Of a stretch of DNA of 64,000 bases, positions 1 through 64,000 are shown piece by piece. The position numbers were made by a program, and so were the translations under genes. This stretch comes from Stappia sediminis. GTDB taxonomy: Bacteria; Pseudomonadota; Alphaproteobacteria; Rhizobiales; Stappiaceae. The stretch is taken from positions 1-64,000 of the forward strand of contig NZ_WUMV01000001.1 of NCBI RefSeq assembly GCF_009826895.1, given 5' to 3'. The notes under the pieces were generated by a model that made no database searches, was not told where the DNA came from, and saw only the letters and a list, made by a program, of their open reading frames with translations. How positions within the stretch are numbered: the stretch's first letter is position 1; each line of letters starts with the position of its first letter.

Positions 1-495
1 GACGATCTTTCCGATAGTCAGCCGACCAAGGGCAACATCGAGGGCGGGCTGACGACGATCGAGGAAAAGGCGCTCGGCAATCTGGAAAAGATCGGCCGGA
101 CGTCGAAATACATCGACATCCTCGATCCGGCAGAGGCGCCGAAGTCCGGCAGGGGCCTTTATTTCATGGACTCCTCGTCAGCGGCTGCGGAATGCGTCAC
201 GCTGATGGCGGCCGGCGGCTATGTGGTCCACACCTTCCCGACGGGGCAGGGCAACGTGATCGGCAATCCGATCGTGCCGGTCGTCAAGATCACGGCGAAC
301 CCGCGCACGGTGCGCACGATGAGCGAGCACGTCGACGTCGACGTTTCGGGAATCCTGCGCCGGGAGATGACCATCGACGAGGCGGGCGACGCCCTGATCG
401 ACATGATCGTGCGCACGGCCAACGGCCGCAACACCGCCTCAGAAGCGCTCGGACACCGCGAATTCTCGATGACCAAGCTCTACAGAAGCGCCTGA
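1..495 (+). CDS. UxaA/GarD-family sugar-acid dehydratase, C-terminal part
   Basis: The window opens inside this reading frame, so only about 164 C-terminal residues are visible. They match the C-terminal domain of the altronate/galactarate dehydratase family, iron-dependent enzymes that dehydrate hexarates or altronate in uronate and aldarate catabolism. Recognisable stretches are the segment around [18 protein letters not shown] near the visible start, the Gly/Thr-rich [12 protein letters not shown] run and the closing region ending in [11 protein letters not shown]. Substrate (altronate, galactarate or another sugar acid) cannot be decided without the N-terminal part. The stop is TGA at 493-495. 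Confidence 0.85.
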
Positions 496-601
496 GCGGC
501 GGCACCATCAAAGACAATAGCCGCCGCCTGGACGAGGTCCCGGCGGCGGAAATGCGGGCGCAATGTCAATATATTCAACAACCAGGCTGAAGGGCGAATT
601 G

Positions 602-1576
602 ATGCCCTTGTTTCCGGGGGTTCTCCTCGCTCTTACGGTCGCCACCGCGGCGAGGTTTCTGGGCGAGCACTATAGCGCTCCCATGATGCTTTTCGCATTG
701 CTCGTTGGCATGGCCTTCAATTTTCTCGCCGTCGACGAGCGCTTCCGGCCGGGCATCGAGTTCAGCTCCAAGACGCTCCTTCGGGCGGGTATCGTATTAC
801 TTGGAATGCGCATCACCGGTGGCGACATCGCCTCGCTCGGCCTTTCGACGTTTTTGACCGTCGTGGGTCTGCTCACCCTGACGATAGGATCCGGTTTCGT
901 CTGCGGAAAATTGTTCGGCAGGGGGTGGAGGTTTTCCCTCCTGACAGGTGGATCGGTCGCGATATGCGGGGCCTCGGCAGCCCTTGCGATCGCCTCGGTC
1001 ATTCCGCACAACGACAAGACCGAACGAAACACGCTGTTCACCGTGGTTTCGGTAACGACGCTTTCCACCGTGGCGATGATTTTCTACCCCATTCTGTTTT
1101 CCCTGCTTGGTCTGGATGAAACGCAAAGCGGGTTTCTGGTCGGCGCCACTATTCACGATGTCGCGCAGGTGGTTGGCGCAGGCTATTCCATCTCGCCGGA
1201 GGCCGGAGATATCTCCACGATCATCAAGCTGGTCCGCGTTACCATGCTGCCGATCGTGCTGATCGTCGTGATCATGACACTGGCCCGTTCGGGAGGGGAA
1301 GGGCGGGAAAAGGTCAGGTTGCCGTTGTTCGTAGTCGGCTTTGCGGCGGTTACCACGGCGAACAGTTTCGGCCTCATTCCCGAGGCCGTGACGAGCGTTG
1401 GCGTCGGCCTTTCATCATGGATGCTTGTCATCGCCATTTCGGCGCTGGGTGTCCGCACCAACATGAAGGACATGCTGCAGCTCGGCTGGCGCCATGTCGC
1501 CGTTGTCGTCGTGGAAACGCTGTTTCTGCTGGCACTCGCGATAGCTGCGGTCGAGATCGGCCTGGCAGGGCGTTGA
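602..1576 (+). CDS. yeiH: YeiH-family putative sulfate exporter (UPF0324)
   Basis: Integral membrane protein of about 324 residues, a normal length for the YeiH/UPF0324 family, with roughly ten hydrophobic segments. Family signatures include the FSSKTLLRAGIVLLGMRI region, the GGSVAICGASAALAIASVIP motif and the GATIHDVAQVVGAGYS motif. Members are annotated as putative sulfate or sulfonate-derived sulfite exporters, often near LysR regulators, but biochemical proof is thin. An upstream in-frame ATG at 563 would add 13 residues. I prefer the ATG at 602 because an AGGG-type ribosome binding site precedes it at the right distance. It stands alone here, 100 bp after the dehydratase. Confidence 0.85.
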   Translation: MPLFPGVLLALTVATAARFLGEHYSAPMMLFALLVGMAFNFLAVDERFRPGIEFSSKTLLRAGIVLLGMRITGGDIASLGLSTFLTVVGLLTLTIGSGFVCGKLFGRGWRFSLLTGGSVAICGASAALAIASVIPHNDKTERNTLFTVVSVTTLSTVAMIFYPILFSLLGLDETQSGFLVGATIHDVAQVVGAGYSISPEAGDISTIIKLVRVTMLPIVLIVVIMTLARSGGEGREKVRLPLFVVGFAAVTTANSFGLIPEAVTSVGVGLSSWMLVIAISALGVRTNMKDMLQLGWRHVAVVVVETLFLLALAIAAVEIGLAGR

Positions 1577-1639
1577 AGCATCCGCAATAACAACGGCGTC
1601 GCGGTAATTCGTTTGTAAGCCTTCGTTCCACGCGACGGG

Positions 1640-1657
1640 CGGGTGAGCGCTCACCCG
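1640..1657. other. 18-bp perfect palindrome downstream of yeiH
   Basis: CGGGTGAGCGCTCACCCG is a perfect self-complementary sequence. It lies 63 bp after the yeiH stop and is not followed by a T-run, so it is either a weak transcription stop hairpin or a protein binding site. The stretch from 1577 to 1814 holds no gene that I can support, and its second half is AT-rich up to the island boundary. Confidence 0.5.
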
Positions 1658-1814
1658 GCTTCAATCATCGCAACAGCATGAGATCACGACCTATCCGACG
1701 GGCGAAGTCGGGTGGCGTTGAATTATGCGACAGAAACGGAAAATCATTTTCGAATATTGGTATGAAATATTTTTGGTCTGATTGCTTAATAATATCAAAT
1801 ATCTAAAGTAAATT

Positions 1815-1861
1815 TTGGTAGCGGAGGAGGGACTTGAACCCCCGACACGCAGATTATGATT
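1815..1861. repeat. Distal attachment-site copy (3' end of tRNA-Met)
   Basis: This 47-bp segment repeats 12283-12329, which is the 3' half of the intact tRNA-Met plus two flanking bases. The only mismatch is A at 1851 against G at 12319. Identity stops just inside the anticodon arm, where the real tRNA continues with its stem and this copy runs into unrelated sequence. This is the expected product of integrase-mediated insertion into a tRNA 3' end, with the displaced fragment left at the far border of the element. Confidence 0.85.
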
Positions 1862-2005
1862 TAGACTTAAATCTCAATCACTTAGCCACAGTCCGACCCA
1901 AGCCGTTTCATGGGCCATTTGATCGCGTTCAGAAATGGCTCGCCAAACTTTCTCAATAGATTTCAAAGCACTGCATTTAAGCCCGGCGACGCTTGCACCC
2001 TATTG
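1851..2005. repeat. Diverged long direct repeat, copy A
   Basis: About 155 bp that align over their length with 3746-3900. Exact blocks include TCAATCACTTAGCCACA (17 bp), CGCCAAACTTTCTCAA (16 bp) and CCCTATTGCAA. The two copies flank the methyltransferase-AlkB gene pair, and both begin at the tRNA-derived attachment sequence. On the minus strand both copies can be read as a conserved C-terminus ending in WLSD and a stop, possibly the tail of a lost integrase gene. Copy A carries a 1-base deletion that breaks this frame. Confidence 0.7.
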
Positions 2006-2107
2006 CAATCGAGCACTCTGAAATAAGCGGCTGTGGTCAAACTTATCCTCCCCTTTAGCCGCAGGCGTACCATTGGTGCAGACACCGGCACACAATAGGA
2101 CGCCCAG

Positions 2108-2860
2108 ATGAACCAGCGATACGCCGAAGCGCCGACAGTGATCGAGGCAGTGAATAAAGTTCTAGGTCGCCCCTTGCGGGTCGAACCTGCTGCGGTTGAG
2201 GCGAAGTTCACCCACGATTTTCTCGAACAAACCCTCATCGAGCAACTCTTAGTCCACAAGGGAAAGCTCGGCGCCTTCGACTATGTGCAAACCGTTTCCC
2301 AAGGACGGACTCTTTTTCTTGGTGAGGGAAATCTGAGTTTCTCGCTGGCGCTTGCAAAATTGAGGCCCACCGTAGCAAAGGACTTCACCGCAACGACCTT
2401 TGAGCCCGCAAGACGACTTTCCCCAGCCGCCCTTCAGAATGCAAGCCAACTTGCACGGATGGGTGCTAAAGTTCTCAACGGCATCAATGCAACCCGGCTT
2501 CAGACGCACTTCGGCGCAACGAAATTCCATTCCATCATTTTCAATTTCCCAAATGTCGCAAGCCGTACACCCATTTATGGACGTAATCCAAACCACATTC
2601 TGGCCCGCAAATTCTTGCGCAGCGCGGCAGGACAGCTAGTCCGGGGTGGACTTGTTGTCATGACTGTCGTCGACAGCTCGTTCTATGCGGGCGCATTCGG
2701 TCTGCCTGCAGCGGCACGATTTGCGGGTTTCGGCGAACCCGAGATTCACAAGTTCAAGCCTTCCCGCTTTCCGGGCTATATGCACGCCAACACGTTGGGC
2801 GGCCAAAGTGCATTGGCCAAGTACCGCTCCTTCAGCACTTGGGTATTCAGATTGCCGTGA
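2108..2860 (+). CDS. DUF2431 (BMT5-like) Rossmann-fold methyltransferase
   Basis: A 250-residue protein whose central domain matches DUF2431, the domain of the eukaryotic 25S rRNA uridine-N3 methyltransferase Bmt5. The glycine-rich S-adenosylmethionine loop is at residues 67-80 (GRTLFLGEGNLSFS). The family's NFPN signature is at about 146-149, followed by a region typical of the family around GRNPNHILARKFL. About 60 N-terminal residues precede the domain and are not recognisable. The likely substrate is RNA by family analogy, but bacterial members are uncharacterised. The AlkB-like gene follows 54 bp later on the same strand, so the two are probably co-transcribed. Located just inside the island border. 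Confidence 0.7.
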   Translation: MNQRYAEAPTVIEAVNKVLGRPLRVEPAAVEAKFTHDFLEQTLIEQLLVHKGKLGAFDYVQTVSQGRTLFLGEGNLSFSLALAKLRPTVAKDFTATTFEPARRLSPAALQNASQLARMGAKVLNGINATRLQTHFGATKFHSIIFNFPNVASRTPIYGRNPNHILARKFLRSAAGQLVRGGLVVMTVVDSSFYAGAFGLPAAARFAGFGEPEIHKFKPSRFPGYMHANTLGGQSALAKYRSFSTWVFRLP

Positions 2861-2914
2861 CCCGACAACAATCCGCCGCTATCATTAGCAAAATTGCCAG
2901 ATGAGATTTCACCC

Positions 2915-3475
2915 ATGCTACCAGCCTGCGCCCAGTATCTTCCCAGCTACATCAGCCAACCCGATGAAATTGCGTTGCTTAGCAAGATCGACGAATTGCC
3001 TTGGCTTGGTGACCTGAAACGTCGTGTACAGCACTACGGATATCGCTACGACTATAAGGCTCGTCGCGTAACTGATGACGCTTACCTTGGCCCTCTACCA
3101 AGCTGGCTGGATGACTTGTCTATCCGTCTCTGGGAAGCAGAGATTTTCGACGCAAAGCCCGATCAGGTGATCATCAACGAGTACCTACCCGGGCAAGGCA
3201 TCGCCGCACATGTCGATTGCGAACCATGCTTTGGCGACACCATCGCTTCGCTTAGCCTTGGCTCGCCCTGCGAGATGAATTTTGTGAACGTAAATTCAAA
3301 AGAAGCGATATCTCGTTGCCTGGAGCCACGGAGCCTTTTGGTTCTCCAAGATGAAGCCCGCTTTGGCTGGACACATGGCATTCCCGCGCGAAAATCGGAT
3401 GTGATTGAGGGCGTAAGGGTCACGCGTTCACGAAGGGTATCTTTGACCTTACGAACCGTTGTGTTGGCCGGTTAG
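2915..3475 (+). CDS. AlkB-like 2-oxoglutarate/Fe(II) dioxygenase
   Basis: A 186-residue protein with the jelly-roll dioxygenase core of the AlkB family. The iron triad is visible as H99-x-D101 (in AAHVDCEP) and H154 (in GWTHGIPARK). The C-terminal arginines that bind 2-oxoglutarate and complete the AlkB motif lie in the segment SRRVSLTLRT, residues 172-181. AlkB enzymes oxidatively remove methyl groups from nucleic acids, and ALKBH8-like members act on tRNA. I start at ATG 2915; a TTG at 2894 would add seven residues. It sits directly downstream of the DUF2431 methyltransferase, an arrangement that suggests a methyl writer and eraser pair (inference). Confidence 0.8.
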   Translation: MLPACAQYLPSYISQPDEIALLSKIDELPWLGDLKRRVQHYGYRYDYKARRVTDDAYLGPLPSWLDDLSIRLWEAEIFDAKPDQVIINEYLPGQGIAAHVDCEPCFGDTIASLSLGSPCEMNFVNVNSKEAISRCLEPRSLLVLQDEARFGWTHGIPARKSDVIEGVRVTRSRRVSLTLRTVVLAG

Positions 3476-3499
3476 CAGAGCCTTTGATATTCACCCGGC

Positions 3500-3760
3500 C
3501 CCAAAACACACCCTGACGCGCGGAGTTGTAGTCCGCGTGTCCATTTTGGCGACGCTATAGCCGATGAACCCCATATGCACCCCTGAGACTTGAACCGGGA
3601 TCGTATAGGAAAAACAGGAGCCTCCACAGGGATTAGGCTAGAATTTCCGATGACCCGCCACAATTTATCCGCGTGTCTACTGCGCTAAGCCATTGAACTG
3701 AATTAGAAATTCTCGGCTCTGGAAAAACATGCACCCCCGAGGATCGGGTTATGATAAAGC
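3500..3760 (-). other. tRNA-like debris between AlkB gene and repeat copy B
   Basis: The stretch 3476-3804 has no gene. On the minus strand it shows several partial tRNA-like pieces. Positions 3515-3541 form a 10-bp stem with one G-U pair and a 7-base loop read as CTACAAC, which has the size and the U33 of an anticodon arm. At about 3583-3603 there is a T-arm-like TTGAACC segment. At 3730-3760 an eroded version of the tRNA-Met attachment core leads into repeat copy B. No complete cloverleaf can be drawn, so these look like remnants of earlier insertions into tRNA genes. Confidence 0.4.
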
Positions 3761-3900
3761 TTTATATATCAATCACTTAGCCACAAAACAACCCAAAGCG
3801 TGTCATGGACCGATTGAACGTATTCGGAAATGAGTCGCCAAACTTTCTCAAAGGATTTCAGAGCGTTGCATTCAAGCCCACATGCCAATGTACCCCTATT
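3746..3900. repeat. Diverged long direct repeat, copy B
   Basis: Second copy of the repeat at 1851-2005. The tRNA-derived part is more eroded than in copy A. On the minus strand it stays open, running back to about 4047 and ending in WVVLWLSD before the stop at 3769. On the plus strand it supplies the first 35 or so codons of the open frame that continues into the broken ATPase gene, so those residues are not part of the ATPase family. Confidence 0.65.
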
Positions 3901-4665
3901 GCAACCCAGCGGAAAAGCGACCCTCAGACGTTCAGTCCGCGCATCAAAGCACTCGGTGGCAATCCCGATAAGATCTGGGTGCAAGGCAAGTACTCGGCCT
4001 TTGATGATGATGGTCTTCGAACGCTGCGGCATCATGTGCGAAGACACAAGCCCGGCCTTATTGTTCTGGACCCGCTGTTCAACTATGTGCCGGCTGACCG
4101 AAACGCTTACAGCCCGAATGAAATTCGCGCGATCATGGGCGAGTTAAATGAAATCGGGGAGTCGTCCAACGCGGCTGTTCTGCTGATCCGGCATTTGACC
4201 AAGACCAAGCGCGACAAGCAGATATATCAGGGCGCGGGTGGCATTGATGTGATTGGCTTTGCACGCTCGGCAATTCGCATCGAAAAGCACCCCGACAATC
4301 CAGATTTGCGTCTCATGGTCCATTTAAAATGGAACCTCACGACACAGAGTAAAAGCTGGGTTTACGAGGTGGTCAAAAAGGACGGAGAAGACCTGCCCAT
4401 TATCCAATGGCGCGGACAGTCCGACATCTCGATTGATGACCTCGGCAGTGACGATAGCGACGAAAGGCCACCACCTCGCAGGAATGCCGTCGAGTTTTTG
4501 CGGGCTGAGCTGAAAGACGGCCCAATGCCCGCAAAATACCTGCTCGAAAAGGCCGAGAATGAAGGCATCAAGAAGCGGACGCTTGATCGCGCCAAGTCAG
4601 AGCTGAATGTGATCGTCGAGCAGCAAAAGCGCAAATGGGTTTGGCGATTGCCTAGCGATGGGTGA
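3805..4665 (+). pseudogene. RepA-like AAA ATPase, 5'-truncated remnant
   Basis: From about 3925 the frame encodes the C-terminal two thirds of a RepA/RecA-like hexameric ATPase of plasmid and phage type. A Walker B-like strand is seen in GLIVLDPLFNYV, followed by a sensor-like VLLIRHLTKTKRDKQIYQGAGG segment and an arginine-rich region, and then a small C-terminal helical domain. The Walker A loop is absent, because the upstream part has been replaced by repeat copy B. The apparent ATG at 3805 therefore starts in unrelated sequence. Such ATPases usually act in replication of mobile elements. This copy should be inactive. Confidence 0.65.
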
Positions 4666-4689
4666 CCACAGGTTCTCCTTGTGCAACAG

Positions 4690-4718
4690 CGTCCCGGTTT
4701 ATTCGCCGGGGCGTTTTT
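4690..4718 (+). terminator. Rho-independent terminator after the RepA-like remnant
   Basis: An 8-bp stem (4690-4697 with 4706-4713, one G-U pair) with an 8-base loop is followed by five T residues at 4714-4718. It lies 24 bp beyond the stop of the ATPase remnant. Confidence 0.75.
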
Positions 4719-4755
4719 GTTGGAGCGCGTCAGAGCGCCAATTGTGTGCAGAGGA

Positions 4756-4844
4756 ATTCTGGCAATCTGGCAGCCTGAAGATGTCTACCTCAGAACTCAG
4801 ATCGCCAGGTTGCCAGAATGTCAGTCACGAGAAATGGCGATCTG
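4756..4844. other. Overlapping inverted repeats able to form alternative hairpins
   Basis: Arm 4756-4771 pairs with 4804-4819 (16 bp, one mismatch). A second inverted repeat pairs 4798-4807 with 4835-4844 (10 bp, perfect). The two share 4804-4807, so they exclude each other. The non-coding interval 4666-5010 lies between a plasmid-type ATPase remnant and higBA. It could be a fragment of a replication control region or origin, or the site of a small RNA. No iterons are evident. Confidence 0.45.
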
Positions 4845-4977
4845 ACTCCTCGCCGAAATTCGGCTACAGGTCCAAAACCTCAGCAGTCGATATGCGTGCT
4901 TGTCCGCGCCCGAAGAGGTCGCCTATTAAAAAACACCCTCTCCTATCCACTGTGGTCGATTGGCCAGCATGACGTAT

Positions 4978-5004
4978 TGCGTTATATAAAGTGATGCGTT
5001 ATAT
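4978..5004 (+). promoter_or_regulatory. Direct repeat before higB, candidate operator
   Basis: The 10-bp sequence TGCGTTATAT occurs at 4978-4987 and again at 4995-5004, 17 bp apart start to start and seven bases before the higB start. The repeat is AT-rich and overlaps the expected -10 region. Autoregulation by the antitoxin HigA at such sites is usual for this family; binding here is inferred. Confidence 0.5.
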
Positions 5005-5010
5005 TCCCTC

Positions 5011-5295
5011 ATGATCCAAAGCTTCGCTGATCCCGAAACGAAATTGATCTGGTTAGGACGGCGAAGCCGCAAGTTGCCGCCCGATATTCAATCGGTGGCA
5101 TTGCGCAAGCTGCGTCTGCTCAATCAGGCCCGCGTATTGCAGGATATGCGCGTACCACCCGGCAATCGACTCGAAGCCCTCAAGGGCGGGCGCAAGGGGC
5201 AGCACAGCATTCGGATCAATGATCAATGGCGCATCTGCTTCGAATGGCAGGATGGAGGACCGAGCAATGTCGAAATCGTCGACTATCATGACTGA
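5011..5295 (+). CDS. higB: HigB-type toxin (RelE superfamily)
   Basis: A 94-residue protein of the HigB/GraT branch of RelE-like mRNA interferases. Family features are the basic segment [12 protein letters not shown], the [35 protein letters not shown] stretch described here only in part, with conserved arginine and the closing VEIVDYHD. These toxins cut mRNA on the ribosome and are neutralised by the downstream HigA. The toxin-first gene order is typical of higBA. The coding sequence overlaps higA by 8 bases. Confidence 0.9.
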
Positions 5296-5581
5296 GCTTC
5301 TGCCCAACCCACATCCCGGCGAAATTCTACTTGAGGAATTTCTCAAGCCGATGGGCATCAGCCAGAATGCTCTTGCCCGCGCCGTGCATGTGCCGCCGCG
5401 TCGTATCAATGAAATCGTCTTGGGTAAGCGCGCATTGACTGCCGACACCGACCTGCGCCTTGCGCGCTACTTCGGCATGTCCGAGGGCTTCTTCCTCGGG
5501 CTACAAACCGACTTTGACCTGATGGAACGCCGCCGGGTGATCGAGAGTGATCTGGATACGATCGCCCCGAGGGCGGCCTAA
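5288..5581 (+). CDS. higA: HigA-type antitoxin (XRE helix-turn-helix)
   Basis: About 97 residues with the HigA signature [20 protein letters not shown] at the N-terminus and an XRE helix-turn-helix ([20 protein letters not shown]). The middle holds the [15 protein letters not shown] motif of the family. It binds and silences HigB and represses the operon. I start at ATG 5288, which overlaps the higB stop; an in-frame ATG at 5267 inside higB is possible but less usual. Confidence 0.9.
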
Positions 5582-5593
5582 GAGCTACAGACG

Positions 5594-6451
5594 ATGGAAA
5601 TCCAGAGATTTGAAACCGACGTTCGCTTTGAATGCCCGGTGTGCGGAAAGTACGCCGAAACATCTGCAGAGGTGCCTGAACCCAATTGGGGTGCCGCCGA
5701 GAAGATGTCAGACCTAACCTCTGAGGATCAAACCGAGGTGGTGTGCAACCACTGCAAGACCGCTTTCTCCGCTTATGTCTACAACTCATCAAGCAGTTGC
5801 GACGTGACCCTCGATGAGCACCCAGACACCGTGGTTGATGCGGACATGGCCTTTTTCTCGCCCCCTGACGAGGACTGGACTGAGACGGACATCCCGGCCA
5901 ACCCCTACGACGTATTTATGCAATCCTATCACCACACTGGCGACATCCTGGCTGATCACGGTGGGGACGACGGGTCTCACTTGATCAACCGCATGGTATT
6001 TGCTCAGCAAGTGGGCGCTATGGAAGCCTATTTGGGCGACACGTTGAAAAACCGCGTCAACGAAAAGCCCGAAGCCATGTTGCGCCTACTGGAGGCAGAC
6101 AAGGAACTCGCGAAGCAGCGATTTGGTCTCGCTGAAATAGCAGCCAAACCCGAGATTGTGAGCGAAGCTGTAGCGCAATACCTGCGGTCGATCCTCTATC
6201 ACAATTTGCCGAAAGTGGACTTCCTTTACCGAACAGCACTTGAAGTCACCGTTCTGCGCAGCGACGCCGACAAGGCAAAACTGATGAAGGCGATCAACTA
6301 TCGACATGACTGCATCCACCGAAACGGTTTCGATAAAGATGGAGCTCAACTGACCAAATTCACCAAGGCGTACGTTCAAGAAACAGCCGACCTCATAAAA
6401 TCGCTCGTCGAGCAGATAGAGGAAGACGTCTACGGACCGTATCCCTTCTGA
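5594..6451 (+). CDS. Zinc-ribbon protein with HEPN-like RNase motif
   Basis: A 285-residue protein that starts 12 bp after higA, so it may be read through from that operon. The N-terminus carries a treble-clef-like set of cysteines, C14-x2-C17 and C51-x2-C54. The C-terminal half is helical and contains R237-H-D-C-I-H242, which fits the R-x4-6-H active site of HEPN ribonucleases. HEPN proteins are frequent in toxin-antitoxin and antiphage modules. No nucleotidyltransferase partner (MNT) is beside it. Function as an RNase is inferred from the motif only; alternatives are a structural HEPN-fold or an unrelated helical protein. Confidence 0.55.
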   Translation: MEIQRFETDVRFECPVCGKYAETSAEVPEPNWGAAEKMSDLTSEDQTEVVCNHCKTAFSAYVYNSSSSCDVTLDEHPDTVVDADMAFFSPPDEDWTETDIPANPYDVFMQSYHHTGDILADHGGDDGSHLINRMVFAQQVGAMEAYLGDTLKNRVNEKPEAMLRLLEADKELAKQRFGLAEIAAKPEIVSEAVAQYLRSILYHNLPKVDFLYRTALEVTVLRSDADKAKLMKAINYRHDCIHRNGFDKDGAQLTKFTKAYVQETADLIKSLVEQIEEDVYGPYPF

Positions 6452-6845
6452 GCATTCCTGCGATAGTCCATGCACCCCAGCAGCGATGTATGCAGACCGA
6501 CACGCTGATGATTGATCAGACTGTCGGATGACTTTTGGTTCGTCAAACTCCAATGAAATCAACACCTCCGATTTCACCCTTACCTGTGGCCACCTCCGCT
6601 GGGTGACACGTGGGTGCCAATACTGGGTTTCAGAGCGTGCTTGTGATGTCCACTACGCCGGTGGCCTAGTCGATCGAACCTTCACCCCTACAACGAACAA
6701 CCGACGCGCCTCAGCGAGCCAGCGCTGGGCGTTTGCATGTGCGCAGGCATACACCCTCAGCACATGACGCTGCCGACGCTCCTGGCCCATTGTAACGCTG
6801 CCGCGCGCGCAATTGTCCGTGTAGAGTGCCGGTTAGTTGCAGGTG
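6452..6845. other. Non-coding interval in island
   Basis: About 390 bp between the HEPN gene and the minus-strand membrane protein. A short open frame at 6528-6767 has no ribosome binding site and no recognisable protein features. I see no repeat, RNA gene or promoter that I can support. Confidence 0.4.
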
Positions 6846-7136
6846 CTATTCCCACTCGCCCGCATGATACCGCCGCCACAACTCGCGCCTGACCCGACGC
6901 CACTTGCCCTGCTCGTAGGTATCGGACCTGTACCATTGCTCCTCTTCATAGCCGCGCGCTCGATCTTCGGCATCAGGGCCATGCTGGGCTATCAGGTCGT
7001 CAACAATGGCGTCGATCTTGGCCTTGGGGATTGCGAGAGGCTTCAGGCGAAACTCCCAAGCGTGCCAAAGCCCGGTTGCCACGATCAGGGCGATGAAGAC
7101 AACAAGTGGAAGGTAATCGATAAAGAACCGCCCCAT
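6846..7136 (-). CDS. Small single-pass membrane protein, unknown function
   Basis: About 96 residues starting MGRFFIDYLPLVVFIALIV, so one transmembrane helix lies near the N-terminus, followed by a charged cytoplasmic tail rich in Arg, Glu and Trp. An upstream in-frame ATG at 7175 would add 13 residues, but the inner ATG has a GGAG eight bases before it. It is transcribed divergently from the XRE regulator gene, with about 95 bp between the starts, so shared control is likely. No family is recognised. Confidence 0.5.
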   Translation of the reverse strand: MGRFFIDYLPLVVFIALIVATGLWHAWEFRLKPLAIPKAKIDAIVDDLIAQHGPDAEDRARGYEEEQWYRSDTYEQGKWRRVRRELWRRYHAGEWE

Positions 7137-7230
7137 CGCATCTGCTCCAACAGCAATGCGAGTATGATAACCCAAAATGGGATAATTCTAAAATCGGATT
7201 AGCTCTCGGCGCACACAATTGGGGTGATGC

Positions 7231-7485
7231 GTGCCGAGGTCGATCCACTCAGACGAATACCGGAAGTTGACCGCGATCCTCTTGGACGCGCGAAACGCTG
7301 CTGGCCTGACGCAGCAGGAAGTCGCTGACCGTCTAGGGAAACCGCAATCTTACGTCGCCAAGGTCGAGCGCAACGAGCGCCGCATAGACGTGGTCGAGTT
7401 CATTTCTTTGGCGAAAGCTCTCGGCCTTGATCCCGCACACCTGTTCAGCGCCGTCTTGACCAGCATCGACAAACCCTACCCGTGA
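7231..7485 (+). CDS. XRE-family helix-turn-helix regulator
   Basis: An 84-residue, one-domain Cro/C1-type DNA-binding protein. The helix-turn-helix is in GLTQQEVADRLGKPQSYVAK, followed by the family's ERNERRIDVVEF. The start is GTG at 7231; no better in-frame start is present. Its position between a divergent membrane gene and a downstream small island gene, with a perfect palindrome right after its stop, suggests a local repressor of the island. Confidence 0.8.
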   Translation: MPRSIHSDEYRKLTAILLDARNAAGLTQQEVADRLGKPQSYVAKVERNERRIDVVEFISLAKALGLDPAHLFSAVLTSIDKPYP

Positions 7486-7488
7486 TCT

Positions 7489-7499
7489 GGGATTATCCC
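7489..7499. promoter_or_regulatory. Palindrome GGGATTATCCC, candidate XRE operator
   Basis: A perfect 11-bp palindrome begins four bases after the XRE gene stop and 62 bp before the next start. A similar half-site GGGATAATT is present at 7179-7187 in the divergent promoter. Two related sites on both sides of the XRE gene fit autoregulation, but this is inferred from pattern only. Confidence 0.4.
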
Positions 7500-7561
7500 T
7501 GACACGGCCTCTGTGGTCGTCTTATTGGATAGATCGTCTTGAAACCAAAAGGAGACGATCA

Positions 7562-7768
7562 ATGACCGACATCATCACCCTCAAGCAGCTCTGCGCTGAG
7601 CTGAAACTCGATCCGCGTGAAGCCCGCGAAAAGTTACGAGCCGCTGCCCGCGATCCGAAGAAGCATCCTGAACTGGCAAAACTGCACAACCCTCGCGCAC
7701 CTTGGAGCTGGGTGAAAGGATCGGCTGGGGAGAAGGAAGCCAGAGCCTTACTTGCTTCGAAAAGCTGA
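7562..7768 (+). CDS. Small conserved island protein, unknown function
   Basis: A 68-residue acidic and basic helical protein with a strong ribosome binding site (GGAGACG) six bases before ATG. The C-terminal half has the segment HPELAKLHNPRAPWSWVKG, which recurs as a decayed copy before the reverse transcriptase gene. The N-terminal part (LKQLCAELKLDPREAREKLRAA) could be a small helix-turn-helix. Its stop is 78 bp from the convergent end of the GHKL gene. I do not recognise a function. Confidence 0.65.
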   Translation: MTDIITLKQLCAELKLDPREAREKLRAAARDPKKHPELAKLHNPRAPWSWVKGSAGEKEARALLASKS

Positions 7769-7845
7769 TGTCTGGAAAGCGCATCGTGATAAAAAGAAGT
7801 GGCTGAGCGGTAGCCATAGGTCCGATACCGGGCTGTTGGGTCGAA

Positions 7846-9669
7846 CTAACCAGCCACTTCAATTTCTGCTTCAGGTTCGGTCGCCTCTTTTGCAGCCCCA
7901 AAGCGCTTGCTTAAGCTCCGATACACATTCCCGACGGCATCGCGCCAACCGTCCGCCGCTAAGCTTAGGCTTTCAGGCTCCAACGCCTTCTTCACGTCGT
8001 CTGGTGTCCATTCCCTAATCAATTGCTTGGCTTGTGCGTAGATGACGGCATAACCAACCCGACCCATGATCAAGCGCTCAGACCATTGGCGCGCGAGTTC
8101 TCGCACCAGTTCTGGATCCTCATAGGTCGCGTAGCGCAATTCCAAGTGCTTTTGCGCCGCTTCCGCTGCCGAGTAGGTCAAGTTGACGAACAACTGATTG
8201 GTTTCACGGACATAGCGCGCGGCCTTCCCGGAGATGCCCTTCTCGGCAACTTCATCCTCATCGCGGAGGGGAATTATCTCTGGGGCTACCTCCAAGTTTT
8301 TGGAAATGTTGGCCCGTTTTGCCCCAGCTGGGTTGAATATAAGATCGGTAGGACGAACCGACTCGCGCTCACCACGAGCCGAGCCGTTCACATCTCCTCG
8401 TGTTGCACCGCGCGCGCCGCCTTCTTCGACGGGGTCGACTCCATCTGCCGCAAGGCGTGGGCTTTGGGTTTTAACACGAAGCTGATTTAGCAGATCCTGC
8501 AACTCCTTGCGTAAGTCATCCGTTGATGCAGAGGTCTTAGGCGCAAGTGAGTTTATGATTTCTACGAGCCAATCTGGTCGATATCGAAAGACGATTTCGG
8601 CAAAGTCCTCGATGACCAACTGCCGTTGGTCACCGGCAGTCAGCTGCACAAACCGTCTATATGGCTCGTGTCGGACAGGGAAATCATCCGGCAACTCAAC
8701 ATGAATGGAGATGTGTCGAGCGCCGAACGGAATGCCGAATGCAGGTGCGTCGGCCGCCCATTTTCTTCCCTTTCGCACATCAAACATCTCACCTCGAAAA
8801 ACTACTGCCGCAGTGCTGATGGATGAAGTTAGTGACCCGGAAATCGACTTGTTGTGGCCGCCGTCTTGGTAAGGAGGGTCATAGAAGTAGTGCACCTTCA
8901 TTCCCTCTCCGACCTCGATCGTTTCAATACGGCCAAACGCTTCCGACCGCTCGGGTATTGCCTTGAACTGCCGTCGTCCATCGCGCGGATGTGTACCTTC
9001 ATGCAGATAGAGTTCGACTCCCTGCGGTAGACGATATAGGCGATGGTAAAGATAGGTAGTGATCCATTGACGATCTTGCGTCGGATCGCCGTTGTAAGGA
9101 TCAGCCACGGTATCCTGATCGGCACGGTTGCCAAAAAGAACGACCTCGGTCCAATCTTCATCAAGCCGATATTCGGCTTCTTCGCGAACGCGGTCTGTTA
9201 CGTCGATGACCTCCTCAAAGGAGTCTTCGACTGGAACCCATATCTTTCCGTAGGTGCCTTCGCGTTTCCCAAGGATGACTTGGCTGACAGTGCCCTCGCT
9301 ACAAGATCGATAACGTATCCCCAGTGTATTAGAAGGGAGGGACGCAACCTTTGCGCCCATGCCAAAGTTGCCTTCAAGAGCCATATCTTTGCCGAGCGAC
9401 GCCGCGAGATCGCATATGTGATCAAGCTCGGCGCTACTCATACCTGGACCGGTGTTCCAAATTGCTAGTTTACGGGTATCCCCGCATTCAGATACCGATT
9501 TTCCCTTAAGTTCAACGACACGCCGCCCTTCCGGTGCTTTAGCAGCGGCCTCAATCGCATTAACAACCAATTCACGAAGCATCATCGTTTTTGGGCACTG
9601 CTCGATCTGTCGCGCGACCGTAAAGTCTATGTCCCGGATAGTGATTGGCGTAATTTGCTTGATGTGCAT
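7846..9669 (-). CDS. GHKL-fold ATPase (Hsp90/MORC-like), candidate defence protein
   Basis: A 607-residue protein with an N-terminal GHKL ATP-binding domain. The N box is E33-x3-N37 (LRELVVNAIEAA). The G1 motif is NTGPGM at 72-77, with Asn where DxGxG normally has Asp. The G2 motif is GNFGMGAK at 100-107. The next 250 residues look like the transducer-like domain of Hsp90, MutL and MORC proteins, and the C-terminal 170 residues are helical, after a linker at about residues 410-440 that is rich in Gly, Arg and Asp. Such ATPases act as conformational clamps in DNA repair, chromatin or antiphage systems. It is preceded by a 76-codon gene 16 bp upstream and has a GGAG ribosome binding site. Confidence 0.75.
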   Translation of the reverse strand: MHIKQITPITIRDIDFTVARQIEQCPKTMMLRELVVNAIEAAAKAPEGRRVVELKGKSVSECGDTRKLAIWNTGPGMSSAELDHICDLAASLGKDMALEGNFGMGAKVASLPSNTLGIRYRSCSEGTVSQVILGKREGTYGKIWVPVEDSFEEVIDVTDRVREEAEYRLDEDWTEVVLFGNRADQDTVADPYNGDPTQDRQWITTYLYHRLYRLPQGVELYLHEGTHPRDGRRQFKAIPERSEAFGRIETIEVGEGMKVHYFYDPPYQDGGHNKSISGSLTSSISTAAVVFRGEMFDVRKGRKWAADAPAFGIPFGARHISIHVELPDDFPVRHEPYRRFVQLTAGDQRQLVIEDFAEIVFRYRPDWLVEIINSLAPKTSASTDDLRKELQDLLNQLRVKTQSPRLAADGVDPVEEGGARGATRGDVNGSARGERESVRPTDLIFNPAGAKRANISKNLEVAPEIIPLRDEDEVAEKGISGKAARYVRETNQLFVNLTYSAAEAAQKHLELRYATYEDPELVRELARQWSERLIMGRVGYAVIYAQAKQLIREWTPDDVKKALEPESLSLAADGWRDAVGNVYRSLSKRFGAAKEATEPEAEIEVAG

Positions 9670-9685
9670 CGCAATTCACTCCGTT

Positions 9686-9916
9686 TCAAAGTTTGAATTC
9701 ACCGCCGCCACGGCCTGACGTCCTGCCGAACCTCAATTCAACCTCGGATACGGCGTCACGCAATGCCTTAACGATCTTTCGAACCTCATCATCTTCGTAA
9801 ACGTAAGTCTGCCGGTTCGAGAGGTTCCCTATCAAGCGAATTGCCTCAAGGGCCTTATTTGTCCTCTTCTCCGCAAGCTCGCGGAATTTCGCACGCTTCT
9901 TTTCTTCGACGGCCAT
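9686..9916 (-). CDS. Small helical protein upstream of the GHKL ATPase
   Basis: A 76-residue, highly charged helical protein. The core is LAEKRTNKALEAIRLIGNLSNRQTYVYEDDEVRKIVKAL (given in part), with a recognisable run SNRQTYVYEDDEV. It ends 16 bp before the GHKL gene start, so the two form an operon. Small proteins with this look are common beside restriction and defence genes, where they may be regulators or subunits. The exact role is unknown. Confidence 0.65.
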   Translation of the reverse strand: MAVEEKKRAKFRELAEKRTNKALEAIRLIGNLSNRQTYVYEDDEVRKIVKALRDAVSEVELRFGRTSGRGGGEFKL

Positions 9917-9984
9917 TTGTTCACCATTTGGAATTCTCGGATCGTCTACAAAATATGTGAGCCCGGTGTCATATGGTCAAGATA

Positions 9985-10030
9985 TTTGAGGAATATTTTT
10001 CGAATATTCGAAGAATGTTTGAAAAATATA
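9985..10030. promoter_or_regulatory. AT-rich region with palindrome CGAATATTCG
   Basis: A strongly AT-rich stretch with a perfect 10-bp palindrome at 10001-10010 and repeated GAATATT/GAATGTT elements on both sides. It lies about 70 bp upstream of the small-protein/GHKL operon start (minus strand) and 270 bp before the reverse transcriptase gene. It is a good place for a divergent promoter and operator. Confidence 0.4.
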
Positions 10031-10089
10031 GAGTGCCGCACGGTGCCATATTGGCAAGAGCGATGTCTGTTTCAGACCGTGCAACAACG

Positions 10090-10190
10090 CATTCGGAACT
10101 TGCGAAGCTGCACAAGCCCCGTGCTCCGCGGAGCTAGATAAAAGGGATCGACTCGGGAGAGGGAGGCGCGGGGGCTATTCCCCGCTTGCA
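10090..10190 (+). pseudogene. Decayed copy of the 68-residue island gene
   Basis: Read in the frame starting at 10090, the sequence gives HSELAKLHKPRAPRS, a stop at 10135-10137, then IKG. This closely matches HPELAKLHNPRAPWSWVKG of the intact gene at 7562-7768. The 5' half of the gene is missing. The fragment shows that a homologous segment once ended here, upstream of the reverse transcriptase gene. Confidence 0.7.
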
Positions 10191-10230
10191 GGTGAGCTAT
10201 GGGACACTGAGCATTCCCTTATTAGCAAGC
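10168..10230 (+). ncRNA. Structured leader before the reverse transcriptase, candidate RNA
   Basis: Three inverted repeats lie close together: a perfect 6-bp GC stem 10168-10173/10180-10185 with a 6-base loop, an outer pair 10184-10189/10225-10230 (GCTTGC with GCAAGC), and inside it GGGA 10201-10204 with TCCC 10215-10218. Several defence reverse transcriptases need a non-coding RNA near the gene. Part of this sequence is decayed gene, so the folding may be accidental. Confidence 0.25.
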
Positions 10231-10282
10231 TGTTAAGCATAAACTGGGAGCGTGGCGGTTCAACTAAAGCGAGCTACTGGCC

Positions 10283-12088
10283 ATGCGTTCACCCCGATTT
10301 GATATTCGTGCAAAACCTTTGCGAAGCATCTTCTCACCGAGCAATCTCGAACGGGTGTGGAAGAAGAAAGTGCGGATATCGATGCGACAGCAGTTTCTCA
10401 ATGATGGTGTTGAAAATTTTGACTTTCACGTCGCCCATAAGCAGGAGTGTCTCAAGCTTTCTAGGTTGATCCTTGAAGGTAGTTATGTCCCTCAGCGCGC
10501 TCAACGCATTCTTGTTGAGAAAGGAAAGGGCCTTTGTCGCCAACTCGTTATACCTTCGGTTCGCGATGCCTTGGTGCTGCAATGCCTATCCGATGCACTG
10601 TACAACCAGATAAAGGGCAAGGCGCCGACTGACAGGTCTTTTTTCGAGCCAAAGGAGCATCGTTTCTCTGCGTCGCGTTCCGAATATGGGACATTTGCAT
10701 CTTGGCTGAACTTTCAGCGAGAACTATTCAGCTTCTCTAAAAACCGGCGCTATGTTGTAATTACGGATATAGCTAACTACTACGATACGATTTCGTATGG
10801 ACACTTGCGTAATATCATCGCGTCTATCACAGACGTGGAAGAAAGTGTCTTGGATATGCTGATCTACGTGCTCAGTGATCTGCTTTGGCAACCGGATTAT
10901 GCACCGAGAGTGGAAGTTGGTCTGCCCCAAATTAACTTAGATGCCCCACGCCTTTTAGCTCACTGCTTTCTCTATGAGCTTGATGAGTTTCTAGCTAGCG
11001 ATCCGAACAAAGACTTCGTCAGATATATGGATGATATCGATATAGGCGTGGATACTATAATTGAAGCTAAGGAAGCATTGAAATCTGTCGATCTAGTATT
11101 GCAAACAAAACAAGTGAGACTCAATAGCGGCAAGACCAAGATACTTACCCGCCGCGAAGCGCTCGCGCATTTTCGGGTCGTTGAAAATGCGCGTCTGGAT
11201 AATCTTCAGGAGCGAGTTGATCGGCGCCTTGCAGCGGGCCTTTCTATAGACCGAGAGCGCAAAGTGGTGAGGTTGCGACTAACTCGGGGCCTCAAATCGG
11301 GTGCATTTGACGCTGGCAATGGCGAAAAGGTGCTGAAGCGCTACATCACCCTTGCTTCCAAACTAAAAGTCCAACTGCCGCCGAATGCACTCGAGAAGTT
11401 GATTAGGTTGCGACCAAGCGTAAGAGAAAACGCATTGGCGTATATCCGCAGTCAGCCGCTCACACCGGCAAGGGCCAAAGCTATTGCGGACGTTGCCTCG
11501 TCTGGATGGCTTGTCGATGATGCGGCTTTAGTGGACATATCGAACTACCTCGTCGAAACTCGTGTTGAAACACGAAGCCAGCGAAAAGAGCATATCGAAA
11601 GCCTGATTTCTGCAACTGATGGGCGAACCTATTACGGCCTTTATTGCGGCCTTTGGTTGCGATCCAAGTATACTTCTGTCGACGAGCTGATGAATACTAT
11701 AATGTCCAATAGGCCCGCATGGCTCCAGCATGAACGGCTCGGTCGGCTGGTTGGTGCGTTCACGCCACTATTTCGAGGAACAAGCCATGAGAAGAAATTT
11801 CGAGCATTAGCAATATCGACGGCGAACGATGGAATACGGCAAACCTTCAGGTTTCACTGGCAGTTAGCAAAAGAGAAGTCAGTTTTCGACGATATGTATC
11901 CCTCGTTGAGCAATCTCAATCCATCTCGAGGGACGGGTATGACACACGCCAAGTTTTTATGCCTGTTATCTGCTCTCCAGAACGACAAAGTCCCGATTGT
12001 GAAACGAAATAAACTTCGTGCTACAACAGCACCCGTTTTTGACGATGTGTACTATCGCGCTATCGCAAAGCGTCTAGGTGTCTATTAG
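10283..12088 (+). CDS. Stand-alone reverse transcriptase of the UG/defence (DRT) type
   Basis: A 601-residue protein. Residues 80-290 form a reverse transcriptase domain: the fingers motif RQLVIPSVRDALVLQCL at about 86-102, the first catalytic Asp in RYVVITDIANYYDTI (D162), a variant primer-grip-like GLPQINLDAPRLLAH at about 213-227, and YMDD at 248-251. A KT pair (NSGKTKIL) follows. The C-terminal 300 residues are helical and carry no maturase, HNH or integrase domain, so this is not a group II intron protein. Length and C-terminal helical extension fit the unknown-group and Abi-like reverse transcriptases, several of which block phage. It is the last island gene, about 195 bp from the tRNA. 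Confidence 0.8.
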   Translation: MRSPRFDIRAKPLRSIFSPSNLERVWKKKVRISMRQQFLNDGVENFDFHVAHKQECLKLSRLILEGSYVPQRAQRILVEKGKGLCRQLVIPSVRDALVLQCLSDALYNQIKGKAPTDRSFFEPKEHRFSASRSEYGTFASWLNFQRELFSFSKNRRYVVITDIANYYDTISYGHLRNIIASITDVEESVLDMLIYVLSDLLWQPDYAPRVEVGLPQINLDAPRLLAHCFLYELDEFLASDPNKDFVRYMDDIDIGVDTIIEAKEALKSVDLVLQTKQVRLNSGKTKILTRREALAHFRVVENARLDNLQERVDRRLAAGLSIDRERKVVRLRLTRGLKSGAFDAGNGEKVLKRYITLASKLKVQLPPNALEKLIRLRPSVRENALAYIRSQPLTPARAKAIADVASSGWLVDDAALVDISNYLVETRVETRSQRKEHIESLISATDGRTYYGLYCGLWLRSKYTSVDELMNTIMSNRPAWLQHERLGRLVGAFTPLFRGTSHEKKFRALAISTANDGIRQTFRFHWQLAKEKSVFDDMYPSLSNLNPSRGTGMTHAKFLCLLSALQNDKVPIVKRNKLRATTAPVFDDVYYRAIAKRLGVY

Positions 12089-12282
12089 CTCTTCTCTCGA
12101 AAGATTGCGTCTGACCAGTGCCAACCTAAGATCTTCCCGATTTTAGTTTTGTAATACCAGACTATTTCGTCTCGTCGCATTCAAGCGCGCACCTTTGAAA
12201 CCCAGGATGCAACCCCGGGCGTTCCACGCGCAGATGGACTCGTAGCGTCCCAAGTCTAACCATATGAAAATTTTTGGAAAAA
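12089..12282. other. Spacer between reverse transcriptase gene and tRNA-Met
   Basis: About 195 bp with no gene. The last 30 bases are AT-rich and border the tRNA 3' end. I see no clear terminator. Confidence 0.4.
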
Positions 12283-12329
12283 TTGGTAGCGGAGGAGGGA
12301 CTTGAACCCCCGACACGCGGATTATGATT
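12283..12329. repeat. Proximal attachment-site copy inside tRNA-Met
   Basis: The 3' half of the intact tRNA-Met plus two flanking bases, matched at the far island border (1815-1861) with one mismatch in 47. The repeat spans the CCA end, T-arm, variable loop and 3' side of the anticodon arm, the usual target of tyrosine integrases. Confidence 0.85.
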
Positions 12330-12360
12330 CCGCTGCTCTAACCAGCTGAGCTACTCCGCC
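12284..12360 (-). tRNA. tRNA-Met (anticodon CAT)
   Basis: A 77-base gene including the encoded CCA. The acceptor stem starts GGCGGAG, the D-arm is TAGCTCAGCTGGTTAGAGC-like, the anticodon stem GCGGA/TCCGC encloses the loop ATCATAA, and the T-loop is GGTTCAAG within a GGGGG/CCCTC stem. The anticodon CAT fits elongator methionine tRNA. A CAT-anticodon tRNA-Ile is less likely from its overall sequence. It is the insertion target of the island. Confidence 0.95.
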
Positions 12361-12510
12361 GCCTGTCGTATCGACGATCTTGTCGATTGCGAGATTGGCG
12401 AGCATATAGGAGGGCCTTGCGCGTTCTGTCAAGCGCGTCGGGCAGGTTTCCACGATCCTGATCGTCAAACAGCCCGAATAACGGAAACGAATAGGGTTTC
12501 CTTTATTTTT

Positions 12511-13194
12511 TCAAGCGGGAAGGCCGTCCTTCGGGCGTTCGAAAACGAACTTCGTGAAAAGACCGAAGGGCGGCACGGGAACTTCGCTGATGCACTTCAT
12601 GCGCGTAGCGGCAAAAAGCCTTTCCTTGGGAAAGACCGGGTCCCAGCCCAGGTAGTCCCCCCAGCGGGCAAGCACCCTTTCGCCCCAGGCGCGAATACCA
12701 CTCTCCGCTGCGAAATGATTGACGACGATGACCTTGCCGCCGGGGCGTACGACGCGTTCAAGTTCGCGGAACACGGCTGCCGGGTCGGGCACCACCGTCA
12801 TGACGTACATGATCGCGGCAACGTCGAACGAAGCGTCCGGTAAATCCAGTTCCGCCGCATCCATCGCGCGAAGCGCCTCCACATTCGAAAGTTTCTTCCG
12901 GCGTACCCGCTCTCTCGCTCGCGCCAGCATGTCTTGCGACAGGTCGATTCCGGTTATCTGAATGTCTCTTCGGTAATCTGGCAGAGAAAGCCCCGTCCCG
13001 ACGCCGACCTCAAGCACCTTGCCGCCGAGGCGGTTGGCTTCGCGCACCGCCGCCCGGCGGCCGAAATAAAGAGGGCCGGAGAAAACGAAGTCATAAACCG
13101 GTGCCCAGCGGGAATAGGCGGCGTTCACGCTGTCAAGGCTAACCGTGCTTTCGTCGCAAGCGTTGTTTCGTGGTTTGGAAATGCCTTCGCTCAT
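12511..13194 (-). CDS. pmtA: Phospholipid N-methyltransferase, PmtA-like
   Basis: A 228-residue class I S-adenosylmethionine methyltransferase. Motif I is [15 protein letters not shown], preceded by the [13 protein letters not shown] and [14 protein letters not shown] segments that mark the rhizobial PmtA type. PmtA enzymes methylate phosphatidylethanolamine stepwise to phosphatidylcholine. The start ATG at 13194 overlaps the mnmA stop by four bases, so translation is coupled. A longer open frame upstream is only the antisense of mnmA. Alternative: another ubiquinone/menaquinone-like methyltransferase. Confidence 0.8.
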
Positions 13195-14375
13195 CCGCCG
13201 AACGCGCTTGCGATATTGGCATGGACGGCTCCTTTGGCCAGGGCGGCACGCTGCGTACGGTCGATCCATCCGCCGCCGAGGACACGGGCGTCTTCTTCGT
13301 CGCTGTCGAAGAAGACGCAAGCCTGTCCCGGTGCGATTCCGGTCTCTCCGTCGGCAAGCTCGACGGTCACGCCGTCTTCGCTGGAGGTCAGAACCGCCGC
13401 CCGAGGCGGTCGCGTGGAGCGGACCTTCACAAACAACTCCATGCCTTCGGGAGAAATGTCGGAGAGTTCCCCGTCGCCGAGCCAATTGACATCCCGCAGG
13501 GCGATACGGCGCGTGGCCAGTGCTTCGCGCGGTCCGACGACGACCCGGCTATTGTCGGCATCCAGATGAACGACGTAAAGCGGTTCGCCCGTCGCCACGC
13601 CGATGCCGCGGCGCTGGCCGATCGTATAGTGGATGATGCCCTCGTGGCGGCCGAGGACGCGCCCGTCGAGATGGACGATGTCGCCAGGTTCGGCCGCGCC
13701 CGGCTTAAGCCGTTCGATGACGTCGGAATACTTGCCCTTCGGGACGAAGCAGATGTCCTGGCTGTCCTGCTTGTCCGCGATCGCAAGTCCGAATTCGCGG
13801 GCAAGCTCGCGGGTTTCGGGCTTCGTCAGACCGCCAAGCGGAAAGCGCAGGAAATCGAGCTGTTCGCGCGTCGTGGCGAAGAGGAAATAGCTCTGATCGC
13901 GGTCGAGATCGGCGGGGCGGAACAAGGCGCGCCGGCCGCCGACCAGCCTTGTGCGGACATAGTGACCGGTTGCAAGCACGTCCGCGCCAAGTGTCTTGGC
14001 CGTCTCCAGGAGATCGGAAAACTTCACTGTCTGGTTGCACGACACGCAAGGGATCGGGGTTTCACCGGCAATATAGCTTTCGGCGAAGCGGTCGATCACG
14101 GCTTCCTTGAAGCGCTTTTCATAGTCGAGCACGTAATGGGGAATGCCGAGACGCTCGGCAACGCGGCGCGCATCGTGAATGTCCTGCCCGGCGCAGCAGG
14201 CGCCGGCCCGATGCACTGCTTCCCCGTGATCGTAAAGCTGCAGCGTCACGCCAATGACGTCATAGCCGTCGCGCTTCATCAGCCCGGCGACGACGGAGGA
14301 ATCCACACCGCCCGACATCGCCACGACGACACGCGTGTCTTCTGGGCGGCGCGGCAGGTCGAGACTGTTCAACAT
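13191..14375 (-). CDS. mnmA: tRNA-specific 2-thiouridylase MnmA
   Basis: A 394-residue enzyme that thiolates U34 of Lys, Glu and Gln tRNAs. The PP-loop SGGVDSSV is at residues 20-27. The catalytic cysteines are in the segments PCVSCNQ and [12 protein letters not shown], and the C-terminal barrel contains [20 protein letters not shown] (partly listed). Start ATG 14375. It overlaps pmtA by four bases. Neighbouring 14376-14788 is non-coding apart from the fliK promoter. Confidence 0.95.
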
Positions 14376-14788
14376 AGCTACTACCTCAGTGGGCAGGGGA
14401 AAGGATCCCCGATTTTCAAGCCTGACATCGTCGACCTGCCGGATTGCGCTTCAACGGCTGGAAACACGACGCACCTGGCTGCGCCCGGATTTGCACTTCG
14501 GCTTCGCCCGGTTGCAATAAATGGCTGCCCGCAAACGATCGGCCGATTTCTCATCAGTCGAGATAGGCAATCCTTATGTCCGCCGCAACCTGACGATCTC
14601 GCGCCGGACTATATCGGAAGGACGCTGCATTGGCCAAGGGTTCCGCGTCGTCTTGGCCGAGATTCCCCGGCATCGCGACCGGGCAAGGATTTCCACTACC
14701 CGGCAAGCCTTGCCGGGAACAGGCTGTGCGTTCCGTATTTTTCCGAGAAAAAGATTATGAATAACAGTGGCTTAAATTCAAAAGCCAA

Positions 14789-14804
14789 TTGGCCCGGCAC
14801 TTGC
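14789..14804 (+). promoter_or_regulatory. Sigma-54 (-24/-12) promoter for fliK
   Basis: TTGGCCCGGCACTTGC has GG and GC ten bases apart and matches the sigma-54 consensus TGGCAC-N5-TTGC closely. It lies 75 bp before the chosen fliK start. The cluster encodes FlbD, the enhancer-binding protein that drives sigma-54 flagellar promoters in alphaproteobacteria. Confidence 0.7.
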
Positions 14805-14878
14805 AGATAACGGTTCGGGTCAGGAGCGGCATCCGTAAATCGCGATACCGCTGCCGGTGTTTGAAGACGGAGAGTTCG

Positions 14879-16810
14879 TTGAGCAGCGCAGGCAATATTT
14901 CAGCATCGGCCGCTTCGGCATTTTTCGGTGGCCAGCAAAATGTGGGAGCAGGGAAGGCGCCCGCTTCCGGTGATCGTTCGCAATTCGGGCTTCATCTGAT
15001 CAGATCTGTAAACGCGCAGGTCAATGGCACGGGAAAAGCTGCGCCTGAAACGCCGTTCACCGGCGATCTGCAAAGTTCTCTTCTTCAGGAAATAAGACAG
15101 AGGCTGGATACGGCGCCGGGAGAAGAACCGCCCAGGCTTTCCTTCGCATGGAATGAGGAATTTGGCGGATTTTACCTGACGATCGAACAAGGTGGCGAAG
15201 CCGCGGAAGCTGGCGAAGGCGCGGGCGAGGAAAGCGCTCTCTTTGCGCCTCCCGCATGGGCGCTCGGTGAACTCCAACAATATCTCGCGAAGACCGACGA
15301 GCCGCGCCTTGCGCTTGTCGAGGATGGCGAGGTCATAGCCACCAATATCGATGCCGAAGCCGAAGCTGCAGTTGCAGCCGGTGCAGGAGACGGTACGGAC
15401 AACGAGGCGGCGGCGCCCCTCGTCGATTTCGATATCCAAACAGGAGCAGAGACTGGCGAATTTCCCTCCACCGCAGCAGGAGGCATTGCGGGGGATGACG
15501 TTGACGGCGCAGGAGCCGTAGCGCCGGAAAGCGGAAAACTTTCAGATGCCGTGGCCGGCGCGCCGGTGGAACCTGGTGCCGATCAGGAAACGAATATTTC
15601 CGCCGCTTTTGCTGACCAGTCGGCAGAAGGGGAGGGGGATGTTGAGGCGACATTGCGCGAGACGCAGCGTGGCACCCCGCTGGACAAGACCGGGCTTGCG
15701 AATGACGGTGCGATACTGAACGGTGCAAACTCTTCCGATGAACCCGGCAGTACAAAAGTAGCGACCGGCGCGGAAGCACTGGAGGATTTGGCTCAAGAAG
15801 CTGATCCGGCAAACAACGCGACAGCTTCCGAGGGTGAACAGCCGGACGATTTTTCAAGTCGGCCAGGCAAGGACTTGCGCCAGGCTGGCTCCGCGCAGGC
15901 AAGCTCTCAGGCGGTCTCTTCTGAAAGTCAGGCGCAGCACCGGAGCCAGGCTGCATTGGTGCGAAGCGATTCAGCCGCCGATAAGGCGGCGGACGACCGG
16001 CCGATATCTTCCCTGGTCGACCCGCATATTGCCGATGACGCTTTTGAAGGCCAGAGCCGTTATGCCCGGCCATTTTCCGAGAACTTGTCTTCGGATGCTG
16101 AAAACTTCGAAGGAAAAAACAAAGCTTCAGGTGAGGCCTTGGGTAGCAACGCTGCCACAGGCCGCGCGCTTCGCTCCGGCGTATCCGCCGCAGCCCTGAC
16201 CTTCGCGGCGGCATTGAAGGGAGAAGGTGCAGCGGACGAGCCGGAATTCAGCCTGTCCGGTTTGCAGCAGCATGGCACCGCGCCTTTGGATATTTCGGTG
16301 AGCAATAGCGGCACAGCTGCCGCCCGCGCCGCTGCTCAGATCGCGCAGAACCCCACGCAATCGGCCCACCTGGCAACCCAGGTCGCCGTCGAGATCACGC
16401 GTCATGCCTCTCAAGGCACAAACCGGTTCCAGATCAGGCTCGATCCGCAGGAACTCGGGCGCGTCGACGTGCGGCTGAAGATTCACTCCGATGGTTCGGT
16501 TCAGGCCCATCTGACAGTCGAACGCAGCGAAACGCTGGATTTGTTCATGCGTGACCAACGTGGCCTTGAACGCGCGCTGGATGCCGCTGGTCTCAAGGTT
16601 GAAAACAGCTCGCTGCAGTTTTCTTTGAGAGATCAGGGCGGTTCGCCCGGGTTCGCCGGTCACGACCCTTCCGGTGACGGTGGTGCCGGAGGAAATGGCC
16701 GCAATGATCGGCGGGCTGGCAATGATGAAGAGATTGACCCGCCAGATGGCGCCGACGTCAGAAGAGCCTATGTCGGTGTCAGCACCGGTGCCGTCGATAT
16801 TCATGTGTGA
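14879..16810 (+). CDS. fliK: Flagellar hook-length control protein FliK
   Basis: About 643 residues. The long middle is acidic, Ala/Glu/Ser-rich and of low complexity, as usual in FliK. The C-terminal Flg_hook domain at about residues 505-595 contains RFQIRLDPQELGRVDVRLKI and LTVERSETLDLFMRDQ. FliK is a molecular ruler that switches export from hook to filament proteins. The start is TTG at 14879, preceded by GGAGAG. An earlier in-frame TTG at 14789 falls inside the sigma-54 promoter and cannot be used from that transcript. Confidence 0.85.
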   Translation: MSSAGNISASAASAFFGGQQNVGAGKAPASGDRSQFGLHLIRSVNAQVNGTGKAAPETPFTGDLQSSLLQEIRQRLDTAPGEEPPRLSFAWNEEFGGFYLTIEQGGEAAEAGEGAGEESALFAPPAWALGELQQYLAKTDEPRLALVEDGEVIATNIDAEAEAAVAAGAGDGTDNEAAAPLVDFDIQTGAETGEFPSTAAGGIAGDDVDGAGAVAPESGKLSDAVAGAPVEPGADQETNISAAFADQSAEGEGDVEATLRETQRGTPLDKTGLANDGAILNGANSSDEPGSTKVATGAEALEDLAQEADPANNATASEGEQPDDFSSRPGKDLRQAGSAQASSQAVSSESQAQHRSQAALVRSDSAADKAADDRPISSLVDPHIADDAFEGQSRYARPFSENLSSDAENFEGKNKASGEALGSNAATGRALRSGVSAAALTFAAALKGEGAADEPEFSLSGLQQHGTAPLDISVSNSGTAAARAAAQIAQNPTQSAHLATQVAVEITRHASQGTNRFQIRLDPQELGRVDVRLKIHSDGSVQAHLTVERSETLDLFMRDQRGLERALDAAGLKVENSSLQFSLRDQGGSPGFAGHDPSGDGGAGGNGRNDRRAGNDEEIDPPDGADVRRAYVGVSTGAVDIHV

Positions 16811-16820
16811 GAATTACCAG

Positions 16821-16936
16821 AGCGTCTTCCACGAAAGCGGGATTGCTTTCATGAAAAGTAAGCGCTCTAGAATCAACGTCTTGAGCATATCCTTGTCGTG
16901 AAATCCGATCCGGATTTTGCGGGATATGCTCTAGAG
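16821..16936. repeat. RIME-like intergenic palindromic element, copy 1
   Basis: Two adjacent imperfect hairpins: AGAGCGTC... with ...AAGCGCTCT, and GAGCATATCC... with ...GGATATGCTC. The same two modules, in swapped order, form the element at 18187-18293. The structure resembles the rhizobial intergenic mosaic elements (RIME). It fills the fliK-flgD gap. Confidence 0.6.
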
Positions 16937-16970
16937 AAATCCCGGGCATCAGTGCCCCTGAGGAGCGGAT

Positions 16971-17645
16971 ATGGTTGACCAGATTTCCAGTTTGAGCAGT
17001 GCGGGTGGGCTCAGGAGTGCCGAGGCCGCGGCAAGCCAGACGGCGCTCAGCAACAACTACGAGCTATTCCTGTCCATCCTGACGACGCAGATCAAGAATC
17101 AGGATCCGCTCGACCCGCAGGACGCTTCTCAGTTTACAGAACAGCTCGTGCAGTATTCGTCGGTCGAACAGCAGATCAAGACGAACGATCAGCTTGAATC
17201 CGTGCTTGCTTCGATCGAGGCGGCCGGAGCATCGAGCTTCGTCAGCTACATCGGCACGGAGATCGAGGCGTTGGGCTCAGGCGCCGAACTGGAAGACGGC
17301 AAGGCGACCTGGACTTTCTCTGCTCAACGCGAGGCGCCCGGGCTCGTGCAGATATTCGATGAGAACGGCGAGCTCATCCACGAGGCCGAGACGGAGCTGA
17401 CCGGTTCCGAACAAACCTTTGAATGGAACGGTGAAACCGAATCGGGAACGCCTTATACGGCCGGAACGTTTCAGGCGGCGATTTTCGAGGTGGACAAGGA
17501 TGGAGCTCCCTTGCGCACCGTTCCGATCCGCGTTCGCGGCGTCGTGGACGGTGTGGATTTCTCAACAGGCGGGGCTGTGCTCCAGGTGGATGGTTCGAAT
17601 ATACCCGTCTCCCAGGTCATTTCCGTCACGAGAAACGGAGCCTGA
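16971..17645 (+). CDS. flgD: Flagellar hook assembly protein FlgD
   Basis: A 224-residue hook-capping protein. The N-terminal FlgD signature is NNYELFLSILTTQIKNQDPL, followed by QFTEQLVQYSSVEQQIKTN, and the C-terminal half has the FlgD Ig-like/Tudor-like fold with EQTFEWNGETESG. FlgD caps the growing hook and is removed when FliK ends hook growth. It follows fliK across the repeat element, so it may be in the same transcript. Confidence 0.92.
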   Translation: MVDQISSLSSAGGLRSAEAAASQTALSNNYELFLSILTTQIKNQDPLDPQDASQFTEQLVQYSSVEQQIKTNDQLESVLASIEAAGASSFVSYIGTEIEALGSGAELEDGKATWTFSAQREAPGLVQIFDENGELIHEAETELTGSEQTFEWNGETESGTPYTAGTFQAAIFEVDKDGAPLRTVPIRVRGVVDGVDFSTGGAVLQVDGSNIPVSQVISVTRNGA

Positions 17646-17793
17646 TCGGCTGATGGCCGCCTGAAACTTCCGAAATTCTGCGGTTTCTGAGTCGTTCAAA
17701 TTCTTACCGAATTGTTGCCGTCGGTTTAGGCAATTCTTAAAACCGTCGCGGTAATCTCATACTCGACCTGGTCATGGTGAGTGTGAGAGTATA

Positions 17794-18069
17794 ATGACCG
17801 AACCGACAAGTTCTCGTGTGAAATACGTCATCGGGCCGGACGGAAGCCCCCTGACCATATCGGATCTGCCGCCAACGAACACGCGTCGTTGGGTTATCCG
17901 CAGAAAGGCCGAAGTGGTTGCCGCTGTGCGCGGTGGCTTGTTGTCTCTCGATGAGGCCTGCCAGCGCTATACGCTGACGGTGGAAGAATTTCTGTCATGG
18001 CAGAAATCCATTGACCGTCACGGTCTGGCCGGGTTGCGAGCAACACGCGTTCAGCAATATCGCAACTGA
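17794..18069 (+). CDS. sciP: SciP, CtrA inhibitor (DUF1153)
   Basis: A 91-residue helix-turn-helix protein with the DUF1153 hallmark KYVIGPDGSPLTISDLPP at the N-terminus, then TRRWVIRRKAEVVAAVRGG and the LSLDEACQRYTLTVEEFLSW segment. In Caulobacter, SciP binds DNA and CtrA to hold down CtrA-driven genes, many of them flagellar, early in the cell cycle. Its place inside the flagellar cluster is usual for alphaproteobacteria. Confidence 0.95.
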   Translation: MTEPTSSRVKYVIGPDGSPLTISDLPPTNTRRWVIRRKAEVVAAVRGGLLSLDEACQRYTLTVEEFLSWQKSIDRHGLAGLRATRVQQYRN

Positions 18070-18186
18070 TCGTCACCAGCTGCAGATGAGAGTTTTGCGC
18101 CGCCGGGATCATATGTCCGGCGGCTTCTCGCTGTTATGGGGTCGAATGGATTATCGCGTCCGCGTATCGGTATGGGAATTTGCTTT

Positions 18187-18293
18187 TAGAGCATGTCCCC
18201 CAAAAGTGGGAACCGGTTTTGGGACAAGGACATGCTAAATATCAAATAGATAGAGCGCGTCCGGTGATTCCGATCAAACAAGACGCGCTCTAG
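18187..18293. repeat. RIME-like intergenic palindromic element, copy 2
   Basis: Two hairpins in tandem: AGCATGTCCCC... with ...GGACATGCT, then AGAGCGCGTC... with ...GACGCGCTCT, ending in TAG. It is the clearest RIME-type element in the window and occupies the sciP-fliF gap (18070-18692), which otherwise has no gene. Confidence 0.7.
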
Positions 18294-18562
18294 CCGGATA
18301 GCCGCCCAACTCCGCCCCCTTTTTTCTGAAGCTTTTTGCAGTTTCAGCGACGTATGTGGCTTTCGGGAAGATGCGGCCCGACGGTCGCCGACTCAGCCGA
18401 TTTTTTCATTACGCAACGGGATTAAACGACTCAGCTTTCGCCAACTCGCATATTGCGACCGGACGGGCCGCTGAGCGGCGGCAAAAATTTCCTGTTTCGA
18501 AATTCATTAAGCGCGGAACTCCGCGAACTCCGCAGCATGCCGGGGTGAAACGTAAATAAGCG

Positions 18563-18579
18563 TTAACACCTTGTTTACC
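18563..18579 (+). promoter_or_regulatory. CtrA-like box upstream of fliF
   Basis: TTAACACCTTGTTTACC is TTAA-N7-TTTACC, one base from the CtrA consensus TTAA-N7-TTAAC. It lies 114 bp before the fliF start. The same pattern occurs before the gene at 28208. Binding is inferred from sequence only. Confidence 0.45.
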
Positions 18580-18692
18580 ATATCCCGGGCAAGTTTTGCC
18601 TACCGGCTGTTCGGGGGCCATCACCATCCCTCTTCCCCTTGGCCCCTGAACGGCCCGGTCATTTGTTTGAGGCATGACGAGCGGGTTTCATC

Positions 18693-20327
18693 GTGAACGG
18701 TATCACGGAACTTATTAAGACACTTGGACCCACGCGAATTGCAGCGATGGGGGCGGTCGCCGCGATCCTGGTCGGCGTATTTGCCATGATCATTTTTCGT
18801 ATTACGGCGCCGCAGATGGTGCCGCTCTATACGGACCTGACGCTGGAAGATTCCTCCGCGGTGATTTCACGCCTGGAAAACCAGGGAATCCAGCATGAGT
18901 TGCGCAACGAAGGCTCAACCATTTTCGTTCCCCGCGATCAGGTGTTCCGCCTTCGTATCAGGCTGGCCGAGGAAGGCCTGCCCACCGGGGGTAACGTCGG
19001 TTACGAGATCTTCGACAAGACGGACACGCTCGGCGCCACGAGCTTCGTGCAAAATATCAATCATCTTCGGGCGCTTGAAGGCGAATTGACGCGCACGATC
19101 CGCTCGATCGACCGGATCGCCTCGGCTCGCGTCCACCTCGTCATGCCGGAGCGCCAGCTCTTCCGCCGTGACCAGCAACCGCCGTCGGCGTCGATCGTAC
19201 TGAAGGTGCGCGGTTCGCTGGACAACGGTCAGGTGCGTGCGATCCAGCATCTGGTCGCGACCGCCGTGGAGGGCCTGTCGCCGCAATACGTCTCGATCGT
19301 CGACGAATCGGGCCGTCTGCTTGCAAGCGGCAGCGGCGACGATGCGCAAAGCGCGATGGCCAATACGCTTTACGAGCGCACACAGGTGGAAGAGCGGCGC
19401 TTGCGCGCGCAAGTCGAGGAAATCCTGGACAGCGTTGTCGGTGCCGGACGTTCGCGCGTTCAGGTCGCGGTCGATCTGGATTTCAACCGGGTTACGGAAA
19501 CGCAGGAGCGTTACGACCCCGAAAGCCAGGTCGTCCGCTCAACCCAGATCAAGGAGGAGAACTCGTCCTCCCAGGAGCGGCTTGCAGGCGTAACCGCCGG
19601 AAACCAGCTTCCCCAGTCGAACGGTGACGAAGCCGGCCAGGGCAACCGCGACACCGCCAATGTCACCGAGGAAATCGTCAACTACGAGATATCGAAGTCG
19701 ACGAAGACCGAGATTATCGAGGCCGGCAGCGTCAAGCGGTTATCGGTCGCCGTCCTCGTCGATGGTGTCTACGCGCCGGATCAGCAGGGCGATCTTGTCT
19801 ACGAGCCGCGCTCGCAGGAAGAACTCGACAGGATCGCCGCCCTTGTCCGCTCCGCCGTTGGCTACGACGACACGCGCGGCGATACCATCGAGGTTGTGAA
19901 CCTGCGCTTTGCCGAAGCGCCCAACCAGATTGCCACCACGCCTGAGGAAGGGCTCTTCGAATTCACGCGCGCCGACATCATGCGCTTCATCGAACTCGGT
20001 GTCCTCTTCGTCATCGCCCTGCTTCTCACGCTCTTTGCGGTAAGGCCGCTGGTCAGGCGCATCCTTACCAAGGAAGAGCCGGCCCCGGCGCCCGCTCTCC
20101 TGGGGGCGGACGGCACCGCGATCGGAGCCGCTGCACTGCCTGATACCGAGGTCGGGGAAACGGAAGAAGAGCATCAGGAGCGGGAACCGCAGATCAAATG
20201 GCTTGAACAGGCGCAAGCCGAAGGCGCCATCCAGGTTGCCACGATCTCGAAGGTCGGCGACATGATCGACGAATATCCAAGTGAGGCCGTGACGATTATC
20301 CGCGGCTGGCTGAACCAGGCGGCTTGA
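18693..20327 (+). CDS. fliF: Flagellar MS-ring protein FliF
   Basis: A 544-residue membrane protein. The N-terminal helix ([19 protein letters not shown]) and a second one near residue 425-450 ([21 protein letters not shown]) anchor the ring. Between them are the YscJ/FliF ring-building motifs, including [17 protein letters not shown] and [20 protein letters not shown]. The C-terminus holds the FliG-binding tail. The start is GTG at 18693. FliF begins an operon that runs through flhA. Confidence 0.95.
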
Positions 20328-20329
20328 TC

Positions 20330-21379
20330 ATGGCGGACGGCAATCAGCTCAATCGGCTCACTGTCAGCGAATCGGAAAAGGACCGCAATCTGGCCGGTGC
20401 GGAACGTGCCGCGGTGCTTCTGCTCGCGCTCGGCGAAAAGCATGGACGGCGCATCTGGGAACAGCTGGATGAGATCGAGGTCCGGGACATCTCCGCCGCC
20501 ATGGCGCGTCTGGGCCCTGTCACGCCGAACATGCTTGAAATGCTCTTCGTCGACTTCGTGAAGAAACTTTCGAGCAACGGCGCGCTGACCGGCAACGTCG
20601 ATGCCACCGAGCGGTTGTTGTCGACATTCCTGCCCGGTGATCGCGTCGCCCACATCATGGAAGAAATCCGCGGTCCCGCAGGCCGTAACATGTGGGAGAA
20701 GCTCTCCAACGTGCAGGAGAACGTCCTCGCGAACTACCTGAAAAACGAGTATCCGCAGACGGTCGCCGTGGTGCTGTCGAAGATCAATGCGGATCACGCC
20801 GCGCGTGTCCTTTCCATCCTGCCGGAGGAACTGGCCCTCGAAGTGGTCAACCGCATGCTCAAGATGGAGGCTATCCAGAAGGAGGTTCTGGAAAAGGTCG
20901 AGCAGACGCTGCGGGTTGAATTCATGTCGAACCTGACCAACACGAGCCGGCGTGACAGCCACGAGATGATGGCCGACATCTTCAACAACTTCGACCGGCA
21001 GACCGAGGCCCGGTTCATCGCTTCGCTGGAGGAGGAGAACCGGGAATCGGCGGAGCGTATCAAGACGCTGATGTTCACCTTCGACGATCTTATGAAGCTT
21101 GACGCCGCCTCTTGCCAGACGCTCTTGCGGCACGTGGAAAAGGACCGGCTGGCGATTGCGCTCAAAGGCGCGAACGACGCGGTTCGCGAGTTTTTCTTCT
21201 CAAACATGTCGGGCCGCGCGGCGAACCTTTTGAAGGACGACATGGACGCTCTCGGTCCGACCCGGCTGCGCGACGTCGATGAAGCCCAGTCCATGATGGT
21301 TTCCACCGCCAAGGATCTCGCCGCCAAAGGCGACATCATGCTTTCCAAGAACAAGGGTGATGATGAGCTCATCTACTGA
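20330..21379 (+). CDS. fliG: Flagellar motor switch protein FliG
   Basis: A 349-residue protein that joins the MS ring to the C ring and touches the stator. Domains in order: the FliG N domain ([21 protein letters not shown]), the middle domain with EHPQ-equivalent [12 protein letters not shown], and the C-terminal charged torque helix around [10 protein letters not shown] and [12 protein letters not shown]. Start ATG 20330 is two bases after the fliF stop; an upstream TTG at 20324 overlaps fliF and is less likely. Confidence 0.95.
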
Positions 21380-21400
21380 CGCCTCCAAGGAAAACGCCGA

Positions 21401-22090
21401 GTGACGAACCTGAAGATGAAGGCCAATCGTTTCCTGTTCGACCATGACTTCGCCGCACCCGCAGCGCCGGCGGCTCCCGTGGAGCCGGTGGAGCCGGAAA
21501 TTCCGACGATCACCGTGCCCGAGCATGAGGCTCTCATGGCGAAGGCGGAGAAGAAAGCTTTCGAACGCGGACGTCAGGAAGGGCGAAAGGAAGCTGCGGA
21601 TACGACCGAAAGCCGCCTGGGCGTCGAAGTTTCAAACCTCGCCAGGCAGGTCGGCGAGCTGATTGGCGAAATCGACCGGATGAAGGGTGAGCAGGAGAAG
21701 GATGCGATAGCGCTTTCGTTTCTCGTTGCCCGTCGCCTGGCGGCACATCTGATCGCCCGCGAACCGCTGGGAGAGGTGATTGCACTGGTGTCCGAATGTC
21801 TTGGTCCGTTGCGCGAGGCGCCTCATCTCGTGATCCGGGTGCGCGACGGCGATGTTGAAGACCTCAAGACGCGTGTCGATCCGATCGTCCACGAAAAGGG
21901 GTTCGAAGGGCGCCTCGTCATTCTTGGCGATCCCGAGATCGAACGCGGCGACTGCCGCATCGAATGGGCCGATGGCGGCATCGTGCGCGACCGCAAGACG
22001 GTCGAGCGGCAGATCGATCAGGCGGCGAAGCGCTACTTCGCCGCCCGGACGAACGCGGCGGGCGATTCTGCCGGGCAAAGCGAATTCTAG
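21401..22090 (+). CDS. fliH: Flagellar export ATPase regulator FliH
   Basis: A 229-residue protein in the usual position between fliG and fliN. The N-terminus has a PA/PV-rich segment, the middle is a charged coiled coil (KAEKKAFERGRQEGRKEAAD), and the C-terminus has the FliH/HrpE fold, with HLVIRVRDGDVEDLKTRV and GDCRIEWADGGIVRDR. FliH holds the FliI ATPase at the export gate. Start GTG 21401. fliI itself is not in the window. Confidence 0.85.
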   Translation: MTNLKMKANRFLFDHDFAAPAAPAAPVEPVEPEIPTITVPEHEALMAKAEKKAFERGRQEGRKEAADTTESRLGVEVSNLARQVGELIGEIDRMKGEQEKDAIALSFLVARRLAAHLIAREPLGEVIALVSECLGPLREAPHLVIRVRDGDVEDLKTRVDPIVHEKGFEGRLVILGDPEIERGDCRIEWADGGIVRDRKTVERQIDQAAKRYFAARTNAAGDSAGQSEF

Positions 22091-22110
22091 ACTGAGGAGT
22101 GAACCGGGCC

Positions 22111-22458
22111 ATGGCCGATACCGAAAACATGGAAAGTGGTTTCCCGCTCAATGAACTGGAAGGCGCAATGATCGCGCCCGGAACCGGGGAGGATGATCAG
22201 TCCCAGGCGAAGGGGGCGGCGGACCTTGAAGCCGTGTTCGATGTGCCGGTGCAGATCTCGGCCGTTCTCGGCCACTCGCGCATGCATGTGTCCGACCTTC
22301 TGAAGCTTTCCTCCGGCACGGTGCTGGAGCTCGATCGCAAGGTTGGCGAGGCGATCGACATCTATGTCAACGACAGGCTGGTGGCGCGCGGCGAGGTGGT
22401 CCTCGTTGAAGACAAGCTCGGCGTGACCATGACGGAAATCATCAAATCCGATCGCTGA
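22111..22458 (+). CDS. fliN: Flagellar motor switch protein FliN
   Basis: A 115-residue protein. The C-terminal SpoA domain is clear: VFDVPVQISAVLGHSRM, LLKLSSGTVLELDRKVGEAI and VNDRLVARGEVVLVEDKLGV. FliN builds the lower C ring and helps dock export substrates. I choose ATG 22111; a GTG at 22099 within the GAGGAG ribosome binding site would add four residues. Confidence 0.95.
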   Translation: MADTENMESGFPLNELEGAMIAPGTGEDDQSQAKGAADLEAVFDVPVQISAVLGHSRMHVSDLLKLSSGTVLELDRKVGEAIDIYVNDRLVARGEVVLVEDKLGVTMTEIIKSDR

Positions 22459-22479
22459 TCGGGAAGCTGGAGAAAGATC

Positions 22480-23841
22480 ATGCGACTGCTCATCGTCGGA
22501 ACGCTAGGCGGTCAGCTCACGGCCGCATCGAAAATCGCAATGGATCGGGGGGCGAGCGTCACCCATGCGCGGACGGTCGACGAGGCGTTGACGATCCTGC
22601 GCTCCGGGCGCGGGGCGGATCTCCTGATGATCGACGTGATGCTGGATGTCGCCCGGCTGGTCGGTCATCTCCAGCGCGAGCGCATCCACCTGCCGATCGT
22701 CGCCTGCGGTACCGAGACGGATGCCAATGCTGCCGTCAATGCAATCCGTGCTGGCGCTAAGGAATACATCCCCCTCCCGCCTGATCCCGAACTGATTGCC
22801 GCGGTTCTTGCGGCGGTCGCGCAGGAGCGCAACTCGATCATCTATCGCGACGAGGCGATGGCGTCCGTTGTGCGCCTTGCCGAGCAGATTGCCCCGTCGG
22901 ATGCGTCCGTTCTGATCACGGGCGAATCGGGAACCGGCAAGGAAGTGATCGCCCGCCACGTCCACAGCCGTTCCTCGCGCGCCGACAAGCCGTTCGTTTC
23001 CATCAACTGCGCGGCGATCCCCGAGCAGCTTCTGGAGTCGGAGCTTTTCGGCCATGAGAAGGGCGCGTTCACAGGGGCGGTCGCCCGGCGCATCGGCAAA
23101 TTCGAGGAAGCCAACGGCGGCACCCTGCTGCTCGACGAAATTTCGGAAATGGATGTGCGCCTGCAGGCGAAGCTTCTGCGCGCGATACAAGAACGCGTTA
23201 TCGACCGTGTGGGCGGCACGCGCCCGGTTCCGGTCGATATCCGCATTCTCGCGACATCGAACCGGGATCTCGCGGAATCCGTGCGCAACGGTACCTTCCG
23301 CGAAGATCTGCTGTTTCGCCTGAACGTCGTCAATCTCAAGCTGCCGCCGCTGCGTGAGCGGCATTCGGACATCATGGAGCTTGCGGCCCACTTTGCCGCG
23401 CATTATTCCGAGGTCAACGGTTTGCCCAGGCGTCGCATCGGCGAGGATGCCCGGCGCGCTCTCCTTACGAACCCCTGGCCCGGCAACGTACGCGAGCTGG
23501 AAAACACCATGCATCGCGCCGTGCTTCTGGCAAGTGGCGAGGAGATCGGCGTCGCCGCGATCATGACGCCGGACGGCGTGCCCATGACGGGCAATACCGG
23601 GCCCGCGGCTCATGCCGCGCAGACGGCGGAAGCTGTCGCCCGCACCATGGTCGGGCGTACCGTGGCCGATGTGGAGCGTGAGCTGATCCTCGACACCCTC
23701 GACCATTGCCTCGGAAATCGCACACACGCTGCGAAAATCCTCGGTATCTCGATCCGCACCTTGCGCAACAAACTCAATCAGTACTCCGGCGAAGGCCTCA
23801 GCATTCCGGCGCCGGGCGAGGCTCGCCTGGCGGCTTACTGA
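22480..23841 (+). CDS. flbD: Sigma-54 enhancer-binding regulator FlbD
   Basis: A 453-residue response regulator. The N-terminal receiver-like domain is divergent but keeps an Asp at 52. The AAA+ domain has Walker A GESGTGKE and the sigma-54 contact loop GAFTGA, with DEISEMD as Walker B. The C-terminal Fis helix-turn-helix is NRTHAAKILGISIRTLRNKL. FlbD activates late and represses early flagellar promoters in Caulobacter. Its presence fits the sigma-54 promoter before fliK. Classic Rhizobium and Sinorhizobium use VisNR/Rem instead. Confidence 0.9.
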   Translation: MRLLIVGTLGGQLTAASKIAMDRGASVTHARTVDEALTILRSGRGADLLMIDVMLDVARLVGHLQRERIHLPIVACGTETDANAAVNAIRAGAKEYIPLPPDPELIAAVLAAVAQERNSIIYRDEAMASVVRLAEQIAPSDASVLITGESGTGKEVIARHVHSRSSRADKPFVSINCAAIPEQLLESELFGHEKGAFTGAVARRIGKFEEANGGTLLLDEISEMDVRLQAKLLRAIQERVIDRVGGTRPVPVDIRILATSNRDLAESVRNGTFREDLLFRLNVVNLKLPPLRERHSDIMELAAHFAAHYSEVNGLPRRRIGEDARRALLTNPWPGNVRELENTMHRAVLLASGEEIGVAAIMTPDGVPMTGNTGPAAHAAQTAEAVARTMVGRTVADVERELILDTLDHCLGNRTHAAKILGISIRTLRNKLNQYSGEGLSIPAPGEARLAAY

Positions 23842-23896
23842 CCGGCAGGGCTGAAAAACAACAAAATACTTCAAGGCGTTTTGACAGGACCACACC

Positions 23897-26068
23897 ATGA
23901 GCGATGTGACAGCGGGCGAAACGGCACCTGTGCCGCGACAGGCGAAGGCCGTTCGGGCGGCAGGCGGCGGGCTACAGGCAATTCCCGGCGTGTCGGAACT
24001 CTGGAATACCCTTCGCAATGGCGATATCGCGCTCGCGCTTGGCGTCATGACGATCATTATCCTGCTGATCCTGCCGATGCCGCCGGTGATGCTGGATATC
24101 TTTCTCGCGATTTCGATCGTGTTTTCGGTCCTGGTCCTGATGACGGGCCTTTTCATCCAGCAGCCGCTGGAGTTTTCATCGTTTCCGACCGTGCTGTTGA
24201 TCGCGACCATGTTGCGCCTTGCGCTGAACCTCGCCTCGACACGGCTGATCCTCGCCAACGGCCATGAAGGAACGGGCGCGGCCGGCCATGTGATCGAAGC
24301 TTTCGGCAGCTTCGTCATGGGCGGCAATTTCGTCATCGGCATCATCGTCTTCGCGATTCTCGTGATCGTCAATTTCATCGTGATCACCAAGGGTTCCGGC
24401 CGCATCGCCGAGGTTGCCGCCCGTTTCACCCTCGATGCGATGCCGGGCAAGCAAATGGCGATCGACGCGGATCTTTCGGCCGGCCTGATCGATGAAGGGG
24501 AAGCGCGCACCAGGCGCAAGAACCTGGAAGACGAAAGTTCCTTCTTCGGCGCAATGGACGGTGCCTCGAAGTTCGTCCGCGGCGATGCGATCGCCGGTCT
24601 CCTGATCACCTTCATCAATATCGTGGCGGGCATCATCATCGGTGTGGTGCAAAAGGAGCTTTCGTTCTCCGACGCCGCGCATACATATACGCTTCTGACG
24701 ATCGGTGACGGTCTCGTCTCCCAGATTCCGGCGCTCATCGTCTCCACCGCCGCGGGCCTTCTCGTTTCCAAGGCGGGCGTGCGCGGTGCAGCAGACAAGG
24801 CGCTGTCGAGCCAGCTTTCCGGCTATCCGAAGGCACTTGGCATGTCTTCCTTCGTCATGGTCATCCTGTCGGTGCTGCCCGGCATTCCCATGATCCCCTT
24901 CTTGGGCCTTGCCGGTCTCACCGGGTGGCTTGCCTATCGCTCCACCAGGCAGATGCAGGAAACGGCGAAGCAAGAAGCGATGACGCAGCGCATCGCCGCC
25001 GCCTCCAGTGAATCCGAAAAACCGGCCGAGCCGCCGATTTCCGAGACGCTGAAAATGGACGAGCTCAGGGTGGAACTCGGCTATGCGCTTCTGCCGCTCA
25101 TCAAGGGGGAGGGGCCGGAAGGCGACCAGCTGACCGAGCAGATCAAGGCGCTACGACGCCAGATCGCGAGCGAGATGGGCTTTGTCATGCCGCCGGTGCG
25201 CATCCTCGACAACATCCAGCTCGGCGCAAACGATTACGTCATCAAGGTCAAGGAGGTGGAATCGGGCAAGGGCCAGCTCTTTGCCAAGCACTACATGGTC
25301 ATGGACCCGCAGGGCGGACAGGTAAAGCTGCCGGGCACTCATACGACGGAGCCGACTTTCGGCCTGCCGGCAACCTGGGTGGAAAGCCAGTACCGCGAGG
25401 ATGCGGCGCTGCGCGGATACACCGTCGTCGATCCCGCCACGGTGCTTGCCACCCATCTGACGGAGACTATCCGCTCCAACGTCGCGGACCTTCTGAGCTA
25501 CGGCGATGTCCAGAGGCTCCTGAACGAGATCGAGGGCGAGCAGGCCAAGCTGATCGAGGATATCGTGCCCTCGCAGATCACCGTTTCCGGTATCCAGCGC
25601 GTGCTACAGACGCTGCTTGCCGAACGCATTTCCATCCGCGACCTGCCGACGATCCTCGAAGGTATCGCGGAGGCGTCCGGCTATACGCGCGATCCGGTTT
25701 CGATCGCCGAGCAGGTGCGCACCCGCCTTGCCCGCCAGATCTGCGCGGCCAACATGTCGCCCGCCGGTTACCTGCCGCTTATCGCCATGTCGCCGCAGTG
25801 GGAGCAGGCGTTCCTTGAATCCATCGTGGGCGACGGCGACAACCGTTCGCTCGCCATGGCGCCGTCCAAGCTGCAGGAGTTCGTGCAGGCAGTGCGTGAA
25901 GCCTTTGAGGAAGGCGCCAAGCTGGGTGAAGTGCCGGTTCTTCTGACCTCGCCGCAAACGCGCCGCTTCGTGCGCTCGATCGTCGAGCGTTTCAGGGCAC
26001 ATACCACGGTAATGAGCCAGAACGAGGTTCACCCGCGTATCCGGCTGAAAACGGTAACTTCCGTATAA
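23897..26068 (+). CDS. flhA: Flagellar biosynthesis protein FlhA
   Basis: A 723-residue export-gate protein. The N-terminal half has about eight transmembrane helices and the family signature around RIAEVAARFTLDAMPGKQMA and LINFINIVAG-like text (here LLITFINIVAGIIIGV). The C-terminal cytosolic domain includes LGYALLPLIKGEGPEGDQL. FlhA forms the nonamer ring that receives chaperone-substrate complexes. It ends the flagellar operon, just before a strong terminator. Confidence 0.95.
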   Translation: MSDVTAGETAPVPRQAKAVRAAGGGLQAIPGVSELWNTLRNGDIALALGVMTIIILLILPMPPVMLDIFLAISIVFSVLVLMTGLFIQQPLEFSSFPTVLLIATMLRLALNLASTRLILANGHEGTGAAGHVIEAFGSFVMGGNFVIGIIVFAILVIVNFIVITKGSGRIAEVAARFTLDAMPGKQMAIDADLSAGLIDEGEARTRRKNLEDESSFFGAMDGASKFVRGDAIAGLLITFINIVAGIIIGVVQKELSFSDAAHTYTLLTIGDGLVSQIPALIVSTAAGLLVSKAGVRGAADKALSSQLSGYPKALGMSSFVMVILSVLPGIPMIPFLGLAGLTGWLAYRSTRQMQETAKQEAMTQRIAAASSESEKPAEPPISETLKMDELRVELGYALLPLIKGEGPEGDQLTEQIKALRRQIASEMGFVMPPVRILDNIQLGANDYVIKVKEVESGKGQLFAKHYMVMDPQGGQVKLPGTHTTEPTFGLPATWVESQYREDAALRGYTVVDPATVLATHLTETIRSNVADLLSYGDVQRLLNEIEGEQAKLIEDIVPSQITVSGIQRVLQTLLAERISIRDLPTILEGIAEASGYTRDPVSIAEQVRTRLARQICAANMSPAGYLPLIAMSPQWEQAFLESIVGDGDNRSLAMAPSKLQEFVQAVREAFEEGAKLGEVPVLLTSPQTRRFVRSIVERFRAHTTVMSQNEVHPRIRLKTVTSV

Positions 26069-26073
26069 ACGAT

Positions 26074-26104
26074 GACGGCCGGGATATTACCCGGCCGTCT
26101 TTTT
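26074..26104 (+). terminator. Rho-independent terminator after flhA
   Basis: A perfect 10-bp stem (26074-26083 with 26090-26099) and a 6-base loop are followed by five T residues. It closes the fliF-flhA operon six bases after the flhA stop. Confidence 0.92.
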
Positions 26105-26190
26105 CTCCCGCCAATTCTCGGTTATCAAGCGGCATGAACACGCGGCCCTGGCCTTGAGGCGGCCAAATAGGAATTTCATTCGGAAACGAT

Positions 26191-26814
26191 ATGGAAACGC
26201 AGATTTTCGACCTGAATGGCTATACGGACCTGCCTTCCGGCAAGGTCGCCAGCATCGTGACGTATCTCGATATGCACGCGCGCCCCTTGCTCAGGTCGGA
26301 AGATCGCCCGGATCTGCGGCTGGAAAGGATCGAGAAGCCGGATCTGGTGGAATACCGCAAGCTATTCCGTCGCATCGGCGAGGATTGGCTTTGGTTCGGT
26401 CGTCTGGTGATGGACGATGCGGAGCTTTCGCGGCTTTTTGCCGAACCTGCGCGCGAGCTCTATTTTCCGATGTCGGGACGTAACGCCTTGGGCGTGCTCG
26501 AGTTGAATTTTGCCGATCCGAAAAATGTCGAACTCGCCTATTTCGGGCTCGTGCCGGAGGCCATCGGCGGCGGCGCCGGAAAGTGGCTGATGAAAAAGGC
26601 GCTCGATATCGTCTGGTCGCGGCCCGAGACCGAGCGCCTGTGGCTTCACACCTGCACGGCGGACAGCCAGCAAGCGCTCGGCTTTTATCGCAGCGTCGGC
26701 TTCAAACCCTACAAGCGGGCGATAGAGATCGCCGATGATCCGCGACTGAAAGGGCTTCTGCCGGAAGCGTCCGCCCCTCATTTGCCGTTGATCGGCGAAG
26801 ATCCCGAAGCCTGA
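26191..26814 (+). CDS. GNAT-family N-acetyltransferase
   Basis: A 207-residue protein with a GNAT fold. The acetyl-CoA segment is FGLVPEAIGGGAGKWLMKKA, and the C-terminal part has LHTCTADSQQALGFYRSVGF, a typical GNAT motif B. The substrate is unknown. It is convergent with mtnA, with six bases between the stops. Confidence 0.85.
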   Translation: METQIFDLNGYTDLPSGKVASIVTYLDMHARPLLRSEDRPDLRLERIEKPDLVEYRKLFRRIGEDWLWFGRLVMDDAELSRLFAEPARELYFPMSGRNALGVLELNFADPKNVELAYFGLVPEAIGGGAGKWLMKKALDIVWSRPETERLWLHTCTADSQQALGFYRSVGFKPYKRAIEIADDPRLKGLLPEASAPHLPLIGEDPEA

Positions 26815-26820
26815 AGCTTC

Positions 26821-27927
26821 CTATGCAGCCGGGCTCATTCGCTCCGGAAACGCGGAAAGGATCGCCTCCCGGCTTGCCTCCAGTACGCCGCGCTCGGTAA
26901 TCAGGCCGGAAACGAGGCGCGCCGGTGTTACGTCGAACGCCGGATTGGCCGCGCCCGATCCGCTGGAGACGACCTCGATCGTTCGAATCTCGCCATCTTC
27001 TCCACGTCCAGTAATATGCGTGACCTCGCGGTTGGAGCGCTCCTCGATAGGGATTTCCCTGATGCCGTCCTCGATCGAGAAGTCGATCGTCGGAGAGGGC
27101 AGGGCGACGTAAAAAGGTACGCTGTTGTCCTTGGCCGAAAGCGCTTTCAGATAGGTGCCGATCTTGTTGCAGACATCGCCGCGCAAGGTCGTGCGATCCG
27201 TACCGGTGATGACGAGATCCACCTGCCCACGCTGCATCAGATGGCCGCCCGCATTGTCGACGATCACCGTATGCGGAACTCCGTGGTGGAACAGTTCCCA
27301 CGCCGTCAGGAAGCCGCCCTGGTTACGTGGCCTCGTTTCATCCACCCAGACGTGAACATCGATCCCCCGGTCATGCGCCGTATAGACCGGTGCGGTCGCC
27401 GTGCCCCAGTCGACGGTCGCAAGCCAGCCGGCGTTGCAATGGGTCAGGACGTTGACGGGTTCGCCCGGCTTCTTCGTTGCCGCGATTTTCTCGATCAGCG
27501 TCAGCCCGTGCGCCCCGATGGAGCGGTTGATTTCGACATCCTCCTCGCAGATCGCCGCTGCCTCCCGGTATGCCACGGAAAGCCTGTCGGCTTCGGGAAG
27601 CGGCAAGAGGAGCTTGCGCATGCGCTCAAGCGCCCACCGCAGGTTGATCGCCGTTGGCCGTGTTGCGTGCAGAACTTCATAGGCCTCGGCGAGGCGCTGG
27701 TCGGATGCGTCCTCGCGAAGCGCCAGGCAGAGCCCATAGGCGGCGGTGGCGCCAATCAGCGGTGCGCCCCGCACCTGCATGACCCTTATGGCATGGGCTG
27801 CATCCTCCAGCGTGCGCAGCGTTGCCGTTTCGAACGCATAAGGAAACTTCGTCTGGTCGATGATCTCGACCGACCAGCCGTCCGGGTTGAGCCAGATGGT
27901 TCGATAGGCCTTGCCGTCGACTTTCAT
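26821..27927 (-). CDS. mtnA: Methylthioribose-1-phosphate isomerase MtnA
   Basis: A 368-residue enzyme of the methionine salvage pathway that converts methylthioribose-1-phosphate to methylthioribulose-1-phosphate. Family marks are [17 protein letters not shown] near the start, the catalytic Cys in [19 protein letters not shown], and the Asp region [20 protein letters not shown]. The salvage pathway recycles sulfur from S-adenosylmethionine by-products. Other mtn genes are not in view. Confidence 0.95.
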
Positions 27928-28156
27928 CTCTCGCCCTCCGCTGTGACTTCATTCATGGATTGCCGCCGCGATTGTGCCGACAATGGCTCGGTCTTCTTAA
28001 TCAGAGATTTCAGGTGCGACTCAGCACAAAGATGCTGAAAATCCCACGCGAAAGCCTTAATTTCTGTTAACCATAAACATAGCTTTGTCCGTGGATGACT
28101 CTTCGTGACGGATTCCGTCGCCTTAACAGATGCTGGCACTATGGTAATCCTAATCA

Positions 28157-28173
28157 TTAAGAGTCTGTTTACC
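28157..28173 (+). promoter_or_regulatory. CtrA-like box upstream of the gene at 28208
   Basis: TTAAGAGTCTGTTTACC is TTAA-N7-TTTACC, the same variant as the one before fliF. Next to it lies an imperfect palindrome at 28172-28187 (CCTGAATCGATTCGGG), and at 28068-28075 there is a further TTAACCAT half-site. Together they suggest cell-cycle control, not shown. Confidence 0.4.
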
Positions 28174-28207
28174 TGAATCGATTCGGGCGCTGGAGCCAGA
28201 GACCGAC

Positions 28208-28810
28208 ATGACCAATTCCCGTGACAACGTCGTACCCCATGCGAAGGTACGTAGCCTGCGCGAGGCGATCCGCAAGGTTAGAATGGCGGAAGTCGAGCGC
28301 ACGGATGTCGTCGTGGAACTTCAGGAATCGGAAAAGGCGCGGCTTGAGCTTCTGGCCGAGGAGCTCCAGGACGTTTTTCAGGAAGTGCCTGAAGACGACG
28401 ACCAGTTCTCCTTCCAGATCGTTCCCGGCACGCCTCCGCGGTTGTGGATCGATATTACCGGCCATGTGGTCATGGGCCGGGACAAGCGCATCTACCGCTT
28501 TATCAAGGACACGCGCATCGGCCGCACGGTCATTCTGGAAACGGAAGACCTCGACGACATGGCCGACTGCATTACCGAATATATCGCGGAGCGTGTGCTG
28601 GAACGCGAAAGGGTGGTCGAAGGAGACTGGCTCGCCAAGCGCCTGCGCTCGAAGCCGGAGGAGAGGGCCGCCGCCCAGTCCGAAAATACGCCGCAGCCCG
28701 TGCCTAACGTGCGCGGCGTGTGGGGGCCCTTCGTCGCTTTCGCCATAGGCCTGCTGGTCGGGATCGTGGGGCTGGTCGGTTTCGCGTGGTACGCCAATCC
28801 GATCAACTGA
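28208..28810 (+). CDS. Membrane-anchored hypothetical protein
   Basis: A 200-residue protein. Residues 1-150 are soluble and mixed alpha/beta, with charged helices and the segment PRLWIDITGHVVMGRDKRIYRF. The C-terminus has one transmembrane helix, WGPFVAFAIGLLVGIVGLVG. It looks like a conserved alphaproteobacterial protein of unknown role. It overlaps the convergent phosphoesterase gene by 8 bases. Confidence 0.75.
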   Translation: MTNSRDNVVPHAKVRSLREAIRKVRMAEVERTDVVVELQESEKARLELLAEELQDVFQEVPEDDDQFSFQIVPGTPPRLWIDITGHVVMGRDKRIYRFIKDTRIGRTVILETEDLDDMADCITEYIAERVLERERVVEGDWLAKRLRSKPEERAAAQSENTPQPVPNVRGVWGPFVAFAIGLLVGIVGLVGFAWYANPIN

Positions 28811-29729
28811 CGCTGGCCGCGCGCGGATAGTCCATCGAAGGCACGTCGATATCGAATTCGTCCAGCGTTTCTATGGCACCGTCTTTTTCGGTGAAGCCCC
28901 TCTCGACCATCCCGCAGCGCCAGCTGCCCGGTTCGCCCGAAATCCGGAAAAGGTTATAGCGCGACGGTGGGCGCCTGCCGCCCGGCACGTTGGATGCCGA
29001 AGGCACGCAGATCACCGGAACATCGCCGTTCGGCCCTTCGATAGCCGCTTGCGTCGCCATGTGCGTGTGACCGTGCAGCACAAGCTCGCAGCCGCCAGCC
29101 TTGATTGCGGCACGCACGCGCGAAGCGTCCGTCAGGCGTTTCACCCAGGCGGTCGCCTTCACGCCGGGCGGGTGGTGGATCAGCAGGATGCGGAAAAGGC
29201 CCTCTTCGCCAAGCTGCTTGAGCACGGGGTGAAGCCTGCGGGTCTGTTCGGTGCCGATACGTCCGGTCGCAAACCACGGGCCGCTGGCCCGCGCGGTGGA
29301 AACGCCGACCAGCGCAACGGGGCCACGGCGCCTCACGAATGGAAAGCCCACTTCGGTTTCGCCGTCGCCTGTCATATAGCTTGCCCATGCATCGGTCGCC
29401 TTTCGGATCGCGCCCGGCACATAGGCATCGTGATTGCCCGGAACCACCGTGACATCGTCGCTGGGGCCGATGCGCTCCAGCCAGTCGCGTGCCGCGGTGA
29501 TTTCCCGGTCAAGCGCGATATTCACAAGATCACCTGTTACGGCGATGTGATCGGGCGCATGCGAGTGCACGTCACCGACCAATTGGTCGAGATAGGTGCT
29601 GCGCATCGAGCGCCCGCGGTTGCGCTGCCAGTTGACGTAGCCGATCACCCGCTTCGACAAAAGCTCGCGGATGCGCGGATCGGGCATGGGGCCGAGATGC
29701 GGATCGGAAAGATGGGCAAGGGTAAACAT
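28803..29729 (-). CDS. Calcineurin-like metallophosphoesterase
   Basis: A 308-residue enzyme with the di-metal motifs HLSDPHLG (residues 5-12), TGDLVN, PGNHDAY and HGHTHMA. The layout resembles cyclic AMP phosphodiesterase CpdA and related class III phosphodiesterases. A soluble cytoplasmic protein, no signal peptide. Exact substrate unknown. Confidence 0.85.
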   Translation of the reverse strand: MFTLAHLSDPHLGPMPDPRIRELLSKRVIGYVNWQRNRGRSMRSTYLDQLVGDVHSHAPDHIAVTGDLVNIALDREITAARDWLERIGPSDDVTVVPGNHDAYVPGAIRKATDAWASYMTGDGETEVGFPFVRRRGPVALVGVSTARASGPWFATGRIGTEQTRRLHPVLKQLGEEGLFRILLIHHPPGVKATAWVKRLTDASRVRAAIKAGGCELVLHGHTHMATQAAIEGPNGDVPVICVPSASNVPGGRRPPSRYNLFRISGEPGSWRCGMVERGFTEKDGAIETLDEFDIDVPSMDYPRAASVS

Positions 29730-29766
29730 CGCGAGCCCATCATTGAGCCGAGGCGCAAGCCGTCAA

Positions 29767-29810
29767 GCAAAAAAACGAAGGCACCGCCCCGGACGGGGGT
29801 GCGGTGCCTT
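29767..29810 (-). terminator. Rho-independent terminator of the 37-codon gene
   Basis: A 10-bp perfect stem, 29778-29787 with 29801-29810, has an inner CCC/GGG pairing and is followed on the minus strand by a T-run at about 29775-29769. It sits between the small gene and the phosphoesterase gene, so the small gene is a separate transcription unit. Confidence 0.8.
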
Positions 29811-29846
29811 TCGTACGCAATCGTTTGATTTGCCCGTGCGGGCAGA

Positions 29847-29960
29847 TCAGTTGGCCGCGAAAGTATTCAACGCGGCGGCAATGCGCGGATTCGAAAGATC
29901 GACGGCGGGCTTCCAGTTGAAGCGGCGCTTGCGACGCGAGTTGAACAGGCTGGAGAACAT
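29847..29960 (-). CDS. 37-residue basic small protein
   Basis: The sequence MFSSLFNSRRKRRFNWKPAV opens the protein, which continues with DLSNPRIAAALNTFAAN. The N-terminus is basic and aromatic. The start codon at 29960 is preceded by AAGGAGGC at ideal distance, one of the strongest ribosome binding sites in the window. A terminator follows 37 bp after the stop. A longer frame to 30074 has no such signal. No function known; the charge suggests nucleic acid, ribosome or membrane contact. Confidence 0.65.
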   Translation of the reverse strand: MFSSLFNSRRKRRFNWKPAVDLSNPRIAAALNTFAAN

Positions 29961-30178
29961 GAAAGCCTCCTTGAGCTTTTCTGGTGTCTTGGGATCGGAT
30001 ACGGCGTCTGTACGTCTTGTGAGCATCTGCTGCTCAATTTCTGTGCTTCTAGATAAGGATTTTTCTTGCGCCAACCAGCGCTATTTTCGCGTAGCTCCCA
30101 TGCGCGCGCCGCATGGTGGGTTAACATCTGCGGTACTAGGTGGGGGTATTATCGTTTTTGGATGGAGAGAGGTTGCGG

Positions 30179-30664
30179 ATGCCGGGAGATGACGTGAAGC
30201 CGCTTTCAAGCCGACTCCTGCGCAGGGTTTTGCTGACCGCCAGCCTGATGCGCCGGGCGGTAACGCTTGGCGTTCGGCTGGCCGTTCATGACGAGCAGGG
30301 GCGGATCCTCCTCGTTCGTCATACCTATCTGCCGGGTTGGTATATGCCGGGCGGAGGCGTGGATCTTGGTGAGACGGCCGCGGATGCCGGCAAGCGCGAG
30401 CTTCGTGAGGAAGCCGGTCTCGAGGCCACGGCTCCACTCGATCTTTTCGCCCTTTACCACAACAGGATGGGTGGACGGCGCGATCATGTCGCTCTTTTCA
30501 CCGTATCCGCATTCAAGGAGACGCAGAAAGCGTTTCGGCCAAACCTTGAAATTGCGGAGGTGGGTTTCTTCGATATCGCGAAGCTGCCGGAGAACATCAC
30601 GCCCTCCACCTTGCGCAGGCTGGATGAGCTGTCGGGAAAGGCGCCGGTTTCCGATATCTGGTAA
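30179..30664 (+). CDS. Nudix hydrolase
   Basis: About 161 residues with a full Nudix box, GGGVDLGETAADAGKRELREEAGL (24 residues; key residues G, E, REL and EE present). It hydrolyses a nucleoside diphosphate linked to another group; the substrate is not predictable. An upstream in-frame ATG at 30140 is possible; 30179 has a GAGAGAGG ribosome binding site. Confidence 0.85.
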   Translation: MPGDDVKPLSSRLLRRVLLTASLMRRAVTLGVRLAVHDEQGRILLVRHTYLPGWYMPGGGVDLGETAADAGKRELREEAGLEATAPLDLFALYHNRMGGRRDHVALFTVSAFKETQKAFRPNLEIAEVGFFDIAKLPENITPSTLRRLDELSGKAPVSDIW

Positions 30665-30685
30665 AAAGCCCTTCCCCGCGTCTTC

Positions 30686-31654
30686 TCATGCGGCCAGTTT
30701 CTGGCGCTGATGGGGGAGCGTCAGGTCGATATCCGGGCCGGCCGGCACGATCCGCGTCGGGTTCAAGCTTTCGTGCGAGCCGTAGTAATGTTGCTTGATT
30801 GCCGCGAAATCGACTGTCTCGGCAACGCCTGGAACCTGATAGAGCTCACGCAGGTATCCGAAAAGGTTCGGGTAGTCGGCGATCCTGCGAATGTTGCACT
30901 TGAAGTGTCCATTGTAGACGGCGTCGAAACGCACAAGCGTGGTGAACAGGCGCCAATCGGCTTCCGTAAGCCGCTCTCCGGTCAGATAGCGCTTGCGCGA
31001 TAGCCGGTCTTCCAGGAAATCCAGCGTGTCGAACAGTGCCGTCACCGCTTCGTCATAGGCGTCCTGCGTTCTTGCGAAACCGGCCCTGTAGACGCCGTTA
31101 TTGACCGTTTCATAGATGAGGGTGTTGATCCCGTCGATCTCCTGGCGCAGCTCTTTCGGGTGGAAATCGAGCGAGGAATCGCCCCAGGCATCAAAGGCCG
31201 AATTGAACATGCGGATGATCTCCGCGGATTCATTGGAAACGATCGTCCTGCTCTTGCGGTCCCAAAGTATGGGTACGGTCGCCCGTCCGGAGTAATTCGG
31301 ATCGGCTTTGACGTAGATCTGCCAGGCCGTTTCCGCACCCGTTACGGGGTCGGGTTCTGATAAAGTCCAGCCGTTTTCCAGCATCAGCGGCTCGACGGCA
31401 TTCAGCGTGACGATCTCCTCCAGCTTCTTCAGCTTGCGAAAGATAATCGTCCGGTGCGCCCAGGGACAGGCGTGGGAAACGATGAGGTGGTAGCGCCCGG
31501 GCTCGGCCTTGAAGCCGCCATCGCCCGTCGGCCCCGGCGCGCCGTCCTCGGTCACCCAGTTACGGAAGGAGGACGCCTTTCGCACGAACCGCCCATCCGA
31601 AGAACTTGGCATCGCCCCGTCGGTAAGCCATTCGCCGTTTGAAAGGTAACCCAT
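30686..31654 (-). CDS. yqjG: Glutathionyl-hydroquinone reductase (YqjG/ECM4 type)
   Basis: About 322 residues of the xi-class glutathione transferases. The active-site Cys lies in SHACPWAHRTIIFRKLKKL, the family's CPWA motif. Later text includes LWDRKSRTIVSNESAEIIRM and the C-terminal LTEADWRLFTTLVRFDAVY. These enzymes reduce glutathionyl-hydroquinones and use glutathione. Start chosen at ATG 31654; an earlier ATG at 31717 has no clear ribosome binding site. Confidence 0.92.
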   Translation of the reverse strand: MGYLSNGEWLTDGAMPSSSDGRFVRKASSFRNWVTEDGAPGPTGDGGFKAEPGRYHLIVSHACPWAHRTIIFRKLKKLEEIVTLNAVEPLMLENGWTLSEPDPVTGAETAWQIYVKADPNYSGRATVPILWDRKSRTIVSNESAEIIRMFNSAFDAWGDSSLDFHPKELRQEIDGINTLIYETVNNGVYRAGFARTQDAYDEAVTALFDTLDFLEDRLSRKRYLTGERLTEADWRLFTTLVRFDAVYNGHFKCNIRRIADYPNLFGYLRELYQVPGVAETVDFAAIKQHYYGSHESLNPTRIVPAGPDIDLTLPHQRQKLAA

Positions 31655-32062
31655 GTCGTTCTCCCGCGCAGGTTTGCCGTACTCACTACCACCTAAGGGA
31701 GAAATTAGCGCGATCAACCGTGTGAAAACGCCGTTCAGGAATGGTGAACGGTCGATGTCCTGAAACTTGCGGAATGCGGCAGGGCGCGACCGAAGTCACT
31801 TTACGGGTCTCGTGGCCCGTGCTATCGGACTTCCGCGCGCCGGATTTGCCGGCTGCCATATGAGCGATGAAACGGATAGAGCCGAACGATGGCCTGGGCG
31901 TTCGAACAGCGACGACGAAGCCTGCGACGAGGATTTTCCTCGCGTGCACGCGTTGTCGCGGCCTGAACCTGTCGCTCGATCCCATGTGATGTTTCTTCAC
32001 GTCCAGCGGTTTCGACGGGTTGCGATTCCCCGATGAGATCTGATCGATTGGATGTGAAAGAA
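31655..32062. other. Intergenic region between yqjG and the GNAT gene
   Basis: About 400 bp separating divergent genes. It must hold both promoters. Open frames here lack ribosome binding sites and protein features. I see no repeat or RNA gene. Confidence 0.4.
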
Positions 32063-32563
32063 ATGAAGCCGATACCCTTCCTTGTCCGGCTGGAAACGCC
32101 GGAAGACGATCCCGTTATCGACACACTCCACGAAGAGGCTTTCGGCCCGGGCCGTTTCGCGCGCACGGCATTTCGCCTGCGGGAAGGGATTGCCCATGAT
32201 CCAAGGCTCAGTTTCGTCGGTATGTCGGGCGGGCAGGTCGCCGGCTCGGTGCGGTTGACGCCGATCGCGATCGGATCGGCGAAAGCCCTCCTGCTTGGTC
32301 CCTTGGCGGTATCGCCGCGTTTCAAGAACAAGGGCATAGGCCGCGCGCTGGTCAGGACAGCGCTTCAGGCGGCGAAAGAACTTGGCGAGGCATATGTGCT
32401 TCTGGTCGGCGATGCGCCCTATTACGGGCCTCTCGGCTTTGAGCAGGTGGCCTTCGGTTCGATCACGCTCCCCGGCCCTGTGGACCCGGCGCGCGTACTC
32501 GTTGCCCCACTTGCCGGCGGGCAGATGCCGGAAGGCCCGGCGCAAGCCCGCAGCCGTAGCTGA
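32063..32563 (+). CDS. GNAT-family N-acetyltransferase (YhbS-like)
   Basis: About 166 residues. The acetyl-CoA motif is LAVSPRFKNKGIGRALVRTA, and the C-terminal DAPYYGPLGFEQVAFGSITLPG is characteristic of YhbS-like acetyltransferases. The ATG at 32063 is preferred; an in-frame ATG at 32033 would add ten residues. Substrate unknown. Confidence 0.85.
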   Translation: MKPIPFLVRLETPEDDPVIDTLHEEAFGPGRFARTAFRLREGIAHDPRLSFVGMSGGQVAGSVRLTPIAIGSAKALLLGPLAVSPRFKNKGIGRALVRTALQAAKELGEAYVLLVGDAPYYGPLGFEQVAFGSITLPGPVDPARVLVAPLAGGQMPEGPAQARSRS

Positions 32564-32582
32564 CGGGCCGGTTCGGGCTTGG

Positions 32583-34661
32583 TCAGCGGCCCTCGCGATA
32601 CCACAGGAACGAGACGGCGCCGAGAAGGATCGCCAGGCCCAGGAAGCCGCTGAAAAGCTGATAGCGGTCGATGCCCTTCAGCACGCTGGCATCGGTGGAT
32701 TTGAGCCCGATCCAGCCGTTGCCGGCGAAATCCTTCGCCCGGCTCAGGGGAACCACGCGCGGGACCTGCAGGTTGCCGTCCTCGTTACGCAGGCGCATGG
32801 TTCCGCCGCCGGTTGCTTCCGTGAGCCCGGAAAGCTTGTCGGTTGTCGAAAGAACGTCGGTGAACTCGCGCGGGTTCGGCGGGCCCACATGCACAAGGGC
32901 CTTGTGCGTGCCGTCGTCGGCGGCATAAAGCCCAAGATCGGGTGCAGGCGCCGATGCGCGCCACAGCCCGGGTTCCGCTTCCGTCGGCGTCAGAACGCGC
33001 GTATCGCCGTTTGGCAGCGTCAGCACGATGTCGCCTACGGTTTCTCCCACCGTCTGGCGCTCGATAATCACTTCCGCGCCTCTTGTCGAAAGTCTGAGCG
33101 CCTCTTCCTCGAGATCGGGTTCCTTCATCAGCCAATGGGCAAGCCGACGCAGGAGCGGCACATGCGGCCCGCCACCCTCATAGCCACGCGCCCACAGCCA
33201 TACATGGTCCGACAGAAGCACCGCGACGCGGCCTTCTTCCTGCCGGTTGAGGACCAGGAGGGGCCGGTCTCCCGGTCCCGTCATCAGCGTTTCGCCCTCC
33301 TTGATGGAGCTTTCGACAAGGCGGAACCACCGGCTCCAGTTCGCGGGATCCCCTTCGGAGCCCGGAAGTCCGCGCGTGACCGGGTGGCGTGCGCCGATTT
33401 CCGAAATGGCTGCCTTGTACGGCTCTTCCCAAAGCTGCCCGGTAGGTTCCGCCGGCAGGACGGTTGAAAGCGGGGTGCGATAGATGCTGCCGCTGTCCGC
33501 ATAGTCCGGGCCGCTCGCGATCAGGATCGCGCCGCCTTCCTTCACATAGCGCGCGATGTTGTCGAAATAGAGCAGCGGCAGAACGCCGCGCCGTACGTAC
33601 CGGTCGAAGATGATCAGGTCGAATTCGTCGATTTTCACCGAGAACAGCTCGCGCGTCGGGAAGGCGATCAGCGAAAGCTGGTTGATCGGCGTGCCGTCCT
33701 GCTTGCTCGGCGGGCGCAGGATCGTGAAATGCACGAGATCGACAGATGCGTCGGATTTCAGAAGGTTACGCCAGGTACGCTCCCCCGCGTGCGGGCTGCC
33801 GGATACGAGCAGCACGCGCAGGTTCTCGCGAATACCTTCCACCGTCACGACGACACGATTGTTGACGTCGGTAAGCTCGCCTTCCAGCGGCTCCGCCTCG
33901 AACTCGAAGATATTGTCGCCGCCGCTTGAAATCTCCACCGGGATATCGATCGTTTGTCCCGGAACGACCCGCTCTTCGCTCACCACTTCCCCGTTGCGCC
34001 GCACGGTAAGTCGCGCGCGGTCTTGCGGCACGTCCACGCCACGATCATGCAGTTGCAGCGTGACGACCTGCTCGGAGCCGACGAGGCCGAAACGCGGTGC
34101 CTTCCCAAGCGCGAGACGGCGGTCCATTTCGTCGGCCCTGCCTGTGATCAGGCCGTGGACGGGTGCATCGAAGCCGAGGGTCTCGGTCTTTTCGGGCACG
34201 TCGTGAACCTGGCCGTCGGTAATGAAGATCGCACCGCCGACACGCTCCGGCGGAACATCCGCAAGCGCTTCGGAAAGAGCGCCGAAAAGCGCGGTTCCGT
34301 CGGTCGCGGCACTTTCGCCCCTCCCGGCGCGGATCGTCCTGATTTCGAAACCCGGAAGCTGGCCGAGGCGGTTTTCAAGTGCCATGCGAACCTCTTCGGC
34401 GGTCGCCTTTCGTTCGCCGAGATCCTGGCTCTGGCTGTTGTCGACGACCAGCGCGACCACGCTGGACAGGGGCTCCCGGTCTTCCCGCTCGATGGCCGGG
34501 CCGGCCAGGGCGAGAAGCAAAAGCGCAAGCGCAATTGCCCTCAGCCACCATGCCCTGAGGCCGAGGAGCGCGGAAATCGCCACCACGACGAGCGCGATCG
34601 CGCCCGCCGCGATCAGGACCGCGAGCGGTATGAGAGGGTCGAAGGAGACGGACCAGAGCAC
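32583..34661 (-). CDS. Large membrane protein, GATase/VWA-like, last gene of the moxR operon
   Basis: A 692-residue protein. Two N-terminal transmembrane helices are followed by a domain with VVALVVDNSQS, a DxSxS metal site of von Willebrand A type. The middle is a glutamine-amidotransferase-like fold found in COG-type operon partners of DUF4159. A final helix is near the C-terminus (FLGLAILLGAVSFLWY). It is 12 bp after the DUF4159 gene, and is the fourth gene of an operon that is widely conserved in alphaproteobacteria. Role in envelope integrity is inferred. Confidence 0.75.
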   Translation of the reverse strand: MLWSVSFDPLIPLAVLIAAGAIALVVVAISALLGLRAWWLRAIALALLLLALAGPAIEREDREPLSSVVALVVDNSQSQDLGERKATAEEVRMALENRLGQLPGFEIRTIRAGRGESAATDGTALFGALSEALADVPPERVGGAIFITDGQVHDVPEKTETLGFDAPVHGLITGRADEMDRRLALGKAPRFGLVGSEQVVTLQLHDRGVDVPQDRARLTVRRNGEVVSEERVVPGQTIDIPVEISSGGDNIFEFEAEPLEGELTDVNNRVVVTVEGIRENLRVLLVSGSPHAGERTWRNLLKSDASVDLVHFTILRPPSKQDGTPINQLSLIAFPTRELFSVKIDEFDLIIFDRYVRRGVLPLLYFDNIARYVKEGGAILIASGPDYADSGSIYRTPLSTVLPAEPTGQLWEEPYKAAISEIGARHPVTRGLPGSEGDPANWSRWFRLVESSIKEGETLMTGPGDRPLLVLNRQEEGRVAVLLSDHVWLWARGYEGGGPHVPLLRRLAHWLMKEPDLEEEALRLSTRGAEVIIERQTVGETVGDIVLTLPNGDTRVLTPTEAEPGLWRASAPAPDLGLYAADDGTHKALVHVGPPNPREFTDVLSTTDKLSGLTEATGGGTMRLRNEDGNLQVPRVVPLSRAKDFAGNGWIGLKSTDASVLKGIDRYQLFSGFLGLAILLGAVSFLWYREGR

Positions 34662-34673
34662 GCGTTCGTTTCC

Positions 34674-37493
34674 CTATTGTCCCAGGCGTTCCAGAAGTGC
34701 CGGGATATGCACCTGATCCGCCTTGTAGTTGCCGGTCAGCGCATACATCACGATGTTCACTCCCGTGCGGTATGCATATTCGCGCTGCAACGGATCGGCG
34801 GGAACGGTCGGATAAAGATAGGCGCCGGTCTCGTCGGTCGCCCATGCGCCGGCGAAATCGTTTCCGGTGATCATGATCGGCGATACGCCGTCACCTGCGA
34901 CCACGGGCCGTCCGCCTGCCTGGTTGCCGTGTTCGATCGCTTCGACCCACAGCGGGCTTCCCGTGTAGCGTCCGGGGAAGAAGTCCAGCAGGTAAAACGC
35001 CTTGGTAAGAACGTGATCTGGCGGAACCGGTTCGAGCGATGGCAGGTCGAGATCTTCCAGCATCCGGCGCAGGTGCGCGCCGTTTTCGGTCGTGCCGAAA
35101 GCCTGCAGCCCGGCGCTGAGCTGGTCCCGCGTGTCGAAGAGTATGGTGCCGCCATTGCGCATATAGGCGTCGATGCGGGCCATCGTCTCGCTCGAAGGGA
35201 CCTGCATGGCGGTGGTGACCGGCCAGTAAAGCAGCGGGAAGAACGCAAGCTCGTCGCGGGTGATGTCGATGCCTACGGGCGCTTCGGGCTCAAGTGCGGT
35301 GCGCTGGGTGAGGTAGCGCGAAAGCCCGTAAAGCCCGGCCTGGCTCGCTGCATCGACTTGCGCATCTCCGGTGACGACGTAGGCGAGGCGCGTATCGAGC
35401 GTGGCGTCGAGCGCGAACAGATCGTCGGAGCTTTCCTGCGCCTTGAGATCGGTTGGCGCGGAAAGCGCGAACACCCCCGCGATCAGGAGCGCGGCCGTCC
35501 TGCCGGACACCGCCTGCCGGATCCGGTCGTACTCTCCGCGCAGCGCGAGCATGGCGATCGCATCCGCAAGAAGCAGGGCGAGCGCGATCAGCAGGAAAAG
35601 TGGCATCAGGTCGGTCGGTCCGGCGGTCGGGTAGGCAAGGCGTTCCATTCGGGCCTCGAGTGGCGACAGGTCGATCGGCTCCAGCTTATCCCCATTGTCG
35701 AGCAGATTGAGAGCGCGAAATGCGTCGTCCGCTCCGTAAAGGCCCGGCGGATGCTTGCGGCTCGGCGCGGTTTCGCCGATCCCTTCCGCCGGAATCGGGA
35801 GGGCGTCATTGCCCGGCTGCGTCAGGCGCCCGTATCCGTCGAGAAGCCTGAGCGGGGGAAGCATGGGGCTGGTGGACGCGGTTTCGCTCGCGGAACCTTG
35901 CGTTTTTTCGCCCGTGCGCGCCACATCCGACGTGGCGACGATCCGCCGGAGCATTTCGACGAATGATCCGGTCAAGGGAAGATTGGACCAGATGGTATCC
36001 GCCGTCACATGAAACAGAACCACCCGGCCGTTCCCGCGCCCGGCGGCGGTCACAAGGGGCGTCCCGTCGGCAAGGACGGCCCAGGTCCGGTCGGACAGGT
36101 CCGGGCTGGGTTCGGCCAGAACCTGCCGGTTCACCGTCACGTCGGAGGGGACATCGAGCCCGGCGAGCGGAGAGCCCTCGGCAAATGCGGCGAGCGATTG
36201 CGGTTCGTCCCAGGAAAGGCTTCCCCCAAGCGTCCTGTCCCCGGTTCTGAGCCGCGTCGGTATGAGATCGTCCGTGCCGCCAGCCATCCTGGGTCCGGCA
36301 AAGCGCACCAGCGTGCCGCCGTTTTCGGTCCAGCCGGCAAGCGTCTCTTCCGCGGTTGCCGGCAGGCGGCCCACATCTGCAAGCACGAGCACCGATACGC
36401 CGCTGTCGATCAGCTCGGGAATGGCTTTCGCGAGATCGCTTTCGCGCGGGATCCGCAGTTCGGCGAAAGGCTCGAGCGCCCTGCGAAGATAATAGAGCGG
36501 CGAAAGCAGCGGCTGCGCGAGGTCTGACGAGGTGCCGGCGATCAGGCCGACCGTGCGCCTCCGCCAGCGGTCGTCCAGCAGCTGGGTTCCGGCGGCGCTC
36601 TGCTCGCCCGCAACCTCGAGCCGGGCGACATCGTTCCTGAGTTCGACCGGCAGTTCGAAGCGGGCTTCGCTCTGCGTCGTTCCCGGATCGAAGAGCGCTT
36701 GCGCCTGGGAAAGCACACGGCCTTTAAGATCCAGCGCGCGAACGTCGACGATCTCGCTTCCTTCGGCGCTATCGCGGCGCAAGACCGTGGTGGTGAGCGC
36801 ATCCGCATCGTTGCGCGCGCCGGCCAGCGCTGTCGGCAGGCTCAAGCTGCCGTAGACCGTTATCGGCGCATCGCCCGACATTGCATCAAGGTCGCGCACG
36901 AAGGTGTCGCTGCTTTGATCGCTGAGATCGTCGGTCAGCCAGATGACGGCGCCGGGAGGTTGCTCCAACGCGGCTGAACGCAGCGTCACGGAAAGACCCG
37001 CGCGTTCCGTCGGCCAGGCGCGGGGTTCAAGCGCCCTCAGCCTTTCTCCGGCAACGGCGGCGGCATCGGGAACCAGCGGCTGGTTCGCCCCGTCCGCGGT
37101 TGCCGCGAAAAGGACGGCGGTTCCCTGTGTCCCTGCGGTCTCGATCAGGCGCGCGGCCAGTTCGCTTTGCGCTTCCCAGCTTTTCGCCGAGCTCCAGCCG
37201 TTATCCACGATCAGCCATAAGGGGCCTTCCTCGGGAACCACGTCCGCGGCGGGTTTCCATACCGGCCCCGCGAGCGCGATAATGAGGGCGGCGGCGAGAA
37301 GCAGCCGCAAGAGTGTCAGCCACCAGGGGCTTTTTTCCGGCGTCTCCTCGCGTTTTTCGATCTCCAGCAAAAGCCGGGTCGGCGGGAAGGAGACCTGCCT
37401 GGGGCGCGGCGGCGTCAGGCGCAAAAGCCACCAGATGACCGGCAGCAGGATCAGGGCCGACAGGACCAGAGGGGCTGTGAAACCGAGAGGCAT
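34674..37493 (-). CDS. BatA-DUF4159 membrane protein
   Basis: A 939-residue protein. The N-terminus is the BatA/aerotolerance membrane region (FTAPLVLSALILLPVIWWLL and PTRLLLEIEKREETP). After a long periplasmic part, DUF4159 follows from about residue 700, including ELAFFPLLYWPVTTAMQVPS and GGTILFDTRDQ. Its start codon overlaps the stop of the DUF58 gene by one base, so the two are translationally coupled. Confidence 0.85.
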   Translation of the reverse strand: MPLGFTAPLVLSALILLPVIWWLLRLTPPRPRQVSFPPTRLLLEIEKREETPEKSPWWLTLLRLLLAAALIIALAGPVWKPAADVVPEEGPLWLIVDNGWSSAKSWEAQSELAARLIETAGTQGTAVLFAATADGANQPLVPDAAAVAGERLRALEPRAWPTERAGLSVTLRSAALEQPPGAVIWLTDDLSDQSSDTFVRDLDAMSGDAPITVYGSLSLPTALAGARNDADALTTTVLRRDSAEGSEIVDVRALDLKGRVLSQAQALFDPGTTQSEARFELPVELRNDVARLEVAGEQSAAGTQLLDDRWRRRTVGLIAGTSSDLAQPLLSPLYYLRRALEPFAELRIPRESDLAKAIPELIDSGVSVLVLADVGRLPATAEETLAGWTENGGTLVRFAGPRMAGGTDDLIPTRLRTGDRTLGGSLSWDEPQSLAAFAEGSPLAGLDVPSDVTVNRQVLAEPSPDLSDRTWAVLADGTPLVTAAGRGNGRVVLFHVTADTIWSNLPLTGSFVEMLRRIVATSDVARTGEKTQGSASETASTSPMLPPLRLLDGYGRLTQPGNDALPIPAEGIGETAPSRKHPPGLYGADDAFRALNLLDNGDKLEPIDLSPLEARMERLAYPTAGPTDLMPLFLLIALALLLADAIAMLALRGEYDRIRQAVSGRTAALLIAGVFALSAPTDLKAQESSDDLFALDATLDTRLAYVVTGDAQVDAASQAGLYGLSRYLTQRTALEPEAPVGIDITRDELAFFPLLYWPVTTAMQVPSSETMARIDAYMRNGGTILFDTRDQLSAGLQAFGTTENGAHLRRMLEDLDLPSLEPVPPDHVLTKAFYLLDFFPGRYTGSPLWVEAIEHGNQAGGRPVVAGDGVSPIMITGNDFAGAWATDETGAYLYPTVPADPLQREYAYRTGVNIVMYALTGNYKADQVHIPALLERLGQ

Positions 37494-38431
37494 TACCCAG
37501 GCCTCCCGGCGCGGAGCGTCTCCAGATTGCCGCTCAGGCTGCTATGGAGGGCAAGCAGCGGCTCGGATGCGGGACGATCGGTATGGTGGATGGTGAACGT
37601 CCAACCGGCTCGCCTTGCCAGTTCGGAAATCGCGGCGCGGTGCGCTTCAAGGCGTTCCTGGTACTCCCGCTTCCAGTCTTCGGCGCGGCCCGTGGTCAGC
37701 CGCGTTCCGCTTTCCGGATCGCGGAATTCCGTTCGTCCGGTAAAGGGAAACGTCTCCTCGATCGGGTCGAGAACCATCACCAGATGCCCGCGCGCGCCTG
37801 TCGCGGCGACGTTGCGGATCCATTCGCTCACCTTGTCGATCGGGTCGAGAAGGTCGCCGATCAGCACGACTTCGGAAAACCGGCGGATGTCGATGGTTTC
37901 GGGAAGGGAAACAGGGTGGCTGATGTGTGTGAGCGCGGTGGCGATGCGCTCTGCCGCGTGCCTGTCGGATGTGGGGCGGCGTATTCCGGGCAGGCCGATG
38001 CGCTCGCCGGTTTCCGCCAGAAGTTCGGCAAGGCCCAGAAGCAGCACCAGCGCCCGGTCGCGCTTGGAGACCGGCGACAATCGCGACCGGAAGGCCATGG
38101 AAGGTGAAAGATCCGCCCACAGCCAGACCGTATGGGCCGCTTCCCATTCCCTTTCGCGCACATAGAGGTGGTCGTCGCGCGCCGAGCGTCGCCAGTCGAT
38201 CCGTTTCATGGGTTCGCCGGCGATGAAGGGGCGAAACTGCCAGAAACTTTCGCCGGGACCCGCGCGCCTGCGCCCGTGCCAGCCGACGACGACCGAGTTG
38301 GCCACTTGCCTTGCTTCCACCAGAAGATCCGGCAATGCATCGGCAAGCTCGCGCGAATCCGCCAGGATCTGCGGCCATTGCTGCTGATCGATCCCTCGAT
38401 TGACGAATGCGGAGTCGGTATTGGCTGCCAT
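37493..38431 (-). CDS. DUF58 domain protein
   Basis: A 312-residue protein with DUF58 marks: GRRRAGPGESFWQFRPF, the KRIDWRRSARDDHLYVRE motif and TVWLWADLSPSMAF, which holds a DxSxS-like metal site. DUF58 proteins pair with MoxR ATPases as adaptors or targets in envelope stress. It follows the MoxR gene after 20 bp. Confidence 0.9.
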   Translation of the reverse strand: MAANTDSAFVNRGIDQQQWPQILADSRELADALPDLLVEARQVANSVVVGWHGRRRAGPGESFWQFRPFIAGEPMKRIDWRRSARDDHLYVREREWEAAHTVWLWADLSPSMAFRSRLSPVSKRDRALVLLLGLAELLAETGERIGLPGIRRPTSDRHAAERIATALTHISHPVSLPETIDIRRFSEVVLIGDLLDPIDKVSEWIRNVAATGARGHLVMVLDPIEETFPFTGRTEFRDPESGTRLTTGRAEDWKREYQERLEAHRAAISELARRAGWTFTIHHTDRPASEPLLALHSSLSGNLETLRAGRPG

Positions 38432-38451
38432 CGGCGAAATTCCCGCTCGCG

Positions 38452-39459
38452 TTAGCCGATCCGCCCCTTCAGGCGGCTGATCAGGTCGCGGATCGTGTGG
38501 CCGTCCGCGCGCGCGGCGAAGGAAAGGGCCATGCGGTGCTGCAGCACCGGTTCGGCAAGCGCGATCACGTCGTCCACCGACGGGGCGAGGCGCCCGTCTA
38601 CGAGCGCGCGGGCGCGAACCGTAAGCATCAGCGCCTGGCTTGCACGCGGCCCCGCACCCCAGGCGAGCAGCTTGGACACCTCGTCCCCCTCGATTTCCGG
38701 CCGCGCGGCGCGCACGAGTTCCAGAATAGCCTCGACCACGCTCTCGCCGACGGGCATGCGGCGCACGAGCTGCTGGAATTTCTCAAGCTCCTTGGCGTCG
38801 ATGACCCGGCTTGCATGGGCTTCGTCCGCGCCCGTTGTCTCGACGAGGATGCGCCGTTCCGCTTCACGGTCGGGATAATGCACGTCGATCTGCATCAGGA
38901 AGCGGTCGAGCTGGGCTTCGGGAAGCGGGTAGGTGCCTTCCTGTTCCAGCGGGTTCTGCGTCGCGAGCACGTGGAACGGGCGCGGCAGGTCGTGGCGCTG
39001 GCCGGCAACGGTCACGTGATATTCCTGCATCGCCTGCAGGAGAGCCGATTGCGTGCGCGGGCTCGCGCGGTTGATTTCGTCGGCCATCAGGAGCTGGGAG
39101 AAGATCGGCCCCTTGATGAAGCGGAAGGAGCGCGTGCCGTCCGCCGCCTGGTCCATGACCTCGGCGCCCAGAATGTCGGATGGCATCAGGTCCGGGGTGA
39201 ACTGTATCCGGCTTTCGCCAAGCCCAAGCACGGTGCCCAGCGTTTCGACGAGCTTGGTCTTGGCAAGTCCCGGAACGCCGACGAGAAGGCCGTGGCCGCC
39301 GGAAAGGATCGTGACCAGCGTTCGCTCGACCACGCTTTCCTGGCCGAAGATGACGCGGCCGATCTCCTCGCGCGCGGCGATTATGCGCTCAACCGCGCTT
39401 TCGGCCTCCTGCACGATCGTCTCGGTGTCGCTCTCGCCTGTTCCGGTTACAGCGCTCAT
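38452..39459 (-). CDS. MoxR-family AAA+ ATPase
   Basis: About 335 residues. Walker A is in GVPGLAKT, the MoxR Walker B region is LLMADEINRASPRTQSALLQ, and LATQNPLEQEGTYPLPEAQL is the family hallmark. MoxR proteins act as chaperones that mature metal or VWA-domain partners. The start at 39459 is preceded by a GGGGACG ribosome binding site; a longer frame to 39627 lacks it. It is the first gene of the four-gene operon. Confidence 0.92.
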   Translation of the reverse strand: MSAVTGTGESDTETIVQEAESAVERIIAAREEIGRVIFGQESVVERTLVTILSGGHGLLVGVPGLAKTKLVETLGTVLGLGESRIQFTPDLMPSDILGAEVMDQAADGTRSFRFIKGPIFSQLLMADEINRASPRTQSALLQAMQEYHVTVAGQRHDLPRPFHVLATQNPLEQEGTYPLPEAQLDRFLMQIDVHYPDREAERRILVETTGADEAHASRVIDAKELEKFQQLVRRMPVGESVVEAILELVRAARPEIEGDEVSKLLAWGAGPRASQALMLTVRARALVDGRLAPSVDDVIALAEPVLQHRMALSFAARADGHTIRDLISRLKGRIG

Positions 39460-39695
39460 CGTTTCTTCGTCCCCTGCTTTCCGGATCTGGCCGCGGGGCC
39501 TGGCGCCCGCGCCGTCTCGCTTCTTCAAATCGGGCGACTCATTGCGTCGTTCCCGCAGTTTGGCACCATCCGCGCCGGTGCATAAGCCACGGCGCGGGAA
39601 AGATGGTGCCTTGCATCTTTGCGGCAAAACCCGATCTCATGACAGGGTATGGGCCAAAACAAGGCAAGAACAATGGAGGCGGGGCGAAAATCGCG

Positions 39696-40316
39696 ATGTC
39701 CGATGCTGAAATGATGCGCGGCGAGGAGCTTCCTCCGGGTCTTGCCGCCCTTGTCGAAAGGGCTGGAAAATCCGGCCGCGGCATACCTCCGGTAGAGAAA
39801 TGGCACCCGTCCTTTTGCGCCGATCTCGATATTCGCATCGCCTCCGACGGGCGCTGGTACTACCTTGGATCGCCTATCGGGCGCGAACCGCTGGTGCGTC
39901 TTTTCGCCTCGGTCCTTCGCAAGGACGGCGACGGCCGCCACTATCTGGTGACGCCCGTCGAAAAAATCGGGATCACCGTCGAGGACGCGCCATTCGTGGC
40001 GGTGGAGATGCATGTCGGGGGAAGCGGGAAGACCCAGCGCATGACGTTACGTACAAATGTTGGTGATGTCGTCGAGGCGGGGCCGGACAATCCGCTCCGC
40101 TTCGCGCTGGAAGGCGGAACGGATGGCCTGAAGCCTTACGTGCTTGTGCGCGGGCGGCTTGAGGCGTTGTTTTCGCGTCCTCTCCTCCATCAGCTTGCCG
40201 AACATTTCGAGGAAGAAGACGTCGGCGGGCGGAAGATGTACGGCGTTTGGAGCGGCGGTACATTCTTTCCCGTCGCCACCGTGGACGAGCTTGCCGCCCA
40301 GGGAGAAACGGCGTGA
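39696..40316 (+). CDS. DUF1285 domain protein
   Basis: About 206 residues, two-domain DUF1285 family: WHPSFCADLDIRIASDGRWYYLGSPI (given in part) and LVTPVEKIGITVEDAPFVAVEM are typical. Function unknown, but widely found beside the Nudix-DUF6111-cca genes in alphaproteobacteria. A longer frame begins at 39603; I take ATG 39696. The stop overlaps the Nudix start by four bases. Confidence 0.85.
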   Translation: MSDAEMMRGEELPPGLAALVERAGKSGRGIPPVEKWHPSFCADLDIRIASDGRWYYLGSPIGREPLVRLFASVLRKDGDGRHYLVTPVEKIGITVEDAPFVAVEMHVGGSGKTQRMTLRTNVGDVVEAGPDNPLRFALEGGTDGLKPYVLVRGRLEALFSRPLLHQLAEHFEEEDVGGRKMYGVWSGGTFFPVATVDELAAQGETA

Positions 40317-40981
40317 TCGTCGACGGGGCGGACAGGCGCGGCGACGGGAGCGGGCTTCTCGGCAAGAAGCTGACGGCACAGGCGTTTCGCCTGCGCGCCC
40401 GCGAGCGGCTGTCGGCGCTTTCGCAGGCGGATGCCGGCGATCACATCCTGAACCCAGGCAGCAAGCGTTTCATCGACCGCAAGGGCCCTTTGAGGGATGC
40501 CGCCGTTCTGATCGCCGTGGTCGACCGCGGCGCGAACCCGACCGTGATCCTGACCCAGCGGACCGAGCACCTCCCCTCCCATGCCGGCCAGATCGCCTTT
40601 CCAGGCGGCAAGATCGACCGGGGCGACGACGGTCCCCTTGCCGCCGCCTTGCGCGAGGCGCATGAAGAAGTCGGCCTCAGGCCGTCCTCCGTGGTGCCCG
40701 TCGGGTCGCTGCCGAACTATCTTACCGGCTCCGGCTACAAGATCGTGCCGATCATTGCTGTCGTGCCGGCGAACCTGACGCTTGTTCCAAATCCGGGAGA
40801 GGTTGCGGATGTCTTCGAAGTGCCACTCGCTTTTCTCATGAACCCGGCCAATCACCAGCGCCACAGCCGGGTATTCCAGGAGGAAAAAAGGTATTTCTAT
40901 GCCATGCCTTACGGTGAGCGTTATATCTGGGGCGTGACGGCCGGAATCATTCGGCTGCTTTACGATACGGTCTACGGGTAA
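40313..40981 (+). CDS. Nudix hydrolase, CoA pyrophosphatase type
   Basis: A 222-residue protein. The Nudix box GGKIDRGDDGPLAAALREAHEEVGL (core GGKID...REAHEEVGL) is preceded by LTQRTEHLPSHAGQIAFPGG, the UPF0035 motif of CoA diphosphatases such as NudL. Start GTG 40313 overlaps the DUF1285 stop. Likely coupled translation. Confidence 0.9.
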   Translation: MIVDGADRRGDGSGLLGKKLTAQAFRLRARERLSALSQADAGDHILNPGSKRFIDRKGPLRDAAVLIAVVDRGANPTVILTQRTEHLPSHAGQIAFPGGKIDRGDDGPLAAALREAHEEVGLRPSSVVPVGSLPNYLTGSGYKIVPIIAVVPANLTLVPNPGEVADVFEVPLAFLMNPANHQRHSRVFQEEKRYFYAMPYGERYIWGVTAGIIRLLYDTVYG

Positions 40982-40992
40982 AGTCGTCTCTC

Positions 40993-41253
40993 ATGCTCAG
41001 GGTTGTCCTCACGCATCTCTTCCTGTTTCTCATCCCTTTCATCGCCTATGCGTTCTGGCTGTGGATCAACAAGAAGGCCCAGACGTCGCAAAACTGGCGC
41101 GAGGGGCCGATGGCATGGCTCGCGTTTGCCGGGGTGGTGATCGTCTCCGCCAGTCTCGTATTGCTGGCCACATTCGAGCGTTCGCCGGAAGGCAAGACCT
41201 ACATGCCGGCGGAAATCCGCGACGGCGAATTCATTCCCGGACATTACGAGTAG
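40993..41253 (+). CDS. Small membrane protein DUF6111
   Basis: An 86-residue protein with two transmembrane helices (LTHLFLFLIPFIAYAFWLWI and WLAFAGVVIVSASLVLLATF) and the C-terminal KTYMPAEIRDGEFIPGHYE signature of DUF6111. It lies between the Nudix and cca genes, its usual place in this order. Function unknown. Confidence 0.9.
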   Translation: MLRVVLTHLFLFLIPFIAYAFWLWINKKAQTSQNWREGPMAWLAFAGVVIVSASLVLLATFERSPEGKTYMPAEIRDGEFIPGHYE

Positions 41254-41257
41254 GGCG

Positions 41258-42496
41258 ATGGTGGAGCGTATCGCAGCCGACTGGTTGGCCGCAGCCTCGC
41301 TTCAGGCGGTCTTCGATGCGCTGGAAACCGGCGGCGAAGAGGCACGCGCGGTCGGCGGTTCGGTGCGCAATACGCTTCTCGGCGTTCCGGTGACGGATAT
41401 AGATATTTCCACGACGAATCCGCCTGACGAAGTTGTTCGCCGTACCAAGGCGGCGGGGCTCAGGGCCGTTCCGACCGGGATCGAGCACGGGACGGTAACC
41501 GTGGTCAGCGATCACGCGGCCTACGAAGTGACGACGCTGCGCGAGGACGTGGAGACGCATGGGCGCCATGCGACGGTGCGCTTCGGGCGCGATTGGGTCA
41601 AGGATGCCGGGCGGCGCGATTTCACGATGAACGCCCTTTATGTGGACCGTAACGGCGTTCTCTTCGATCCCGTTGGCGGCCTTGAGGACCTGAAGGCGCG
41701 CAGGGTCCGCTTCATTGGCGACCCGGCAGCCCGCATTCGTGAGGATTACCTCAGAATCCTGCGGTTTTTCCGCTTCCATGCCCAATACGGCTCAGGCGAA
41801 TTGGACAGGAATGGCCTTCATGCGGCGATCGAAGGTCGTGACGGATTGCGGCGTCTTTCCGCCGAAAGGATCGGGCTGGAGATGCGAAAGCTCGTGTCCG
41901 CGCCCCGGGCACCTGAAACCCTGAGCCTGATGGCCGATATCGGCATCCTTGAAATCGTGCTCGCGGGCATCGCCAGGATCGTCGATTTTAACAATCTGCG
42001 CCGTCTTGACACGGTCTCGGACGACACCCGTGCACCCGCAGTCGGCCTTGCCGCCCTTGCCGGATTTATCGATGAGGATATCGATCGTATCAGCGACCGG
42101 ATGCGCCTTTCCAACGCGGAGCGAAAGCGCATGATCGGCGCGCTGCACGTGGCAGACCGGGCCGGCCGGCCGGACGATCGGCTTTCGGCGAAGGAACTGG
42201 TCTACCGGCATGGCCGCACGGCCGCCGTCGACGGGCTTTTGCTTGCCTGGGCGCGGCAGGGCGGAGACCCCAGGGACAGGCATTTTCGAGATGCGCTCGA
42301 GCTGGCGCGCAGTTTTCGCGCGCCGCAATTCCCGGTCAGAGGCAAGGATTTACTTGGCGTCGGCGTTCCAAGAGGCCCCCGTGTGGGGGAGTGGATGGCG
42401 CTTCTGGAGCGGGCATGGATCGATGCCGACTTCGAACTGACTTCGGCGGAATTGCTAAAGTTGGTGGATGTCGAAGTGAACCCGGACGCGCGCTGA
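41258..42496 (+). CDS. cca: CCA tRNA nucleotidyltransferase
   Basis: A 412-residue enzyme of the poly(A) polymerase/CCA family. The nucleotidyltransferase core is AVGGSVRNTLLGVPVTDIDI with the catalytic D-x-D. The RRDFTMNALYVD motif and EDYLRILRFFRFHAQYG follow. The enzyme repairs or adds the 3' CCA of tRNAs. It is the last gene of the DUF1285-nudix-DUF6111-cca operon. Confidence 0.93.
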   Translation: MVERIAADWLAAASLQAVFDALETGGEEARAVGGSVRNTLLGVPVTDIDISTTNPPDEVVRRTKAAGLRAVPTGIEHGTVTVVSDHAAYEVTTLREDVETHGRHATVRFGRDWVKDAGRRDFTMNALYVDRNGVLFDPVGGLEDLKARRVRFIGDPAARIREDYLRILRFFRFHAQYGSGELDRNGLHAAIEGRDGLRRLSAERIGLEMRKLVSAPRAPETLSLMADIGILEIVLAGIARIVDFNNLRRLDTVSDDTRAPAVGLAALAGFIDEDIDRISDRMRLSNAERKRMIGALHVADRAGRPDDRLSAKELVYRHGRTAAVDGLLLAWARQGGDPRDRHFRDALELARSFRAPQFPVRGKDLLGVGVPRGPRVGEWMALLERAWIDADFELTSAELLKLVDVEVNPDAR

Positions 42497-42964
42497 CCGT
42501 CGCCCGTTTCCTTCTTTCCCGGGCCAAGCGTTCGGCTCTGCCGCATTTGCCTGCAAGCCTGCCAAGGTCTTTCAATATCAAGGTTAAGTTATATTCGATA
42601 CATGGCCTCGATTTTGACAATAGATAATTAGTTTTTCTTCTGATGAAAAGCTTGTGCGAAAACTTGATAACAATATAGTATAGACAGTTCATTCATATGA
42701 ATTTCATATTTATCCTGAAAGGTCTGAAATTATATTTTTTGTGCTGTTGAAAGATCGAATGGATCATTGTATCTCTACGCTCTCTAGCGCCGAAGTCGGG
42801 ACGTGATTACCTGAGCGTAGTCGTTTGGGGCGCGTCATGTTTACCTATCCTCCCGCACGACTTCCGGCTTGCTTCTCACTCAGTGTGTCGCGTTCCGGCG
42901 TGGCCGCTACCGGCTCCGGTGCCTCCATGCGCGTCGGTCCGGGCACTCGAACCGGGGGTTTTTT
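42497..42964 (+). promoter_or_regulatory. AT-rich promoter and structured leader of the betaine genes
   Basis: Positions 42570-42780 are much more AT-rich than the surroundings and hold no gene. From 42787 to 42964 the sequence is GC-rich with complementary segments: GCGCC 42787-42791 with GGCGC 42829-42833, and GAAGTCG at 42793-42799 with CGACTTC at 42864-42870, which could compete. A short CCGG hairpin followed by GGGG and TTTTTT runs right up to the start codon at 42965, so it could hide the ribosome binding site or end transcription. AT-rich upstream DNA is a common target of MucR/Ros-type silencers. I do not recognise a known riboswitch. Confidence 0.4.
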
Positions 42965-44611
42965 ATGACTGCCAAACTCATCGACGACGAAAGCTACGTC
43001 GAAGAATACACCGAGGATTTCGTGGGCAATTGGGACAAGCTGATCGGCTGGGATGGCCGGCGCAAGAGCGAGTCCGGGTTCTTTCATCGCTTGTTGAACG
43101 CTTATGGCGTTGAATCCGTTGCCGATATCGCCTGCGGTACGGGGTTTCATTCGGTCGTCCTGGCCGAAGACGGTTTCAAGGTGACGGCCTGCGACGGCTC
43201 GGCCAACATGATCGAACGGGCCAAACAGAATGTCGTGCAATCCGGCGTCGAGCTGGTCGATACACGCGTCGTCGACTGGCGCGAGCTTCACAAGGCCTTC
43301 GGTCCGGAGGCTTTCGATTCTCTGGTTTGCCTCGGTAACGCGTTTTCGCATCTTTTCGAACATGAATCGCGCCGCGATGCGCTTGAATCCATGTTCAAAG
43401 TGCTGAGGCCTGGTGGAATACTCATCATCGACCACCGCAACTACGACAGCATCCTGGATGAAGGCTACAGCACCAAGCACGAGTTCTATTACACCGGCAA
43501 AGGAGTGGACGCGCGGCCGGTCATCATCAGCCGCACGATGTGCAAGTTCCAGTACAGCTTCCCCAATGGCGATCGGCATACGCTGCAGCTTTATCCGCTG
43601 CGCCAGAACTACATGAGCCATCTCCTGGAGGATGCCGGCTTCGTAGATGTAACCCGCTACGGCGATTTCGAGCGTCCCTACGACCACTACGACGTCGATT
43701 TCATCCAGCAGGTTGCCTTCAAGCCCGTCGACAAGACGAGCGGCATCAAGCCGAAGCGCAAGGAAACGGCGGCCCAGAAGAACAAGAACCTGACCCGTGT
43801 CGTGCGCGAAACGCGCGAATATTACGACGGCGCGGCGGATGAGATTTATCGCGACATCTGGGGCGAGAACGTCCACATCGGCACGTTCGAGCTAGAGGGC
43901 GAAAGCCTCCAGTCGGCGATGGTGCGTTCCAACCAGCGTATCGGCGACCTGATGGAGGTGCCGCGCAAGTCCCAGGTTCTCGATGTCGGCTGTGGCTACG
44001 GCGCAATGGCGCGCTTCCTGTCACGCCGCTTCGGTTGCCGGGTGCTTGCCACGAACATCTCCGAGCGGGAGCTGGAATGGGGTGCGGAACTGACGCGCGA
44101 CGCCGGGCTCGACGATCTCGTCGCCTTCGAATGGGCCGATTTTCACGACCTGCCTTACGATGACGGCATCTTCGATATCTACATGTCGCAGGAAGCCTTC
44201 CTTCACGCCGCCGACAAGCAGAAGGTTCTCGACGAGGCTTACCGCGTGATCAAGCCGGGCGGTCAGATCGTCTTTACCGACCTTCTGGTGCGCAAGGACG
44301 TTTCGAAAGAGGACCGCGAGCGCATTTACCAGCGCATCAAGTCTCCGGACATGTTCGATGCCGCCGACTACCGCGAGGCGCTGGCAAAAAGCGGCTTCGA
44401 TATCAAGACCGATGCCGACTGGTCGGAAAACGTGGCGCCCACCTACGCCTGGGTTCGCTCCGAACTCTTGCGCCGCAAGGCCGAGTTCGACGACCGGATC
44501 GGGGCGGAACTCGTGGAGCGCACGGCGAACGCCCTGCAGTTCTGGGTCGATGCGGCGAATGCCGGGAAGATCGGCTGGGCCTGCTTCATTGCGGAAAAGT
44601 CAGCGAATTGA
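42965..44611 (+). CDS. Fused glycine/sarcosine N-methyltransferase and sarcosine/dimethylglycine N-methyltransferase
   Basis: A 548-residue fusion. The first half (residues 1-260) is a GSMT with VADIACGTGFHSVVL near residue 52. The second half (from about 285) is an SDMT with VLDVGCGYGAMARFL near residue 338 and the FTDLLVRKDVSKEDRERIYQ segment. Together they methylate glycine three times to glycine betaine, an osmoprotectant, using S-adenosylmethionine each time. Fused forms are known from Actinopolyspora, separate ones from Ectothiorhodospira and cyanobacteria. The metK gene next door supplies the methyl donor. A longer frame to 42869 lacks a start signal. Confidence 0.9.
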   Translation: MTAKLIDDESYVEEYTEDFVGNWDKLIGWDGRRKSESGFFHRLLNAYGVESVADIACGTGFHSVVLAEDGFKVTACDGSANMIERAKQNVVQSGVELVDTRVVDWRELHKAFGPEAFDSLVCLGNAFSHLFEHESRRDALESMFKVLRPGGILIIDHRNYDSILDEGYSTKHEFYYTGKGVDARPVIISRTMCKFQYSFPNGDRHTLQLYPLRQNYMSHLLEDAGFVDVTRYGDFERPYDHYDVDFIQQVAFKPVDKTSGIKPKRKETAAQKNKNLTRVVRETREYYDGAADEIYRDIWGENVHIGTFELEGESLQSAMVRSNQRIGDLMEVPRKSQVLDVGCGYGAMARFLSRRFGCRVLATNISERELEWGAELTRDAGLDDLVAFEWADFHDLPYDDGIFDIYMSQEAFLHAADKQKVLDEAYRVIKPGGQIVFTDLLVRKDVSKEDRERIYQRIKSPDMFDAADYREALAKSGFDIKTDADWSENVAPTYAWVRSELLRRKAEFDDRIGAELVERTANALQFWVDAANAGKIGWACFIAEKSAN

Positions 44612-44621
44612 TCCACGATGC

Positions 44622-44663
44622 CGACTGCCGTGGAAAGCCACGCGATTGATTTCGCGGCAGTCG
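44622..44663 (+). terminator. Hairpin between the betaine methyltransferase and metK
   Basis: A perfect 9-bp stem, 44622-44630 with 44655-44663, encloses an inner TGG/CCA hairpin and is followed by TTCTTTC. It may be a weak terminator or an attenuator or processing site between the two genes. The rest of the 182-bp gap has further paired segments (GCCCG/CGGGC, and GGCACGTGCC) but no known riboswitch consensus that I can see. Confidence 0.45.
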
Positions 44664-44793
44664 TTCTTTCAAGGGTGAAAAAGGGCGTTCCCGGGAACTT
44701 CCGATGGCCCTTCTCGCCCGCATCCGTGGGGGCACGTGCCTTTCAACGGGCAAAGTTGTCCCCGCACCATTTCAAGAAGGGTAACCTGAACTG

Positions 44794-45969
<1,176 letters not shown>

Positions 45970-46004
45970 AAGTCGCTGAAAAGACGTAGCGGCAAGTGAA
46001 AATC

Positions 46005-46037
46005 AGGCCCGGCGGCTTCAGGTTGCCGGGCTTTTTT
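46005..46037 (+). terminator. Rho-independent terminator after metK
   Basis: A perfect 7-bp GC stem (46007-46013 with 46025-46031), extended by two weaker pairs, is followed by six T residues. It closes the betaine unit. Confidence 0.9.
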
Positions 46038-46149
46038 CATCCATTTTTCACGTCCGGACCCTCATTGACTGTGCCTGCGGCTTTCAATTCGCAAGGGCCG
46101 TACCTAAATCGACTGACGAACAAGAATGAGCGACACCTCCGGAGCCTGA

Positions 46150-47151
46150 ATGAAACTGATATATCGATTTCGTGCTGTTTTCCTTCTTCTGGCGCTTGCC
46201 ACCACGCTAAGCCTGATTGCCGCCGATTATGCGGAGGCGCGGCGCGGATTTTCCTTCGGGGGCAGGGGTTTGCGCACGTTTTCGGTGCCCAAGGCGACGC
46301 CGACGGCACCACGCAAGGCGCAACCGCTGCAAAACACCCAAACGCCGCGGCAGAGCGCATCGCCTTCACAGGCGACAAGGCAGAATTCCGCCACTTCGCC
46401 GCGGCGTGGCCTCTTCGGTGGCGGTTTCTTCGGCTCCATGATGGGCGGTCTTCTGCTCGGCGGGCTTATCGGCATGCTGCTGGGCCACGGGATCGGCGGC
46501 TTCGCCGGCATGCTGGGCCTCCTGCTGCAACTGGCCATTATCGGCGGAATTGTCATGTTTTTCATGCGTCGGCGGCAGCCCGAACCGCAACCGGCCTATG
46601 CGCCGGCGGGCCTTGCGAGCGCGCGGCTTTCGCAGTTTTCGGGCCAGCGCGAAAACCACGCGTCACCGGGGTTCCGGGTGCCGGATATCGGTGGAGCATC
46701 CGCATCTTCCGCAGCGTCTACAAAGCCTTTTTCGGAAGGGGACGAGATCGGCGTAACACCTGAGGATCTGGACGTCTTCGAAAAGCTCCTGACCGAGATC
46801 CAGGAAGCCTTCGGGCGGGAGGACTATACTGCGCTGCGCGACCTTTCGACGACGGAAGCCTTTGGATTCCTTGCGGAAGATCTCGGAAAAGCAGCGTCCG
46901 CAGGCCTCGTGAACGAGGTGCGCGATATCAGGCTGCTGCAGGGTGATCTTTCGGAGGCATGGCGCGAGGGTGCGGAGGATTTCGCAACGGTTGCAATGCG
47001 TTACTCGTCAATTGACGTAACGAGAGAGCGAGCGACGAACAAGGTCGTCGAAGGCGATCCCGACACCCCCTCGGAAGTGACGGAACTTTGGACCTTCGTG
47101 CGCGAAAACGGCGGAAACTGGCGGCTTTCCGCCATCCAGCAGGCCGGGTGA
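46150..47151 (+). CDS. Tim44-like domain membrane protein
   Basis: A 333-residue protein. An N-terminal signal-like segment (AVFLLLALATTLSLIAADYAEA) is followed by a Pro/Thr/Gln-rich stretch and two Gly-rich transmembrane helices (FGSMMGGLLLGGLIGMLLGH and GLLLQLAIIGGIVMFFM). The C-terminal 140 residues are a Tim44-like domain with EDLDVFEKLLTEIQEAFGRE. Role in membrane transport or maturation is unknown. Confidence 0.85.
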   Translation: MKLIYRFRAVFLLLALATTLSLIAADYAEARRGFSFGGRGLRTFSVPKATPTAPRKAQPLQNTQTPRQSASPSQATRQNSATSPRRGLFGGGFFGSMMGGLLLGGLIGMLLGHGIGGFAGMLGLLLQLAIIGGIVMFFMRRRQPEPQPAYAPAGLASARLSQFSGQRENHASPGFRVPDIGGASASSAASTKPFSEGDEIGVTPEDLDVFEKLLTEIQEAFGREDYTALRDLSTTEAFGFLAEDLGKAASAGLVNEVRDIRLLQGDLSEAWREGAEDFATVAMRYSSIDVTRERATNKVVEGDPDTPSEVTELWTFVRENGGNWRLSAIQQAG

Positions 47152-47259
47152 TACCGGCCTGACGGGGGCCTGAGAGGCTGTCCACGCAAGCGGCGAAGAT
47201 AATTCCCAAAGGCGCGAAAAAGGTGAAACGAGGGGATTTGAGAAAGTCTCAGAATTCCC

Positions 47260-48195
47260 TCATGGCCATTTCACGACCGGCGGCATGGAAGACAGGATGG
47301 AGGCGACGTTTCCGCCCGTCCTGAGGCCGAAAATCGTGCCCCGGTCGTAAAGCAGATTATACTCCACATAGCGGCCACGGCGGATAAGTTGCTCCTCGCG
47401 CTCCGCCTCGCTCCAGGGCGTTTCGAAATTGCGTCGCACGAGGTCGGGATAGATCTTGCGGAAGGCGCGGCCGACATCCTGCGTGAAGGCGAAATCGGCC
47501 TCCCAATCGCCGCTGTTGAGATAATCGTAGAAAATGCCGCCGATGCCGCGCGGCTCGTCGCGGTGTTTCAGGTAGAAGTATTCATCGCACCATGTCTTGT
47601 AGTGGTCGTAATCGGCGCAGGCGTGAGCGTCGCAGGCTTCGCGCATGGCGGCGTGGAAGGCGCGCGTGTCCGGATCGGCTTGCGTGCGGCGGGCATCGAG
47701 AACGGGGGTGAGGTCCGCCCCGCCGCCGAACCACTGGCGCGTGGTGACGACCATGCGCGTGTTCATGTGAACGGCTGGAACATGCGGGTTGTGCGGATGG
47801 GCGATCAGCGAGATGCCGGAGGCCCAGAAGCGCGGATCTTCCGATGCTCCCGGAATCTGGCCGCGAAACTCCGGCGAGAACGAGCCGTGGACGGTGGAAA
47901 CGTGAACGCCGACCTTTTCGAAAACGCGGCCATGCATCATCGACATGACGCCGCCGCCGCCCTTTTCGCCGTCGTGGTTCGTGCGGTCCCAGGGGGTGCG
48001 GACGAAACGGCCGGGCGCCATATCCGAAAGCGGGCCGGAAAGCGAGCCGATCTCATCTTCGAGCGCCTCGAAAGCGGAGCAGATATCGTCGCGCAAGCTT
48101 GCGAACCATTCGGGCGCGCGGATCTTCTTCTCCTCGATCCCGCCGGGGATCGGCCCGCCCTTGATATCTCCGCCCTTCGCCTTGTCGCCGCTCAT
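47260..48195 (-). CDS. hemF: Oxygen-dependent coproporphyrinogen III oxidase
   Basis: A 311-residue enzyme of heme synthesis that converts coproporphyrinogen III to protoporphyrinogen IX with oxygen. Signatures include [15 protein letters not shown]-like text, [20 protein letters not shown] and [20 protein letters not shown]. Full length, with ATG 48195. Confidence 0.95.
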
Positions 48196-48231
48196 GATCC
48201 GCCTTTCGAATTTGATCGATTGAAGAGACGT

Positions 48232-48774
48232 TTAGGGGAAAGCCTTCGTCTGGCGCAAGGCCTCGCCCAGCACCATCGCGCCGGATATCGCGACATTGAG
48301 CGAGCGCATGCCCTCCGCCATGGGGATCAAAAGCCGCGCATCGGCGGCATCGTGAACCGCATCCGGCACGCCGGCGGACTCCCGCCCGAGCAGGAGAATG
48401 TCCGAGCTTTCAAAGGAAAACGCGGTGTAGGGCTCCGCCGCGCGGGTGGAGAGCAGGACGAGCCGCCGCGCTTCGCCCTTCCGCCAATCCTCGAAAGCGG
48501 CGAAGGAGACATGGCGGGTCAGCGCCGCGCGCTCCAGATAGTCCATCCCCGCGCGCTTCAACGCATGGTCGGATAGCGGAAAACCCGCAGGCTCGATCAG
48601 GTGAACGCAGACACCCATGCAGGCGGCAAGGCGCAGGATCGTGCCCGTGTTCTGCGGAATATCGGGCTGGTAAAGGGCAAGATCGGGCACGGGCTTCCGC
48701 TTCGGCTTTGATGGTTCGGCAAAAGGGTTTAGCCGATTTTCAGGAGCCGTGAAACGCGCCCCGCCTCGCTTCAT
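48232..48774 (-). CDS. trmL: tRNA (cytidine/uridine-34-2'-O)-methyltransferase TrmL
   Basis: About 180 residues, a SPOUT-type knot methyltransferase. Marks: LALYQPDIPQNTGTILRLAA, IEPAGFPLSDHALKRAGMDY, and the knot segment LLLGRESAGVPDAVHDAAD. It methylates position 34 of Leu tRNAs. The N-terminus is extended by about 35 residues compared with the usual TrmL; start 48774 is one option, 48801 the other. Confidence 0.92.
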   Translation of the reverse strand: MKRGGARFTAPENRLNPFAEPSKPKRKPVPDLALYQPDIPQNTGTILRLAACMGVCVHLIEPAGFPLSDHALKRAGMDYLERAALTRHVSFAAFEDWRKGEARRLVLLSTRAAEPYTAFSFESSDILLLGRESAGVPDAVHDAADARLLIPMAEGMRSLNVAISGAMVLGEALRQTKAFP

Positions 48775-48775
48775 T

Positions 48776-49870
48776 TCACCGGCGCGCTTCATGCGGCCCA
48801 AGCTTTTCCCAATCGAACTCGACGCCGGTGCCGGGCGTATCGGGCGCCTGGGCGAGAGCGTTTTTCATCACGAGTGGCCGCTTCGTATAGGCGTCAATCG
48901 GAAAGGAATGCACCTCGATCAGGCCGGCGTTCTCCTGCGCGGACACGAGGGAGACGTGAAGCTCCTGCATGCCGTGGCTGCAAACGGGCAGGCCGTTACG
49001 GCGCGCAAGCTCGGCCACGCGCAGCCAGCCGGTTATCCCGCCGCAGTTGGAGGCATCCGGCTGGATGTAGGAAAGCTGCGAATTCTCAAGAGCGAGCGAG
49101 AATTCGTCGAGCGTGTGCAGGTTCTCGCCCATGGCAAGGGGAACGTAAGTCTCCTCCGCGATGCGGGCGTAGCCGAAATAATCGTCCGGCACGATAGGCT
49201 CTTCGAACCAGAGGATATCGAGGGGGGCGAAGGCGCGTGCCGCCGCAATCGCCTGATCGACGGTGAAGGAATAATTCGCATCCACCATGAAGGCGATGTC
49301 GGGGCCGATCAGATCGCGGACGGCGGCGGCGCGGGCGACGTCCTCGGCAAGTGTCGGCCGCCCCACCTTGATCTTCACTCCGTCGAAGCCCTCATCGAGG
49401 TAGGAGCGGACGGAGGCGAGAAGCTTTTCAAGCGAATAGCCAAGGTCGATACCGCCGCGATAGGCGCGGCATTCGCGCGCCGCCCCGCCTGCCATCCGCC
49501 AGAGGGGAAGGGCGTTTTCACGCCCCCGCAGGTCCCAAAGGGCGATGTCTATCGCCGATATCGCGAAGGAGGCGATGCCCCCGCGCCCGACATAATGAAC
49601 GTGCCAGAGCATAGCGTCATGAAGCGCCTCGATCTCGCGCGCGTCCTGGCCAAGGAGGAAGGGGGCAAGATCATGTTCCACCATGGCAAGGATCGCGTGG
49701 CCGCCCTTGCCGCCGGTATAGGTGTAGCCGGTGCCGGAGCGCCCGCCTTCGGTGGTGACGGTCACCGTCACCAGCTCGAAATGCGTATGCGCGCCGTGCT
49801 TCGCATCCTCCAGAACCTCGGCAAGCGGAACACGGAAAAGCCGCGCGGATATATCCTTGATCGTGCTCAC
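48776..49870 (-). CDS. Enolase-superfamily enzyme (mandelate racemase/muconate lactonizing group)
   Basis: A 364-residue enzyme. Residues that fit the mandelate-racemase-type active site are K-x-K in GVKIKVG, the metal ligands in FMVDANYSF (Asp), ILWFEEPI (Glu) and MGENLH (Glu), and the general-base His in CSHGMQELH. These enzymes dehydrate or racemise acid sugars or other carboxylates; the substrate is unclear. It is one or two bases upstream of trmL, same strand. Confidence 0.88.
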
Positions 49871-50044
49871 GGGTTGCCCCTCCGTGACGCTAGTTTTGTG
49901 CCACGTTTGGGAGATTACACGAAAGGAGTGGTGCAGGGCGTCGGTTCGGTGAGAAACGGAAATGGTCTAGCCGGTTCTGAGGGAGCGTAAAGGATGAGGG
50001 CTATGCAATCAGCCTCTTGAGCCTTGCCCCTTGGCCCAGGTCGT

Positions 50045-50073
50045 TTGACAAGCGGTATCGCGTAAAATTACAA
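50045..50073 (+). promoter_or_regulatory. Sigma-70-like promoter of the methyltransferase-DGQHR operon
   Basis: TTGACA at 50045-50050 is followed, 17 bp later, by TTACAA at 50068-50073, with a palindromic AGCGG/CCGCT pair around. The region is AT-rich relative to flanks and lies 43 bp before the start of the methyltransferase gene. Confidence 0.45.
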
Positions 50074-50115
50074 ATTCCGCTATCATAGGTTGATTCTTTT
50101 TAAGGAGCCGCACCT

Positions 50116-51054
50116 TTGAAGGAGACACAGCTTGACAACGAAAAGCACCGACTGCTTCAGGGGGACGCGGCGTTAAGACTGCGAGATGTTCCTGATGGTA
50201 CTTGTCGCCTCGTGATCACTTCGCCTCCCTACAATATCGGGAAGGAGTACGAGAGAGATCGGAGGCGGACGCTGGATGAATACATTGAGTGGCTAGATCC
50301 AATTGTCCAAGCCTGCTGCGATAAGGTTGCGGAAGACGGGCATCTATGCTGGCAAGTGGGAAATCATCTCAAAGACGGAGAGGTATTTCCTCTAGATTAT
50401 TTTTTCTATAGTATGATTTCGAGAAGGGGATTTAAACTCAGAAATCGTATAATTTGGCATTTTAATTTTGGATTACATGCGACAAAGAGATTTTCTGGTC
50501 GATATGAAACGCTCCTTTGGTTCTCGAAATCTGATAAATACTATTTTAATCTAGATCCGGTCCGTGTTCCACAGCTATATCCGGGTAAACGCCACGCGAG
50601 GGGGAAGGGTGCTAGAGCAGGGCAACCAAGTGGAAATCCCGCTGGTAAAAATCCGACAGACTTCTGGACGTTCGATCCGAACGAAGCGTTAAATGGTAAT
50701 CCGATCTGGGATCTGCCGAATATCAAGTCGCGCCATCCGGAGAAGACTATTCATCCCTGCCAATTCCCAAGTGAGCTTGTTGAGCGATGCGTTCTCGCGT
50801 TCACTGAAGCAGGGGATACAGTATTGGATCCATTCGTCGGTGCTGGGACCACTGTTATCGCCGCCGCTAAGCACCAACGTATAGGTGTCGGCATAGATCA
50901 GAGCGAGAAGTACATTCAGATCGCGCGTTCGCGCTTGCAAGATTTTCTTGATGGAGATTTGGAGCTGAGGCCATTTGGTAAGCCGGTTCGCCGTCCCCGG
51001 TCGGGGGAGCGAGTCGCTACTGTACCTGCTGAGTGGCAGACGGCAGCCGAATAG
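50116..51054 (+). CDS. Site-specific DNA methyltransferase (beta-class, SPPY type)
   Basis: A 312-residue protein. Catalytic motif IV is S36-P-P-Y39, and the S-adenosylmethionine motif is DPFVGAGTT at about residue 238. This order fits the beta class of N6-adenine or N4-cytosine DNA methyltransferases (the SPPY and FxGxG motifs). The start is TTG at 50116, with AAGGAG eight bases before it. The frame of the start of the DGQHR gene follows 17 bases after the stop. Probable modification half of a restriction-type pair. Confidence 0.85.
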   Translation: MKETQLDNEKHRLLQGDAALRLRDVPDGTCRLVITSPPYNIGKEYERDRRRTLDEYIEWLDPIVQACCDKVAEDGHLCWQVGNHLKDGEVFPLDYFFYSMISRRGFKLRNRIIWHFNFGLHATKRFSGRYETLLWFSKSDKYYFNLDPVRVPQLYPGKRHARGKGARAGQPSGNPAGKNPTDFWTFDPNEALNGNPIWDLPNIKSRHPEKTIHPCQFPSELVERCVLAFTEAGDTVLDPFVGAGTTVIAAAKHQRIGVGIDQSEKYIQIARSRLQDFLDGDLELRPFGKPVRRPRSGERVATVPAEWQTAAE

Positions 51055-51071
51055 TTTTTAGGACATTTAGA

Positions 51072-52838
51072 ATGGCAAAGAAGCCTCAAAGCAAGAGTAA
51101 AAAAAGGAAAAAACTTACGCCTGAAGAGCGTCAAAAAAATAAACGTAGAGAATATCACATTCGAACTGTGCAATCAGTTCTTCGAAATGCTGGATTTGAT
51201 CGAGTTCCGGAAGTTGCAAATAAAGATATTAGTTGGGGTGGGCAGGACGGCGAGTTTGATGACGTATTCGTATCCGAAAATATGGTTTTGTTGTTAGAAT
51301 ATACTACTTCTCAGTCTTCCGATGTTAGAGAGCATTTAAAGAAAAAGAAAATTATATTCTCAAATGTGGTTGCCGACCCAAAGGGTTTTCTTGATTATCT
51401 TCGTGGTAATTTTTCTGAATTCAATAAGAGGCTAGGGAATAAATTTCATGAAGATAGATATATTATTAGAATTTTATATTGTTCATTAAACGAATTTGAC
51501 GAAAGTATAAAGGATGTTGTAAATGAACCTGTTTATTTTGATTATCCAGTTCTGAAATATTTTGAAAAAATATCTTCAATTATAAAACTTTCTGTTCGTG
51601 GTGAGTTATTGGAGTTTCTTCGTATAGATCCGAGTGACGTGGCCGAAAACGGATTGTTTCAACAGCAGGGCAATTCCCGTACCCTCAACGGTTCTATCCT
51701 GCCCGAGGCCTCTTCCGGATTTCCGACGGGATACAAGGTCGTATCGTTTTACGTTGATGCGGCATCTTTATTGTCGCGAGCATATGTCCTCCGCCGCGAC
51801 GGTTGGCGAGGGTCATCTCAAGCTTATCAGCGCATGATAAATAGCTCAAAAATTGAGTCTATGAGGAAGAAACTGAAAACAGATCAGCAGGTCTTCGTGA
51901 ATAATTTGATTGCTACCTTGCCGTCGGACGTTCATCCGGAGGAAAAGGATGGGAAAACTGTCGACATCACCACGTTAACTAAGACTTCTCCGGTAAAGAT
52001 AAGACTACCAGAGCGAGCGAACTCAATTGGTATGATAGATGGTCAGCATCGGCTATTTTCATACTATAAGTCTAGAAATGATGATCCTGAAATAGCGCGA
52101 CTTCGACATCATCAAAACCTTCTTGTTACGGGGGTTATCTATCCGCCTGATGTTGACGAAGAGGAGCAAGAGAGGTTCGAAGCCAAACTATTTCTATCGA
52201 TTAATGCAACTCAAACTAATGCGCCAACACCGTTACGCCAAGAAATAGAGACGGTTCTTAATCCTTTCAGTGCAACTGCGATTGGTCGCCGAGTAATGGC
52301 GCAACTCGCGAAGAATGGGCCACTCACTGGTTATGTTGAAAAGTATTTCTTTGATAAAGGAAAATTAAAAACTAGCTCGATTGTAAGTTATGCTTTGGGT
52401 CCATTGCTTAAATTAAGCGGAACTGATTCTTTATTCTATATTTTTGATCACGAAAATAAGGAAAAAATTAATACAGAATCAGGCCAGAAGGTTTTGAACG
52501 AATATATAAACTTCTCTGTTTCGAAGATTAATATGTTTTTAAATGCCGTTAAGAATAATGTGGAAGCTAAAAGGTGGACAACGGATCCGAAGCAAAAAGA
52601 TCGTTTGGTTACCGTCACGTATATTAATAGTTTTCTGATAACGATGAGGTATCTCATTGAGAGCGGAAACAAAATTGATGAGTTTTCGTCATTAAAAGCC
52701 GCTCTTTCCGATATTGATAGTTTTAATTTTAGAGCGTATCACTCCAGCCAATATGCGCGTATGGCGGAAAATCTATTTCAAACGTATTTTGCGAGCGACT
52801 ATACTAATAGGAATAAGCCTGCTAACGACTCGTCATAA
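51072..52838 (+). CDS. DGQHR-domain protein with nuclease-like N-terminus
   Basis: A 588-residue protein. The DGQHR motif is exact at residues 323-327 (SIGMIDGQHRLFSYY), in the DndB-related domain, with a conserved FLSINATQT segment at about 395. Residues 30-100 show a pattern that resembles a PD-(D/E)xK nuclease fold: E61, D63-D64, then LLLEYTT with E76; the usual Lys is replaced by Thr78, so nuclease activity is doubtful. The N-terminus is very basic (KSKKRKK). The gene is strikingly AT-rich against its neighbours, which indicates transfer. DGQHR proteins occur with DNA modification and defence genes. The start codon 51072 is preceded by AGGAC. Confidence 0.8.
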   Translation: MAKKPQSKSKKRKKLTPEERQKNKRREYHIRTVQSVLRNAGFDRVPEVANKDISWGGQDGEFDDVFVSENMVLLLEYTTSQSSDVREHLKKKKIIFSNVVADPKGFLDYLRGNFSEFNKRLGNKFHEDRYIIRILYCSLNEFDESIKDVVNEPVYFDYPVLKYFEKISSIIKLSVRGELLEFLRIDPSDVAENGLFQQQGNSRTLNGSILPEASSGFPTGYKVVSFYVDAASLLSRAYVLRRDGWRGSSQAYQRMINSSKIESMRKKLKTDQQVFVNNLIATLPSDVHPEEKDGKTVDITTLTKTSPVKIRLPERANSIGMIDGQHRLFSYYKSRNDDPEIARLRHHQNLLVTGVIYPPDVDEEEQERFEAKLFLSINATQTNAPTPLRQEIETVLNPFSATAIGRRVMAQLAKNGPLTGYVEKYFFDKGKLKTSSIVSYALGPLLKLSGTDSLFYIFDHENKEKINTESGQKVLNEYINFSVSKINMFLNAVKNNVEAKRWTTDPKQKDRLVTVTYINSFLITMRYLIESGNKIDEFSSLKAALSDIDSFNFRAYHSSQYARMAENLFQTYFASDYTNRNKPANDSS

Positions 52839-53044
52839 TATTAATTGGCCGATCTATGAAGAGATATTCTGGATTGATTTAGTGCGGCGAGTAATGGCTC
52901 ATTTGATAGAAATTAATCACCATGAAAAATAGCTAGCATGTTACTCAACAAGCATTACCGCTCTCGACGACATAACTCTGAAACCCAATCACCCAAGCTC
53001 TATCCCTAGCTCCCACCGCATAACTGCGGCATACTTTCACCGGG
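52839..53044. other. AT-rich tail of the island and sigma-gene upstream region
   Basis: About 205 bp. The first 110 bases keep the AT-rich character of the preceding gene, the rest changes to ordinary composition. No gene or direct repeat that would mark an island border is visible. Confidence 0.4.
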
Positions 53045-53560
53045 ATGGTTGATCACGACAAAATCCTGAGGCTGCGGCCTCAGTTCACCGCCTATGCCTA
53101 TGCGCTTTGCGGCGATGCTTGCGACGGGGACGACCTCGTGCAGGAAGCGATTGCCCGCGCGCTGGAAAGCGGGAGCGTGCCCGACACGCTGCCCGATATG
53201 CGGCACTGGATGTTCCGCGTCATCCGTAATCTCTACATTGACAGACAGCGCAGGAAAAAGGTGCGCTCGGAATATTCCGCCTCGTATAAACGTTTAATTG
53301 ATGGGGAGCCGGCTGGTGAGGACAATCGGCTGGACTCCATCCTGATCCGGCAGGCGATGGCAGCGCTTTCGCCCAACCACCGCGAGGTGCTTTACCTGGT
53401 CGATGTGATGGGGATGAGCTATGCGGAGGCGGCAAACGTCATGACGGTTGCCACCGGCACGGTGATGAGCCGGCTGAGCCGGGCACGAAGGGCGATGGTG
53501 GATGAGCTTGAAGGGTCCAACGTCAGGCCGATGAGGGCAAGGCGGAAACGGAAGACATGA
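53045..53560 (+). CDS. ECF RNA polymerase sigma factor
   Basis: A 171-residue sigma-70-family ECF protein. Region 2 is FTAYAYALCGDACDGDDLVQEAIARAL and region 4 is ALSPNHREVLYLVDVMGMSYAEAANVM, both clear. It overlaps the anti-sigma gene by four bases. Beside sulfite-oxidation genes, it resembles the Sinorhizobium RpoE4-type locus, in which an ECF sigma controls sulfite dehydrogenase. Confidence 0.92.
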   Translation: MVDHDKILRLRPQFTAYAYALCGDACDGDDLVQEAIARALESGSVPDTLPDMRHWMFRVIRNLYIDRQRRKKVRSEYSASYKRLIDGEPAGEDNRLDSILIRQAMAALSPNHREVLYLVDVMGMSYAEAANVMTVATGTVMSRLSRARRAMVDELEGSNVRPMRARRKRKT

Positions 53561-54339
53561 TGCGCGGGCAGGAAAACGGCGGGCAGGAAAACGATTGGGT
53601 GCTGCTGAACGGTTTCGCCGACGGCGAACTCGACGCAGCACTATCCGCCGCGTTTGAGGCGCGCCTTGCCGACGAGCCGGGCCTTCAGGCCGAACTCGAC
53701 CGTATCCTCAAGCTCAAGAAGGGCCTTGCGGCCCTGCGCCCCGCCGAAGCCGCCCCGGATGCCGCCACGGACGAACGCAAGCCCGCGAAGAAGCCGCGTG
53801 CGCGCGCTTTTGCGGCCATCGCCGCGTGTCTGATCGTCGCCGTGATGAGCCTCTCCGCCTGGCAGTATCTTCTGCCCCCGAACCTGGAAGACAGCGTGTT
53901 CGCCTTGCACGAAAGGCTGGCGCGGCAGACCTACGTCGTTGAGGAAGGCAAGGTGGAAAAGGTCGTCTCCACGGGCCGGGCGTTCGAGTTCAGCGCGCCG
54001 GACATGACGGCGTCGCGGCTGTTCCTCGTCGATGTGGAAACGGGCCGCGCGGGCGGGAGCGACATCGTCGGCCTGCATTACCGCGGGCTGCACGGCTGCC
54101 GGCTGACGCTGATCGCGGTCGACGGGGCATCCAGCGCGCCGCCGATGAAACGCGCCGGCTTTCTGGTGCGCAACTGGGCCGCAGGCGGGTTCGGCTTCGT
54201 GATGGTCGCCAGTGGCATGGACGCCGAGCGCTTCGAGGCCGTCGGCGAATACGCCGAAGCCGTGATCCAGCACCAGTTGCGCAGGCGGGATGAATTCCGC
54301 CACGCCATGAGCGAGACGGCGGCGCGCCCCTGCGCGTGA
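53557..54339 (+). CDS. Membrane anti-sigma factor
   Basis: A 260-residue protein. The N-terminal part starts with LLNGFADGELDAALSAAFEA, typical of anti-sigma N-domains, but has no H-x3-C-x2-C zinc motif. One transmembrane helix (FAAIAACLIVAVMSLSAWQYL) is near residue 90-110, and the rest is periplasmic. It should hold the partner ECF sigma at the membrane until a signal. Confidence 0.8.
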   Translation: MMRGQENGGQENDWVLLNGFADGELDAALSAAFEARLADEPGLQAELDRILKLKKGLAALRPAEAAPDAATDERKPAKKPRARAFAAIAACLIVAVMSLSAWQYLLPPNLEDSVFALHERLARQTYVVEEGKVEKVVSTGRAFEFSAPDMTASRLFLVDVETGRAGGSDIVGLHYRGLHGCRLTLIAVDGASSAPPMKRAGFLVRNWAAGGFGFVMVASGMDAERFEAVGEYAEAVIQHQLRRRDEFRHAMSETAARPCA

Positions 54340-54356
54340 GCGAATTATCCGGCTAA

Positions 54357-54671
54357 TTATCGTTTCGGGAAGTGGGGCCGGTCCTCGTTATAGTTCTCGG
54401 CCAGATAGTCGAGGATGCGGGTGCGGTCCGGCTCCGGAATTTCCGCCATGCCCTGCTCCTCGCGCATCCACTCGAACAGGTCCTCCCAATGCTTGCGGGT
54501 CTTGCCCTGCTGGGCGACGATCATCTCCGAATGGCAGGCCGTGCAGTAGATGTAGGTTTCCTCCACGCCCGGCGCGTTGAAAAGAATTCCGTATTCGGAA
54601 TCTTCCGCGAAGGCCGGGGCGGAAAGGGCGGCGATCGCAAGACTCAGGCAGGTTGCGAGAAGATGGTTCAT
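54357..54671 (-). CDS. c-type cytochrome, electron acceptor of the sulfite dehydrogenase
   Basis: A 104-residue protein. The signal peptide (up to about residue 22, ...APAFA) is followed by the heme motif C43-T-A-C46-H47, and by the likely Met ligand in EQGMAEIPEPDR. It matches SorU/SorB-type monoheme cytochromes. It is encoded 75 bp after the sulfite dehydrogenase, same strand. Confidence 0.8.
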   Translation of the reverse strand: MNHLLATCLSLAIAALSAPAFAEDSEYGILFNAPGVEETYIYCTACHSEMIVAQQGKTRKHWEDLFEWMREEQGMAEIPEPDRTRILDYLAENYNEDRPHFPKR

Positions 54672-54746
54672 GGCAGGTCCGGGCTTGGGATGACGTGATG
54701 AAGGGGCGGCAGGTCTGCCGCCCCCAACGTTCGATTTGCGAAGAGA

Positions 54747-56042
54747 TCAGACGATGCGCACGCCGACGCGATGCATCGAATTGTTGAGATAGCCCTTCGG
54801 GTTCCACGCAATCGCAAAGGGCTGCGCGACGCCGGCATCATCCGTCGCCCGGGCCCAGATCTCGTAATAGCCGGCTTGCGGGAAATTGACGGTCGTGCGC
54901 CAGTTCTGCCAGGCGCCGTCGTTCACCGGGGCTTCCAGCTCTGTCTCAATCCACGTCGCGCCGAAATCGATCGAGATGTCGACACGCTCGATCTTGCGGT
55001 CGCCGGACCAGGCGTGGCCGCGCACCTCCGCCCCTTGCGCGCCAAGCTCGGCGCCCGTCGCGGGGCTGGTGATCAGGGACTTCACCGGCATGCGCTCGAT
55101 GATGACGAAATCCTCCTTGGCGACCTCCTCGCCCGGCGCAACGGGGCGGTTCGGAACGCGATAGGACGTTCCCGTCATCTTCGGACCGTCGTGGACGACA
55201 TCGCGCAGCCAGATGCGCTTCAGCCACTTCTGCGAGCACGACCCCGGCCAGCCGGGAACGACGAGGCGCAGCGGCGCGCCGTTCATCGGATGCAGGGCCG
55301 CGCCGTTCATCTCGAACGCGATGAGGACGTTGTCCGTCATCGCCTTCTCGATCGGAACGCCGCGCGAGATCGGCAGTTTCCCGGGATCGCCCGACAGATG
55401 CGTATCGGCGCCGACGTGCGCGGTGTAGACGACGCCGTCCTTCACGCCGGCCTTCGCCAGCACATCCTTCAGGCGAACGCCCGTCCACTCCGAACAGGCC
55501 ACCGCACCAAGCGTCCACTGGTTGCCCGACGCCGGCGGATCGAAGAACGCGCGCCCGTTGCCGCCGCATTCGATCGTGAGAGCCATGTTCACAACCTCGA
55601 AATTGGACTTGAGGTCGGCGATCGTCAGTTCCATCGGATTGTCGACGAGGCCGTCGATCGTCAGGGTCCAGGTGGTGGGGTCGACGTCTTCCGGCGGCAG
55701 GCCGTTGTTGCGGATGAAATGCCGGTTCGTCGGCGTGATCGGGTCGTCAAGCAGCTGGGGTGGCGTTTCCGCGTTGACCGGTCTGTCGTTCAAAAGGGTC
55801 AGGCCATCCTTGCCGGTGAGCGCGTCTTCATTGGCGAAGGCGACCGGAATGAAGCCCGCCGGCATGGTGCGGTGATAAGGAATAGCCATCCCGAGCATGG
55901 CGCCCATGGTGGTCAGGCCCGCGCCGCGCAGAAAACCGCGCCGGTCGGAATGGGAAATCCGCCCGAAGAAATGACGGTCGGCGCTTTCGGGGTCTTTTTC
56001 GAAGTAAGCGAACAGCCCCTTGCTTTCGTTCTTCACGGACAT
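54747..56042 (-). CDS. sorT: Periplasmic sulfite dehydrogenase, molybdopterin subunit
   Basis: A 431-residue protein of the sulfite oxidase family. The Tat signal is HSDRRGFLRGAG (R34-R35). The molybdenum-binding Cys is in MALTIECGGNGRAFF, and GWPGSCSQKWLKRIWLRDVV is typical. It oxidises sulfite to sulfate and passes electrons to the adjacent cytochrome. I choose start 56042 (MSVKNESKG), which has a GGGAGG ribosome binding site; a longer frame to 56159 lacks one. Upstream, GGAATAAAG and CGTT about 17 bases apart could be an ECF promoter. Confidence 0.88.
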   Translation of the reverse strand: MSVKNESKGLFAYFEKDPESADRHFFGRISHSDRRGFLRGAGLTTMGAMLGMAIPYHRTMPAGFIPVAFANEDALTGKDGLTLLNDRPVNAETPPQLLDDPITPTNRHFIRNNGLPPEDVDPTTWTLTIDGLVDNPMELTIADLKSNFEVVNMALTIECGGNGRAFFDPPASGNQWTLGAVACSEWTGVRLKDVLAKAGVKDGVVYTAHVGADTHLSGDPGKLPISRGVPIEKAMTDNVLIAFEMNGAALHPMNGAPLRLVVPGWPGSCSQKWLKRIWLRDVVHDGPKMTGTSYRVPNRPVAPGEEVAKEDFVIIERMPVKSLITSPATGAELGAQGAEVRGHAWSGDRKIERVDISIDFGATWIETELEAPVNDGAWQNWRTTVNFPQAGYYEIWARATDDAGVAQPFAIAWNPKGYLNNSMHRVGVRIV

Positions 56043-56236
56043 GTATTCCTCCCTTTGCAATGTCCTCAATAAACAAACGCACAGGGCCGGCTCTTTATTC
56101 CGTCGAAAACAACCTGAGGGGTGGCGCTTGCGCCATGTGCGGCGGCCTGTCCCAGACAATCACCGTCTGTTCGGACAATGCGATTGCCGATAGGTTGGCC
56201 ACAACCGAAGCAGGCAGGGCAAAGCGCAATTTCGAT

Positions 56237-56908
56237 ATGAACGGAAGTTACAGGTTTTTCTGGGCGCAAGGCACGGCATGCCTCGCCCCGCAAATCGTTC
56301 TGGAAGAAACCGGGTCGGACCATGAGATCGTGAGCGTCGATCTTTCGCGCGGCGAACACAACACGCCGGAGTACTTGAAGCTCAACCCCGCCGGCACTGT
56401 GCCCGCGCTTGTTTGCCCGGACGGGCAGGTACTAAGCGAGGCCGCCGCGCTCTGTCTCTATCTTGGCGAGTTGCATCCCGGGGTTGGCCTTGTTCCGGCG
56501 GTCGGCGACACAAGGCGCGGGACATTCCTGCGCTGGCTGATCTACCTGACGAACACCGTGCAGGTCGCCTACAAGCGCTTCTACTACCCCGAGCGCTTCA
56601 GCACGGACCCTGCCCATGCGCCCGCCATCAAGGAACGCGCGGTCGAGAACCTGTTCGCGGTGTGGCGGCCGGTCGAGGCGCATCTTGGCGAAAAGGGGCC
56701 GTACTTTCTGGGCGAGGCCTGCAGTGTGGCGGATATCTACATGCTGATGCTGGCGACATGGTTCGAGCCGGTCGACGATCTCCGGCAAGCCTGCCCGGCG
56801 GTCGCGGAGGCCTGCGAACTCATGAGCCGTCGCCCGGCCGTCGCCAAGTGCCTCGACATGCAAAACGGGATCAGCATCGGCAGAACGGCGCATTCTCCGT
56901 TAGAGTGA
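56237..56908 (+). CDS. Glutathione S-transferase family protein
   Basis: About 223 residues with thioredoxin-like N-domain (LKLNPAGTVPALVCPDGQVL) and helical C-domain (PYFLGEACSVADIYMLMLAT). A Ser or Tyr residue rather than a clear Cys would be the active site (SYRFFWAQGTACLAPQI). A longer frame exists to 56060 but lacks a ribosome binding site. Divergent from sorT. Confidence 0.85.
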   Translation: MNGSYRFFWAQGTACLAPQIVLEETGSDHEIVSVDLSRGEHNTPEYLKLNPAGTVPALVCPDGQVLSEAAALCLYLGELHPGVGLVPAVGDTRRGTFLRWLIYLTNTVQVAYKRFYYPERFSTDPAHAPAIKERAVENLFAVWRPVEAHLGEKGPYFLGEACSVADIYMLMLATWFEPVDDLRQACPAVAEACELMSRRPAVAKCLDMQNGISIGRTAHSPLE

Positions 56909-56939
56909 ACGACATTCGATGCGTTCACGGGAGAAGCCG

Positions 56940-57434
56940 ATGGCGATGAAGGAAAGATCGTTCGGAACCACGATCAAGAACCTGCTGCTCGCGTTGTTGA
57001 ACGCGACGCTGATCCTGGTTGCACTGTGCCTTGCGCTTGCCTATGGCGCGGCATCGACCTTCGAACGGGCGATGGACAATCTCGGCGGGCGTATCGTCAG
57101 CATCCGCCCGGTCAGCGGCGAACTGAAGAACCTGACCGGAGAACTGAAGGCGCTTCGCGGCGATCTCGCTTCCATTCGCGAGCAAGGGCGGGAAAGCAGC
57201 GCGGAAGCGCTGGAGAAGGCGAGGGCGAAGCTCGACGAAGTCGACCGCAGGCTTGCCGCTTTCGGCGAGAACGTGGAGGCATTGGCGCAAAAGCCGGATG
57301 AGATCATCGACACGGCGCTGGACAAGGTCTCGACGCGGATCGGCAGCGGCTTGAGCGCGCTCGCCCCCTGTGTCGCGCGACCGGGCATAGGGATGAGTGA
57401 AGGCATCCCGCCCACCAGACCGGCTGATGGCTGA
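56940..57434 (+). CDS. Membrane-anchored coiled-coil protein, unknown function
   Basis: About 164 residues. A transmembrane helix (LLLALLNATLILVALCLALA) near the N-terminus is followed by a long charged coiled coil (ELKNLTGELKALRGDLASIR and EALEKARAKLDEVDRRLAAF). Its stop is nine bases from the convergent end of the HlyD-like gene. It may belong to the polysaccharide locus or to the glutathione transferase gene upstream, 31 bp away. Confidence 0.7.
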   Translation: MAMKERSFGTTIKNLLLALLNATLILVALCLALAYGAASTFERAMDNLGGRIVSIRPVSGELKNLTGELKALRGDLASIREQGRESSAEALEKARAKLDEVDRRLAAFGENVEALAQKPDEIIDTALDKVSTRIGSGLSALAPCVARPGIGMSEGIPPTRPADG

Positions 57435-57443
57435 TGCGAAATC

Positions 57444-58571
57444 CTACCGAATGTTCGACTTCTGCGTGAGCTTCATTTCGTCCGCGTTCGCCTTACCTTC
57501 GGTAAATATATCCGCCACGGCGGAGGCCATACGAGAGACCGCCGAGGCTATCCGCGTGGTGGTGATCGTGTCGTTGCCGGGAATGAGCTTCTCGCCCGAG
57601 ACGGTGATTTTCGTCAGCAACGGAAAGACGGTCTGGTTGTCGAGCGCGATGCGCACGACCTGTCCGCGCGCCGTCGGCTGAAACGTCTTCTGGAACTCGT
57701 CCGGCAACTGCACCGTTAACGGCAGGATCTCGACAATGGTGCCGGGCGAGCTTGCGAAGCCGCTCTTGACCGTGACCCGTTCTCCGGGCCTGACGGAATA
57801 AAGAGTGCCCGTCTCGAGATAGGCGAGGACGAACTTGCCGCCGACGAACATTTCCGCCAGCGGTTCTCCGGGCCGGATCACATCGCCCTGGCGGGCGAGC
57901 GTATCGCTGATGACGCCATCGGCGGGCGCGCTGATGGTGCCGTTCATGTAGCGGCTGCGGATATCCTCCATCGCAGCGGCGGCTTCTTCCTGCGCCTTGC
58001 CGAGCTTTTCGAGCTGGGCAAGGGAGGAGCGGCGCTCTGCGTTGCGTATCGCGATCTCCTCGAAGGCGTCGTAATGCTCGCGAACCGCCTGGCGGTAGGA
58101 GGCATCGGTGACGACCGAGCGCGCGCCCGACAGCTTCTTCAGGCTGGTTTCGGCCTCGGCAAGGCGGTCGTCCGCCGTCTTCATGACCTCGTTCGCGATC
58201 TCGACCTTGATGGAAAGCTCCGCCTGGCGGGCGATCGTCGCCGCACTCTGGGAGGCGAGGTTGGCGATGACGCTCGCGACCTGGGGCGAATGCACCTGGC
58301 CGAGGAACTGCCCTTCGCGAACCGCCTGGCCGGGCTTGATATCGACGTCGAGGACCTGCGCTTCATAGGGCAGGGAGATGACGACCCTGTCCGCCGTCAC
58401 GAGCCCTTCGGCCTGGAGCCAGAGCATGGGGCCGACGATCATGTTGGCGATATAGGCCAGGAAGGCGAGGACGCATGCGAAGTAGAGGTAACGGCTCCAC
58501 TTCGGCCTCGATGAACGGACGTCGTTTTCGAAACGGTCCGCCTTGGTGCGCGGTCTTATCTGACGGATCAT
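57444..58571 (-). CDS. HlyD-like periplasmic adaptor of the polysaccharide operon
   Basis: A 375-residue protein. One N-terminal transmembrane helix (YLYFACVLAFLAYIANMIV) is followed by a biotin-lipoyl-like half (VISLPYEAQVLDVDIKPGQAV), a long alpha-helical hairpin, the matching half (GTISAPADGVISDTLARQGD) and a beta-barrel. This is the layout of HlyD/Alg44-type adaptors. No PilZ domain is present, unlike Alg44. It overlaps the glycosyltransferase gene by four bases. Confidence 0.85.
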   Translation of the reverse strand: MIRQIRPRTKADRFENDVRSSRPKWSRYLYFACVLAFLAYIANMIVGPMLWLQAEGLVTADRVVISLPYEAQVLDVDIKPGQAVREGQFLGQVHSPQVASVIANLASQSAATIARQAELSIKVEIANEVMKTADDRLAEAETSLKKLSGARSVVTDASYRQAVREHYDAFEEIAIRNAERRSSLAQLEKLGKAQEEAAAAMEDIRSRYMNGTISAPADGVISDTLARQGDVIRPGEPLAEMFVGGKFVLAYLETGTLYSVRPGERVTVKSGFASSPGTIVEILPLTVQLPDEFQKTFQPTARGQVVRIALDNQTVFPLLTKITVSGEKLIPGNDTITTTRIASAVSRMASAVADIFTEGKANADEMKLTQKSNIR

Positions 58572-59884
58572 GACTTGCCTCTCGCGTATGGCAGGATGGA
58601 GCGGACGCGGCTTGGCTGATAGCTGTCATCCTTGGAAGCGTCGAATACCCATTCCTCGAAATAGGCGTAGAGCCTGACCAGCCGCAGGAACATTCCGTTG
58701 AACAGCCCGCTGGTCAAAAGGAACGGCAGAAGCTCGAACACCGTTTTCGCGCCGAAACGCCCGGTGACGAAAACGGCGAGAAAGAAAATGAAGATGTCCA
58801 TCAGGACGTAGACGATGGCCACCGCGCCCAGGATGTAGAAGGCGGCGGTACCGAAGACGTAGAACAGGGCGCCGACATAGATCGGGAAGACGAGGGTGGG
58901 GATCAGGTTGAAAACGACGAATTCGACCTGTTCCACCGTTTCCAGCGTGTTCCAGCTCCGCCCGGTCGGGGCGAAAGAACTCCCGAACTTGCGCAGCCTG
59001 ATCCTGATCGTATCCCTGTCCCACCGTCGGCGCTGGCGGATGAGGCCCCTGAGTGTGGGAACGCCATCCGTGAAGCACCATGCATCGGCCGCGTAGCGGA
59101 TCTTCCAGCCGGCCCGGCGGACGCGCATGGTCATGTCGAAATCCTCGCCCGGCCCGGGCTCGTTGCCGCCGATCTGGCGGAAGCACTCGCGGCGGAAAGC
59201 GCCGAACGCGCCCGAAACGCAAGTGACGATGCCGAAAAGATCCTGAACCCGTTTCCCGAGACCGATGCTGATGATGTATTCGATCGCCTGATAGGCAGTG
59301 ACGACCGAATAAGTGTGGTTGCGCACCCCGATGGCGCCGCATACCGCGCCCACCTGCGGATCGGCGAACGGTTCGAGCAGAAGCTCTATCGCGTCTCTGT
59401 CGTACGAGCAGTCGGCATCGAGATTGATGACGATATCGCCGGTTGCCATCATCATACCGAAGTTTGCCGCCGAAACCTTGCCGCAGCGATCCTGGTTGCA
59501 AAGGGCGGCATCGATCAGGCCCTCGGCGCGCAATTGCGCAAGAACCTCGCGCATGCCGTCCGTCGAGCCGTCGTCGACGCAGATGATCTCGTCGATCCGG
59601 CGCGTCTGCTCGCGAAGCGAGCGGATGCACGCGCGCATCGCGTGGGCCTCGTTGTGCCCCGCGACCACGACGCTGACCTTCAGCCGGGAAAGGGTGCGTT
59701 CGTCAGCCTTCGAACGGGGCGGCGGCGGATAGAGCGTCGCCGCGACATGATCGACGCCCGCGACCAGGAAGCCGAGCGCGAAGCGCGGAATCTCCAGGAG
59801 CACCATGAACCAGAACACGGCGATGGCGGAGTGCCAGTCCAGCGCCTGAAGAAAATCGGCTGCTCCTCTTGCCGCGTCCATCAT
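58568..59884 (-). CDS. Processive family-2 glycosyltransferase (BcsA/Alg8-like)
   Basis: A 438-residue membrane enzyme. Catalytic residues are D104-D105, D156-A-D158, E247-D248/D250 and Q284-R-R-R-W288 (QxxRW), so it is a processive beta-linking synthase. One N-terminal and about four C-terminal transmembrane helices would form the channel. The polymer is unknown. It starts at ATG 59884, overlapping the upstream TackOD1 gene, and ends overlapping the HlyD-like gene. There is no PilZ domain. Confidence 0.88.
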   Translation of the reverse strand: MMDAARGAADFLQALDWHSAIAVFWFMVLLEIPRFALGFLVAGVDHVAATLYPPPPRSKADERTLSRLKVSVVVAGHNEAHAMRACIRSLREQTRRIDEIICVDDGSTDGMREVLAQLRAEGLIDAALCNQDRCGKVSAANFGMMMATGDIVINLDADCSYDRDAIELLLEPFADPQVGAVCGAIGVRNHTYSVVTAYQAIEYIISIGLGKRVQDLFGIVTCVSGAFGAFRRECFRQIGGNEPGPGEDFDMTMRVRRAGWKIRYAADAWCFTDGVPTLRGLIRQRRRWDRDTIRIRLRKFGSSFAPTGRSWNTLETVEQVEFVVFNLIPTLVFPIYVGALFYVFGTAAFYILGAVAIVYVLMDIFIFFLAVFVTGRFGAKTVFELLPFLLTSGLFNGMFLRLVRLYAYFEEWVFDASKDDSYQPSRVRSILPYARGKS

Positions 59885-61167
59885 GTTTCCCCGGCGATTT
59901 GCTCGCACTCGGAGCGCGAAAGAATGTGGAACCTGAGGCCCGGATCGTGCAGGACGACCTCCGCCATCCGGTGATCGATCTCGCTGATTACCTTTTGTGC
60001 GTCGGCCTCGCTCATGTGCGTGAGCAGGATGAGCATGCCGTTTTCGCAAGGAGCGACCGTGTCCACGGGCCTTAGCGCGCTGCGCAGGACATCGGAAACC
60101 AGATGCTCGGACTGCTCGGCCAGGCGCAGGCTGTGCGAGCGGAAATCTTCCGCGGGATCGTAAACGCCTTTCAGAACCTGGAAGGGCGTGCCGAAGGCCG
60201 CTTCGTGGCGGATCGCCTGCTGCAGCAGAACCTTGAAGTGGTCCGTCTCGACGTCCGGTTTGCGCGGGTCCGTTCCACCGCCGAGCAAGGCCTGCAGCCC
60301 GGCCGGAGTCAACTGATAGGAATACCAGTCCTGAACGGGCATCCGCCCGGCGTCGTGCCTGGAGCGGCAATGCATGCAAACGAAGCCCACCGCCGTGCTA
60401 TCGTCGACCGCGCCGCAGGACTTGCAGACGATCGCCGAGCCCGGCTTGTCATAGTCGAGGCCGATATGGCGCAGCAACTGACTGCATTTCGGGCAATAAA
60501 GGCCATCCGCGGTTTGCCGGAACTCGCCCTCGACCGCCTCGAAGCCACAGGGGAAATGATGGACGACCGTCTCCTCGCCGATCTGCGGCGAGCGGCACTT
60601 GCAGCATTCCTCGCGAACGTTCAGCGCGGATGAGCGGCATTGGGGACATACGTGCAGGCGGTCGAAAAACGTGCGGTTCAGGAAACCGCGCCGGAAGAGC
60701 GCATGCGCCGTTTCGCAGGCATCGCCAAGCTGACCGCCCAGGACGCGGTAGCCCACCATGGCAGGTTTTCGGGGATCGTAGTCGGCAATCAGATCCCGCT
60801 CGCGCGAATACATCCTTGCAAGAAGAATGTCTTCGGTATTTCCCGACAAGCGCACGGTTTCCGGAAGGTCCTCCAGCCGCTCGATGATAGCGCGCGCGGC
60901 ATCAAAGCAATCCGGCCCGGACGCGTCGAACCATTCGCGCTCGTCCGCTTCCATGCTGATGACCGGGACCAGCGGATTGCTGATTTTCCTGAGAAGCCTT
61001 TCGATCAGCCGATCAGCCAGAAAGGCTGTCAGGACAATGGCGTAAGGCTTGTTATTTCCACCGGCCTTTCCCTTCACCCATCCATTCGGAATTGGGACAT
61101 TGTCCACGTTGGGGAAAAGAAAGTAGTGGAAATCTTCAGTAGGCCGTAGACGCAATAATGTATGCAT
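59881..61167 (-). CDS. TackOD1-type zinc-ribbon protein with degenerate GGDEF-like domain
   Basis: A 428-residue protein. Residues 165-275 hold six cysteine pairs or single sites (C174/C177, C188/C191, C207, C225/C228, C248/C251, C264/C267) with CPKCSQLLRHIGLDYDKPG, the TackOD1 output-domain look. The C-terminal 120 residues follow the GGDEF fold pattern (LRSALRPVDTVAP) but have CENGM at 374-378 in place of GGDEF, so no cyclic di-GMP should be made. I take this protein as a regulator or sensor for the downstream glycosyltransferase. The N-terminal 160 residues look like a receiver-like fold. Confidence 0.7.
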   Translation of the reverse strand: MHTLLRLRPTEDFHYFLFPNVDNVPIPNGWVKGKAGGNNKPYAIVLTAFLADRLIERLLRKISNPLVPVISMEADEREWFDASGPDCFDAARAIIERLEDLPETVRLSGNTEDILLARMYSRERDLIADYDPRKPAMVGYRVLGGQLGDACETAHALFRRGFLNRTFFDRLHVCPQCRSSALNVREECCKCRSPQIGEETVVHHFPCGFEAVEGEFRQTADGLYCPKCSQLLRHIGLDYDKPGSAIVCKSCGAVDDSTAVGFVCMHCRSRHDAGRMPVQDWYSYQLTPAGLQALLGGGTDPRKPDVETDHFKVLLQQAIRHEAAFGTPFQVLKGVYDPAEDFRSHSLRLAEQSEHLVSDVLRSALRPVDTVAPCENGMLILLTHMSEADAQKVISEIDHRMAEVVLHDPGLRFHILSRSECEQIAGET

Positions 61168-61619
61168 AACACAGTACTCTATACATTACGCACTCGCCTC
61201 GCTCTGTTTCGTTTTCTGTTCCGTACTGCGTCCTTGACGATTCTTTTCTTCGAATACAAGAAAAAACAACCTTTGCGCTAGAAAAAGAATTTCTAACGTT
61301 TAGTGTGCGATCGGAAAATAGTTAAGCAATCGTACATAATTTGAATTAATTCGCAATAGGGGTAAATAAGAGTTCGTTAATACCTCTAGGTAAGAGTTTT
61401 TCGCGGTTCGATGCTGGCGTTTTTCCGTAGCATTGCAAGGCGTGGCGTGGCGGATTTCACGATGAAATCCGGACGCGTCGGCCGGCGGGTCAACACCGGA
61501 ATCCGCAAGGTTTTCACAAGGTGCAAGGCTCGATTTTCGAAAGGCCGGACAATGGTCATCTTCCTGCCACTCCCTCCGGCATAAGTAACTCTGCGTAATT
61601 TTGAGGGGAGTGCCTGGAC
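61168..61619. promoter_or_regulatory. Intergenic region between the polysaccharide operon and a lipoprotein gene
   Basis: About 450 bp. The left two thirds are AT-rich and should hold the promoters of the divergent genes. At 61451-61471 a perfect hairpin has a 9-bp stem (CGGATTTCA with TGAAATCCG) and a CGA loop; similar pieces are in the RIME-like element at 16821-16936. I see no gene here. Confidence 0.4.
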
Positions 61620-61928
61620 ATGAGGCGTTTTACCGCAGCGATTTTCATCCTTGCCATTCCGGTTGCCGGTTGCCAGTCGTCAAGCAGCGGACCGACCGTT
61701 GCCGCAACGCCGGTGACGGGTTCGACTGCCGATATCGCCGATTTCCAGGGCGCAAGGGCAGGGCAGGCCGAGCTGGGGCTTAACAACCGGGGTTACGAAC
61801 CCGCCCGTACCGAAGGGCTGACGGCCTATTGGTGGAACGACGCGACGCAAGCTTGCGCGCGTATTGTGACCTCCAACGGACGCTACGAGACGGTCGATAC
61901 GGCAACGCCGGCCGATTGCGGGAAGTAG
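61620..61928 (+). CDS. Small outer-membrane or periplasmic lipoprotein
   Basis: A 102-residue protein. The lipobox is IPVAGC with Cys18, after a short hydrophobic signal peptide (FTAAIFILAIPVAG). The mature part contains GLTAYWWNDATQACARIV and a C-terminal Cys, giving a possible disulfide. It looks like a conserved rhizobial-type lipoprotein. Function unknown. The convergent cyclase gene ends five bases after its stop. Confidence 0.8.
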   Translation: MRRFTAAIFILAIPVAGCQSSSSGPTVAATPVTGSTADIADFQGARAGQAELGLNNRGYEPARTEGLTAYWWNDATQACARIVTSNGRYETVDTATPADCGK

Positions 61929-61933
61929 GGTCT

Positions 61934-63673
61934 TCAGCGCTCCAAACCCGCCGCTTCCAGCCCCTTGAGCAGGCGGGCCATATCCTCTCCGCGCTTGTAG
62001 GGGAGAAAGGTTTTCAGCCAATCTACTGAAAAGCCGGGATGGATCCTGAAGGCCTGGCGCAGCGTGTCCTTTGCCGCCTGTTCTTCGCCGCGAAGGCCGT
62101 GGCAGGCGGCAAGATAAAGCTGCGCGGGCAAGACCTCGCCATTGCGCGCGACGGCGCGCCGAAGGGCTTCGAGCGCTGCGTCGTAACGCTCCATCATCAT
62201 GTCGGCCTGGCCGCGATAAAGCGTGTAGTAGAAGGGGTAGAACGGGTTCAGCCCGATCGCCTTGTCGATGAGGGGGGCGACCTTTTCCGGTTCGCCCATG
62301 AAATGCCTGAGCCCGGCGAGATTGGCGTAGGCATCCGCATTGCCGGGCTCCACTTCGATCCAGCGTTCGATCGCCGCGACGGCCTCGTCGTATTGCCTGC
62401 GGAAGAGCTGGATGTTGCCGAGCGCCTCGTGAACGAGCGGCAGTGACGGGTCGAGCCTTTCAGCCATTTGCGCCAGCTCATAAGCCTTGTCGAGCGCATC
62501 GGCCTGACCGGAAAACCAGTCGTGCATCCTGACCATGGCAAGGCCTGCATAACCGGCGGCATAATCCGGGTCGAGATCGATGGCCCTTGAATAAAGCGCA
62601 TCCGCCGCGCGATTTCCCTCTGGCGTGAAAAGGCGGTACTGCTCGCGCCCGCGCAGGACAAAGTCGTAAGCTTCCGGAACGGCCGGTTCGCGGCGTGGCG
62701 CGGGGGGCGGACAACGGGCGATCAGGCTTATGGAAAGAGCCTCGACGATCTTGCCCGTCACGTCGTCCTGCACGGCGAAGATATCCGCAAGCTCCCGGTC
62801 GTAGCGCTCCGCCCAGACATGGGCGCCTGATGCACCGTCGATAAGCTGCGCGGTGATGCGGACCCTCGTTCCCGCCTTGCGCACGCTGCCTTCCACCACA
62901 TGGGCGACGCCGAGATCGGACGCGACATCCTGAATGCGGGTCGCCTTTCCCTTAAAGGCGAAGGTGGAGTTGCGCGCGATCACCACGAGCCCGGCAACCT
63001 TGGAAAGCTCGGTAATGATGTCTTCGGCAATGCCGTCGGCGAAATAGGCCTGTTCCGGATCGCCGCTCATGTTGTCGAACGGGAGAACGGCGACGGAGGC
63101 CCGGTTCGCCGCAACTTTTTCCGATGCGGGGGAGCAATCTGGATCTTCCCCGACCGACCAGCGCCAGATCGCGACGGGCCGGGCGATGTTCTTCACCGCA
63201 TGTTCGCCGCCGTCCGCCCAAGTGACGCCCGTCCTGTCACGCACCTGCCGGTAGGCGTCGTCCGAAAGGGCTATGCCGCCGGCTTCGGCCAGCGCTTCGA
63301 TACGGGAGGCGATATTGACCCCGTCGCCGAAAATGTCGTCGCCCTCGGCGATGACGTCGCCAAGGTGAATGCCGATGCGAAAGCGGATGGCGCTTAGGGG
63401 CGTGAGGCCAGAATTGCGCTCCGCCATGCCGCGCTGGATGGCGACCGCGCAATTGACGGCATCGACGACGGACGGAAATTCCATCAGGAGGCCGTCGCCC
63501 ATGCTCTTGACCGTGCGCCCGTCGTGCTCGGTGACGAGCGGGTCGACAAGCTCGCCGAGGTGAGCGCGCAAGGCGGCGAGCGTTCCCGTCTCGTCGGTTC
63601 CCATGAGACGGGAATAGCCGGCGACATCCGCCACGACGATCGCCGCCAGTTTGCGTCGGCTGCCTTCTTTCAT
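61934..63673 (-). CDS. Class III adenylate/guanylate cyclase with TPR repeats
   Basis: A 579-residue protein. The N-terminal cyclase domain has metal Asp residues in VVADVAGYSRLMG and VKSMGDGLLMEF, and VNIASRIE carries the transition-state Asn and Arg. A middle domain (SVAVLPFDNMSGDPEQAYFA) is the TolB/FlgO-like fold usual in this family. The C-terminus has TPR-like repeats (AIDLDPDYAAGYAGLA, AYANLAGLRHFMG). Such proteins make a cyclic nucleotide under unknown signals. All key residues seem present. Confidence 0.85.
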   Translation of the reverse strand: MKEGSRRKLAAIVVADVAGYSRLMGTDETGTLAALRAHLGELVDPLVTEHDGRTVKSMGDGLLMEFPSVVDAVNCAVAIQRGMAERNSGLTPLSAIRFRIGIHLGDVIAEGDDIFGDGVNIASRIEALAEAGGIALSDDAYRQVRDRTGVTWADGGEHAVKNIARPVAIWRWSVGEDPDCSPASEKVAANRASVAVLPFDNMSGDPEQAYFADGIAEDIITELSKVAGLVVIARNSTFAFKGKATRIQDVASDLGVAHVVEGSVRKAGTRVRITAQLIDGASGAHVWAERYDRELADIFAVQDDVTGKIVEALSISLIARCPPPAPRREPAVPEAYDFVLRGREQYRLFTPEGNRAADALYSRAIDLDPDYAAGYAGLAMVRMHDWFSGQADALDKAYELAQMAERLDPSLPLVHEALGNIQLFRRQYDEAVAAIERWIEVEPGNADAYANLAGLRHFMGEPEKVAPLIDKAIGLNPFYPFYYTLYRGQADMMMERYDAALEALRRAVARNGEVLPAQLYLAACHGLRGEEQAAKDTLRQAFRIHPGFSVDWLKTFLPYKRGEDMARLLKGLEAAGLER

Positions 63674-63821
63674 GAGAAGAGATTACCTAGCGAAAGGCCG
63701 AGAATCCATTCGCCGCGCCGGCATGAGACCCTATAATTGGCTGCGAGAATTTCCGTCCAGATCGCCGCGCGCGAGAATGGCGGCCCGCCTTTCACATTCA
63801 TTCCATGGAGTTCCGGCAAAA

Positions 63822-64000
63822 GTGACCCCGATTTTCCGATGGTTCGAAAGCCGGATCGACCCCTTCGCCAAGCGGCCCGAAAGACCGGTGCCGCGCGACG
63901 TGCTCGCCTTCCTGCGGTTCTTCGTCGCCCAGGCCAGATGGGTGTTCGCCGCCATGCTCGTGCTCGGCGGGCTGACGGCGCTGATCGAGGCGATGCTCTA
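63822..64000 (+). CDS. ABC exporter, N-terminal part (runs off the window)
   Basis: From GTG 63822 the frame gives TPIFRWFESRIDPFAKRPER and then LAFLRFFVAQARWVFAAMLVLGG, the start of a transmembrane domain. This matches the N-terminus of MsbA-type ABC transporters, in which a FRWFE..IDPF box precedes the first membrane helix. Only about 59 residues are visible, so subfamily is open. Confidence 0.6.
   Translation, partial: MTPIFRWFESRIDPFAKRPERPVPRDVLAFLRFFVAQARWVFAAMLVLGGLTALIEAML

Follow-up and report, generated by a model that had tools for sequence, protein, structure and literature searches.

On the forward strand of the window, the 64,000-nucleotide stretch of Stappia sediminis contig NZ_WUMV01000001.1 that was analysed, two genes that we call M and D follow one another with 17 nt between their ORF coordinates (Table 1). 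M starts with TTG and is matched by the methyltransferase family PF01555 (E = 3.5e-52) and by the PADLOC model MTase_II (E = 2.6e-68); D starts with ATG, has an AGGA upstream, and is matched by the DGQHR family TIGR03187 with 72.5 bits, which bears out the sequence-only reading of an SPPY-type methyltransferase followed after a short gap by a DGQHR protein. In M the TSPPY motif comes first and DPFVGAG last, which we take to be the beta order, and TSPPY presumably points to methylation of N4-cytosine or N6-adenine. The GC content is 49.9% in M and 38.9% in D vs 59.3% in the window, in line with the AT-richness claimed earlier for the DGQHR gene, and the GC content of D is below that of its locus in 8/8 other loci compared. 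D evolves under purifying selection: compared with the D of locus L008, it differs by 0.27, 0.15 and 0.62 per codon at the first, second and third positions, respectively. No RNA families were found in the locus at E 0.1; promoter-like sites were at chance level (6 vs 6.3) and terminator-like sites slightly above it (5 vs 3.1). By Pfam, the near flanks of the pair carry enolase-like and sigma-factor-like genes, and the host genome holds two more PF01555 methyltransferases besides M.

Table 1. Features of the M-D locus; positions are those of the window and gene coordinates run from the start codon to the end of the stop codon.
Feature	Position	Strand	Basis
Variable slot without counterpart in the same-genus genome G744	49927..53001	.	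blastn; TIR and short Argonaute there instead
AAGGAG, probable ribosome-binding site of M	50102..50107	+	Sequence; 8 nt upstream of start
M, 312-aa site-specific DNA methyltransferase, class A	50116..51054	+	PF01555, E 3.5e-52; partner alignment; motif table
D, 588-aa protein with predicted nuclease fold and DGQHR part	51072..52838	+	TIGR03187, 72.5 bits; AlphaFold mean pLDDT 90.9; codon-position divergence
N-terminal domain of D (residues 14-198), predicted PD-(D/E)xK fold	51111..51665	+	AlphaFold pLDDT 95.1; VIA matches
E61-x-D63, first acidic part of proposed active site	51252..51260	+	61-sequence alignment
E76-x-T78, second part, with Thr at the usual Lys position	51297..51305	+	61-sequence alignment
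H88-xxx-K92, helix after the ExT strand, proposed relocated lysine	51333..51347	+	Alignment; model helix 82-101
Predicted ParB/sulfiredoxin-type nucleotide-binding domain of D (residues 218-383)	51723..52220	+	VIA; PF14072
D323-GQH-R327, DGQHR motif	52038..52052	+	Invariant in 61/61

Scans starting from short patterns yielded, as a lower bound, 70 distinct D loci, made up of the window, three plasmid records, one phage, 59 genome contigs and seven IMG/VR contigs, minus a duplicate. The genome contigs derive from Pseudomonadota, Bacteroidota, Desulfobacterota, Planctomycetota, Nitrospirota, Neomarinimicrobiota, Bacillota, Uhrbacteria and Nanoarchaeota, phyla that we assigned from the record titles; several of them amount to one or two MAGs, so that single assignments may err. 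The two-gene M-D cassette is present in many bacteria and apparently in some archaea. In whole genomes the D family is rare: matches were found in 2/385 genomes of the class (the host and a 50-residue match, E 5e-4) and in 4/398 genomes of the phylum (the host and three in which the match is confined to the C-terminal part).

Co-occurrence elsewhere had been set in advance as a test of the proposed pair. In 65 of the 68 assessable loci (L062 and L063, where D starts at a contig edge, were left out) D is overlapped by a methyltransferase ORF or has one no more than 50 bp away, the gaps being approximate because D start codons were picked by rule; the pair passes this test. It stands upstream of D on the same strand in 61 of the 65 paired loci, and downstream or convergent in four (L046, L049, L065 and L070). 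In the three other loci the arrangement differs: at L004 (Spirosoma) a BglII-type gene is found between the methyltransferase and a D that is cut at the end of the record; at L029 the methyltransferase is 2.6 kb upstream, with a HATPase gene and another gene intervening; at L050 a divergent methyltransferase lies about 0.8 kb from D. The adjacent methyltransferase of L012, on a finished Sphingomonas chromosome, is in two frames beside an intact D, and the D of L033 has an internal stop.

As a control, we searched 240 genomes of the class with the TIGR03187 profile, which matched 13 of them, the host included. The control sample comprised 12 regions with 13 DGQHR genes from the 12 other genomes, two of these genomes being under the TIGR03187 cut-off and one of the genes at a contig edge. 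The nearest methyltransferase was 854 bp away and another 4.3 kb away, and ten regions had none, as searched with the profile of the D-paired methyltransferases, which could miss other families. None of the 13 control genes carries the N-terminal domain of D. Since D loci are paired in 65 of 68 cases and the control DGQHR genes lack a near methyltransferase, the pairing is specific to the D sub-family and not to DGQHR proteins generally. A common third component was also sought by clustering 487 neighbouring ORFs and was rejected, the largest neighbour families spanning five loci.

Pfam gave no match in D at E 1, PDB sequence and profile searches with D gave no credible relative, and Foldseek gave no match at E 0.001 (best values 0.052 and 0.0023). 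An AlphaFold model of D was built on 61 sequences, whose identities to the D of the window reach down to 27%, and residues 14-198 were also modelled alone. Helix 17-39, strands 58-61, 64-68 and 71-78, helix 82-101 and strand 131-138 follow one another in the alpha-beta-beta-beta-alpha-beta order of the PD-(D/E)xK core. In VIA comparisons the N-terminal domain matched AF1548 (Z 9.4), the nicking enzyme Nt.BspD6I (9.2), FokI (8.4) and BstEII (8.2), where the usual noise is Z 7-8 and a Z near 9 is only slightly higher. Lower rows hold Can2, LmuA, Bse634I, PspGI, SgrAI, HindIII and a Holliday resolvase, and we take these VIA matches to be nucleases of the PD-(D/E)xK kind; adverse rows are six RNA polymerase subunit E chains (Z 5.4-6.0) among the best 50. 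With Z values close to noise, the predicted PD-(D/E)xK nuclease fold of residues 14-198 rests on the fold list, the topology and the conserved residues taken together.

A nuclease-like N-terminus with E61, D63 and E76, and with Thr in place of the motif Lys, had been noticed from the window alone. Throughout the family, D63, N70, E76, T78 and H88 are invariant in all 61 aligned sequences, 60 of them also have K92, residue 61 is always acidic (40 Glu, 21 Asp), and the canonical (D/E)xK lysine of the third strand is absent, Thr standing there in 61/61. The earlier observation thus holds for the whole family and is refined in one respect: a lysine lost by mutation in one strain is ruled out by the invariance of T78. 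The "missing" lysine is a family-wide design (D...ExT...HxxxK) and not decay, as T78 is invariant and HxxxK is kept across the family, and the conserved ExT together with the HxxxK helix motif suggests an active site that functions with a changed layout. In the model D63 stands at the start of its strand, and the next strand ends with E76 and T78; on the helix after it H88 and K92 are spaced by four residues and could point to one side. In our reading of the model, K92 may replace the lysine of ExK. A displaced active-site lysine in a PD-(D/E)xK nuclease has a precedent in Tt1018 (PMC1189080), so that the loss of the canonical site leaves the fold assignment standing. D resembles such displaced-lysine nucleases (Tt1018, 1wjd), in which the lysine has moved within the fold, and differs from them by the invariant Thr at the old position and by a proposed Lys in HxxxK. 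BsoBI, for which the PDB title states histidine-catalysed cutting, is also among the VIA rows (Z 5.4), which raises a possible role for H88.

The C-terminal part of D belongs to the known DGQHR superfamily. The TIGR03187 match exceeds its cut-off of 58.85 bits, covers residues 225-528, and is shared at E<=1e-3 by 61/61 family members. PF14072 (DndB), the only recurrent Pfam match, is found at E 0.1 in 47 of the 61 but not in the D of the window itself; the DndB equivalog TIGR03233 leaves the D of the window unmatched at E<=1 and matches 1/61 members at 1e-3. The hallmarks of DGQHR proteins are a QR pair, DGQHR and FxxxN (PMC4619093). All have counterparts in D, as Q253-R254, D323-R327 and F374xxxN378, and are invariant in 61/61; D differs from DndB/DGQHR proteins (PF14072, TIGR03187, TIGR03233) in its extra N-terminal nuclease-fold domain and its methyltransferase partner. 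In VIA, approximately residues 218-383 retrieved ParB (7bnr, Z 7.1) and other ParB, Noc and KorB rows (Z 5.7-7.1), all under the noise line of Z 8; these rows agree with TIGR03187/PF14072 and with the invariant R327. In a survey of ParB-fold proteins, binding of ATP and GTP was seen for a DndB-like protein and depended on a conserved P-motif arginine (PMC12704722), of which R327 may be the counterpart. By analogy with that protein, and with the DGQHR marks invariant, D likely binds a nucleotide.

These affinities suggest two functions without restriction. Salmonella DndB represses its own operon (PMC4507180), and D might likewise be a DndB-like repressor that responds to a nucleotide and so controls how much methyltransferase is made, its nuclease-fold domain serving as a dead module for DNA binding or dimerisation. 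The DndB/DGQHR nature of the C-terminal part, the loss of the motif lysine and the intact D that tolerates a broken methyltransferase at L012 would all fit. A dead site, on the other hand, should hardly retain D63, E76, T78, H88 and K92 in 60-61 of 61 sequences, and the four loci in which the methyltransferase is downstream or convergent are awkward for a common operator; we regard a repressor as unlikely. To our knowledge, DndB is the best-studied DGQHR protein.

The second function would be that of a helper. In profile searches D shows no more than a remote resemblance to DpdB and to a DGQHR family linked to Dnd. DpdB (NF041060) of the 7-deazaguanine DNA systems has the same DGQHR domain beside a DNA-modifying enzyme, but D scores 32.1 bits against a cut-off of 300 and the match covers residues 221-534 only. 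DpdB, to which D is related at E 5.4e-8, is described as an ATPase that drives insertion of preQ0 into DNA and is dispensable in some clusters (PMC12839542), and D could by extension be an NTPase that helps M modify DNA, for example by nicking or opening it or by adding to the methylated base, giving modification with no restriction. A nuclease fold with an invariant site would then be superfluous, and some relatives of M adjoin ordinary restriction enzymes, so that we rate such a helper very improbable. We know of no methyltransferase of M's kind that needs a helper, which also speaks against it. A ParB-fold NTPase joined to a nuclease is otherwise seen in the GmrSD/DUF262-HNH enzymes, from which D differs in having a predicted PD-(D/E)xK fold and in adjoining a methyltransferase; DUF262 and DGQHR have been linked before, GmrSD cutting modified DNA and having an HNH domain (PMC4619093).

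The relatives of M indicate what else may stand in the place of D. Close relatives occur in 12 plasmid records, two of which are D loci; seven more were inspected, six of these being without D. On the L076 (Acinetobacter) and L077 (Sphingobium) plasmids a BglII-type enzyme of PF09195 directly follows the M relative, at L078 (Paracoccus) the following protein falls just under the PF09195 cut-off (25.2 vs 26 bits), and at L004 the order is M relative, BglII-type enzyme and D fragment. In L079-L081, three of the six D-less plasmids, no recognised restriction enzyme adjoins the M relative. M shares 49-53% identity with the methyltransferases found at L004, L076, L077 and L078. The BglII/BstYI (PF09195) type II systems thus share with the locus a related methyltransferase and differ in the partner, an enzyme of about 200 aa whose architecture is unrelated to that of the 588-aa D. 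In the tree of the class A methyltransferases, to which M belongs, the D-paired and enzyme-paired sets are interleaved, D requiring four changes, two of them forced by starred branches; together with the BglII-type neighbours, this places D in the restriction-enzyme position of some relatives. The BglII-type enzyme beside the D fragment at L004 implies that D does more than take the place of such an enzyme. We also considered whether the host genome encodes a BglII-type enzyme at another locus and rejected this: no PF09195 was found there by a search that was positive in two plasmids carrying it, which, for PF09195, answers the question posed in advance of whether M has a separate known partner.

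Three methyltransferase classes accompany D. Among the 67 rows of the methyltransferase table, one class B row being a duplicate phage, 25 belong to class A (SPPYNIGKEY type, that of M), 36 to class B (SPPYFDMKDY type) and four to class C (TDPPYN), with L050 and L012, the latter a broken class A gene, each standing apart. On a tree of 63 D proteins the class changes 11 times (10 without L050), where the minimum possible is three and shuffling gives 23.8; being fewer than shuffled and more than the minimum, these changes indicate that partners were long kept and yet several times exchanged. The closest D proteins with partners of different class, 54-74% identical per part, are those of L060/L066 (B and C) and L029/L041 (A and B). 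We looked for a part of D that tracks the class, as a candidate recognition domain, and found none: trees of three parts need 10, 11 and 11 changes, and in the closest identity bins a difference in class goes with 3-5 points less identity, to a like extent in both outer parts of D. Either the sites protected by the three classes are related, or D needs more than itself to read the site.

Our favoured interpretation, which we hold to be probable, is that M and D form a restriction-modification system in which the nuclease D is joined to a nucleotide-binding domain; the resemblance to type II systems lies in a site-specific DNA methyltransferase and an adjoining partner with a predicted nuclease fold. 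M would methylate a specific site in host DNA, perhaps, as a guess from the BglII/BstYI relatives, one near RGATCY. The ParB/DndB-type domain of D would bind nucleotide and DNA, as a nucleotide-dependent part for DNA reading or gating, and the N-terminal domain, with D63-E76-T78-H88-K92 in place of D-ExK, would cut DNA that lacks the mark, including that of phages. Because a nuclease cutting methylated DNA would kill the cell that bears M, D would be inhibited by the mark or limited to foreign DNA, and with M upstream self DNA would be protected before D accumulates. In favour of restriction-modification we count the pairing, vs control DGQHR genes with no methyltransferase nearer than 854 bp, the conserved site, the nuclease-led VIA list, the positional equivalence to BglII-type enzymes, the lack of a common third gene, the purifying selection on D, and the genomic context described below. 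Against it count the lack of a Foldseek match at E 0.001, VIA Z values near noise and the absent canonical lysine; the role of the relative DndB as a transcriptional regulator (PMC4507180); three partner classes with no part of D following them; and the BglII-type enzyme beside a D fragment at L004, together with the three of six D-less plasmids that have no adjoining enzyme. The broken methyltransferase beside an intact D at L012 is also hard to reconcile with a simple lethal pair, barring a sequencing error or a D that is switched off there.

A stronger form of the proposal, which we put forward tentatively and consider possible rather than probable, would make this a distinct restriction-modification type found in about nine phyla of bacteria and archaea. 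A single conserved nuclease under nucleotide control, made up of a ParB/DndB sensor and a D-ExT-HxxxK nuclease, would there accept methyltransferases from any of the three classes, and self would be set by the methyltransferase or the mark and not by the nuclease. The DGQHR superfamily of D, the methyltransferase family of M and the logic of restriction-modification are already known; as far as our literature and PADLOC searches reach, the architecture of D, its active-site variant and the exchange of partners are new, and no description of the M-D pair was found in the open-licence literature searched. If the proposal is true, a ParB/DndB-type nucleotide switch built into the nuclease would be an architecture for a restriction enzyme, and the DGQHR domain would gain a use outside phosphorothioate and deazaguanine systems. 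It also raises testable questions: can one nuclease serve different methyltransferase classes, and if it can, is it the mark, the methyltransferase or a site common to them that it recognises? The 61 aligned full-length D examples, the candidate point mutants and the compact two-gene cassettes are a resource for such work.

The surroundings of the pair are those of mobile cargo. In blastn against the same-genus genome G744, window positions 44001-48739, 49740-49926, 53002-54349 and 54358-56104 align at 86-91%, and between these flanks 49927-53001 is replaced, so the claim that the pair sits on an insertion stands; 48740-49739, most of the enolase-like gene, is also missing from G744, which makes the left flank of the slot itself variable. 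No direct repeats of 9 or more bases were found at the insertion borders. PADLOC identifies the genes in the G744 slot as Aga_TIR-PNTD1-PNTD2 (E 9.3e-156) and pAgo_I (E 1.1e-200), a pair of TIR-domain and short-Argonaute proteins that we take to be SPARTA-like. A second same-genus genome lacks the stretch and more, trmL joining sequence that matches the right end of the window. Given the TIR/short-Argonaute pair in one genome and the missing stretch in the other, the slot appears to be a site where defence cargo is exchanged. TIR-Argonaute pairs act by abortive infection, and D might similarly be a suicide guard, quieted by nucleotide or by contact with M until a phage that attacks methylation or the nucleotide pools releases its broadly acting nuclease. 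The shared slot, the predicted NTP-binding fold joined to a nuclease fold, and three partner classes for which site matching may be unneeded are in keeping with a guard, yet there is no common separate sensor gene, and a DNA methyltransferase partner in 65 of 68 loci better fits self recognition by a mark, so that this alternative seems to us improbable. For the restriction-modification reading the TIR/short-Argonaute slot counts in favour, as does carriage by viruses: the M-D pair is found on seven IMG/VR viral contigs and in Akkermansia phage Chantilly, where D is close to the integrase. It is from this context that the defence role is drawn, and with it the earlier suggestion of an undescribed, modification-linked defence pair gains support. 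The D of phage Chantilly is identical to that of one of the IMG/VR viral contigs.

Among the loci carrying relatives of the DGQHR protein D, damaged genes were found in two (table). In the Sphingomonas locus L012, D is intact beside a frame-broken methyltransferase, an arrangement that should be lethal under simple restriction-modification unless D is inactive or the frame break was introduced by faulty sequencing. The D gene of the Spirosoma plasmid locus L004 is incomplete, cut at the record start, and the row of genes seen there is either a genuine hybrid of three genes or the product of an assembly edge. The genome of the window itself holds two further PF01555 methyltransferases besides M, the methyltransferase paired with D.

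In the Bacteroidota loci L020, L029 and L041, D is preceded on its 5' side by a gene for a HATPase protein, which is followed by an uncharacterised gene; the HATPase protein of L020 resembles the initial part of BbrUII/HgiDII restriction enzymes, with a match below the cut-off (E 4.1e-23). The gene directly following D in these three loci lies about 1.5 kb upstream and on the opposite strand in L016 and L048. Both of the two proteins of this gene that were scanned showed weak likeness to TIGR04274, a DNA-deoxyinosine glycosylase, with matches that stayed below the cut-off (the best at E 2.5e-5); this gene is a possible accessory.

The DGQHR/DndB protein of the same-class control region L112 has an N-terminus weakly matching a Card1-like endonuclease (PF09002, E 4.8e-5, just under the cut-off); no methyltransferase was found near its gene. 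Fusions of a nuclease to the DndB domain may thus have more than one origin.

The stretch of the window holding a defence-associated reverse transcriptase gene is lower in GC and probably represents a second defence island besides the M-D pair. The chromosomal slot of that pair is occupied in L088, from a same-genus genome (G744), by a TIR-domain protein and a short Argonaute.

Features of the window, its genome and the compared loci
Feature	Location	Strand	Remarks
RT_UG13a-type reverse transcriptase	window 10283-12088	+	601 aa; PADLOC E 4.3e-225
tRNA-Met	window 12284-12360		adjoins reverse transcriptase stretch
HATPase gene	window 7846-9669		same region as reverse transcriptase
PF01555 methyltransferase	C15:447958-448626		own genome (G000)
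PF01555 methyltransferase	C16:479783-480415		own genome (G000)
TIR-domain protein and short Argonaute	L088 6574-9497		
D with internal stop	L033 6001-7782		Marinilabiliales
Frame-broken methyltransferase	L012 4941-5929		Sphingomonas
Methyltransferase, BglII-type enzyme, start of D gene	L004 6425-8523		consecutive; Spirosoma plasmid
DGQHR/DndB protein	L112 4252-6645		798 aa; G143
Gene directly 3' of D	L020 7725-8486; L029 7709-8452; L041 7723-8484		Bacteroidota
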